Source of the DNA: a virus
DNA length: 31,512 nucleotides
IMG/VR virus record: IMGVR_UViG_3300009182_003894
Coordinates: 1 to 31,512 of that record
Reading direction: 5' to 3' (one strand)
This document shows, piece after piece, positions 1 through 31,512 of this stretch. The notes beneath the pieces are model-generated. The model made no database searches. It was not told the origin of the DNA and saw only the letters and a list, made by a program, of their open reading frames with translations. A program made the position numbers and the translations under genes. How positions within the stretch are numbered: the stretch's first letter is position 1; each line of letters starts with the position of its first letter.

Positions 1-1
1 T

Positions 2-2167
2 AATTATTTAGGTCTGCGTGTTTTTATTACTAGCGGAACTGGAGTTGGACAATACGGATATATCCAATCATATAATACGAGCACAAAAACAGCAACAATA
101 TACGCAGATTCTACTAGTTTAGCAGGTTGGGATAATATTTTGCCAGGAACTCCTATAGCATCTACATTGGATTCAACAACAGTATATTCAGTTGAAGCTA
201 GAGTAGTTTTTAGTGATCCTGCATATACTTCTACATCAGGTGTGTTGCCAATAGCATCATCGTGGAGTTCAATTGTCTATAGTAACGGATATTATGTTTC
301 AGTAGACCAATCTGGTAATTCCTTATATTCTACCAACGGAACATCGTGGACTAGTACATTCATTAATGCTGCAGTATACACTTCTTTAGCAGCAGGAAAA
401 ATTAGCGGAACAACTTATTATGTAACAGTAGCCGCAGGCGCAACTACAGTTGCATATTCAACGACTCCAGGAGTATGGATACAATCTACATTACCAATAT
501 CAGATTTATGGTCATCAGTTGCTTACGGTAATAATAAATTTATAGCTATAGGTGCAACTTATACAGCATATACTACAACTGGAACTGTTTGGATACAAAA
601 TGGTAGTTTACCTAGTACCACTACATGGTGCGGAGTAGTTTACGGATCTGGACCAGCTACATGGGTTGCGGTAGCCGGACAGTCTGTATCAACTACAACA
701 GCCGCCTATAGTACTAACGATGGCGGAACATGGACGCTGACAACTATGCCAGTATCAGCTGTTTGGACTAGTGTTTCTTACGGCAACGGAAGATTTGTAG
801 CAATTGCCAGTGGAGGAACAGTATCTGCATATTCTTTTGATGGTATTACTTGGATTGCTAGTAACGGATTGCCTAGTACACAAAACTGGTCCAAAGTTTC
901 GTATGCTCAAGGTTTATTTTTTGCTGTAGCATTATCTTCAACAATTGGAGCAACCAGTCAAGACGGTTTAAATTGGATCACTCGATTATTACCTCAAGTA
1001 TCAAACTGGGTAGGAATTGCTTTTGGCAACCCAACTATTGGCGGCTTAGTAACTCCAAGATGGGTAGCTATCACAGGCGGTGCAGGGCAAAGTACTAGTT
1101 TAACATCAATTATTACAGCAGGAGCAACAGCTCGTGGAAGAACTGTAGTAGCATCTGGTAAAATTAGTTCTATTAGAATGTGGGAACCAGGATCAAGCTA
1201 TAGTTCGACTCCTACTGCAACTATAACAGATCCAAATATAGCCTTAAGTAGTGGAACAGCGGCAACTACTTTATGTAGAACAGCTACAGGAGTACTTGGT
1301 AACCCATCATTTACTAATAGGGGTAACGGATATCAAACGTCAACTACAAAATGTACACTAACTGGTGATGGTTTTGCAGATAGTTATCAAATATCTAGTT
1401 ACCTTACTTTGAATAATTTAGCATCGTTACCAGCTGTTGGATCTAACCTGGTTATTACTGGAGTATCTACAGTTTATAAAATAGTTTTAAACTATACATC
1501 TTTGGTAGGCGGTGTTGCTACTTTGCAGGTAACACCAGATATTGATAGGAGTATAAGCCCTATACACGGACAAGGTGTAACTATACGACAAAAATATAGT
1601 CAAGTTCGATTAACAGGACACGACTTTCTACTTATTGGAACTGGAAACTTCTCTAGTACAAACTATCCAAATGTGGATGTAAGAACAGCGAACGAAACAT
1701 TCCAAACTGTTGAAAACAATACCGGACGAGTATTTTATACAAGTACAAATCAAGACGGAAACTTTAACGTAGGTGGATTATTTGCTGTACAGCAAGCATC
1801 GGGAATAGTTACACTTGCAGCAAGTGTTGTTAATATTGGCGGTATCACAAGTTTAACCTTGTTAGGATCCCCAACCATAACGGTAAATTCTTTTTCAACT
1901 GATGCGTATTTCTTACAAAACTCCGATGTAGTTGTTCCAACCCAAAAAGCAATTAAGGCATATCTGTCCAGAAATATTGCCAACGGTGGATCAAATGCAT
2001 TTACCGCATTATTAACAGCAGGTGTTACAGCAATTGGAAATCAACGAATTTACAATACAGCTGGCGGATCGGTAAAAATGGCTAAAAAAGTATTAATAAC
2101 AAAAGGCATTAACGGAAATATGCCTGCAATGACAATGTTTTTAAAATCAGGATTTGATTTTACATAA
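2..2167 (+). CDS. Large tail fibre/adhesin, C-terminal part (5' end outside window)
   Basis: The frame is open from the first complete codon at position 2, so this is the C-terminal 721 residues of a longer protein. A TTG at 140 is not a convincing start because homology with the next gene begins upstream of it. After a GxGVGQxG segment (about residues 15-25) comes a run of beta-propeller-like repeats (about 75-350). Each has an Asp-box-like turn (STNGTSW, TNDGGTW, SFDGITW, SQDGLNW) followed by WxxVxYGNGxFVAI. Asp boxes are typical of sialidase/BNR propellers, but no sialidase active site is visible, so binding is more likely than catalysis. The C terminus carries SQVRLTGHDF, TSTNQDGNFNVGG and VVPTQKAIKAYL, blocks that recur almost unchanged in the next gene and are familiar from marine T4-like fibre proteins. 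It ends 48 bases before the next start. Structural role is inferred; no enzyme is claimed. Confidence 0.75.
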   Translation, partial: NYLGLRVFITSGTGVGQYGYIQSYNTSTKTATIYADSTSLAGWDNILPGTPIASTLDSTTVYSVEARVVFSDPAYTSTSGVLPIASSWSSIVYSNGYYVSVDQSGNSLYSTNGTSWTSTFINAAVYTSLAAGKISGTTYYVTVAAGATTVAYSTTPGVWIQSTLPISDLWSSVAYGNNKFIAIGATYTAYTTTGTVWIQNGSLPSTTTWCGVVYGSGPATWVAVAGQSVSTTTAAYSTNDGGTWTLTTMPVSAVWTSVSYGNGRFVAIASGGTVSAYSFDGITWIASNGLPSTQNWSKVSYAQGLFFAVALSSTIGATSQDGLNWITRLLPQVSNWVGIAFGNPTIGGLVTPRWVAITGGAGQSTSLTSIITAGATARGRTVVASGKISSIRMWEPGSSYSSTPTATITDPNIALSSGTAATTLCRTATGVLGNPSFTNRGNGYQTSTTKCTLTGDGFADSYQISSYLTLNNLASLPAVGSNLVITGVSTVYKIVLNYTSLVGGVATLQVTPDIDRSISPIHGQGVTIRQKYSQVRLTGHDFLLIGTGNFSSTNYPNVDVRTANETFQTVENNTGRVFYTSTNQDGNFNVGGLFAVQQASGIVTLAASVVNIGGITSLTLLGSPTITVNSFSTDAYFLQNSDVVVPTQKAIKAYLSRNIANGGSNAFTALLTAGVTAIGNQRIYNTAGGSVKMAKKVLITKGINGNMPAMTMFLKSGFDFT

Positions 2168-2178
2168 TGATAATTTTA

Positions 2179-2186
2179 AATAAATA
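2179..2186 (+). promoter_or_regulatory. Candidate T4-like late promoter (AATAAATA)
   Basis: The box matches the T4 late consensus TATAAATA at seven of eight positions and lies 29 bases before the ATG of the giant fibre gene, between two structural genes. A similar box at similar distance precedes three other structural genes here, which supports function. In AT-rich DNA a single match could be chance. Confidence 0.5.
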
Positions 2187-2215
2187 TAATAACTTGATAG
2201 TTTTTGGAGCTTACA

Positions 2216-5200
2216 ATGGCAGAATTTAAATTAGGAAGATTACGTTTTATATGGCAAGGTGCATGGTCTAGTGCCACAGCAACTTATGTTAAAGACGATA
2301 TCGTTCGATACGGCGGCAAAACATATATGTGTGTCACTGGTCACACACCTAACGCTAATTTTTATACAGATTTAACTGTAAATTCCTACTGGCAACAAGT
2401 GTCAGACGGCTCCACTTGGATGAACAATTGGGCCGTTAGTACCTATTATAAAGTTAATGATCTTGTAGCGTATGGCGGAAGATTATATATTTGTACAACA
2501 GGGCATACTAGTAGTTCAAGTCTTGGCACGGGCACAGCTGGCACCGAAACTACAACAGGTTTAGAAGCAGATATTGGAAAATGGAACTTGTATGCAACTG
2601 GTTTTAATTGGGTATCCGCTGGATGGAATACATCAACTAGATACAAAATTGGAGATGTTGTAAAATATAACGGTATATCATACTATTGTAATACAGGGCA
2701 TACTAGTTCTGCAACAACAACATTAGGTCTTGAAGATCAATCAAGTTATTGGGATGTTTATACTAAAGGTCTTAATTGGATATCTGCTGGATGGACTACA
2801 TCTACTAGATATCGTATCAATGATGTTGTGCTTTACGGCGGCCAAACTTACATATGTAATCTTGGACATACCAGTGCATCATCTGCAACATCGGGCTTAG
2901 AAGCCGATCAAGGCAAGTGGGACTACTTTAACAAGGGTATTAATTATTTAGGAACATGGAGTCCTAGTTCTGTTCGTTATAAAGTTAATGACGTTGTAAA
3001 ATACGGTGCGGATGTTTATATTTGTACAGCATATCATACTTCTCAAACAGCATTTGATTCAAATTCTTGGTCAATTTTTATTGCCGGCCTGCAATTTTAT
3101 AATAGTTGGACTACCGGAGTAGTTTATCAAATTGGTGATTTAGTTACATACGGTGGCTATGCTTTTATAGCGCAAAGACTAAACACCAGTGTAAATCCTG
3201 AAAGCGATGTACTTGCATCAGGCGGAAATTGGCAGTTGTTTACTACTGGATTTAATTTCAGAGGTGATGCATTATTTGACGGAACTCAAAGTTATAAAGT
3301 AGGCGATGTAGTACGTCAAAACGGTTATACTTATACGGCATTACTTGATGCACCGAACGCAACTTCAGTACAAGGTACAGGCAATGCAACATACTGGTCT
3401 AGACTCAATAGTGGAATTTATTGGAATCCAAGTTCTCAAACATTCACAGGAGTTACAGGAACCAATGTTGTAGGTACTGGACAAGACGCTACATTTAATG
3501 TTACTATAAGCAACACTTATTATCTTGTTGTAAAGAATGCAGGTGGTACAGGTTATGCTACTAACGATACTATTAAAATTTTAGGAACAAGTGTTGGCGG
3601 AATTAGTCCAGCAAATGATATCATTGTAACAGTATCGGCACAAACAAGCGGCGTGATTGGTGCTGTTACTAATACTGGTTATTCAACAACTTGGGCGACC
3701 AGTACAATATATGTACTAGGCGATGCTATTACATACGGCAATAGCAGTTTTATTTGTGTACAAGCACATACCGCATCTAGCGGAAATTCACCAGCAAGTG
3801 ACACAGTTGGAGCATATTGGAATTTACTAGCAGCTGGTGCAATTACAAGTGTTATGACCACACAGGGCGATATGATATATCAAGGCCCGTCAGGACCAAC
3901 AAGATTGCCAATTGGATCATCAGGACAAATACTTGGAGTAACTCCTTCAGGTATCCCTGCTTGGAATTATTTTGGTGTCGTTAGTAATGTGTTCTATGTG
4001 TCTGCAACTAATGGTGTAGATGCACCGTTGCCTTCATATGGAAATACATTAGACCGCCCATGGAAAACTATTGCATATGCTTGTGCCCAAGTATTAGCTG
4101 GAACAGCATTTACAAATACTACAACGCTACTAACAAAAAACAAAAATTTCTTAGTAGCTGAAATGTACAATTGGATGACATATCAAGCAGCCAATAATAA
4201 CACACCATTTAGCGGTTCGTCAGTTTACGATCCGTATAAAACTCAGCGTGATGCAGGATATGTTATAGATGCAATCATATACGACCTGGCACGTGGCGGC
4301 AATAGTCAAACAGTAGCTGCAGCATATTCTTATTTCCAACAAGGATCTAATTTATTCTATAATACAGCAACAACAAACGCAATGCCATTTATTATTGCAT
4401 CGTTAGGTCGTCTTGCTACAATTTCACAAAATATTATAGCTAATAGTGCGCCAGCATCAACTTATCAAAATACAACAGGTGGATCTGCGGCATTAACAAC
4501 GCTAGCAATTACTGGTATTACTAGTTTGAATAACCAAGTAACGTTTAGTTTTGCATCGCAAACTCGTTCACCATTTGTTATAGGTGAAACTATAACAGTT
4601 ACTTCAGTTGTCCCTACTAGCTATAATACAACATATACAGTAGTAGCATTATCAGCAACTAGTGTAACTGTTTCAAGTACAAATACAGCATCATATACTA
4701 GCGGTGGAAATATTGCAGGATCTGCTATTAGTCAGGCAATTGATACTAACTATACAGCTGAAACTGGTTCAAGTTCCGCTATTACTACATTATTTGGAAT
4801 AATTACAACAGCATTAACAGCTCAAAGTACAGCAAGTATTCCTCCTGCAAACCAAGGTGTTACTAGCACAATTAATATTAAAAATGGAACATACCAAGAA
4901 GTACTTCCTATCAGCGTAGCTGAAAATACAGCACTAGTTGGTGATGAACTACGTGGTGTTGTTGTTGAACCTCTAATCACTTCGGCTGGATTTACTGGTT
5001 CTGTGAGCGGTAATACCCTTACAGCATCAGCAATCACATCAATTTTATCAAGTCAAAATATTACGGCTGCAGCAGTTGGTATTTACGGATCAACTGGTAG
5101 CGGCGGTGTACTTACAGTTGCTAGTACAACCGGTTTGCAAACTGGTAACAAATTTGTTATTACTGGCACTGGCGGTGGCGGTGTATCAGCTGGCACATAT

Positions 5201-8200
5201 TTTGTAGGAGCTGTTTTAACTGCTACGACTTTAACACTCTCAAGTAGTTATGCAAATGCTCTTGCCGGAACATATATAACTTTAACTCCAGCAGCTACTA
5301 TTACTGGTACTACTTTTACAGCAACTGGTAATATTATAAGCGGAATGTTTGTAAGCGGTTCTGCAACAATTACAGCACCATTACAAATAACAGCACAACT
5401 AACTGGTGCAAGTAGTACAGCGGCAGCGAATACAGCGTCAACAGGTTCAAGCGGAAGTTTTAACTTAACCGTAACCAGCAATACTGGTATTGCTGTTGGT
5501 ATGTTTGTATCGGGTAACGGCGGTGCTATCAGCGGTATTCCAGCAAATACATATGTAACTTCTATCAATGGCACAACAATAAAATTAAGCAACGAATTAA
5601 CTTCAGGCGTTAGTACTACAGTTTATTTCTTCTATGCTGGCGGAACAGGAACATATACTGTTAATAATATTAATGGTTGGTCAATTAGTAGTACATCATT
5701 AGTTGCAAGTTATAATACAGCTAACATGTTCTATGTACGAAATGGCGCCGGCATCAGAAATATGACTTTATCTGGTTTAACAGGAACGTTAACATCTGCA
5801 AATGCATTTGGATCGTACAGACCAACAGCAGGTGCTTATGTAAGTTTAGATCCAGGCACCGGGCCAGCAGATTCTTCAGTGTGGATTTTTAGAAAATCGC
5901 CTTATGTACAAAACGTTACTACATTTGGTACTGCATGTGTTGGATTAAAAATTGACGGAACATTGCACAACGGCGGAAACAGAAGTATAGTTGCCAACGA
6001 TTTCACACAGGTACTAAGTGATGGTATTGGTTGCTGGTGCACTGGATCTAATGCCTTAACTGAATTAGTTTCAGTGTTTGCATACTATAACACAGCAGGA
6101 TATCTAGCAGAAGCTGGTGGTAAAATTCGTGCTACTAATGGAAATAGTTCTTATGGAACATTTGGTGTAGTAGCAGAAGGTTACGATGCTTCAGAAACTC
6201 CAATTATTGCAAACGTAAACAATAGAGCATTTCAAGCACAGATTGCTAACGTATATACAGATAATTCAAATAAAATTTACCGTTTAGAATATTCTAATGC
6301 AGGTTCTGCTTACAATACAGCAACATATTCGTTTAATAGTTCAACTGGATATGGAGTAAGTGCTGTTGCAAATGAATTTAGAGATAATGCTGCTTATGAA
6401 GTTCGTTTATTAACAAACGGATCTAGTTATGTTACCATTACAAATACAGGACAGACTGGTAATACATACCAAATAACAATTGCGGCAACTGATATTGGAA
6501 TTACTAATGCATACAAAGGTATGCGATTAAATCTAATTGGCGGTGCAGGTGTAGGACAAACAGGTTTTGTTGCTGATTTCAATTCAGGAAGTAAAATTGC
6601 ATTAATGGCTAAAGAAAGTTTTGCACCTTTAACTATTACTGTGACAACAAATGCTAGTGCAAGCAATACCGCCGCAATCATTAATCCTAATACGACTGGC
6701 GCAGGCGGTGGCTATATGACAGCTACTGGAACACTTACTGGATCATTTACTCCTGGTATGATTTTAACTAGTGCTGGAACTATTACAGCTGGAACATATA
6801 TTACTAGTACTAATAGTGGAACAATTGGCTCAGCAAGTCTTGCAAGTGTTATTGGTAGCACTACTGGAACAATTGGCTCAATTACAGGAACTGGTCCCTG
6901 GTCAGCCACTATTACCAACATGAGTTCAACAACTGGATTTTATGTCGGTATGCCAATAACAGCAACAACTGGTACTGGAACATTATACGGTGGAAGTCCT
7001 ACTAGCGTATTAGTTACAAGTATTGTTAGTACTACTAGTATAACATATACAGTTTTTGGAGGTACTACGCCAACAGCTGGTACGGTAACTAACGTTTCCA
7101 GTATATTGTTATCAGCTGGCGCAACAAGTACTGGTATAACACCGTATGCTTTATTGCTTGGTGGAGCTATAACAGCTGGAACTTATATTGTAGCGCAAAT
7201 TAGCGCAACAGGAGCCACAGCTCTTGCAACAGCTACATTCACTGGAACTAGCGGAACTACTTCAATAACATTGACTTCGTTTACCGTTGGTTCTATTAGT
7301 AATGTAGTAATTGGACAATTTATTGCACCAATTAGCGGTATGCTTGCTAACACATATGTAACTGCGGTTAACTATCTTACAGGTATAATTACTATTAGTA
7401 ACACGTTAGTCGGTAACGTAAGCGGGTCAACAAGTGTTTACACAGCTGGCGGATTAGGAACATACGGTATTAATCAAACTGCAACTGGAACGCCAACAAC
7501 AAGTTTAAGCTATAGTGTCAGTGCAAGTCAAACACGTACTAGTGCAGCTATTTCTGCTACACAAAATACATTAACAGTTGGTAGCAACGTTAGTGTTTAT
7601 AACGGCATGCCTATGTATGTAAGCGCCACGGTAGGAACAAATTTATTACCTGCTACATTATATTATGCAATGGCTGTAGTTCCTAACAGTAATTTATTCA
7701 GTGTTGGTACTAGTAGCGTTGCTACAAGTGCAATAATAATTACTAGCTCATCACCATCGCCTGTATCAGTATATGCAGCTGGGTGGGATCACGTTGTTCT
7801 AGGAACTCCTATTGTAGCTAATTTAGACGTTACCACTCAATACATTATTGAACCTCGACTAACATTCTCCAGTCCATCTTTCACTCCAACTAGTTCTACA
7901 CAAATATCAGGAACATGGATTGATTGTGTATACGGTGATGATGTTGTTACATATTCTAACATAAGTAGTACAAGCTCAGGCGCAGGAACACTAGCTACGT
8001 TTAATGTAGTTAAAACTGGAGTATCTTACGCAGTTACCCAAAGTGCATCCGGCGGCGGATATGTAATTGGGGAAGTACTAGTAATAGCAGGAACTAGTTT
8101 AGGAGGCTCGGCAAGTAATGCCATTAATATCGTAGTAACTAATATTGGAGTTAGCGGATCAATCACAAACTTTACATTTACTGGTACAGGTAGCGGTGGT

Positions 8201-10033
8201 AGATATATTGCAATTGCCAATAGCGGAACTGCAAACCAATATAGTACTAATGGTACATCTTGGACATCCGGTGGAGCACTATCTGCATCAGGAGCATGGA
8301 CTTCAATAGCATACGGTGCTGGTGTATTTGTAGCAATTGGTGCTGGTACTTCATCAACAACAACATCCACTGGTACATCTTGGACATTAGGCGGCGCATT
8401 ACAAGCAGGTTCGTGGAGTGCAATATGTTACGGTAATGGAGTTTTTATGGCTGTGGCATCTGGTTCAACAGCAGCTTCATATTCGTCAAACGGCTCATCG
8501 TGGGCAGCAACTGGAGCATTACCAGCTAGCACATCATGGTCTGGAGTAGCATATGGCAACGGAACATACGTAGCGATTGCTGCAGGTGGAACACAAGCAG
8601 CATACAGCATAACAGGTACAACTTGGGTTACAGCAACCTTGCCAACTACAGCATATTGGAGTTCTGTTGCATTCGGAAGAGGAATTTTTGTTGCAATAGC
8701 TACAGGAAGTAATGCATCAGCATATTCTTTAGATGGAATTACATGGGTAGCTAGTCCAGCAGGATTACCTGCAACGTTACAATGGACAAAAGTTCGTTAC
8801 GGACAAGGCTTGTTCTTTGCAGTTGCAGCTAATTCTACAACAGTTGCTACCTCTGAAGACGGCATTAATTGGACATCTAGAGCACTACTAACTGGAACAA
8901 ACTGGCAAGGAATTGCGTTTGGAAATCCAACTAGTACTCCGTTATGGGTAGCCATAACTGCAGGAACAACTACAGCAAATTCTATAGTAGCAGGCGCAAC
9001 AACACAAGCCAGAGCTGTTGCATCAGCTGGTAGTATTTCTTCAGTTAGAATCATTGAGCCAGGAAGTGGTTATGCAACTACTCCTGTAATGACTATAACT
9101 GATCCTAATGCAACAATTGCAGCTACTTGGACAGTCAGAACTGGCGTTGGCGCACTTGCTAATCCGACATTTGCAAGTAGAGGATCATTATATGTAAGTG
9201 CAAGTGCTACAGTGTCCGGTAATGGATACAGTGATTCGTTCCAAACTGGTGCGTATGTTAATATATCAGGATTGTACACAACGCCAATATCAGGAGCAAA
9301 CGTTGTATTCTCTGGTAATAGTACGGTTTATAAACTTGTATCAGTATCAAATGTAACATCAAGCGGCGGCGGACTTACTCCTAATAATGCATATTTTAAT
9401 ATTAATCCTGCATTAACAGTGGCTAATGCACCTACACACAACACTACTACTACGATGAGAATTAAGTATAGTCAAGTGCGATTAACAGGACATGATTTCT
9501 TAAATATTGGAACTGGAAATTTCTCCAACACCAATTATCCAGGAACTCCGCTAATAGCTGCAGATTCAACAAAACAAACAATTGCAAACGGCGGTGGCCG
9601 TGTGTTCTTTACAAGTACTGACCAAGATGGTAACTTTAACGTTGGTAACTTGTTTAATGTTGTACAAAGTACAGGTTCTGCTACTTTAAATGCTAGTGCG
9701 TTCTCGCTAGCAGGACTAACATCGCTGACATTGGGTACTACCTCATTAGGCGGATACAATGCTACAATTACTTCATTCTCGTCAGATCCGTATTTTACGG
9801 CTAATTCAGACAATGTTGTGCCAACTCAAAAGGCAATTAGAGCATATATAAGCAGCCAAATTGGTGGCGGCGGAAGTAATTTGAATGTAAATACCTTAAC
9901 GGCAGGTGTGATTTATGTATCTGGTAACACGATAACAACCACAACAGGCGTTTACATCAATGTACCGAGTAAAATGAATTTTACCGGTGGAATCGATGGA
10001 ATGCCTTTAGCATTCAACTTTTTATTAAGATAA
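2216..10033 (+). CDS. Giant multidomain tail fibre/adhesin (2605 aa)
   Basis: I chose the ATG at 2216 (MAEFKLGRLRF) over a TTG 12 bases upstream because GGAG at 2206-2209 sits six bases before it. Domains in order: residues 12-400 hold seven tandem CBM5/12-like repeats (W...Y..ND.V.YGG..Y.C..GHT), with an eighth near 490-540. A parallel beta-helix-like region starts with FYVSATNGVD (about 590) and runs to about 1345, interrupted by Thr/Gly-rich inserts. A further Thr/Gly-rich segment covers about 1470-1855. An Asp-box propeller (STNGTSW, SSNGSSW, SLDGITW, SEDGINW) covers about 2005-2245. The C-terminal region shared with the preceding gene (SQVRLTGHDF, TSTDQDGNFNVGN, VVPTQKAIRAYI) ends the protein. 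CBM5/12-type repeats bind polysaccharides in other proteins, so host surface glycan binding is a reasonable inference. No catalytic site was recognised. The next gene follows after 13 bases. Confidence 0.85.
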   Translation: MAEFKLGRLRFIWQGAWSSATATYVKDDIVRYGGKTYMCVTGHTPNANFYTDLTVNSYWQQVSDGSTWMNNWAVSTYYKVNDLVAYGGRLYICTTGHTSSSSLGTGTAGTETTTGLEADIGKWNLYATGFNWVSAGWNTSTRYKIGDVVKYNGISYYCNTGHTSSATTTLGLEDQSSYWDVYTKGLNWISAGWTTSTRYRINDVVLYGGQTYICNLGHTSASSATSGLEADQGKWDYFNKGINYLGTWSPSSVRYKVNDVVKYGADVYICTAYHTSQTAFDSNSWSIFIAGLQFYNSWTTGVVYQIGDLVTYGGYAFIAQRLNTSVNPESDVLASGGNWQLFTTGFNFRGDALFDGTQSYKVGDVVRQNGYTYTALLDAPNATSVQGTGNATYWSRLNSGIYWNPSSQTFTGVTGTNVVGTGQDATFNVTISNTYYLVVKNAGGTGYATNDTIKILGTSVGGISPANDIIVTVSAQTSGVIGAVTNTGYSTTWATSTIYVLGDAITYGNSSFICVQAHTASSGNSPASDTVGAYWNLLAAGAITSVMTTQGDMIYQGPSGPTRLPIGSSGQILGVTPSGIPAWNYFGVVSNVFYVSATNGVDAPLPSYGNTLDRPWKTIAYACAQVLAGTAFTNTTTLLTKNKNFLVAEMYNWMTYQAANNNTPFSGSSVYDPYKTQRDAGYVIDAIIYDLARGGNSQTVAAAYSYFQQGSNLFYNTATTNAMPFIIASLGRLATISQNIIANSAPASTYQNTTGGSAALTTLAITGITSLNNQVTFSFASQTRSPFVIGETITVTSVVPTSYNTTYTVVALSATSVTVSSTNTASYTSGGNIAGSAISQAIDTNYTAETGSSSAITTLFGIITTALTAQSTASIPPANQGVTSTINIKNGTYQEVLPISVAENTALVGDELRGVVVEPLITSAGFTGSVSGNTLTASAITSILSSQNITAAAVGIYGSTGSGGVLTVASTTGLQTGNKFVITGTGGGGVSAGTYFVGAVLTATTLTLSSSYANALAGTYITLTPAATITGTTFTATGNIISGMFVSGSATITAPLQITAQLTGASSTAAANTASTGSSGSFNLTVTSNTGIAVGMFVSGNGGAISGIPANTYVTSINGTTIKLSNELTSGVSTTVYFFYAGGTGTYTVNNINGWSISSTSLVASYNTANMFYVRNGAGIRNMTLSGLTGTLTSANAFGSYRPTAGAYVSLDPGTGPADSSVWIFRKSPYVQNVTTFGTACVGLKIDGTLHNGGNRSIVANDFTQVLSDGIGCWCTGSNALTELVSVFAYYNTAGYLAEAGGKIRATNGNSSYGTFGVVAEGYDASETPIIANVNNRAFQAQIANVYTDNSNKIYRLEYSNAGSAYNTATYSFNSSTGYGVSAVANEFRDNAAYEVRLLTNGSSYVTITNTGQTGNTYQITIAATDIGITNAYKGMRLNLIGGAGVGQTGFVADFNSGSKIALMAKESFAPLTITVTTNASASNTAAIINPNTTGAGGGYMTATGTLTGSFTPGMILTSAGTITAGTYITSTNSGTIGSASLASVIGSTTGTIGSITGTGPWSATITNMSSTTGFYVGMPITATTGTGTLYGGSPTSVLVTSIVSTTSITYTVFGGTTPTAGTVTNVSSILLSAGATSTGITPYALLLGGAITAGTYIVAQISATGATALATATFTGTSGTTSITLTSFTVGSISNVVIGQFIAPISGMLANTYVTAVNYLTGIITISNTLVGNVSGSTSVYTAGGLGTYGINQTATGTPTTSLSYSVSASQTRTSAAISATQNTLTVGSNVSVYNGMPMYVSATVGTNLLPATLYYAMAVVPNSNLFSVGTSSVATSAIIITSSSPSPVSVYAAGWDHVVLGTPIVANLDVTTQYIIEPRLTFSSPSFTPTSSTQISGTWIDCVYGDDVVTYSNISSTSSGAGTLATFNVVKTGVSYAVTQSASGGGYVIGEVLVIAGTSLGGSASNAINIVVTNIGVSGSITNFTFTGTGSGGRYIAIANSGTANQYSTNGTSWTSGGALSASGAWTSIAYGAGVFVAIGAGTSSTTTSTGTSWTLGGALQAGSWSAICYGNGVFMAVASGSTAASYSSNGSSWAATGALPASTSWSGVAYGNGTYVAIAAGGTQAAYSITGTTWVTATLPTTAYWSSVAFGRGIFVAIATGSNASAYSLDGITWVASPAGLPATLQWTKVRYGQGLFFAVAANSTTVATSEDGINWTSRALLTGTNWQGIAFGNPTSTPLWVAITAGTTTANSIVAGATTQARAVASAGSISSVRIIEPGSGYATTPVMTITDPNATIAATWTVRTGVGALANPTFASRGSLYVSASATVSGNGYSDSFQTGAYVNISGLYTTPISGANVVFSGNSTVYKLVSVSNVTSSGGGLTPNNAYFNINPALTVANAPTHNTTTTMRIKYSQVRLTGHDFLNIGTGNFSNTNYPGTPLIAADSTKQTIANGGGRVFFTSTDQDGNFNVGNLFNVVQSTGSATLNASAFSLAGLTSLTLGTTSLGGYNATITSFSSDPYFTANSDNVVPTQKAIRAYISSQIGGGGSNLNVNTLTAGVIYVSGNTITTTTGVYINVPSKMNFTGGIDGMPLAFNFLLR
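2249..3840 (+). repeat. Eight CBM5/12-like protein repeats
   Basis: Within the giant fibre, a unit of about 45-60 codons recurs with pattern W-x(4-7)-Y-x-x-(N/G)-D-x-V-x-Y-G-G-x-x-Y-x-C-x-x-x-H-T. Copies one to five are close matches. Copies six and seven lose the Cys and the His-Thr, and copy eight (from about 3685) is separated from the rest by an unrelated insert. The repeat is at protein level; the DNA copies have diverged, so this is an old expansion. Confidence 0.7.
6622..7783 (+). repeat. Thr/Gly-rich repeat segment inserted relative to the paralogous fibre
   Basis: In the upstream paralogue the GxGVGQxG block is followed after about 20 residues by the GWD..LGTP block. In the giant fibre the same two blocks (near 6550 and 7784) are separated by roughly 385 extra residues. 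The extra segment is built of loose repeats such as AGTYI, GSI and GTYGIN. Parts of it (ANTYVT, GLGTYGIN near 7340-7480) resemble a segment at about 5500-5680 (ANTYVT, GTGTYTVN), so the module also occurs elsewhere in the same protein. Confidence 0.6.
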
Positions 10034-10046
10034 CGGAGAATTTATT

Positions 10047-10370
10047 ATGGCATCAGGAAGATTAGGAGCGATTGACATGACCAACGCAGCTACTGACACA
10101 GTAGCGTATACGGTTCCAATCAATACATTTAGCGTTGTGAATGTATCATTTTGCAACAGAAATACAACAACTATTACTATTAGATTATCAATTTCTGCTA
10201 GTAGTACTGCGTTGGCTACAGAATATTTAGAATATGAAACACAACTACTACCAAACGGTGTTCTTGAAAGAACCGGTATTGTAATGGATGCTGGAAAGAT
10301 TGTATTGTGTAGAGCAAGTTCAACTGGTTGTACTGTAGTTGTTACGGGTATAGAAACATCAACAACTTAA
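10047..10370 (+). CDS. Small virion-associated protein (107 aa)
   Basis: The ATG is preceded by GGAG at 10035-10038. The protein begins MASGRLGAIDM and continues with TVPxNTFSVVNVSFCNR and a run of alternating beta-type sequence, with no membrane segment or catalytic motif. Small proteins of this shape (GRLGA start, CNR block, about 100 residues) are, from memory, common as hypothetical structural proteins beside fibre genes in marine T4-like phages. It lies 13 bases after the giant fibre gene with no promoter of its own and is probably co-transcribed. A role as a fibre-associated head or collar protein is only a guess. Confidence 0.7.
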   Translation: MASGRLGAIDMTNAATDTVAYTVPINTFSVVNVSFCNRNTTTITIRLSISASSTALATEYLEYETQLLPNGVLERTGIVMDAGKIVLCRASSTGCTVVVTGIETSTT

Positions 10371-10388
10371 TTATCTGCTAACTTTACA

Positions 10389-10396
10389 GATAAATA
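10389..10396 (+). promoter_or_regulatory. Candidate T4-like late promoter (GATAAATA)
   Basis: Seven of eight bases match the T4 late consensus. It lies in the 50-base gap between two structural genes, 24 bases ahead of the next ATG, which has its own GGAG at 10410-10413. Confidence 0.5.
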
Positions 10397-10420
10397 AACT
10401 TGAAATATTGGAGATATTAA

Positions 10421-12217
10421 ATGGGAAGAAGAGTCAATACACTGGGCGGAAATCCTGGAGGCGGTTCGTCGGTAACGAAGACCGCTACAACAGCATTTAC
10501 AGAAACATATTTTAGTAGCGGACAATTAACACAACTTACAGCAACTAGTGCAGGTTATAATGTTACATTGCCGGCGCCTAGTGCTTTTCCAAAAGTATCA
10601 GTTTCATACTGGAATGATTCTACTTACACGATGACTGTAACAACTCCTACCGGAGTATTTGCAGGCACCGGCGGAAGTCAAGTAACTGTACAAAGTATTG
10701 CTGCAGGTCAAACAATACAAATTGTATCAGACGGTACAAACTATTATTTAGAATGGGAAAATTTACCAGCAAGATTAGCAACATCTGGTGGATTCCTAGC
10801 CCAAGCAGGCGCAGGTAATGCAGTTGCGTGGTCAAGTCCTTTTATTAGTGTACCAACAACATCGTTGACTCTTGGTACATATAACAAAAGCAATACAAAC
10901 GTATCAAAATCACTAGCTGCATCATCTACAAACGGTTCTAGTTTAAGTTATGCAATTACTAGCGGTACTACGCTATTAACAGGATTATCATTAAACAGCT
11001 CTGGTGTACTAACTGGTACCATGGCTAACGCTGCAAATGCATCATATACTGTCGATGTTACTATTACAGACACTGTTGGCACTCAACGAGCTGTGTATAC
11101 ATTTTATGTGTCGTTACTAAACCAAATTCCAGTATGGAGTACAACAAGTATTGGTAGTGCTTCAGGGTTGGTTAACAGTTCGTTTAGCACAACAGTTGTT
11201 GCTACCGCAGGTACTGGAACGATTACATATTCATTAGTTAGCGGAAGTTTACCTCCTGGTTTAAGTTTAAACGGTACTACGGGTGTTATTAGCGGTAACT
11301 GTAGTCAATCTCCAGGCACACAAACATATAATTTCACAATTAGAGCTACAGACGGCCCTTATACAACTGATCAGGCACTTTCTTGGGCAATTACAACCAC
11401 AATACCTTCTGGAACACAATTGTATACTGGACGCGGCGGCCACTCAAGTTTTGGTGGTAACAGCAACTCAAACGGCGAACAAAACTACTACACTTGGACA
11501 GCACCATCAGGTGTAAACAGTGTGTCTGCAATTGTTGTAGGTGGTGGCGGCGGCGGTTACTATGGTTGGGCAGTTTGCGGCGGTGCCGGTGGCGCATTAA
11601 TCTGGGCCAACGGTATACCTGTAACTCCAGGTTCTGGCTATTTTGTAAACGTAGGAAATGGTGGTTGTTGGAGTCAATCTCCAGGCGGTTGTAGTGTATT
11701 TTGCGGAGATAGCACATTTATGATTGCCTACGGCGGATGCTGTGGATGCGGCGCAGGTTGCGCATACATGGGTGGATCAAACACAGGCTATTGTGCAAGT
11801 TATGGAAACGTAGCATGGTCCAGCACAGCTGGCGGCGGCGGCGGCGCAGCTGGTTATTGCTGTAACAATACATATACATACTGTAACTGTGGATACGGCG
11901 GCGGTGGTGGCTCAGCTTGTCAATATCATAGCTCAACTTACGGTACAGCAGGCGGCGGCGGCGTTGGAATTATTACCCAAGGAACCAACGGCGCTGGCGG
12001 CTCAAACGGAATTTCAGGATGCGGAGGATCGGGTGGCCAAAACGGTGGACATGGAGAACCATATAGCAACGGTATTGGCAACGGTTACGGCCAAGGCGGT
12101 TGCTACGGCGGTGGCGGCGGCGGTGGCGGAACATCACACGGCGGCGGTTGGGGCGGCACAGGAGCGGTTAGAATTATTTGGGGTTCAGGCAGAAGCTACC
12201 CTAATGCTTCAAGTTAA
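10421..12217 (+). CDS. Ig-like and Gly/Cys-rich tail adhesin (598 aa)
   Basis: ATG with GGAG seven bases upstream. The N-terminal 140 residues are a short fibre-attachment-like region. Residues about 140-235 and 237-321 are two Ig-like/cadherin-like domains; the second has the SGSLPPGLSLN...GVISG pattern of putative Ig (He_PIG) domains. From about residue 328 the protein becomes glycine-rich with long Gly runs, aromatic residues and 16 cysteines, including paired CC. It ends GAVRIIWG, an ending I associate with glycine-rich fibre tips in marine T4-like phages. Gly-rich tips are receptor-binding in T-even adhesins, so a receptor-binding role at the end of a fibre is inferred. The Cys density is unusual and suggests disulfides or metal binding in the mature virion. 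A chaperone-like gene follows after 25 bases, fitting an adhesin/chaperone pair. Confidence 0.8.
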   Translation: MGRRVNTLGGNPGGGSSVTKTATTAFTETYFSSGQLTQLTATSAGYNVTLPAPSAFPKVSVSYWNDSTYTMTVTTPTGVFAGTGGSQVTVQSIAAGQTIQIVSDGTNYYLEWENLPARLATSGGFLAQAGAGNAVAWSSPFISVPTTSLTLGTYNKSNTNVSKSLAASSTNGSSLSYAITSGTTLLTGLSLNSSGVLTGTMANAANASYTVDVTITDTVGTQRAVYTFYVSLLNQIPVWSTTSIGSASGLVNSSFSTTVVATAGTGTITYSLVSGSLPPGLSLNGTTGVISGNCSQSPGTQTYNFTIRATDGPYTTDQALSWAITTTIPSGTQLYTGRGGHSSFGGNSNSNGEQNYYTWTAPSGVNSVSAIVVGGGGGGYYGWAVCGGAGGALIWANGIPVTPGSGYFVNVGNGGCWSQSPGGCSVFCGDSTFMIAYGGCCGCGAGCAYMGGSNTGYCASYGNVAWSSTAGGGGGAAGYCCNNTYTYCNCGYGGGGGSACQYHSSTYGTAGGGGVGIITQGTNGAGGSNGISGCGGSGGQNGGHGEPYSNGIGNGYGQGGCYGGGGGGGGTSHGGGWGGTGAVRIIWGSGRSYPNASS

Positions 12218-12242
12218 TCTAATCTAAAAGGACAAACATAGA

Positions 12243-12869
12243 ATGACGTTATATATTAAAATTGATGAAGACGGAAACCCAGTAGATTTTCCAATAACAG
12301 AAGAAAACATAGAACATTATTTTGAATTTATTGGGCCAATTACGCCTGAATCATTAAAAGAACATGGATTTGCAGAACTAATTAACGGCGAAAATCCTGG
12401 ACTAGGGATCATGCCGCAATATGAAGTTCTAGATATAGTTCGAACAAATATTGTTAAAAATCCAGATGGCACCATTGAACAAAAATGGATTGTCCAGGAG
12501 TTATCAAATCACGAAAAAATGAGACGTTGGGTTCTTCCAGCAAGGGGTTATAAATTACTAATGAGTGACTGGACTCAAGTAGCTGATAGTCCATTATCTG
12601 ATGAAGAAAAAGCATCATGGCGAGCATATCGAGCAGCCTTACGAGATATGACAGATACTGATTTGACAAATATCAAAGATATTGCTGAAATTTCTTGGCC
12701 AGAAGCACCTGGTCAGCTATCAAGTTCTGATTCAAAATGGCTTCCTGAGCCACCAATATATATTGCACCTCCTAGCAATCCTGATTGGCCAGACGACGTA
12801 GATCCTAATTTAGTACCGTTAACTCCTCAGCGACCCGCTCCGGCAAGTGGTAAATCGCTTGAAGAATAA
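12243..12869 (+). CDS. Tail fibre assembly chaperone-like protein (208 aa)
   Basis: ATG with AAAAGGA about ten bases upstream. The central part contains LLMSDWTQVADSPLSDEEK followed by W..YR.ALRDMT and then ISWPEAP. This is the hallmark arrangement of phage tail assembly chaperones (the SDWTQ...W..YRQALRD...WP family). The N-terminal half is an acidic, unfamiliar region and the C terminus is proline-rich. Such proteins help trimerise or fold the adjacent fibre and are usually encoded directly downstream of it, as here. Function is inferred from motif and position. It is the last gene of the left structural block; a hairpin follows 18 bases later. Confidence 0.75.
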   Translation: MTLYIKIDEDGNPVDFPITEENIEHYFEFIGPITPESLKEHGFAELINGENPGLGIMPQYEVLDIVRTNIVKNPDGTIEQKWIVQELSNHEKMRRWVLPARGYKLLMSDWTQVADSPLSDEEKASWRAYRAALRDMTDTDLTNIKDIAEISWPEAPGQLSSSDSKWLPEPPIYIAPPSNPDWPDDVDPNLVPLTPQRPAPASGKSLEE

Positions 12870-12887
12870 ACAACTAACAAATTAAAA

Positions 12888-12908
12888 AATCCCGCAAGTT
12901 GCGGGATT
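12888..12908. terminator. Symmetric intrinsic terminator between convergent genes
   Basis: An 8-bp perfect stem (AATCCCGC / GCGGGATT) closes a 5-base loop. Read on the minus strand, the stem is followed by a run of six T, so it is a good terminator for the leftward enzyme unit ending at 12916. On the plus strand the T-tract is weak (ATTCTTAT), but it may still stop transcripts from the chaperone gene. Confidence 0.75.
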
Positions 12909-12915
12909 CTTATGA

Positions 12916-14100
12916 TTAAATTTTAAAATAATTGTAACCAAATACCGTATCTACTAAATCAAGTCCGCTTGGACCATAGACCCAATTAAAATTACCATAA
13001 AAGTTGTTTGTTTTTATTTTTTTCATCAACAACAATGCATTGTGAAAACTCATACTTTCATTTAATTTTTCTTTTGATACGTTTACAGTTTTATTCCAAA
13101 ATTCAGTACTATAAATAGATCCGCCGTGATATTTGAAATAAAACATATCTTTTAATGCATGAACGTGTGTAATGTATCTAGAATTTATTGCTATGTCGTC
13201 AGTTTCGCCTGTAATATATTCAAAGAACAATCTATTAATTGCATCATAATTCCATAAAGAATTACCAAACATTGGTTCAAAGAATAATGCTGTGTTTCCA
13301 TTTTTAATTATTCTATTCTCTAAAACGTTTTTTGCATAGTAAGGAGTAAATTTGTATTCAATATTTTCTAATTCTTCTATTGAAATGTTTATTTCTTTAG
13401 CAAAGTTTTTCTTAGCATCTTCTATACTAACAAGATTATCGTTAAACAAATATCCATTACTAATTCTAGTAGACAAAGGAATCTGAAACATCCACCCATC
13501 GACAGTAGCACGATGTACAGTATATTGCCAATCTGTACCATCGCCCGGAATATTATGTATCAGCGCATGATTTAATACTGGACTTTGTAGAACAAAATAA
13601 TTATCTAAATCATTAGAAAATCCTCTACTATCCATTACAAAATCATATTGATATTCTGCATCATCTACAGTTACAGTTGCATGTTCTACTCCATTTACTA
13701 ACGAATTAACATGTCCTTCTATTATTTTGAATTTATTACCCCATGTATTTTTTAGTCTGGGCAATGCAAAATCTTTTAATTTAAATGTATTAAAATGCAA
13801 AGCAAATACGCCGTCGCCCAGTGTTAGTAGCGGCCCATGAAAATCTTGATCCCTCCAATTTTCATACTTAGTAGTCCATTTGATTGTTGCATCAAGATGA
13901 TGCATGTCTTTTTCAAAATCAAAATTTAAACCTGCTTTGAGTGCTTTTGAAAATGTTCCGTTAGTACTTTCTCCGATACCAAAGGCTGGAATGTTAGGAT
14001 TATATATCAGTGTAACTTCCCAGCCTGCCGGAAGGTATGCTAAAAAATGGCAAGCAGATTGTATACCAGAACTGCCGGCGCCTAATATTGCCAGTTTCAT
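12916..14100 (-). CDS. Short flavin-dependent halogenase-like protein (394 aa)
   Basis: This belongs to the FAD-dependent tryptophan-halogenase superfamily. It has an N-terminal Rossmann motif GAGSSG (7-12), a GIGEST motif (41-46) and a lysine in ATIKW (K74) at the place of the catalytic Lys of PrnA/RebH. WMFQIP (203-208) replaces the usual WxWxIP, and FEP (E275) stands where halogenases have (F/I)EPLES. It is about 100-130 residues shorter than typical members: the stretch between K74 and the dinucleotide-binding core is compressed and GLSxGF before EP is lost. It could be a diverged halogenase, a monooxygenase-like relative, or a non-catalytic partner. Its ATG overlaps the stop of the upstream carbamoyltransferase by one base (TAATG), implying translational coupling. 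It is the last gene of the leftward unit. Confidence 0.75.
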   Translation of the reverse strand: MKLAILGAGSSGIQSACHFLAYLPAGWEVTLIYNPNIPAFGIGESTNGTFSKALKAGLNFDFEKDMHHLDATIKWTTKYENWRDQDFHGPLLTLGDGVFALHFNTFKLKDFALPRLKNTWGNKFKIIEGHVNSLVNGVEHATVTVDDAEYQYDFVMDSRGFSNDLDNYFVLQSPVLNHALIHNIPGDGTDWQYTVHRATVDGWMFQIPLSTRISNGYLFNDNLVSIEDAKKNFAKEINISIEELENIEYKFTPYYAKNVLENRIIKNGNTALFFEPMFGNSLWNYDAINRLFFEYITGETDDIAINSRYITHVHALKDMFYFKYHGGSIYSTEFWNKTVNVSKEKLNESMSFHNALLLMKKIKTNNFYGNFNWVYGPSGLDLVDTVFGYNYFKI

Positions 14101-15890
14101 TAGCTGTTCCTGATAGTAATTAGTTTGTTGAATTCTGGTAAAAACAGATATTCGATATCAGAATGCTGTAACGTCCAAATAGCATCTTCTAGTGTTTCAA
14201 CTAACGGTTCGCCACCTAAGTTGAAGCTAGTATTGAACAAGATGGGACATCCTGTTGTATTATGAAATTCTTTGATTAAGTTGTAGTAATGAAAGTTTTG
14301 TTCTTCCGTAACTGTTTGTATACGGCAAGTTCCATCTACGTGGATAATGCTTGGAATTTTTTCAGAAACACCAGGCTGGCAATTTACAGCATACATCATA
14401 AAAGGACTGTCTTCCATGCCACGTAAATCAAACCACTCTTTAGCATATTCTGCTAAAATACTACCAGCAAATGGTCGGAAATATTCACGATGTTTTACAC
14501 CATTAACAAAATCTTTTCCATCTTCAAACCGTGGATCAAATAATACACTTCTATTTCCTAATGCCCGTGGCCCGTTTTCGCTAGAGCCTTGGAATAATGT
14601 GACAATGTTTTTCTTAGTTAATAACTCTACAATATCACTATAAGTAGCATCTTGTATTTCAACATCATGTTGCATTGATATATCGATAACTTGTTCCGTT
14701 GTGTAACTATGAGCTGGGCCTAAATACAATGTATCATGTTTTGCTGGAGTACGATTTCCTGTTAATGAATGCCAATGCATTAGAGCTGCTCCAATAGCGG
14801 TACCAGCATCATTACTAATAGGTTCTACATAGAAATTAATACCGTTGTCTTTAAGAGCTTGTAGGTAATGATAATTAGCAACACAATTTAATCCATACCC
14901 GCCGCTTAACACAACATTTTTATGTCCGCTTATATCTACGGCTTGTTGAATTAATTTAACAACTTGAGATTGTGTTTGTGTCTGGCAAGCATATGCAAGA
15001 TCTCTTCGATTTTCTAGCATTGTCAAATCATCATTATTATGTTGATCTAAAAATTCAAATAATCCAGTATTAATCAATGCACCGTTAGGGTATGTTGGTA
15101 CTACAATATTTCTATTAGCAAGAGGTGCTATACTTGTATCATCAAAAAGTGGAGGTATTGCAGGATTATCTTTACCATAAGGAAATAACCCCATAGTTTT
15201 ACCAGCTTCAATAGGACTCCAACCGCAATATTGAGTTACAGCTTCGTATGTTTTAGTAATGCCTGCTCGATCTGTAATTAAAGCGTGATGCGTCTTACCC
15301 GGCTCATCGTACAAACCGCTATCAAAATCTTGAATTAAGTAACCGGGTGCCGGCCCACGTACACCAATATGCTTATAAAGCGTACTAAATTTACTTGGAT
15401 AATTACAAGTGTATATACTTTCAGTTTCCCATCCAGTTACATTTTCATTACCTAGATTCAATGGAATAAAAGTTCCAGCGCCATCAACAATTACTGCAAC
15501 TGCTTCAGTAAATCCAGATCGATAAAATGCACACGCTGCATGCAATTTATGATGTATATGACTTAAATCAATAACTTGTGGATGATTATAAATGTCTGCT
15601 TTACGATCAATTAATCCTAGTTTACGTGCTAGGCCTGTATAAACGTCATCGCCTGTAAAATCAATTTTACCAGCAGTGTCTTTTAAACTTTGTGTATGTG
15701 CAATTACAATATAATCTAATTTATCTGTATAATCAAGTATTTTTAACATTGCAGCAAACGGGCCGCCGTCGTATTTTTTACGACTTAGTCTTTCTTCTTC
15801 GATAGAAAATACTATTTCTCCGTCTTTGAGCAAGCATACACTAGCATTATGCCCTCGAGTAACTCCTGCAATCCACGATGTTTTTTTCAT
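14100..15890 (-). CDS. NodU/TobZ-family O-carbamoyltransferase (596 aa)
   Basis: The family transfers a carbamoyl group from carbamoyl phosphate, through an adenylated intermediate, to a hydroxyl of a sugar or natural product. The protein is full length with both domains. The N-terminal part has RGHNAS (12-17; the His is at the place of TobZ His14), IEEERLSR, a His-rich HIHHKLHAA block and VDGAGT. The C-terminal part has LSGGYGLNCVAN, ENGPRALGNRS, REYFRPFAGS and LFNTSFNLGGEPLV. All blocks expected for activity are present, so it is probably functional. Seven bases separate it from the upstream oxygenase, whose TAA stop overlaps this gene's AAGG ribosome-binding site. The acceptor is unknown; the neighbouring GT9-like enzyme suggests a sugar hydroxyl, and a halogenated or hydroxylated product is the alternative. 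Confidence 0.9.
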   Translation of the reverse strand: MKKTSWIAGVTRGHNASVCLLKDGEIVFSIEEERLSRKKYDGGPFAAMLKILDYTDKLDYIVIAHTQSLKDTAGKIDFTGDDVYTGLARKLGLIDRKADIYNHPQVIDLSHIHHKLHAACAFYRSGFTEAVAVIVDGAGTFIPLNLGNENVTGWETESIYTCNYPSKFSTLYKHIGVRGPAPGYLIQDFDSGLYDEPGKTHHALITDRAGITKTYEAVTQYCGWSPIEAGKTMGLFPYGKDNPAIPPLFDDTSIAPLANRNIVVPTYPNGALINTGLFEFLDQHNNDDLTMLENRRDLAYACQTQTQSQVVKLIQQAVDISGHKNVVLSGGYGLNCVANYHYLQALKDNGINFYVEPISNDAGTAIGAALMHWHSLTGNRTPAKHDTLYLGPAHSYTTEQVIDISMQHDVEIQDATYSDIVELLTKKNIVTLFQGSSENGPRALGNRSVLFDPRFEDGKDFVNGVKHREYFRPFAGSILAEYAKEWFDLRGMEDSPFMMYAVNCQPGVSEKIPSIIHVDGTCRIQTVTEEQNFHYYNLIKEFHNTTGCPILFNTSFNLGGEPLVETLEDAIWTLQHSDIEYLFLPEFNKLITIRNS

Positions 15891-15897
15891 AATAACC

Positions 15898-16512
15898 TTA
15901 TTTTAATTCTAAATCTGCGCCTGGAACTTCAGAACCAATCGTTCCTCGTGCAAATGTATTAAATGCAATGCTAATTCTTTCATTCTGTGTTAAGTTTGGT
16001 TTTACATAATGAAAACAAGTACTAGGAAATATAATAATCTCACCGTCTTCAACCGGTACTGTCCATTCAATAGAATTAGCAGGTGTATATTCAGTAGATT
16101 TCATGTTTAAGAAAAATGGCGGAGTTAATCGATTAAATGATATACTTGGTTGACTATCGCTAGTTTTAAAATAATACACACCCGATAATATACTGTTAGT
16201 ATGACTGTGCGCAGAATGTTGTTTTTGAAAACCAGTAACATTAATCCAAGAATTAGTCATGTACAGATCTACTTCAATTTTCATTAACTCTTTCATATAA
16301 GAATGTACGTGTAACATTAACTCGTTTTTTAAATTTGAAAATATAGGGTTATCAAGTATCCAACTATTGTTAGATATATCATTGCCTAATCCTTGTTCAA
16401 GAACCTCGGTAGAATAAATTTCAGTAACCTCGGATGATGTTAATTCTCTACCTAATGAGCTCTTATAAACTATAGTAGGAAATAATGGATAAAGAGTAGA
16501 TTGTTTAATCAT
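15898..16512 (-). CDS. 2OG-Fe(II) oxygenase, PF13759-like (204 aa), copy 1
   Basis: It has the pattern of the small 2OG-Fe(II) oxygenases of the TIGR02466/PF13759 type: an N-terminal YPLFPTIVY segment, then HSHTNSILSGVYYF with H102 and H104, a late FPSTCFH (H168) and ERISIAFN with R179 suited to binding 2-oxoglutarate. Such enzymes usually hydroxylate a substrate using 2-oxoglutarate and oxygen; the substrate here is unknown. Which of H102 and H104 binds iron cannot be settled by eye. It overlaps the upstream GT9-like gene by four bases (ATGA). It is a clear relative of the oxygenase on the other side of that gene (shared ERISIAFN and similar His spacing). Confidence 0.8.
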   Translation of the reverse strand: MIKQSTLYPLFPTIVYKSSLGRELTSSEVTEIYSTEVLEQGLGNDISNNSWILDNPIFSNLKNELMLHVHSYMKELMKIEVDLYMTNSWINVTGFQKQHSAHSHTNSILSGVYYFKTSDSQPSISFNRLTPPFFLNMKSTEYTPANSIEWTVPVEDGEIIIFPSTCFHYVKPNLTQNERISIAFNTFARGTIGSEVPGADLELK

Positions 16513-17444
16513 TTGGATATATTTTTAACAACAGAATTAATTACGGTTTCGATTTGATCAGGAGTAACTCTCATCATGCTTTCATTATTTGAATCTGCTA
16601 CTTCGTCAAGAGACATACGAATAGGACTGTACATTCTTCGATTTTCACCAAAATCAATTATATCAAATCTATCGCATCCAGGATACGATACATTTTCTTT
16701 AAATGTCGAACCAAGCACCACGGTGGCAGGTTTAGAAAGGGCATATGCAATATGCTGTCCTACACTATCACATCCTAAAAAATAATCAGCTGCGTTTATT
16801 AATCCAAACCATTTGCGTAAGTTAATATTTGTGATTTGATTAAAATCCTGACCACAAATATTTTTAAAATCTATAGCATTTTCACTCATGACAACTACTG
16901 TATATTTTTTTTCTAATTTTTGCACTATTGATATAACATCGTCCATAATAAAAGATTTACCGTAAATATCAGGAGTAGTTTGCTCCTTAGTCAGATTAGA
17001 TCCTCGACCAAAAGGCTGAAAAATTACAACTTTCTTATTTTTACTTTCTTTTTTGACGGTATTCAAAGTTTCAATACCGCCAAACAATTCTTCATTGCTT
17101 AATACTAGCTTAGGAGGAGGGAGATATCTGAGATCTTTTTTGTTTATTAGCAAATCAAATGCTTGAGAAATACTAGCTTTTTGATTATAATATTCCCAGA
17201 CTTGGTATGGCTCTGGCGACACAAAATTCATATCTACTAACTTGTCTCGAAATAAATTTCTATGAGCATAGTCATAGCATCTTTTGAATAATGTAGGATG
17301 TCCCTTAAAGAGATCAATACCATACTCGATAATAATAATAAAATCGTCATCCGGATTTTCTTTTTCGTACAGTTCAAACGCAGGAATTGAACATATAATT
17401 CTTCCTGCACCACCGTTAATAAAAAATGCTGTATTTCTTTTCAT
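16509..17444 (-). CDS. GT9/heptosyltransferase-like glycosyltransferase (311 aa)
   Basis: The N terminus INGGAGRIICSIPAFE resembles the first Gly-rich loop and helix of GT9 heptosyltransferases. The C-terminal half has FQPFGRGSN, then VVVMSE, and LGCDSVGQHIAYALSKPATVVLGST. The last corresponds to the GT9 nucleotide-sugar site (usually G.DSGP.HLAAALGKP...FG.T). The family moves a sugar from an ADP- or other nucleotide-sugar to a glycan. Homology is moderate, so a GT-B fold with sugar-transfer activity is likely but donor and acceptor are unknown. It lies between two paralogous oxygenase genes, four bases after the upstream one and overlapping the downstream one by four, so all three are probably translated together. 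Confidence 0.7.
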   Translation of the reverse strand: MKRNTAFFINGGAGRIICSIPAFELYEKENPDDDFIIIIEYGIDLFKGHPTLFKRCYDYAHRNLFRDKLVDMNFVSPEPYQVWEYYNQKASISQAFDLLINKKDLRYLPPPKLVLSNEELFGGIETLNTVKKESKNKKVVIFQPFGRGSNLTKEQTTPDIYGKSFIMDDVISIVQKLEKKYTVVVMSENAIDFKNICGQDFNQITNINLRKWFGLINAADYFLGCDSVGQHIAYALSKPATVVLGSTFKENVSYPGCDRFDIIDFGENRRMYSPIRMSLDEVADSNNESMMRVTPDQIETVINSVVKNISK

Positions 17445-17448
17445 AATT

Positions 17449-18066
17449 TTATATTTCTAAATATGTTAATTTTTCTTTTGAGCCTAATGCACCTTTAACA
17501 AATACATTGAACGCAATGCTAATTCTTTCTTCATCTGTGTTATTAACTTCGACACCATGTATAAGAGAAGACGGAAATACTACTACTGAATTATTATTAA
17601 TCGCAATTTTAAAACTAGTCGAGTTAAATATTCCATAATTACTGCTTTCTAAACTAATAGTCTTTTTATCATCGGTAAAAAATACAATGTTATCTTCTTT
17701 AATTGTACTTAGATAAAATACTCCGCTGATTAAACTATTAAAGTGATAATGCTTATGGTGACTAGTTGATGGTTTAGTAATATTTGCCCAAGACTGAGTT
17801 ATATAAAATGTATTTTCATCCCAAAACATAATCTTTTTTGTGTATTCATTAATTGCAAATTCAACAATTTTTTTAATTTCACATAATTCTTTATTTTCTA
17901 AAATATCTGTATCTAAACTAGCCAAATTTCCGTTTTCGTTTGTTCTAAATTCTAGATTTTTAACATAGTCAATCTCAGCATCAAATCTTTTTCTGTCAAG
18001 ATATTCGTTGCATATAAAAACAGGTTTAGAAAATAACGGATAGATTTCACTCGTCATTGTGTACAT
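17449..18066 (-). CDS. 2OG-Fe(II) oxygenase, PF13759-like (205 aa), copy 2
   Basis: Same family and layout as the oxygenase two genes downstream: YPLFSKPVF at the N terminus, HYHFNSLISGVFYL (H106, H108), FPSSLIH (H170) and ERISIAFN (R181). The candidate ligands have nearly the same spacing as in the other copy (62 against 64 residues). The first ATG has an AAAGGA only two bases away; a second ATG at 18057 (MTSEIYPLF) is 11 bases from it and matches the paralogue's N-terminal length, so the true start is uncertain. Either start lies inside the last codons of the upstream halogenase, giving a 20- or 11-base overlap. Probably an active hydroxylase with unknown substrate. Confidence 0.8.
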   Translation of the reverse strand: MYTMTSEIYPLFSKPVFICNEYLDRKRFDAEIDYVKNLEFRTNENGNLASLDTDILENKELCEIKKIVEFAINEYTKKIMFWDENTFYITQSWANITKPSTSHHKHYHFNSLISGVFYLSTIKEDNIVFFTDDKKTISLESSNYGIFNSTSFKIAINNNSVVVFPSSLIHGVEVNNTDEERISIAFNVFVKGALGSKEKLTYLEI

Positions 18067-19642
18067 TATCCTTTAAATATTGATATAGACTAGGGCACAA
18101 TTCAGCTGCACGTTGCCATTTTTTTTGAAGTATTGCACGTTTGCGTACAAATTCGTTGACTTCGTTCTTGGGATTTTGCCTAAACGCTCTCTCGGCATAC
18201 AATAACTGCAATTTACTCATTATATGAAAATGCATACCTGTTGCAACATATTGTAAACCGCCCTGCTCGTTATGCCTAAAAACAGCAAGTTTCCTCCAGG
18301 CTAAATCAAAAAAAGTATTACTTGTACTTTTAATTGACATGTCTACTATTCCTGGGCAAAACGTTTTTGACGTTATGTTATCCCAGAAATTAGTATCGTC
18401 TCTGATACTCAATGCATAATGAAGAGAAACAAATTCAGCAAATGTATTAAATGTACCACCGACTTGTGAATTATAAACGTCTCTATCCCATTGGGTAATA
18501 TGTGTTCTTTGTAAAACAGATACTAAAGATAACAAAAATTCATGTACTGAATATAATCCATTACTTTCTAACGGTTCAATAAATCCAGCACTCAACCCTA
18601 TTGCCACCACATTTTTAACCCAAGTACGTTCGTGTATTCCAACTCGCATAGGAATATCTCTAAACTCTAAAGTATCTACTTGCTCCTGTGTTCGAGGAAC
18701 AGCCATTTTATCACTCATTAGATATTGTTTAAATTCTTCTTTAGCATCTTCTGGAGAAATAAAGTTATCGCTGTATACATAACCTGTTCCTAGTCTAGTC
18801 CATAATGGAATATTCCAGCACCAACCGTGACCAATTGCGGTACAGTTAGTATACGGTTCAAGTTCTTTTTCCTTATCAACATACGGAACCTGGCATGCCC
18901 ATGCTCGATTACTTGGCAAGATGTCTGCATAAGATTTAAACGGTTCTTTCAATGCACCTGCTAGCAACATGCTTTTCCAGCCAGTACAATCTACAAATAA
19001 ATCTGCAGTAACTTCTGTTCCGTCAGATAATGTTAATTTATCAATACCAATTTCAGATGTTGAAACATCAGTAACTGTGCCTGTAATTAATTTTACACCC
19101 TTAGGTAAACTGTAACTTTCTTTAAGCCATCGACCAAATAATACCGCATCAAAGTGATATGCAACATGCATTTCTGGACGATACTCATCAAATAGTCCAT
19201 GCTCGTTTTTACTAAATTTATTAGACTCGATTAACGGCATGTTAGAAAGATAAGTTCTACAATAATCTTCAACAGGTGTATCTGGATAAAGCGCACGTTT
19301 AGCTTGCCACTCCTGAAGTCCGTTTGGCGCATCTGTTAAAACTGGAGCTCCAAACGGGTAATGAAAAGATCCTGCATCTTTTTCATAAAAATCAGTAAAC
19401 TTAATACTCATTTTGTAAGAAGCATTAGTGTATTTCATGAAATCTTTTTCATCAATTCCTAGTGAATACATCCAATGTCTTATAGTTCCTAGAGTGCTTT
19501 CTCCCACGCCCACAATAGGCATATCGGGACTTTCGATTACGACAATTTCTCTTTCAGGAAAAAAATTAATAAGCGTAGAGGCAGTCATCCAACCAGCAGA
19601 TCCTCCTCCTAATACAACTATTTTGTCGATTTTTGTTCTCAT
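18047..19642 (-). CDS. Flavin-dependent (tryptophan-type) halogenase (531 aa)
   Basis: This is the most canonical halogenase here. It shows GGGSAG (12-17) for FAD, VGVGEST (44-50), a Lys in NASYK (K77) matching PrnA/RebH Lys79, the family-defining WxWxIP as WCWNIP (274-279), and GFIEPLES with E356 matching the second catalytic residue. Length is typical. The family uses FADH2, supplied by a separate flavin reductase, and halide to make HOCl or HOBr, which reacts through the Lys; no reductase gene is seen in the window. I chose the ATG at 19642 over one at 19687 because AAAGG lies eight bases upstream and the Rossmann motif then starts normally; the longer form would run into the divergent control region. 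It is the first gene of the leftward unit. Substrate unknown; iodide or bromide use is possible, as for the cyanophage enzyme VirX1. Confidence 0.9.
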   Translation of the reverse strand: MRTKIDKIVVLGGGSAGWMTASTLINFFPEREIVVIESPDMPIVGVGESTLGTIRHWMYSLGIDEKDFMKYTNASYKMSIKFTDFYEKDAGSFHYPFGAPVLTDAPNGLQEWQAKRALYPDTPVEDYCRTYLSNMPLIESNKFSKNEHGLFDEYRPEMHVAYHFDAVLFGRWLKESYSLPKGVKLITGTVTDVSTSEIGIDKLTLSDGTEVTADLFVDCTGWKSMLLAGALKEPFKSYADILPSNRAWACQVPYVDKEKELEPYTNCTAIGHGWCWNIPLWTRLGTGYVYSDNFISPEDAKEEFKQYLMSDKMAVPRTQEQVDTLEFRDIPMRVGIHERTWVKNVVAIGLSAGFIEPLESNGLYSVHEFLLSLVSVLQRTHITQWDRDVYNSQVGGTFNTFAEFVSLHYALSIRDDTNFWDNITSKTFCPGIVDMSIKSTSNTFFDLAWRKLAVFRHNEQGGLQYVATGMHFHIMSKLQLLYAERAFRQNPKNEVNEFVRKRAILQKKWQRAAELCPSLYQYLKDNVHNDE

Positions 19643-19736
19643 CTTGATTGCCTTTCTAGTAAAGTAATTATCATAAATTTTATGCACCCTACTAGGTTAT
19701 GACTATATAATAGCATACAAAAATCAGGAAATCAAG
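19643..19736. promoter_or_regulatory. Divergent promoter region of the enzyme cluster
   Basis: These 94 bases separate the first genes of the leftward and rightward enzyme units. On the plus strand TATAAT at 19706-19711 is a good -10 box without a clear -35, and AGGAA at 19726-19730 is the ribosome-binding site for the ATG at 19737. On the minus strand a TATGATAAT-like -10 and AAAGG precede the ATG at 19642. A 13-base perfect inverted repeat (CATAAA T TTTATG, 19672-19684) lies between the two starts and could bind a regulator. No T4-like late box is present. Confidence 0.55.
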
Positions 19737-21209
19737 ATGAATGAAAAATTTAAAATCAATGTAGTCGGCAGCGGAACTGCCGGGTTGATTTCTGCTTTGA
19801 TTTTAAAAACACGATTTCCAGATTATAATATTTCAATAATTTGCTCTAAAAAAATTGGTATAATTGGAGTAGGGGAAGGATCAACTGAACACTGGCACGA
19901 GTTTGCTTCTTTTGTAGGAATAAATCTTGCAGACATGATTAAACAAACAGATGCAACATTTAAAATTGGAATTGTATTTAAAGACTGGGGTGTTCCTGAT
20001 TATATGCACAGCATTCAAAATGGATACGATGAACTAGTGGGCGAATACCCGTACATCTACGGCAGGTTAATTTCACAAGGATTTGAATCTAGTAAATTAT
20101 CTGGAGAGTCATTCTGGAAAAATAAATTAAATTCACGTTACCTGAAAGAAAACCAGTCCCCAGTGGCGCAATACCATTTTAATACTTTTAAGTTAAATGA
20201 ATTTTTATCTAAAATTGCTACAGATAAAGGAATTGAAATTATCAACGATGAAATAACTGATGTTATTTTAAATGAAGCTGGCGAAATAGATTATATTGCT
20301 AGCACTACTTCTACTTATAAAAGCAATTTTTATATAGATAGTACTGGCTTTAAAAAAATATTAATTTCTAAAATGGGTGCAAAGTGGATAAGCCATAGCA
20401 AGTATTTAAAAACTAATTCAGCAATTGTATTTCAAACGTCTGACACAGACAACTATAACATGTGGTCGTTATCTCAAGCAATGAAATATGGGTGGATGTT
20501 CAGCACTCCAACATACGGTCGTTGGGGTAACGGATACATTTATGATGATGAGTTCTTAACTCCAGAACAAGCCCAACAAGAGGTAGAAGAATTTCTAGGA
20601 ACACCGATTACGTTAGGTAAACATATTAAGTTTGACCCAGGTTCCGTGGACCGAGCATGGATTAATAATTGTTGTGCAATCGGGCTCAGTAGTAGCTTTG
20701 TGGAGCCTCTAGAAGCTTCTAGCATTGGTACCACTATCCAGCAAACATTTATGTTAATGCATAAATTAGTAAATTATAATGAGACTGTAATAGCAAATTA
20801 TAATAAATCTTTTAATGACATTATAGAAAATATTCGAGATTTTATTGTTTTACATTTTGTAACACCGAGACAAGATACAGCTTTTTGGCAAAAAATTTCT
20901 AATGTACCTTTACCGGAAAGTCTAAAACAAAAAATGAATGTTTGGAAAACTAAGTTGCCCATACGAGAAGATTTTTCAGGACTTAGCAGATACGTGCTGT
21001 TTAAAGAATTACATTTTCTATTAGTATTGCATGGTTTAAAATTATTTAATATTGATTCAATATTAAAAGAATTTGACTCCCAAGATCAGGAAATTAAAAA
21101 TCGAGCTGATCGGATTATAGACGAGCTTACTGAATACTATAAAGCTGATAATTCTGAAGTTATATCACATAAAAAAGCATTGACATTTATAAGAGAAAAT
21201 ACATTATGA
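19737..21209 (+). CDS. Flavin-dependent halogenase-like protein (490 aa)
   Basis: The protein has GSGTAG (11-16), GVGEGST (44-50), a Lys in DATFK (K76) at the catalytic Lys position, WMFSTP (253-258) in place of WxWxIP, and SFVEPLEAS with E323 at the second catalytic position. Lys and Glu are therefore kept while the WxWxIP signature is changed (second Trp to Phe, Ile to Thr). Marine viral halogenases are a diverged branch of this family, so halogenation remains plausible, but a changed specificity or a flavin monooxygenase-like activity cannot be excluded. First gene of the rightward unit, with AGGAA upstream. Its last four bases (ATGA) overlap the next halogenase-like gene, so the pair is probably made together. 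Confidence 0.82.
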   Translation: MNEKFKINVVGSGTAGLISALILKTRFPDYNISIICSKKIGIIGVGEGSTEHWHEFASFVGINLADMIKQTDATFKIGIVFKDWGVPDYMHSIQNGYDELVGEYPYIYGRLISQGFESSKLSGESFWKNKLNSRYLKENQSPVAQYHFNTFKLNEFLSKIATDKGIEIINDEITDVILNEAGEIDYIASTTSTYKSNFYIDSTGFKKILISKMGAKWISHSKYLKTNSAIVFQTSDTDNYNMWSLSQAMKYGWMFSTPTYGRWGNGYIYDDEFLTPEQAQQEVEEFLGTPITLGKHIKFDPGSVDRAWINNCCAIGLSSSFVEPLEASSIGTTIQQTFMLMHKLVNYNETVIANYNKSFNDIIENIRDFIVLHFVTPRQDTAFWQKISNVPLPESLKQKMNVWKTKLPIREDFSGLSRYVLFKELHFLLVLHGLKLFNIDSILKEFDSQDQEIKNRADRIIDELTEYYKADNSEVISHKKALTFIRENTL

Positions 21210-22690
21210 AAATAGTAGTCATCGGTGGAGGCACAGCCGGAGTAATGGCGTCGACTTATTTTAAAAGTTATTGGGGCGAATTAGTTGAAGTAGTGTCTAT
21301 TTACGATCATAGTAAACCAGGAATTGGCGTTGGCGAAAGCCTTACTATGATGTTTGATAATTACCTCAGGGGAGTTGGAGTTACAACAGTAGAATTAGTT
21401 AAGCATTGTAATGCTACAATTAAATTAGGATTAAAATTTAAAAATTGGACTAAACCTGATCATTGGTGGTTTCATAATTTTCCTGTTAACGAATGCATGA
21501 ATCGGCTTGACAGAGTAGCACAACAATTTAATTTACTAGACGCTTACGACATGGCTAATGGAACTTATGATGGCGGACAAGGTTATAGTAAATTTTATTT
21601 TGAAAATAATGTAATTCCTGATGCTAATAATTTATTATATCGTCATGCATTGCATGTAGATGCTACATTAGTTGGAAGATATATTGAGAAAAAATTTAAA
21701 GACCGTATTAAAACAATTGATGCTATTGTAGAAAACGTTGAAGTAGAAAATAATAATATTAAAAGTATTAGATTAAACACTGGCGAAATTATCACAGCCG
21801 ATTTATTTGTAGATTGTACAGGATATCAACGAGCATTGATTAGCCAACTTAATCCCGAATGGATTGATATATCTGAACAATTACCCACAGATAGAACAAT
21901 TCCTAACCCAATATTTAAACATTATGATTATATTCCACCCTACACAACAGCTGAAGCTACTAAAAATGGCTGGATATTAGATGTTCCGTTAAGTAATCGT
22001 CGAGGCACTGGCTATGTTTATTCAAGTAAGTTCATGACCGACGAAGAAGCTAAAATAGATTTTAACGCATGGTTATTAAAAAATCACAATGTTGAATTAC
22101 AATCAGACAGAGTTATTAAATTTAATAATGGTTATTTCAAAGAATCTTGGATTGGAAATTGTGTTGCAATCGGACTAGCCAGCGGGTTTGTGGAGCCGTT
22201 AGAGGCTACTAGTTTACATCATACATATCTTCAATTAGATATTATGACCAAACTTAACAATTTTAGTCCGTTACCAATGGATCGTAGATCTTACAATAAA
22301 GTACTTCAGGATGTGTATACAAATAGTTTTGAATATGTAAGGCATTTTTATAATACCAATAGAACAGATTCTGAATTTTGGAGATATTTAACCAACAATA
22401 AACCAGACTGGTTATTAGATTTAGAAGAAAAAATGTCAACAAGTTATTTAAATAATTTTGATAGTATATCTACTTCAGATGTAAAAATGTTTACATCCAT
22501 GAATTTTAACTGTATTGCTTACGGTCATGGAAAATATGATAATCAAGAAAATATAAAAAAATATTTAACCACTAAGTGGTTACAAAAATATGCTGAACAA
22601 GTATCTCACACAAATCAACAAATAAAAAATAGTGTACACCAAAATCCTGTAGATCACAGACAGTGGGTTGACTCTATTTTAAACAACTAA
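21206..22690 (+). CDS. Flavin-dependent halogenase-like protein (494 aa)
   Basis: Another superfamily member: GGGTAG (7-12), GVGES (41-45), a Lys in NATIK (K73), WILDVP (256-261) in place of WxWxIP followed by RRGTGYVYSSKF, and GFVEPLEAT (E330). DLFVDCTGYQRALI matches the core of the canonical copy, while the WxWxIP site differs from all the other three. The Lys and Glu pair is intact, so catalysis is plausible. Translationally coupled to the upstream halogenase-like gene by an ATGA overlap. The next gene, an oxygenase-like protein, follows after ten bases with AGGA in the gap. This and its upstream neighbour may recognise different sites on one substrate, or form a heteromer; neither is shown by the sequence. 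Confidence 0.82.
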   Translation: MKIVVIGGGTAGVMASTYFKSYWGELVEVVSIYDHSKPGIGVGESLTMMFDNYLRGVGVTTVELVKHCNATIKLGLKFKNWTKPDHWWFHNFPVNECMNRLDRVAQQFNLLDAYDMANGTYDGGQGYSKFYFENNVIPDANNLLYRHALHVDATLVGRYIEKKFKDRIKTIDAIVENVEVENNNIKSIRLNTGEIITADLFVDCTGYQRALISQLNPEWIDISEQLPTDRTIPNPIFKHYDYIPPYTTAEATKNGWILDVPLSNRRGTGYVYSSKFMTDEEAKIDFNAWLLKNHNVELQSDRVIKFNNGYFKESWIGNCVAIGLASGFVEPLEATSLHHTYLQLDIMTKLNNFSPLPMDRRSYNKVLQDVYTNSFEYVRHFYNTNRTDSEFWRYLTNNKPDWLLDLEEKMSTSYLNNFDSISTSDVKMFTSMNFNCIAYGHGKYDNQENIKKYLTTKWLQKYAEQVSHTNQQIKNSVHQNPVDHRQWVDSILNN

Positions 22691-22700
22691 AGGATATAAC

Positions 22701-23282
22701 ATGATTATAATTGATAATTTACTTTCATCATCGGTGTTTAAACTGGTTACTGACATTGTGGAATTTCATTCATTTCCGTGGAACTTTAATAAAAATAAAC
22801 CTGCTATTTTCACAAATGTACCTTTAGACAACGGCCAAAAATATACACCCTTTGCCAGTACATTGGAACCATTATTGTTTGCAGCTGTTGAACAGACCGG
22901 AGCGCAAGTTGATGAGATTTTTAGGATACAGGTTACTATGCAAACTAAAACTGATAAACCTTATGTAGATAATCCAACTATCAATATTCCGTTTCCACAT
23001 ACATCGGCAATATTGTATCTAACAGACTCGACCGCATCTACCAAAATCTTCAACGAAACTTACGATTTTCACACAGATATTTCTAAATACAAAGATTTTA
23101 AAGATGCTAGTCATGGATGTTTTAAGGAAAAATATAACGGTATCTCTACAGTAGCTAAAGAAGTAGAAGCAAAAGCCAACAGGTTTGTCTGTTTTGACGG
23201 AGCTCAGTATTATTCAGATTCTTCACCGACTGAAGAAGATTATAGAATAGTTATTAACTTTGATTTTTCAACTCGGGCGTAA
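22701..23282 (+). CDS. 2OG-Fe(II) oxygenase-like protein, probably lacking iron ligands (193 aa)
   Basis: The overall pattern resembles the prolyl-4-hydroxylase-like 2OG oxygenases common in marine T4-like phages: PHTSAILYL followed by a short turn, then a late NRFVCFDG and RIVINFDF (R182 suits 2-oxoglutarate binding). In those relatives, as I recall them, the first ligands are HxD and the distal His sits in YYHA. Here these places read Y88-V89-D90 and YYSD (S172), and the usual NDSDGDT turn is TDSTAST. If this alignment is right, both iron-binding histidines are gone and the protein is unlikely to be an ordinary oxygenase. It may be a scaffold or binding protein for the two halogenase-like enzymes just upstream. 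The 3' end overlaps the opposing cupin gene by 29 bases. Confidence 0.6.
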   Translation: MIIIDNLLSSSVFKLVTDIVEFHSFPWNFNKNKPAIFTNVPLDNGQKYTPFASTLEPLLFAAVEQTGAQVDEIFRIQVTMQTKTDKPYVDNPTINIPFPHTSAILYLTDSTASTKIFNETYDFHTDISKYKDFKDASHGCFKEKYNGISTVAKEVEAKANRFVCFDGAQYYSDSSPTEEDYRIVINFDFSTRA

Positions 23283-23643
23283 GCTGACTATCGCCGGGCA
23301 CAATTCTATAATTGTCTTCTACAGAATCTGCTGTACTAACTTCTAGAATTGTACTCCCGGGCAATAGTGCTTCTAATTGGTGTGGTTGCAAAGGATTATT
23401 GTGCCACACATCTCCTTGATCAAGATTGCGCTCAATTAAAGCACCATTTGTTGTATCTATGTATCTTAGAATAAATTTACCTGAATTTACAAACCAAGTT
23501 TCAGTTTTTTCTTTGTGAAAATGCATACTAAATTTTGACCCTGCATCTGTAAAAACCATTATTTTGCCGCAATAATGATCGTTAGTAGCCCAAATAAGCT
23601 CATACCCCCAACCTTTAGTAACCATGCCTTCTTGTCTGCTCAT
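23254..23643 (-). CDS. Cupin, sugar isomerase/epimerase-like (129 aa)
   Basis: KGWGYELIW near the N terminus resembles the KPWGYE of type II mannose-6-phosphate isomerase cupins. The metal-site pattern is complete: H41 and H43 in HFHKEKTE, E48 in the same block, and H88 in LQPHQLEAL. One cupin barrel of this size can be a sugar-phosphate isomerase, an epimerase or a plain binding protein; activity is not proven. AAGGA lies seven bases before the ATG. It is the only single-gene unit of the cluster, facing the rightward halogenase unit and overlapping its last gene tail to tail. Making or modifying a sugar would fit the GT9-like enzyme and carbamoyltransferase nearby. Confidence 0.72.
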   Translation of the reverse strand: MSRQEGMVTKGWGYELIWATNDHYCGKIMVFTDAGSKFSMHFHKEKTETWFVNSGKFILRYIDTTNGALIERNLDQGDVWHNNPLQPHQLEALLPGSTILEVSTADSVEDNYRIVPGDSQLTPELKNQS

Positions 23644-23682
23644 ACTTGTTCCTTGATATAGTGTGTTAATTTAGCATATTTT

Positions 23683-23700
23683 ACACTAGTATGCTAGTGT
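23683..23700. promoter_or_regulatory. Perfect inverted repeat between divergent genes
   Basis: ACACTAG and CTAGTGT form a 7-bp perfect dyad around a 4-base centre, in the 115-base gap between the cupin start and the next structural gene. It is followed on the plus strand by TTTTGAC. Because it lies upstream of both genes, an operator or promoter element for the cupin is more likely than a terminator. Alternatively it could stop read-through into the structural block. Confidence 0.35.
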
Positions 23701-23730
23701 TTTGACTGGATGCAAACAAGGTCCAGATTG

Positions 23731-23738
23731 AATAAATA
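23731..23738 (+). promoter_or_regulatory. Candidate T4-like late promoter (AATAAATA)
   Basis: It has seven of eight bases of the T4 late consensus, 20 bases ahead of the ATG of the first gene in the right structural block. That gene has only a weak ribosome-binding site (GAG). Confidence 0.5.
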
Positions 23739-23758
23739 TATGATCATAGCGAGCAGAC

Positions 23759-24952
23759 ATGAATTTTACTGATTATTTTATAAAAGGCCTGGGTAATACT
23801 CTAAAATTTAGAGACAGGACCGGATTTTCCTTCCAAGGAAAGATGTTCTCTATTGCACCAAATACTGTAATAGATAGTTGGTATCTCCAAGACTTTAAAA
23901 GTGCAAGTTATAAAATAGCAGTAGAATACGGTAAAGATGATATAGAACATGTAGAAATATTACTATCTGCAAGGGACGATCAAGCGTCAATAACTGTATA
24001 CGGTCGCACAAATTTAGGAAGAGATCTAGTTCAATATACTGCAACAGTTACTAATTCAGTAGTGAATTTGATAGCAAGCCCGTATTATGCTGCCAACGGC
24101 ACTACACCATTATTAGGTGTCAATCTTGTACTAAACGCAACATACAGTCAGCGGGTTAATAACTTAGAAATACATTCTACCACAGGTGAAACAGACAGTA
24201 CCGGAGGCCAAATAGGCACTGGGCTTAATTGGACTGGCAGCGCATTACCTGGTGTAACTCTTGACAGTTATGGCCGTGTATTTCTCAGTAATATTGCACA
24301 AGTAATAGTACCAGGGCAAGCAATCCTGTCAGCAGGTTTTATATTAGACACTATTAATTTTGTAAATACCGATACCAGTATTGGTATTACAACTAATACT
24401 AGTACAAATACTATAACATTTACCACGTTGGGCAACATTCCTAACTTGACTGTTAATAATTCTATAAACATAACGGCTGTTAGTACATCCAGTATTGATA
24501 ATACCACAATTGGATCTCTAGTTGCAAAACCAGCTACGTTTACGTCGCTGTCATCCAGCACTGTAATTGCTACTGGCGTTAATCAGTTGATTACAATATC
24601 TCCAACAGGAACAGGCGCTGTGGTAATGTCATCCGGTGCAACAGGATCGATTAATAGTATGACAATAGGTGCCAACTCTGCAAAATCAGCGGCATTTACC
24701 GCATTGTCATCCAACAATGCAACAAGTTTAGTTTCGACTAATCAAAATTTTACAATATCAACCACTGGTAGTTCAACATTTAGTGCATCTTCTGGTACAC
24801 GCGGATCTATGAATAATATAACAGTAGGCAACTCAACACCTAGAAGTGGTGCATTTACTACTTTACAAATTACCAATCCCGGAACAACTCCTACTAGTCT
24901 TATAACAGTAGGTAACTTAACAAAATTATTACTTGGAGTAATAGCAGCATGA
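23759..24952 (+). CDS. Tail/baseplate-attached fibre protein with VTIG repeats (397 aa)
   Basis: The N-terminal 150 residues (SIAPNTVIDSWYLQDFKSASYKI, HVEILLSARDDQASITVYGRTNLGRDL) match a domain I recognise from marine T4-like virion proteins, where it probably joins the protein to the tail. A short G-rich linker follows, then from about residue 245 three repeats of the form (S/G)I(N/D)N(T)TIG...FT(A/T)LS. Such repeats are beta-structured and fibre-forming. No catalytic motif is visible. The stop overlaps the next gene's start (ATGA), and the repeat family continues there. Confidence 0.75.
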   Translation: MNFTDYFIKGLGNTLKFRDRTGFSFQGKMFSIAPNTVIDSWYLQDFKSASYKIAVEYGKDDIEHVEILLSARDDQASITVYGRTNLGRDLVQYTATVTNSVVNLIASPYYAANGTTPLLGVNLVLNATYSQRVNNLEIHSTTGETDSTGGQIGTGLNWTGSALPGVTLDSYGRVFLSNIAQVIVPGQAILSAGFILDTINFVNTDTSIGITTNTSTNTITFTTLGNIPNLTVNNSINITAVSTSSIDNTTIGSLVAKPATFTSLSSSTVIATGVNQLITISPTGTGAVVMSSGATGSINSMTIGANSAKSAAFTALSSNNATSLVSTNQNFTISTTGSSTFSASSGTRGSMNNITVGNSTPRSGAFTTLQITNPGTTPTSLITVGNLTKLLLGVIAA

Positions 24953-25548
24953 ACGGATATACATACATTGCTTCGCCCAGCCAATCGCAAATTAGCTTAA
25001 ATGCTACCAACAACACATTAACTGTTGTTGGTAATAACGGTATTACAATTTCAACAAATCCGCTGACTAATACACTGACAATTGGGTCACAAAGCAACTT
25101 TTCAACACCAAATCTTGTGGTTACTAACTCAGTGTTTATCAATCCAGCAGTTGCTGGAACATTAGATAACGTAACTATTGGCGCATCAACTCCAAAGCCT
25201 GGCAATTTTACTACATTAACTGCAACTTCTACAGTTTCAATTAGCCCAGCCAATGCCAGTGTTACAATTTCTCCAACCGGATCAGGATCGGTGACTATTA
25301 ATCCAGGAACAACCGGTTCAATTAATAATATGTCAATCGGTGGAACAACCCCGGCGTCCGGAGCGTTTACTAGTTTGTCAGCAACAAGCGGCCAAGTAAC
25401 ACTTGCAGCAGGTGCAAATAATATCAGTTTATCAACAACAGGTAGCGGAGTGATCAGTATAACAAGTGCAGCTACTGGGACTATGAACAACGTGGCAATT
25501 GGTGGCACCACTCCTGCGCCCGGCACATTTACTTCAGTGTCGATGTCT
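24488..25548 (+). repeat. Six VTIG-type repeats shared by two adjacent genes
   Basis: The unit, about 40-70 residues apart, reads (T/S)-(L/I/M)-(N/D)-N-x-(T/S/A)-I-G-x-x-T-P-x-x-G-x-F-T-(T/S)-L in its best copies. Three copies lie in the 397-residue protein and three in the 227-residue protein, with the gene boundary between copies three and four. This suggests the two genes share a common origin or exchange repeats. Confidence 0.65.
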
Positions 25549-25632
25549 TCAGCACCAGCAGGTAATTCAAGTGCAGTAACTGTGCAATATGCTACAAAAA
25601 TTGCAGCCGCATTTGCAGTAGCCCTGGCTTAA
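24949..25632 (+). CDS. Short fibre protein with VTIG repeats (227 aa)
   Basis: Begins inside the upstream stop (ATGA). After an N-terminal region with NTLTVVGNNGITISTNPLTN come three VTIG repeats (LDNVTIGASTPKPGNFTTL, INNMSIGGTTPASGAFTSL, MNNVAIGGTTPAPGTFTSV) and a short Ala-rich end. It has no attachment domain like that of its upstream neighbour, so it may add a distal segment to it or form a separate short fibre. Beta-rich, no catalytic motif. It lies 15 bases before the next structural gene. Confidence 0.7.
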   Translation: MNGYTYIASPSQSQISLNATNNTLTVVGNNGITISTNPLTNTLTIGSQSNFSTPNLVVTNSVFINPAVAGTLDNVTIGASTPKPGNFTTLTATSTVSISPANASVTISPTGSGSVTINPGTTGSINNMSIGGTTPASGAFTSLSATSGQVTLAAGANNISLSTTGSGVISITSAATGTMNNVAIGGTTPAPGTFTSVSMSSAPAGNSSAVTVQYATKIAAAFAVALA

Positions 25633-25647
25633 AGGCATCGTATACCT

Positions 25648-26937
25648 ATGACTGTTATTTCAAAATTATTTAGATCAGACTCTGGATTTACTAGTCCGTA
25701 TTTTTTAGTAGACGTTTCGGGAAATCTTATTACGCAAACCTTAACAGTGGCTGGTAATAGGATTGAACTAGTATCCGGAGCAAAAATAACCACAGCTGGA
25801 CAAACTTTACTATCTCAGACCACACTGGGTTCTAGTGTTGTTAATATACTTGGAACACTAACTGGATTGACAATTTCTGGCCCGTTATCGAACACAGGAA
25901 CAACTAATTTAGGATTGATTAGTAATGTTACGATTGCCGGAGGAACCGCTGGTCAAGTATTAACTACTGACGGGAATGGTGTTTTAAGTTGGGCAACAGT
26001 AAGCGGCGGCGGCGGCACTACAATTAACGGTTCAACTACATTATCAGGATTGACCGATGTTAATATTACAAGCCCTTCAGACGGTCAAGTATTAAAATAT
26101 AGTACATCTCAAGGAAAATGGATACCTTCTGCAGACTTAGTTGGCAATGCGGTGTCGGGAATTCAGCTAACAGCTCTTAGTGTGTCTACAGCAACCGCAA
26201 GCGGAAGCGGTGGTTTATCTTATAATAACTTATCTGGTGTTTTTACATTTACTCCACCTGTTATTCCACTGTTCACTGGCGGAACTGTAAGCGGGTCAAC
26301 TACATTTAGTTCTTCAGTAACTTTTAATTCAAGTGCAATTTTTAGTTCTGCTATTACATTCAGTGCCGGAGCAACTTTTAGCGGTGCTTTATCATTTGGT
26401 AATGCAGTAACATTTAATAGTCAAACCACGTTTACTGGATCCACTAATTTAGGTCCTGTTGGAAATTTATCAATAACTGGAGGAACAGCTGGGCAAGTAT
26501 TAACTACTAACGGTTCTGGATCTTTAAGTTGGGTAACGCAAACTGTAACGGTTGTTGCTGCTAGTAGAACATCTGTATCAGTCACAACTAGTAGTATTGC
26601 GGCAGGATCTAGTGCCAACTATACCATAACTGGCTATAAAGGCTATATGTTGTATAGTATTCAAACTTCATATGGTGCCTGGGTTACTGTTTATTCTAGT
26701 ACCGCAGCAAGAACTTCAGATGCATCCAGAGCTATTACTACTGATCCAACTCCTGGTTCAGGAGTCATTGCAGAAATGATTTCAACAACAGGAACTACAC
26801 AATATTTTAGTCCAGCAATTGTGGGATATAGTAGTGAAGCAACACCTACAACTAGTATTCCTCTTAAAATTTATAATAACGGAGCATCTGCTTCAGTTAT
26901 AACTGTAACACTTACTATATTACAAACAGAATCTTAA
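25648..26937 (+). CDS. Tail fibre protein with GQVLTT repeats and distal domain (429 aa)
   Basis: Two copies of a fibre motif, GGTAGQVLTTDGNGVLSW (near residue 108) and GGTAGQVLTTNGSGSLSW (near 283), bracket a region of SxxTFSSSxTFNSS-type strands that probably forms a trimeric fibre shaft. GLSYNNLSGVFTFTPP in the middle is familiar from marine T4-like fibres. The last 130 residues form a separate domain (KGYMLYSIQTSYGAWVTVY ... TTSIPLKIYNNG) that I take to be the distal or host-contacting end. No enzyme motif seen. It lies 15 bases after the VTIG protein and 35 before the peptidase, so these genes may share a transcript. Confidence 0.75.
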   Translation: MTVISKLFRSDSGFTSPYFLVDVSGNLITQTLTVAGNRIELVSGAKITTAGQTLLSQTTLGSSVVNILGTLTGLTISGPLSNTGTTNLGLISNVTIAGGTAGQVLTTDGNGVLSWATVSGGGGTTINGSTTLSGLTDVNITSPSDGQVLKYSTSQGKWIPSADLVGNAVSGIQLTALSVSTATASGSGGLSYNNLSGVFTFTPPVIPLFTGGTVSGSTTFSSSVTFNSSAIFSSAITFSAGATFSGALSFGNAVTFNSQTTFTGSTNLGPVGNLSITGGTAGQVLTTNGSGSLSWVTQTVTVVAASRTSVSVTTSSIAAGSSANYTITGYKGYMLYSIQTSYGAWVTVYSSTAARTSDASRAITTDPTPGSGVIAEMISTTGTTQYFSPAIVGYSSEATPTTSIPLKIYNNGASASVITVTLTILQTES

Positions 26938-26972
26938 AATATTGGCTGATCAACATTAGGTAAGCAATTAAT

Positions 26973-28208
26973 ATGGAAGCTCAATCAGCACATTTATTTG
27001 AAGTAGATTTAATTGATCCCGCAACAGGGCAAGCACCATCTGCGTTACCAGTTGCTGGCCGACTTACTCCTCCTCAAATTGCAATAGCATACAATATTCC
27101 TAGTTCTTCTGGGTTTGGTGTAAAGATCGGAATTCTCAGCTTTGGCGGTGGATTTTTACAATCTGATCTTAATAAATCATGGGCAGACTTACAATCAGCC
27201 GGTCTACTATCTTCAGCATACGCAGTACCAACAGTTACACAAGTATTACTAGACGGTCAGACTGGTGTTTTTTCAAGAGGAAATACATTCCACGATGGCG
27301 CAAGCGGAGAAAATACTGTAGATATTTTTTGTGCGGCCACTATGGCTCCGCAAGCTAGCATTACTATCTACATAGGTAGTACATACCAAAGTATGCTAAC
27401 ACAAGCAATTGCTGATGGTATGCACATTATTACAATTAGTTGGGCTACTAATGAATACACATCGGACGAACAATATTTTACCAATGCAACTAATGCTGGA
27501 ATAACAGTACTTGCAGCGTCGGGTGACTGGGGTTCAGTGGTAGGAACAACTGGTAGCACTATTGGATTGTGCTATCCAGCATCTAGCCCTAATGTTATAT
27601 CTGTCGGTGGTACTAGACTTACTCTAAATGGTAGCAATGGACGTTTAACAGAAACCGATGATAATAGAGACAGTGCGTTTGGTAGTACATGGGGCGGTGG
27701 CGGTGGCGTAAGTACAGTATTTTCATTACCTAGTTGGCAATCTGGTTTATTCTATACTCCTATTACTAGCGGAGTAACAGGTAGTCCTACAGCATTGTCT
27801 AATCGAGGTGCTCCTGATTTTTCAGCTCCTATGAACGCTTACGCTTTATATTATAACGGATCAATTTCTGGCTATGGCGGTACTAGTTTATCAAGCCCAA
27901 CTATGGCAGGTATGCTTGCTAGATTTCAACAACTCACCGGAGTTCGACGAACTAGTGCTGACTGGAATACTATAGCATATGGTAATACCAGTGCTTTTTA
28001 TGATATAACTGTAGGAACAAATAATACCGTAATTAATAGTGGATACGCAGGAACTGTTGGCTGGGATGCTGTAACCGGCTTAGGACCACCTAACGGAACT
28101 AGCATTTATAAATCAATACATACTGGTTCTACATTTCCTAAACAAAATTACGGATTTCGCCCAGTAACAGGACAAACTTACCCAAGAAAAACCACTGGTG
28201 TCCGTTAA
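26973..28208 (+). CDS. S53 sedolisin/kumamolisin-like serine peptidase (411 aa)
   Basis: The catalytic set of family S53 is complete: E113 and D117 in GENTVD (ExxxD), D185 in ASGDWG (oxyanion hole), and S305 in GGTSLSSP (usual GTSxxxP). A calcium site is recognisable as YDIT (D344) and GWDAVTGLG (D365), with spacing like kumamolisin's. The mature-domain opening LTPPQIAIAYNIP lies at residues 31-43, so only a 30-residue leader stands where other S53 enzymes have a pro-domain of about 150 residues or more. No signal peptide is seen. After the domain comes a basic 30-residue tail. The S53 family usually acts outside cells, often at acid pH. Placement between fibre genes suggests a virion-borne peptidase cutting host surface proteins or maturing fibres; both are inferences. 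Confidence 0.88.
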   Translation: MEAQSAHLFEVDLIDPATGQAPSALPVAGRLTPPQIAIAYNIPSSSGFGVKIGILSFGGGFLQSDLNKSWADLQSAGLLSSAYAVPTVTQVLLDGQTGVFSRGNTFHDGASGENTVDIFCAATMAPQASITIYIGSTYQSMLTQAIADGMHIITISWATNEYTSDEQYFTNATNAGITVLAASGDWGSVVGTTGSTIGLCYPASSPNVISVGGTRLTLNGSNGRLTETDDNRDSAFGSTWGGGGGVSTVFSLPSWQSGLFYTPITSGVTGSPTALSNRGAPDFSAPMNAYALYYNGSISGYGGTSLSSPTMAGMLARFQQLTGVRRTSADWNTIAYGNTSAFYDITVGTNNTVINSGYAGTVGWDAVTGLGPPNGTSIYKSIHTGSTFPKQNYGFRPVTGQTYPRKTTGVR

Positions 28209-28229
28209 CTAAGTCGTATACACAAGCGT

Positions 28230-28237
28230 CATAAATA
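28230..28237 (+). promoter_or_regulatory. Candidate T4-like late promoter (CATAAATA), distal
   Basis: Seven of eight bases match the T4 late consensus. It lies about 100 bases before the start of the large virion protein and would give a longer leader than the second box closer to the gene. The 130-base gap holds no open reading frame of note. Confidence 0.5.
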
Positions 28238-28311
28238 CACTATAGATAATATACTGGGCAGTCTTGTGCTAACTTCACATATCATTACATGTACAGTGAC
28301 GTTAATATAAG

Positions 28312-28319
28312 CATAAATA
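28312..28319 (+). promoter_or_regulatory. Candidate T4-like late promoter (CATAAATA), proximal
   Basis: Same eight bases as the distal box, 19 bases ahead of the ATG and just before the GGAG at 28329-28332. Two identical boxes in one gap suggest the large virion protein is strongly expressed late. Confidence 0.55.
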
Positions 28320-28338
28320 TAGAACCACGGAGAATGAA

Positions 28339-31300
28339 ATGGCAAAGAGTCAACTTAGACAGTACGTTTTTAATGCAGCACTAGGGCAAATTGAAGTACC
28401 TGGTAAGATAGATTTACAACAATTATTAGTTATTACCGATACTACTAAGAACGTTATACTTTATAATTTTGCAGATCCTTCCTATTTAGGAACTTCTGTA
28501 TCATTCGTCCGTGCAAACGACACAAATTTTATAACAGCATTGGACAATACCGACGGTAATACTATTATCCAGTTAAATGCTGCCACAATAACTAGTATTT
28601 CAACTAATAGTATTATCAGCAGTGATGCAATACAGATTTTTTACGAAAGTCCATTTCAATATGTAAGAAGTCCAGAAATTGGTACAGATGCGTTTGAGCG
28701 TATGCGTGTAGCGGCTCCGCAAAGTTTACTTGATGCTGACTTTGAATATGGTATGCAACCAACCAAATGGTTGACTGTTAGTCAACAACGTGGTATACCT
28801 AGCATTTATGAAATTCCAGGCACTGACATAACTGTTTCAGCTGCAACTTCAGATGCCAGCACACAATCTGGCGGCTCTTCCACAGCAGAAAGTATTATCA
28901 CAATTACCACAGCTTCTGCGCATAATTATATTGCAGGACAGCCAATTACTATCAAAGGATTTAATCCAGCTATTACAGGTTTCGACCGTGCTGAGGGATC
29001 TTTCTTTGTATACACAGTTGTAAACTCAACACAATTTACTTTTATTGCCAAAGGTAAAGTAGGTTTTAGTAACGGCGATAGTATCTATACTCCATTCATT
29101 CAATTACGTGCAGGCGGTTACTATTCAGGATCTGCTATTAATGCAGTTATTAATTGTACAGTTACTGGAACTAACGGTACTGGCAACGTAGTAACGGTAA
29201 CAAGCACAACTGGTATGTCAGTGGGATCACCATTCACTGTTAATCAAATTATTACCAACGCTGTTGCAACTAATAATTCAACTAATTATATCACGGTGGG
29301 ATCTACCATAGGTATGTATGCTAACATGCCATTACTGTTCTCGGGAACTAGTTTTGGTGGATTGACTACTGGTAGTACTTACTACGTACAAAGTATCATT
29401 GATACAAAAACAATTACAGTTGTGACAGTTTCAAGCGGCTCAACTAATCCAGTATTAACTACAACAACGGGCGGCAATATGTATGTTACTGGTGGCGCAA
29501 GTTTTGGTGGCTTGGTTGCAGGAACACAATATTATATTGCCAGTATACCTAGTGGTACCACACTAACATTGAGTAATAATATTAATTATAACGCTACAGT
29601 TACCGCAACAAACGCTATTAATAATTCAGTGACCTTTACCACAACTAATAACATGACTGTAGGTGAAGCTGTTGCTCTTTCTGGTAGTACATTTGGTAAC
29701 TTACAAGCAACCACATATTATGTGTATCAGATCATTGATAGTAGAAATGCTATTTTAAGCACCTCAGCAACTCTTTCTGTGATGATTCAAACAACCGCAA
29801 CAGGGTCTATGACTGCAGCTGTGGGCAGTGCAATTCCATTAACCGCAGGTACAAATACTGGTTACTTGTTTGGAGTTGCAATCAGCAACCCAACTTATAC
29901 AGTCAGCACCCCGGTTACAAGTTGTAGCTTTACCGCTTCTATTACTGGAACAGTACTAACAGTTACACAAGTTCAAAGTGGTACTTTAGCACCAGGGCAG
30001 GGCATTGCACTAAGTGCAAATAATACAGTGCCAAGTTTAACATCAATTGTAAGTCAGCTTACAGGTACTACAGGACAAACTGGAACATATCAGCTTAACA
30101 CCACTAGTAGTATTGGATCTACCGCAACTTTTATTAGTACAAATGGATTCTGCGTAGTCACTGTTAACACGGGCAATGCGCCCCACGGATTACTTCCAGG
30201 AAGTACACTACTAACTTACGTAACTTCAGACACGGGAACAAATAACCATTTGTTTGTGGCTGGTCCGTACTTTGTAGAAAGCGTAAGTACAAATACAGTA
30301 GCTGGCCAAGTTATTGCTAATCAGATGACTTACACTGCACGTAGTCCTGGATTTATACAAACAGGCACACCTATTGTAGCAGCGTTATATGCAAGAAGTG
30401 ACAGCTTTTATTCTCATAGACCGTTTGACGGTGGAGTAAGTTTAGGTACAAGTTTACCAAGTCACGGTGCTCAAGCAATACGTATGAGTAAAAAGTATAT
30501 TCGTTATCAATCTGGTAAATCAATTAACTTTAATACTGGCTTGTTAATGGCTCCAAATTACGATGTAAGATCTGTAGTAGCATCCAGCACAAATATTGGT
30601 GCAACAATTACTATTACAACAGATGACGTTGATCACGGTGCTCAAGTAGGTGCAACTATTACACTAACTGGAGTTATAACATCTGGATACAACGGAACAT
30701 ATACTGTTGGTAACATTATTGATGAGCGTACACTTACAGTTGTTGCAAATCAAACATTGGGCGCAGCTGGATCTGCTGCAATTTCAGATCCTTGCTTTTT
30801 AAGTTTAAGTAACTGGTATGGAGCAAGTGTACGTAGCGGAACGTACGATGAACAAAACGGTGTATTTTTCCAATACGACGGCCAAATTATATCTGCTGTT
30901 AAACGCAGTTCAACATTTCAATTGGCAGGTACAATTAACGTAGTTGTAGGTTCTGGACAAATTGTTGGTATTAACACACGATTTACTACACAACTGGCAG
31001 CAGGCGATCGCATAGTTATACGCGGTATGAGTCACATTGTAACGCAAGTTAGTAATGACACACTAATGTATGTTAATCCGCAATATCGTGGATATGCATC
31101 AATCAGCGGTATTAAAGCAGCTAAAACAATTGATTACTCAGTCCCGCAGAGTAAATGGAATGTAGATCGTTGCGATGGATCAAATGATGCATTTAATCCT
31201 AGTGGATATCGAATAATTCCCATTAAGATGCAGATGGTTGCGGTACAATGGACATGGTATGGCGCTGGATTTATTGATTGGATGCTACGTGGTCCTGAGG

Positions 31301-31512
31301 GCAAGTACATCACAGTGCATCGTTTGCGTAATAACAACGTGAACAATGAAGCGTGGATGCGCTCTGGTAACTTGCCAGTGCGTTACGAAGTTCTAAATGA
31401 AAGTGCTAGAAGCCAGATAGTTGGAACAAGCTCAGTTGGCGTATCTGATCCTGTTATTAGTGTATTAGATAACACATTCTTCCCAACACCTGCATCGGGA
31501 TATCCAATAACA
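28339..31512 (+). CDS. Large virion structural protein (3' end outside window, at least 1058 aa)
   Basis: ATG with GGAG upstream; the frame is open to the window edge, so the C terminus is missing. The N-terminal part (MAKSQLRQYVFNAALGQIEVPG ... FERMRVAAPQSLLDADFEYG, TKWLTVSQQRGIPSIYEIPGTD) is a block I recognise from large structural proteins of marine T4-like phages. Residues about 310-475 contain three similar beta modules (FGGLTTGSTYYVQSI, FGGLVAGTQYYIASI, FGNLQATTYYVYQI). Near 560-590 is a GTYQLN segment like the Thr/Gly inserts of the giant fibre. The last visible part (MQMVAVQWTWYGAGFIDWMLRGPEG) is a conserved Trp-rich block. Likely a baseplate- or tail-attached protein; exact role unknown. 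Confidence 0.75.
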   Translation, partial: MAKSQLRQYVFNAALGQIEVPGKIDLQQLLVITDTTKNVILYNFADPSYLGTSVSFVRANDTNFITALDNTDGNTIIQLNAATITSISTNSIISSDAIQIFYESPFQYVRSPEIGTDAFERMRVAAPQSLLDADFEYGMQPTKWLTVSQQRGIPSIYEIPGTDITVSAATSDASTQSGGSSTAESIITITTASAHNYIAGQPITIKGFNPAITGFDRAEGSFFVYTVVNSTQFTFIAKGKVGFSNGDSIYTPFIQLRAGGYYSGSAINAVINCTVTGTNGTGNVVTVTSTTGMSVGSPFTVNQIITNAVATNNSTNYITVGSTIGMYANMPLLFSGTSFGGLTTGSTYYVQSIIDTKTITVVTVSSGSTNPVLTTTTGGNMYVTGGASFGGLVAGTQYYIASIPSGTTLTLSNNINYNATVTATNAINNSVTFTTTNNMTVGEAVALSGSTFGNLQATTYYVYQIIDSRNAILSTSATLSVMIQTTATGSMTAAVGSAIPLTAGTNTGYLFGVAISNPTYTVSTPVTSCSFTASITGTVLTVTQVQSGTLAPGQGIALSANNTVPSLTSIVSQLTGTTGQTGTYQLNTTSSIGSTATFISTNGFCVVTVNTGNAPHGLLPGSTLLTYVTSDTGTNNHLFVAGPYFVESVSTNTVAGQVIANQMTYTARSPGFIQTGTPIVAALYARSDSFYSHRPFDGGVSLGTSLPSHGAQAIRMSKKYIRYQSGKSINFNTGLLMAPNYDVRSVVASSTNIGATITITTDDVDHGAQVGATITLTGVITSGYNGTYTVGNIIDERTLTVVANQTLGAAGSAAISDPCFLSLSNWYGASVRSGTYDEQNGVFFQYDGQIISAVKRSSTFQLAGTINVVVGSGQIVGINTRFTTQLAAGDRIVIRGMSHIVTQVSNDTLMYVNPQYRGYASISGIKAAKTIDYSVPQSKWNVDRCDGSNDAFNPSGYRIIPIKMQMVAVQWTWYGAGFIDWMLRGPEGKYITVHRLRNNNVNNEAWMRSGNLPVRYEVLNESARSQIVGTSSVGVSDPVISVLDNTFFPTPASGYPIT

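Follow-up and report, generated by a model that had tools for sequence, protein, structure and literature searches.

The window, that is, the whole stretch of DNA analysed here (31,512 nucleotides of IMG/VR record IMGVR_UViG_3300009182_003894), belongs to a very large, freshwater, T4-like phage with a genome of 345 kb. The original prediction described ten enzyme-like genes between positions 12916 and 23643, arranged as two divergent units and one convergent cupin gene, and all ten open reading frames were confirmed there (Table 1). The minus-strand unit is formed by hal1-carb-oxA-gt9-oxB-hal2 and the plus-strand unit by hal3-hal4-2OG-like, the last of these overlapping the convergent cupin by 29 bases. 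Within the units there are overlaps of 1, 4, 20, and 4 bases, and the other neighbours are 4-10 bases apart. The GC content of the block is about 29-37%, versus about 36-48% in the flanks. The left flank carries a tail fibre, a Gly-rich fibre tip, and a fibre chaperone; the right flank carries a fibre gene and virion structural genes. No backbone synthase or precursor peptide was detected among the open reading frames of the block, and the proposal of a tailoring cluster devoid of a scaffold enzyme survives on this point; a flippase- or polymerase-like gene was likewise not found in the block. When compared by megablast with cultured phages, the block gave no match. psbA was not found on the contig of the phage's own genome, so photosynthesis genes give no evidence for a cyanobacterial host. 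A late-promoter motif is located 31 bp upstream of the Gly-rich fibre-tip gene, and none was found for the module. The count of a sigma-70 promoter scan was at chance level, so little weight can be given to promoters called in the module.

Table 1: Features of the block and its surroundings (positions in the window).
Feature	Position	Strand	Remarks
Long tail-fibre protein with CBM_5_12 repeats	2204..10033	+	Alternative substrate candidate
Gly-rich fibre-tip protein (He_PIG + Gly_rich_2-like)	10421..12217	+	Proposed substrate
Tail-fibre assembly chaperone	12243..12869	+	PF16778
Intrinsic terminator	12885..12911	matched on both strands	Between fibre chaperone gene and hal1
hal1, 394 aa (short) PF04820 flavoprotein	12916..14100	-	Active-site Lys present; Glu of EP.E replaced by Phe (EPMF)
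carb, NodU/TobZ-type O-carbamoyltransferase	14100..15890	-	PF02543 + PF16861; HHxxH and Asp conserved
oxA, 2OG-Fe(II) oxygenase	15898..16512	-	PF13759/TIGR02466 type; HxH...H conserved
gt9, GT9-like (GT-B) glycosyltransferase, 311 aa	16509..17444	-	phrog_8954; AlphaFold2 pLDDT 92.7
oxB, 2OG-Fe(II) oxygenase	17449..18066	-	PF13759 type; HxH...H conserved
hal2, VirX1-like putative flavin-dependent halogenase	18047..19687	-	Every halogenase motif present; GTG start
Divergent intergenic region, 49 bp	19688..19736		TATAAT/TATTAT-like boxes; no late-promoter motif
hal3, PF04820 flavoenzyme	19737..21209	+	Lys and Glu present; GWMFSTP for WxWxIP, FVEPLEASS for FxxPxxSxG
hal4, PF04820 flavoenzyme	21206..22690	+	Lys and Glu present; GWILDVP for WxWxIP, FVEPLEATS for FxxPxxSxG
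2OG-oxygenase-like protein	22701..23282	+	phrog_274; matches no Pfam family
Small PMI-like cupin	23254..23643	-	Cupin_2 below cut-off + phrog_7851; KGWGxE, HxHxxxxE...H
Fibre gene downstream of block	23759..24952	+	Late-promoter motif upstream

Family searches were carried out with Pfam (gathering cut-offs), PHROG, and NCBIfam models. The four halogenase-like proteins matched PF04820 with E values from 5e-31 to 9e-107, and all of them retain the GxGxxG flavin site and the active-site Lys. The catalytic Glu of the EPLE motif is present in hal2, hal3, and hal4 and missing from hal1, whose EPMF is shared with L008, L009, and L042, while the compared orthologs have Glu. WxWxIP and FxxPxxSxG, the motifs reported for active halogenases (PMC8407142), were found in hal2 alone. 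By its motifs, therefore, hal2 is classified as a halogenase and hal1, hal3, and hal4 as PF04820 flavoproteins only, so that the initial count of four halogenases was cut to one canonical member and three motif-poor relatives. Full-length similarity (336.8 bits) was obtained between hal2 and VirX1 of cyanophage Syn10 (PDB 6QGM), and both are encoded near Gly-rich fibre genes; the retrieved Syn10 stretch differs from the present one in that it contains two halogenases together with many 2OG-like genes but no gt9-carb pair. hal1 and hal2 also showed weak similarity to the QhpG family model, far below its cut-off. QhpG is a related flavoenzyme that dihydroxylates Trp within a protein (PMC7876137), although its dedicated substrate QhpC and radical SAM partner are absent here.

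In carb, the Carbam_trans_N and C domains span the protein, with PDB matches to 7xb6, GdmN, and TobZ. At least 95% of 30 homologs share each of H113, H114, H117, D136, and D361, and these His and Asp residues may correspond to the metal site of TobZ. As to the 2OG oxygenases, the assignment held for oxA and oxB, with their conserved ligands, but not for the product of 22701-23282; the latter is probably a pseudo-enzyme, because the HxD...H ligands that its orthologs keep have disappeared in the source phage (NPTIN, QYY). The cupin is present and convergent, but its likeness is to sugar isomerases and not to an oxidative enzyme acting on its own, and its relatives are located inside ADP-heptose-type operons. 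The PHROG names "DNA endonuclease V" for the 22701 protein and "cysteine dioxygenase" for the cupin were rejected.

The sequence of gt9 scored 16.9 against Pfam GT9 (PF01075), below the cut-off of 22. Its fold is GT-B with GT9 enzymes as nearest relatives: the PDB fold search, which cannot tell whether the acceptor is a protein, a lipid, or a glycan, gave GT9 3tov (E 2e-10) and TibC (3e-10), followed by WaaF (1psw) and WaaC (2gt1). gt9 probably works like GT9 enzymes as a distant or sister family. In the N-terminal part, where a GT9 enzyme would have its catalytic Asp, the sequence shows an invariant GGxGR motif (G11, G12, G14, and R15). TibC transfers heptose to adhesin proteins (PMC4358343), and the likeness to TibC/AAH (BAHT) lies in the fold (4rap/4rb4), an adhesin-like neighbour, and an ADP-heptose-type supply in the same genome. 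Membership in that family was nevertheless rejected, considering that gt9 has 13-16% identity, lacks the conserved four-Cys iron finger, and is too short, with only 311 aa, for the N-terminal beta-barrel to be expected. About 200 kb from the block, the phage genome encodes HldE kinase-like, HldE adenylyltransferase-like, and HldD-like proteins, with best NCBIfam matches of 150, 130, and 206 bits, respectively, all below the equivalog cut-offs; a SIS_2/GmhA domain was looked for and not found. The GT9-like label is thus retained with a correction, as heptosyltransferase-like and tied to an ADP-heptose-type pathway of the own genome. The bacterial homologs of gt9 are probably phage, because they lie mostly on short MAG contigs and several have the same fibre-type neighbours; none gave an informative cellular cluster.

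Had homologous phages carried these genes scattered, the block would have been an accidental assembly, and this was ruled out by recurrence. The order hal2-oxB-gt9-(oxA)-carb was found again on 14 phage contigs distinct at 95% hal2 identity, with a fibre chaperone (PF16778) near the full module in every one. In 62 of 63 dereplicated cases gt9 is either directly upstream of carb (48) or one gene away (14), and relatives of the downstream fibre gene come after gt9-carb in many phages. The block is therefore a conserved cassette that has its own terminator, occupies the fibre slot of this T4-like large phage, and is built on a nearly inseparable gt9-carb core. Related cyanophage clusters were known before. 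Those of marine T4-like cyanophages (S-SSM7, S-CAM1/3, P-SSM2, and Sf-FS3) share the gt9-carb pair, the PMI-like cupin, and the slot. In S-SSM7, S-CAM3, and Sf-FS3 this slot has fibres on one side and fibre or neck genes on the other, whereas in P-SSM2 it is surrounded by fibre genes. The marine carbamoyltransferase/heptose clusters mostly include 2OG oxygenases, too. They differ in having the heptose kinase, adenylyltransferase, and epimerase genes inside the cluster, and in carrying at most one PF04820 gene against the four found here.

The halogenases are associated with a particular kind of fibre. In 42/63 clusters with a halogenase, a Gly-rich fibre protein is encoded no more than 9 kb from it, against 0/30 carb clusters without a halogenase, a comparison whose Fisher tests do not correct for shared ancestry. 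Such proteins adjoin halogenases in Syn10 (VirX1), S-RIM44, S-CREM1, P-RSM6, S-WAM1, P-TIM40, and Sf-CH11. In the present phage the Gly-rich protein has Trp, Tyr, and Cys conserved inside its poly-Gly region; its AlphaFold model was set aside (pLDDT 54.6).

Taking into account these associations, we favour, at a probability of roughly 0.45, that the block is a tail-fibre maturation island, whose enzymes heptosylate and carbamoylate and also tailor adhesin tips by oxidation or halogenation. gt9 would move heptose, or a similar ADP-sugar, to hydroxyl groups on a fibre or adhesin protein encoded nearby, in the way TibC heptosylates autotransporter adhesins, and carb would next cap the transferred sugar with carbamoyl groups. 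On the Gly-rich tips encoded beside the block, oxA and oxB may act as hydroxylases and hal2 may modify exposed aromatic residues, with hal3 and hal4 as possible oxidising or halogenating variants; hal1 and the 22701 protein, having lost catalytic residues, are probably partners or decaying. The outcome would be fibres with changed receptor binding, stability, or recognition. Mycobacteriophage glycosyltransferases (Che8, Rita, and relatives) are likewise thought to decorate virion proteins (PMC11256854), although the target there is the capsid and carbamoyl or halogen tailoring is not reported. Against the fibre reading, the late-promoter motif occurs at the fibre genes and not at the module, halogenase genes are in some cases distant from fibres (S-H35, S-MbCM6, and a third copy in S-RIM44), and poly-Gly fibre genes occur also in halogenase-free phages such as S-CAM3. 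Moreover, fibre regions are already known as hypervariable islands (PMC7029224), and the position of the block is by itself slight evidence.

The missing late-promoter motif is consistent with early or middle expression and thus with remodelling of the host surface, in which carbamoylated heptose-like sugars and oxidised groups on LPS or capsule would block competing phages or protect the infected cell. GT9 enzymes are mostly LPS heptosyltransferases, and in pelagimyophages such a role has been proposed for the glycosyltransferases of this region (PMC7029224). Yet the LPS of the studied marine Synechococcus is heptose-free (PMC4515613), so that host core LPS is an unlikely target of the heptose genes of cyanophages. 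The block lacks the flippase- or polymerase-like gene, and the association with Gly-rich fibres is left unexplained; we consider host remodelling unlikely. The suggestion that the substrate might be the phage's own fibres survives, the evidence leaning to the fibre over a host glycan.

Slightly less likely is an auxiliary-gene hot spot, where gt9 and carb cooperate and the halogenases and oxygenases act on unrelated substrates. The hypervariable slot would permit it, gt9-carb occurs without halogenases in many phages, halogenases also occur without gt9-carb, cassette composition varies, and catalytic residues are gone from both hal1 and the 22701 protein. The overlapping genes and the identical order on 14 contigs argue against it, as does the pairing of hal1 not only with carb but also with a second carbamoyltransferase at another locus of the same genome.

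Halogenase, carbamoyltransferase, and 2OG families all occur in natural-product pathways, and the phage was originally predicted to make or alter a specific molecule. A halogenated indole or phenol or a carbamoylated sugar that influences competitors or the physiology of the host, along the lines suggested for cyanophage PrnA and pyrrolnitrin, would fit the iodination of many small aromatics by VirX1 (PMC8407142) and published ideas of antibiotic protection (PMC2984593, PMC9964418), but as a free natural product it is not supported and is the least probable rival: scaffold-building enzyme and precursor peptide are both absent, placement is always with fibre genes and a fibre chaperone, motifs of known small-molecule halogenases are missing from three of the four PF04820 proteins, and gt9 is glycan-type.

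For VirX1, the many cyanophage 2OG oxygenases, and cyanophage NodU-like carbamoyltransferases, published guesses at the natural role include pyrrolnitrin, DNA repair, and 2OG drawdown (PMC2984593 and PMC9964418 among the sources). It is conceivable, though doubtful, that heptosylation and O-carbamoylation of fibre or adhesin proteins, with halogenation or hydroxylation of their Gly-rich tips, is the native role of VirX1-type halogenases and cyanophage 2OG oxygenases. With its conserved association with heptose transfer and with Gly-rich tips, the fibre reading would give viral halogenases a testable natural target. If the fibre reading is true, enzyme-made side-chain and sugar chemistry, invisible in sequence alone, would contribute to host recognition by phages.

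The 31.5-kb virus record is part of the genome of a very large phage, since its genes matched a 345,369-bp IMG/VR contig (G001, loci L008, L088 and L168) at 100% identity; no psbA was found on this contig. The original prediction of ten ORFs at 12916-23643, in two divergent units plus a convergent cupin, was borne out by the ORF calls, and the genes were assigned to families by Pfam, PHROGs and NCBIfam. To its left the block has a 2609-aa fibre bearing CBM_5_12 repeats, a Gly-rich protein of the fibre tip and a chaperone for tail assembly; to its right come fibre-like proteins, a subtilase-type protein (PF00082) among the fibre genes and a virion structural protein. A gene of the P-SSM2 fibre region is likewise annotated PF00082.

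Features of the block, its surroundings and related phage loci (L numbers)
Feature	Position	Strand
Minus unit, hal2-oxB-gt9-oxA-carb-hal1	window 12916-19687	-
hal1	window 12916-14100	-
Plus unit, hal3-hal4-2OG-like	window 19737-23282	+
Cupin, phrog_7851 'cysteine dioxygenase'	window 23254-23643; L003:26368-26769	
Intrinsic terminator	window 12885-12911	both
ATAAATA before structural genes	window 2180, 10390, 23732, 28231, 28313	
Inverted repeat ACACTAG-CATA-CTAGTGT	within window 23644-23758	
Subtilase-type protein	window 26973-28208	
PHROG 274-type 2OG-oxygenase-like proteins	window 22701-23282; L235:4248-4766; L240:10254-10919	
Second carbamoyltransferase, NifU-like gene, second hal1-like gene, in tight succession	L233:8498-11660 (G001 about 308.5-311.7 kb)	
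Cyanophage 'phosphoheptose isomerase'	L003:26055-26390; L208:18597-18917	

The order hal2-oxB-gt9-(oxA)-carb was found in 14 contigs, the window's own among them (counted as distinct at 95% hal2 identity), with a fibre chaperone nearby in all 14, hal4 in most and hal3 in half. Among 63 dereplicated carbamoyltransferases, gt9 lay no more than 150 bp upstream of carb in 48 cases, and a single gene separated the two in 14. This gt9-carb pair is the core of the module, and cultured marine cyanophages carry it at the corresponding place, with fibres on one side and fibre/neck genes on the other. Given this recurrent order and pairing in other phages, the prediction of a coherent cluster stood: the genes of homologous phages are co-located with their order kept, not scattered. 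That the block is a hot-spot mixture of genes is unlikely. In pelagimyophages the corresponding region was termed a host-recognition cluster (PMC7029224). In L003, L208 and other cyanophage clusters, the phage carbamoyltransferase is constantly accompanied by gt9, which has no name beyond T4-GC 302, 'hypothetical protein'.

Taking as Gly-rich any ORF with 30 or more Gly per 100 aa, and as near any within 9 kb, such an ORF accompanied the halogenase in 42/63 dereplicated clusters versus 0/30 carb clusters lacking a halogenase (Fisher p about 1e-10, uncorrected for ancestry). Halogenases lie behind or among Gly-rich fibre genes in the cultured phages Syn10, S-RIM44, S-CREM1, P-RSM6, S-WAM1, P-TIM40 and Sf-CH11, followed in several by rows of 2OG oxygenases. 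Exceptions were S-H35 and S-MbCM6 (halogenase elsewhere), S-SSM7 (only weakly Gly-rich), additional halogenase copies outside the fibre slot, and S-CAM3 (poly-Gly fibres without halogenase).

The T4-type late motif ATAAATA was rarer than chance in the window (6 copies, 19 expected by shuffling); five preceded structural genes (those at 2204, 10421 and 23759, and two before 28339) and none of the six stood upstream of a block gene. Since a terminator also separates the block from its chaperone neighbour, the block is probably transcribed on its own and, in this phage, probably not as a late unit; sigma-70 consensus matches, being at chance level, allow no firmer statement. In Syn10, by contrast, the halogenases stand behind the fibre genes and co-directional with them. 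The 7-bp inverted repeat upstream of the cupin is a possible operator.

Among the four PF04820 flavoproteins, only hal2 showed every halogenase motif (336.8 bits to VirX1, the Syn10 halogenase). In hal3 and hal4 the Lys and Glu are retained, but WxWxIP is missing, as are the Ser/Gly of FxxPxxSxG. hal1 belongs to a short family, with Glu replaced by Phe here and in three near-identical records, and the 22701 protein has lost the HxD...H ligands retained in four orthologs; both frames are open, yet catalytic residues kept by orthologs are gone. In carb both NodU/TobZ domains are present and the His/Asp residues conserved, and oxA and oxB are PF13759 oxygenases. The second carbamoyltransferase of the genome (about 308-312 kb) adjoins a NifU-like and a hal1-like gene, which supports a putative functional link of hal1 and carb; DnaK-, ClpS-, Hsp20- and IscA-like genes, judged by eye, lie near it. 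PHROG 274 (T4-GC 100) is named 'DNA endonuclease V', probably wrongly, because phrog_81/phrog_61 2OG-family proteins match it over the same residues. The cupin carries HxHxxxxE...H and KGWGxE, which we take to resemble type II phosphomannose isomerases; its S-SSM7 relative weakly matched GMP_PMI, and phrog_7851 seems to be a small sugar cupin of PMI type, lying within heptose-type operons.

The gt9 model was confident (pLDDT 92.7), with GT9 3tov, TibC, WaaF and WaaC as best PDB matches. TibC heptosylates autotransporter adhesins (PMC4358343); gt9 matches its fold but lacks the iron finger, which rules out TibC-family membership. The S-SSM7 and S-CAM3 clusters encode proteins nearest HldE kinase and/or adenylyltransferase and HldD epimerase, and a small HAD-type phosphatase. 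The same HldE kinase/HldE adenylyltransferase/HldD trio occurs in the window's own genome (about 261-263 kb), beside several 2OG oxygenases, and in a relative (G002) with the cupin inside the trio; all scored below equivalog cut-offs, so we call them ADP-heptose-like. In cyanophages, the 106-111-aa protein labelled 'phosphoheptose isomerase' is similar to a HAD phosphatase of capsule biosynthesis (TIGR01689), and no SIS_2 domain was found in the genomes carrying it (L003, L208).

As the best-supported reading we propose, at a probability of about 0.45, a fibre-maturation island whose enzymes would heptosylate and carbamoylate a nearby adhesin and tailor it oxidatively. Gene presence, families, order, partners, fold and heptose-type genes in the same genome are observed; the acceptor, sugar, reaction order and halogen are those we infer. 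Halogenase-related flavoenzymes such as QhpG can act on protein-internal Trp (PMC7876137), and virion glycosylation by phage-encoded enzymes was reported in mycobacteriophages (PMC11256854). Remodelling of the host surface is doubtful; the LPS of the marine Synechococcus studied is heptose-free (PMC4515613), a point against core LPS of the host being the acceptor in the marine relatives. Service to a small molecule is the least probable reading.

Components and simpler versions of the module are already known, cyanophage carbamoyltransferase and prnA genes having been catalogued in 2010 (PMC3037559). Within the literature covered, three things appear new: the version with four flavoenzymes, in a large and putatively freshwater-type phage ('freshwater' as read from IMG metagenome identifiers); the heptosyltransferase-type reading of carb's constant partner, with its pathway encoded by the same genome; and the association with Gly-rich tips, which offers a candidate substrate for VirX1-type enzymes.

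Follow-up and report, generated by a model that had tools for sequence, protein, structure and literature searches.

What is a sedolisin-type (S53) peptidase doing between the fibre genes of a phage? The question is raised by a 31,512-nucleotide stretch of viral DNA (IMG/VR record IMGVR_UViG_3300009182_003894; hereafter the window), in which positions 26973-28208 of the plus strand encode a protein of 411 residues. A sequence-only reading had proposed that this is an S53 peptidase with a complete catalytic set and calcium site, a short leader in place of the usual pro-domain, and structural genes on either side. We analysed the gene by phmmer, Pfam, sequence alignment and an AlphaFold model, and compared its surroundings with those of related viral loci.

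The peptidase and its source genome

A phmmer search of the PDB returned kumamolisin as the best sequence match (E 3.1e-34 over 350 residues), with residues 31-381 of the window protein, the catalytic domain (27063-28115, plus strand), aligning to residues 6-354 of mature kumamolisin; sedolisin and tripeptidyl-peptidase 1 came after the kumamolisins. Kumamolisins were also the best PDB fold matches of the AlphaFold model (E 4.9e-25; pLDDT 79.9, pTM 0.86). The only Pfam match was to PF00082 (35.9 bits, cut-off 21.8), a clan-level match covering only profile positions 72-256. The Asp-His-Ser triad of S8 peptidases is absent from the window protein, whose catalytic residues in the alignment are E/D/D/S. 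The homology is far beyond chance, and by these sequence and model comparisons the open reading frame is confirmed as a member of MEROPS S53 (clan SB), a family of acid-type serine peptidases.

The four catalytic residues lie where the sequence-only reading had placed them: E113 (codon 27309-27311), D117 (27321-27323), D185 (27525-27527) and S305 (27885-27887), all on the plus strand. They are invariant in a 25-sequence alignment, as are D344 (28002-28004, plus strand) and D365 (28065-28067, plus strand), and they are kept in 53/53 non-redundant phage homologues. The calcium site was likewise borne out: D344 and D365 line up with that of kumamolisin in the phmmer alignment and, as putative ligands, are kept in 48/53 and 50/53 of these homologues, respectively. 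Together, the fold match and the aligned positions count indirectly against a structure in which the four catalytic residues lie far apart. The intact E/D/D/S set suggests that the protein is an active peptidase. In catalytic fold, E/D/D/S set and calcium-site aspartates it resembles kumamolisin and kumamolisin-As, its best sequence and fold match; unlike kumamolisin, which has a pro-domain, it lacks both that domain and a signal peptide, and it ends in a phage-specific tail.

Across its full length, the window matches positions 46879-78390 of a 345,369-base IMG/VR contig with 99.978% identity. This contig has 371 open reading frames and a T4-type gp23 (PF07068, E 1.7e-80), which is 73% identical to that of Sinorhizobium phage Phosso, 71% to that of Vibrio phage 2.275.O and 68% to that of PA5oct. 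Judged by these capsid protein identities, the source is a T4-related jumbo phage, and the earlier proposal to look for relatives in marine phage genomes needs adjusting to phages of this kind.

The view that S53 peptidases are atypical of phages held up. A tblastn search found no relative of the window protein in 50,697 catalogued phage records, and the best four matches in a viral structure library were giant-virus proteins, two named as subtilase-family and two as S8/S53; phage matches there were weaker, to subtilase-like proteins. The giant-virus proteins (Homavirus, Barrevirus and others) share with the window protein a virus-encoded S53-like fold, but belong to viruses of eukaryotes and lack a phage tail context. 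Among papers naming both phage and sedolisin, none appeared from its title or the start of its abstract to concern a phage S53. The closest cellular matches of the window protein are about 35% identical. S53 relatives are, nonetheless, encoded on more than 80 IMG/VR contigs, and in view of this recurrence, together with the gp23 and the 371 open reading frames on the 345-kb contig, host or assembly contamination was rejected.

In IMG/VR, a protein search gave 39 contigs and an alignment-based search matched 124, of which 80 were kept. The first homologue search (the 39 contigs) used one pattern from the C-terminal tail; the later searches, by alignment and by the fibre domain c2C described below, did without it. 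The contigs stem from overlapping metagenomes, and counts called non-redundant refer to sequences less than 90% identical. Locus L023, with a frameshift, and L256, with an early stop, may be decayed copies or reflect errors of assembly.

Leader and pro-domain

The first 30 residues of the protein (26973-27062, plus strand) stand where a pro-domain would sit. As had been noted from the sequence, the pro-domain is missing and there is no sign of a signal peptide: Pro-kuma_activ (PF09286) was unmatched in the window protein at E<=0.1 in Pfam, and no hydrophobic, signal-like stretch was found in the 30 residues ahead of the catalytic domain. The pro-domain is usual in S53 but lies outside the peptidase unit by which membership of the family is defined; in known sedolisins the prosegment is thought to be necessary for correct folding (PMC6278154). 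The sequence-only reading missed that close relatives do have a pro-domain; it also missed the usual occupancy of this gene position by S8 proteases and the C-terminal tail that the two families share. A sister phage group carries 140-176 N-terminal residues in place of the short leader, and a phage S53 with such a long N terminus (L029) matches PF09286 with E 4.9e-11.

We placed 53 non-redundant phage and 38 cellular S53 sequences in a FastTree tree with midpoint rooting. The phage S53s group together (support 0.954), and every phage S53 with a leader of 24-64 residues, gene starts being assigned by rule, falls in one clade (support 1.0). That clade excludes those with an N-terminal region of 140-176 residues, whose branching is weakly supported. 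Because close phage relatives keep the pro-domain, its absence from the window protein would represent a loss inside phages, and the simplest reading of this midpoint-rooted tree is that the loss occurred once. A sedolisin clade that apparently manages without a folding pro-domain would make it testable why sedolisins need one.

The fibre slot and the shared tail

The gene directly upstream (25648-26937, plus strand; 429 residues) matches PHROG 9627/15343 and a tail fibre PHROG and belongs to the family that directly precedes tailed peptidases. Downstream lies a virion structural gene, incomplete in the window (28339-31512, plus strand; PHROG 5838, E 1.7e-176) and encoding 1646 residues in the 345-kb relative, so the claimed structural genes are found on both sides. 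Among the first 39 S53 loci, nearly all S53 genes are directly behind this one fibre family. The fibre ends in an all-beta C-terminal domain, c2C (26554-26934, plus strand; model pLDDT 95.9), which is the proposed dock for the peptidase. The c2C fold gave no confident match, the best having E 3e-3 (virus turrets and GOLD domains, with weak matches to furin and Tk-SP). Substitution of c2C for the pro-domain is unlikely, because c2C is also found with relatives that bear one.

We searched for c2C independently, without reference to the peptidase. It was found in 42 catalogued phage records, 40 of them from Synechococcus phages and two from marine viruses. In the 14 catalogued phages examined, the gene after c2C encodes an S8-type protease in 11 and a different, non-peptidase protein in three (ten proteins were scanned with Pfam and the rest assigned by sequence similarity). 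The best 80 of 586 IMG/VR loci had S8 in this position in 58 cases, S53 in 14 and another protein in eight; a peptidase of either family is therefore next to the c2C fibre in 72/80. Spacing between fibre and peptidase is mostly 2, 7 or -3 nt. One shared backbone, consisting of the fibre, the slot and the same gene of about 203 residues, occurs with the slot filled by S8, filled by S53 or empty. Thus, the S53 gene occupies a conserved slot that is usually filled by S8 and is shared by the two families, which is a new observation. Fibres with c2C also occur beside no peptidase (L217, L219 and L221) or beside another protein, and the domain must therefore have other uses.

The S8 proteases of Synechococcus myoviruses (S-H38, QPB07966.1; S-WAM2, AOV61888.1; S-CREM1, UYA57622.1) have the slot, the fibre domain and the tail in common with the window protein, but differ from it in family (PF00082, 40-103 bits) and in having their own N-terminal region. 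No functional study of these proteases was found in the literature searched. Slots are also seen with other contents. Non-peptidase proteins of 600-930 residues, which share a C-terminal region and are perhaps adhesins, fill the slot at L045, L050 and L052 (Sf-CH1b, AG-345-F15 and S-BM3), and at L166, L167, L175, L179 and L180 the c2C fibre is followed by an unrelated protein of 174-184 residues and no peptidase. The gene from 28339 onward was considered as a homologue of the cyanophage structural gene after the S8 slot and rejected for lack of similarity, and evidence from the S-PM2d175 adhesin block (PMC9910659) was therefore not used.

The 345-kb genome has a single c2C fibre domain and a single S53, as well as a separate, tail-less S8 protease. 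This second peptidase (324567-326111 of the contig, G001; locus L161) has an N-terminal extension and lies outside the fibre slot, adjoining a run of similar small proteins of 174-310 residues.

The C-terminal tail of the window protein, FPKQNYGFRPVTGQTYPRKTTGVR (about residues 386-411; 28128-28205, plus strand), is the proposed docking peptide. Residues 386-394 and 396-411 have low model confidence, as for disorder. These last 26 or so residues are nearly invariant among relatives whose catalytic domains are only about 40% identical. The motif common to both families is FPKxN..RPxxGxx[YW]PR, the S53 form being FPKQNYGFRPxxGxxYPR; in slot S8s it stands at the end or as a link to an extra domain, for example 'GSVFPKINYKPRPSSGAVWPR' in L185. 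A profile made from S53 tails alone, not fitted to S8, matched 34 of the 63 slot S8s (near-duplicates among them) and 0/635 background proteins at E<=0.001, and 58/63 and 2/635, respectively, at E<=1. The tail was present in 35/40 slot S8s and 0/7 other S8s, the latter comprising those of S-SCSM1 and P-SSM2, the second S8 of the jumbo phage, and relatives. A search of catalogued phages with the tail peptide gave no match, presumably because so short a query misses diverged S8 tails. In five cyanophage slot S8s (L043, L044, L051, L053 and L054) an extra domain after the tail reads like a cupredoxin ('YYYICQFHSGM'); in ACG-2014h this domain matches Pfam Copper-bind below the cut-off.

Among non-redundant S53s, the tail is found in 40/41 behind c2C, the single remaining one having a variant tail, and in 0/12 elsewhere (Fisher p 5e-11, for sequences that are phylogenetically non-independent). 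Ten of the 12 not behind c2C follow a fibre ending '..GxxGDxW..', and all ten of these carry a W-repeat tail, with no mixed fibre/tail pair; both sets of patterns were drawn up after viewing the sequences, and the counts are descriptive, not tests. The second pairing was seen at L258-L268, L271, L277, L281 and L282, L263 excepted. The tail itself is present in pro-domain-bearing S53s as well as in those without a pro-domain.

Probable location on the tail and possible function

At L018 and L019 a single open reading frame of 1413 residues encodes an S53 followed by Big_9 and five He_PIG Ig-like domains, and at L250 and L282 the S53 is followed by a glycine-rich domain (PF21722). The C-terminal part of the L018 fusion has matches (E 1e-44 to 5e-52) in L007, L015 and L016, where they are separate genes at or beside that of the S53; the fusion was also compared with the window's downstream gene, with no match. 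L269 has, at 3808-7893, an S8 (residues 5-542) and an S53 (731-1099) in one open reading frame of 1362 residues, with both catalytic sets intact by eye.

Synechococcus phage S-SCSM1 has an S8 relative of 1411 residues, SSCSM1_228, without tail or upstream c2C, which sits after a 'virion protein' gene and carries the GenBank note '(virion protein)'. ORF213 and ORF214 of this phage bear the same note and several other baseplate genes do not; the enzymes corresponding to ORF213 and ORF214 are reported to have been detected in virions by mass spectrometry (PMC9602691). From the annotation note, rather than from the peptide table, we infer that it marks proteins detected in this way. Peptidase genes of P-HM1 and P-HM2 were described as syntenic but diverged, in a passage that assigns them no role (Sullivan et al., 2010, PMC3037559), and the slot peptidase was not identifiable in the accessible portions of the S-CREM1 and S-SZBM1 virion proteome papers. 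With S53s joined to fibre domains of the Ig-like and glycine-rich kinds, and with a virion-protein label on an S8 relative, a location of the peptidase on the phage tail is well supported by the sequence data, and docking to the fibre through the C-terminal tail is likely.

The earlier suggestion of a tail-borne peptidase thus agrees with the constant pairing with a fibre, with the fusions and with the parallel in S8; of its two proposed roles, action on the host surface seems likelier than processing of fibre proteins. With moderate confidence, we favour an active S53 at the fibre tip of the virion, docked by its tail and cutting a host-surface protein, with S53 and S8 exchanged in the slot. 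Fibre and peptidase would be made together, the disordered peptidase tail would dock to the conserved c2C at the end of the fibre, and the fibre would carry the peptidase to the cell surface. When the phage meets the cell, the peptidase would cleave a protein on the surface or close to it, such as a receptor, S-layer or matrix. The sequences show the family, the catalytic residues, the missing pro-domain, the slot, the tail common to both families and the fusions; presence in the virion of this phage, binding of the tail to c2C, the substrate and the timing are what we infer. Docking is proposed to need the tail but no particular catalytic fold, which would let S53 and S8 replace each other in the same slot.

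Chief among the alternatives is a maturation protease, made with the fibre and cutting it or a neighbour at assembly, its tail keeping it on the substrate. Phage structural proteases are generally common, and the gene's position directly behind the fibre, with very short gaps, would suit such an enzyme. However, the joining of S53s to Ig-like and glycine-rich domains of fibres suggests that the peptidase remains in the virion, one fibre type is served by two peptidase families, and the fibre does not always need a peptidase, since the same domain occurs without one at L217, L219 and L221. We consider this alternative unlikely. Rather less probable still is that the tail controls the peptidase in place of a pro-domain, as an autoinhibitory or self-cleaved peptide, and is no dock. 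In favour of this, the tail is disordered in the model and follows the catalytic domain of a protein without a pro-domain; but it is equally found in pro-domain S53s and in S8s that have their own N-terminal region, and it tracks the type of upstream fibre, not the pro-domain.

A sedolisin fold serving only as a receptor-binding tip, without catalysis, would fit the non-peptidase proteins in the slots of Sf-CH1b, S-BM3 and AG-345-F15, but is very improbable: drift would not preserve E/D/D/S in 53/53 homologues, down to about 37% identity. An intracellular host-takeover or counter-defence enzyme, in the tail region by chance, would explain the absence of a signal peptide, but can hardly be credited given the constant fibre partner, the fibre-domain fusions and the second fibre/tail pairing.

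The favoured reading, a peptidase at the fibre tip, has precedents in part. The gp38 gene of T2/S16-type phages lies directly behind the long-fibre gene, and its product is a non-enzymatic adhesin at the fibre tip; the window S53 is like this distal adhesin in gene position, and some S53 fusions have glycine-rich domains, although we do not claim homology. Tailspike depolymerases are exchangeable virion enzymes that remove a surface barrier, but they cut polysaccharide, whereas the window peptidase would cut protein. Phage tail enzymes known to aid entry mostly attack sugars or peptidoglycan; with fibre-paired peptidases, T4-like and jumbo phages would have protein cutting as a further means of entry. 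If the fibre-tip reading is true, many marine cyanophage genes labelled 'hypothetical' or 'subtilisin-like' would gain a likely function; if docking is true, the tail could serve as a short tag by which proteins are mounted on phage fibres. A broader reading, to which we give slightly less than an even chance, is that of a general docking code, in which every type of fibre end would pair with its own short peptidase tail (RPxxGxxYPR for c2C, W-repeats for fibres ending in GDxW) and peptidase families would be swapped to digest host-surface proteins. Such a code would be the protein-cutting counterpart of tailspike depolymerases.

Several other features of the window were recorded. Ahead of the fibre, two repeat-rich proteins of 397 and 227 residues (23759-25632, plus strand), with repetitive sequence and no PHROG match, are probably fibre parts. 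A single T4-type late promoter site (TATAAATA) occurs in the window, which is below chance expectation, and it does not lie near the S53 gene. Within the tail region, 12916-23643 holds a tryptophan-halogenase-like gene cluster, possibly a modification pathway. Three halogenase-like genes were recognised by Pfam (12916-14100, minus strand; 19737-21209 and 21206-22690, plus strand) and a fourth (18047-19687, minus strand) by similarity to these; a carbamoyltransferase gene (14100-15890, minus strand) and small genes resembling oxygenases and a cupin complete the cluster. Finally, 10421-12869 contains a glycine-rich/He_PIG adhesin-like gene followed by a gene resembling a tail assembly chaperone (PF16778).
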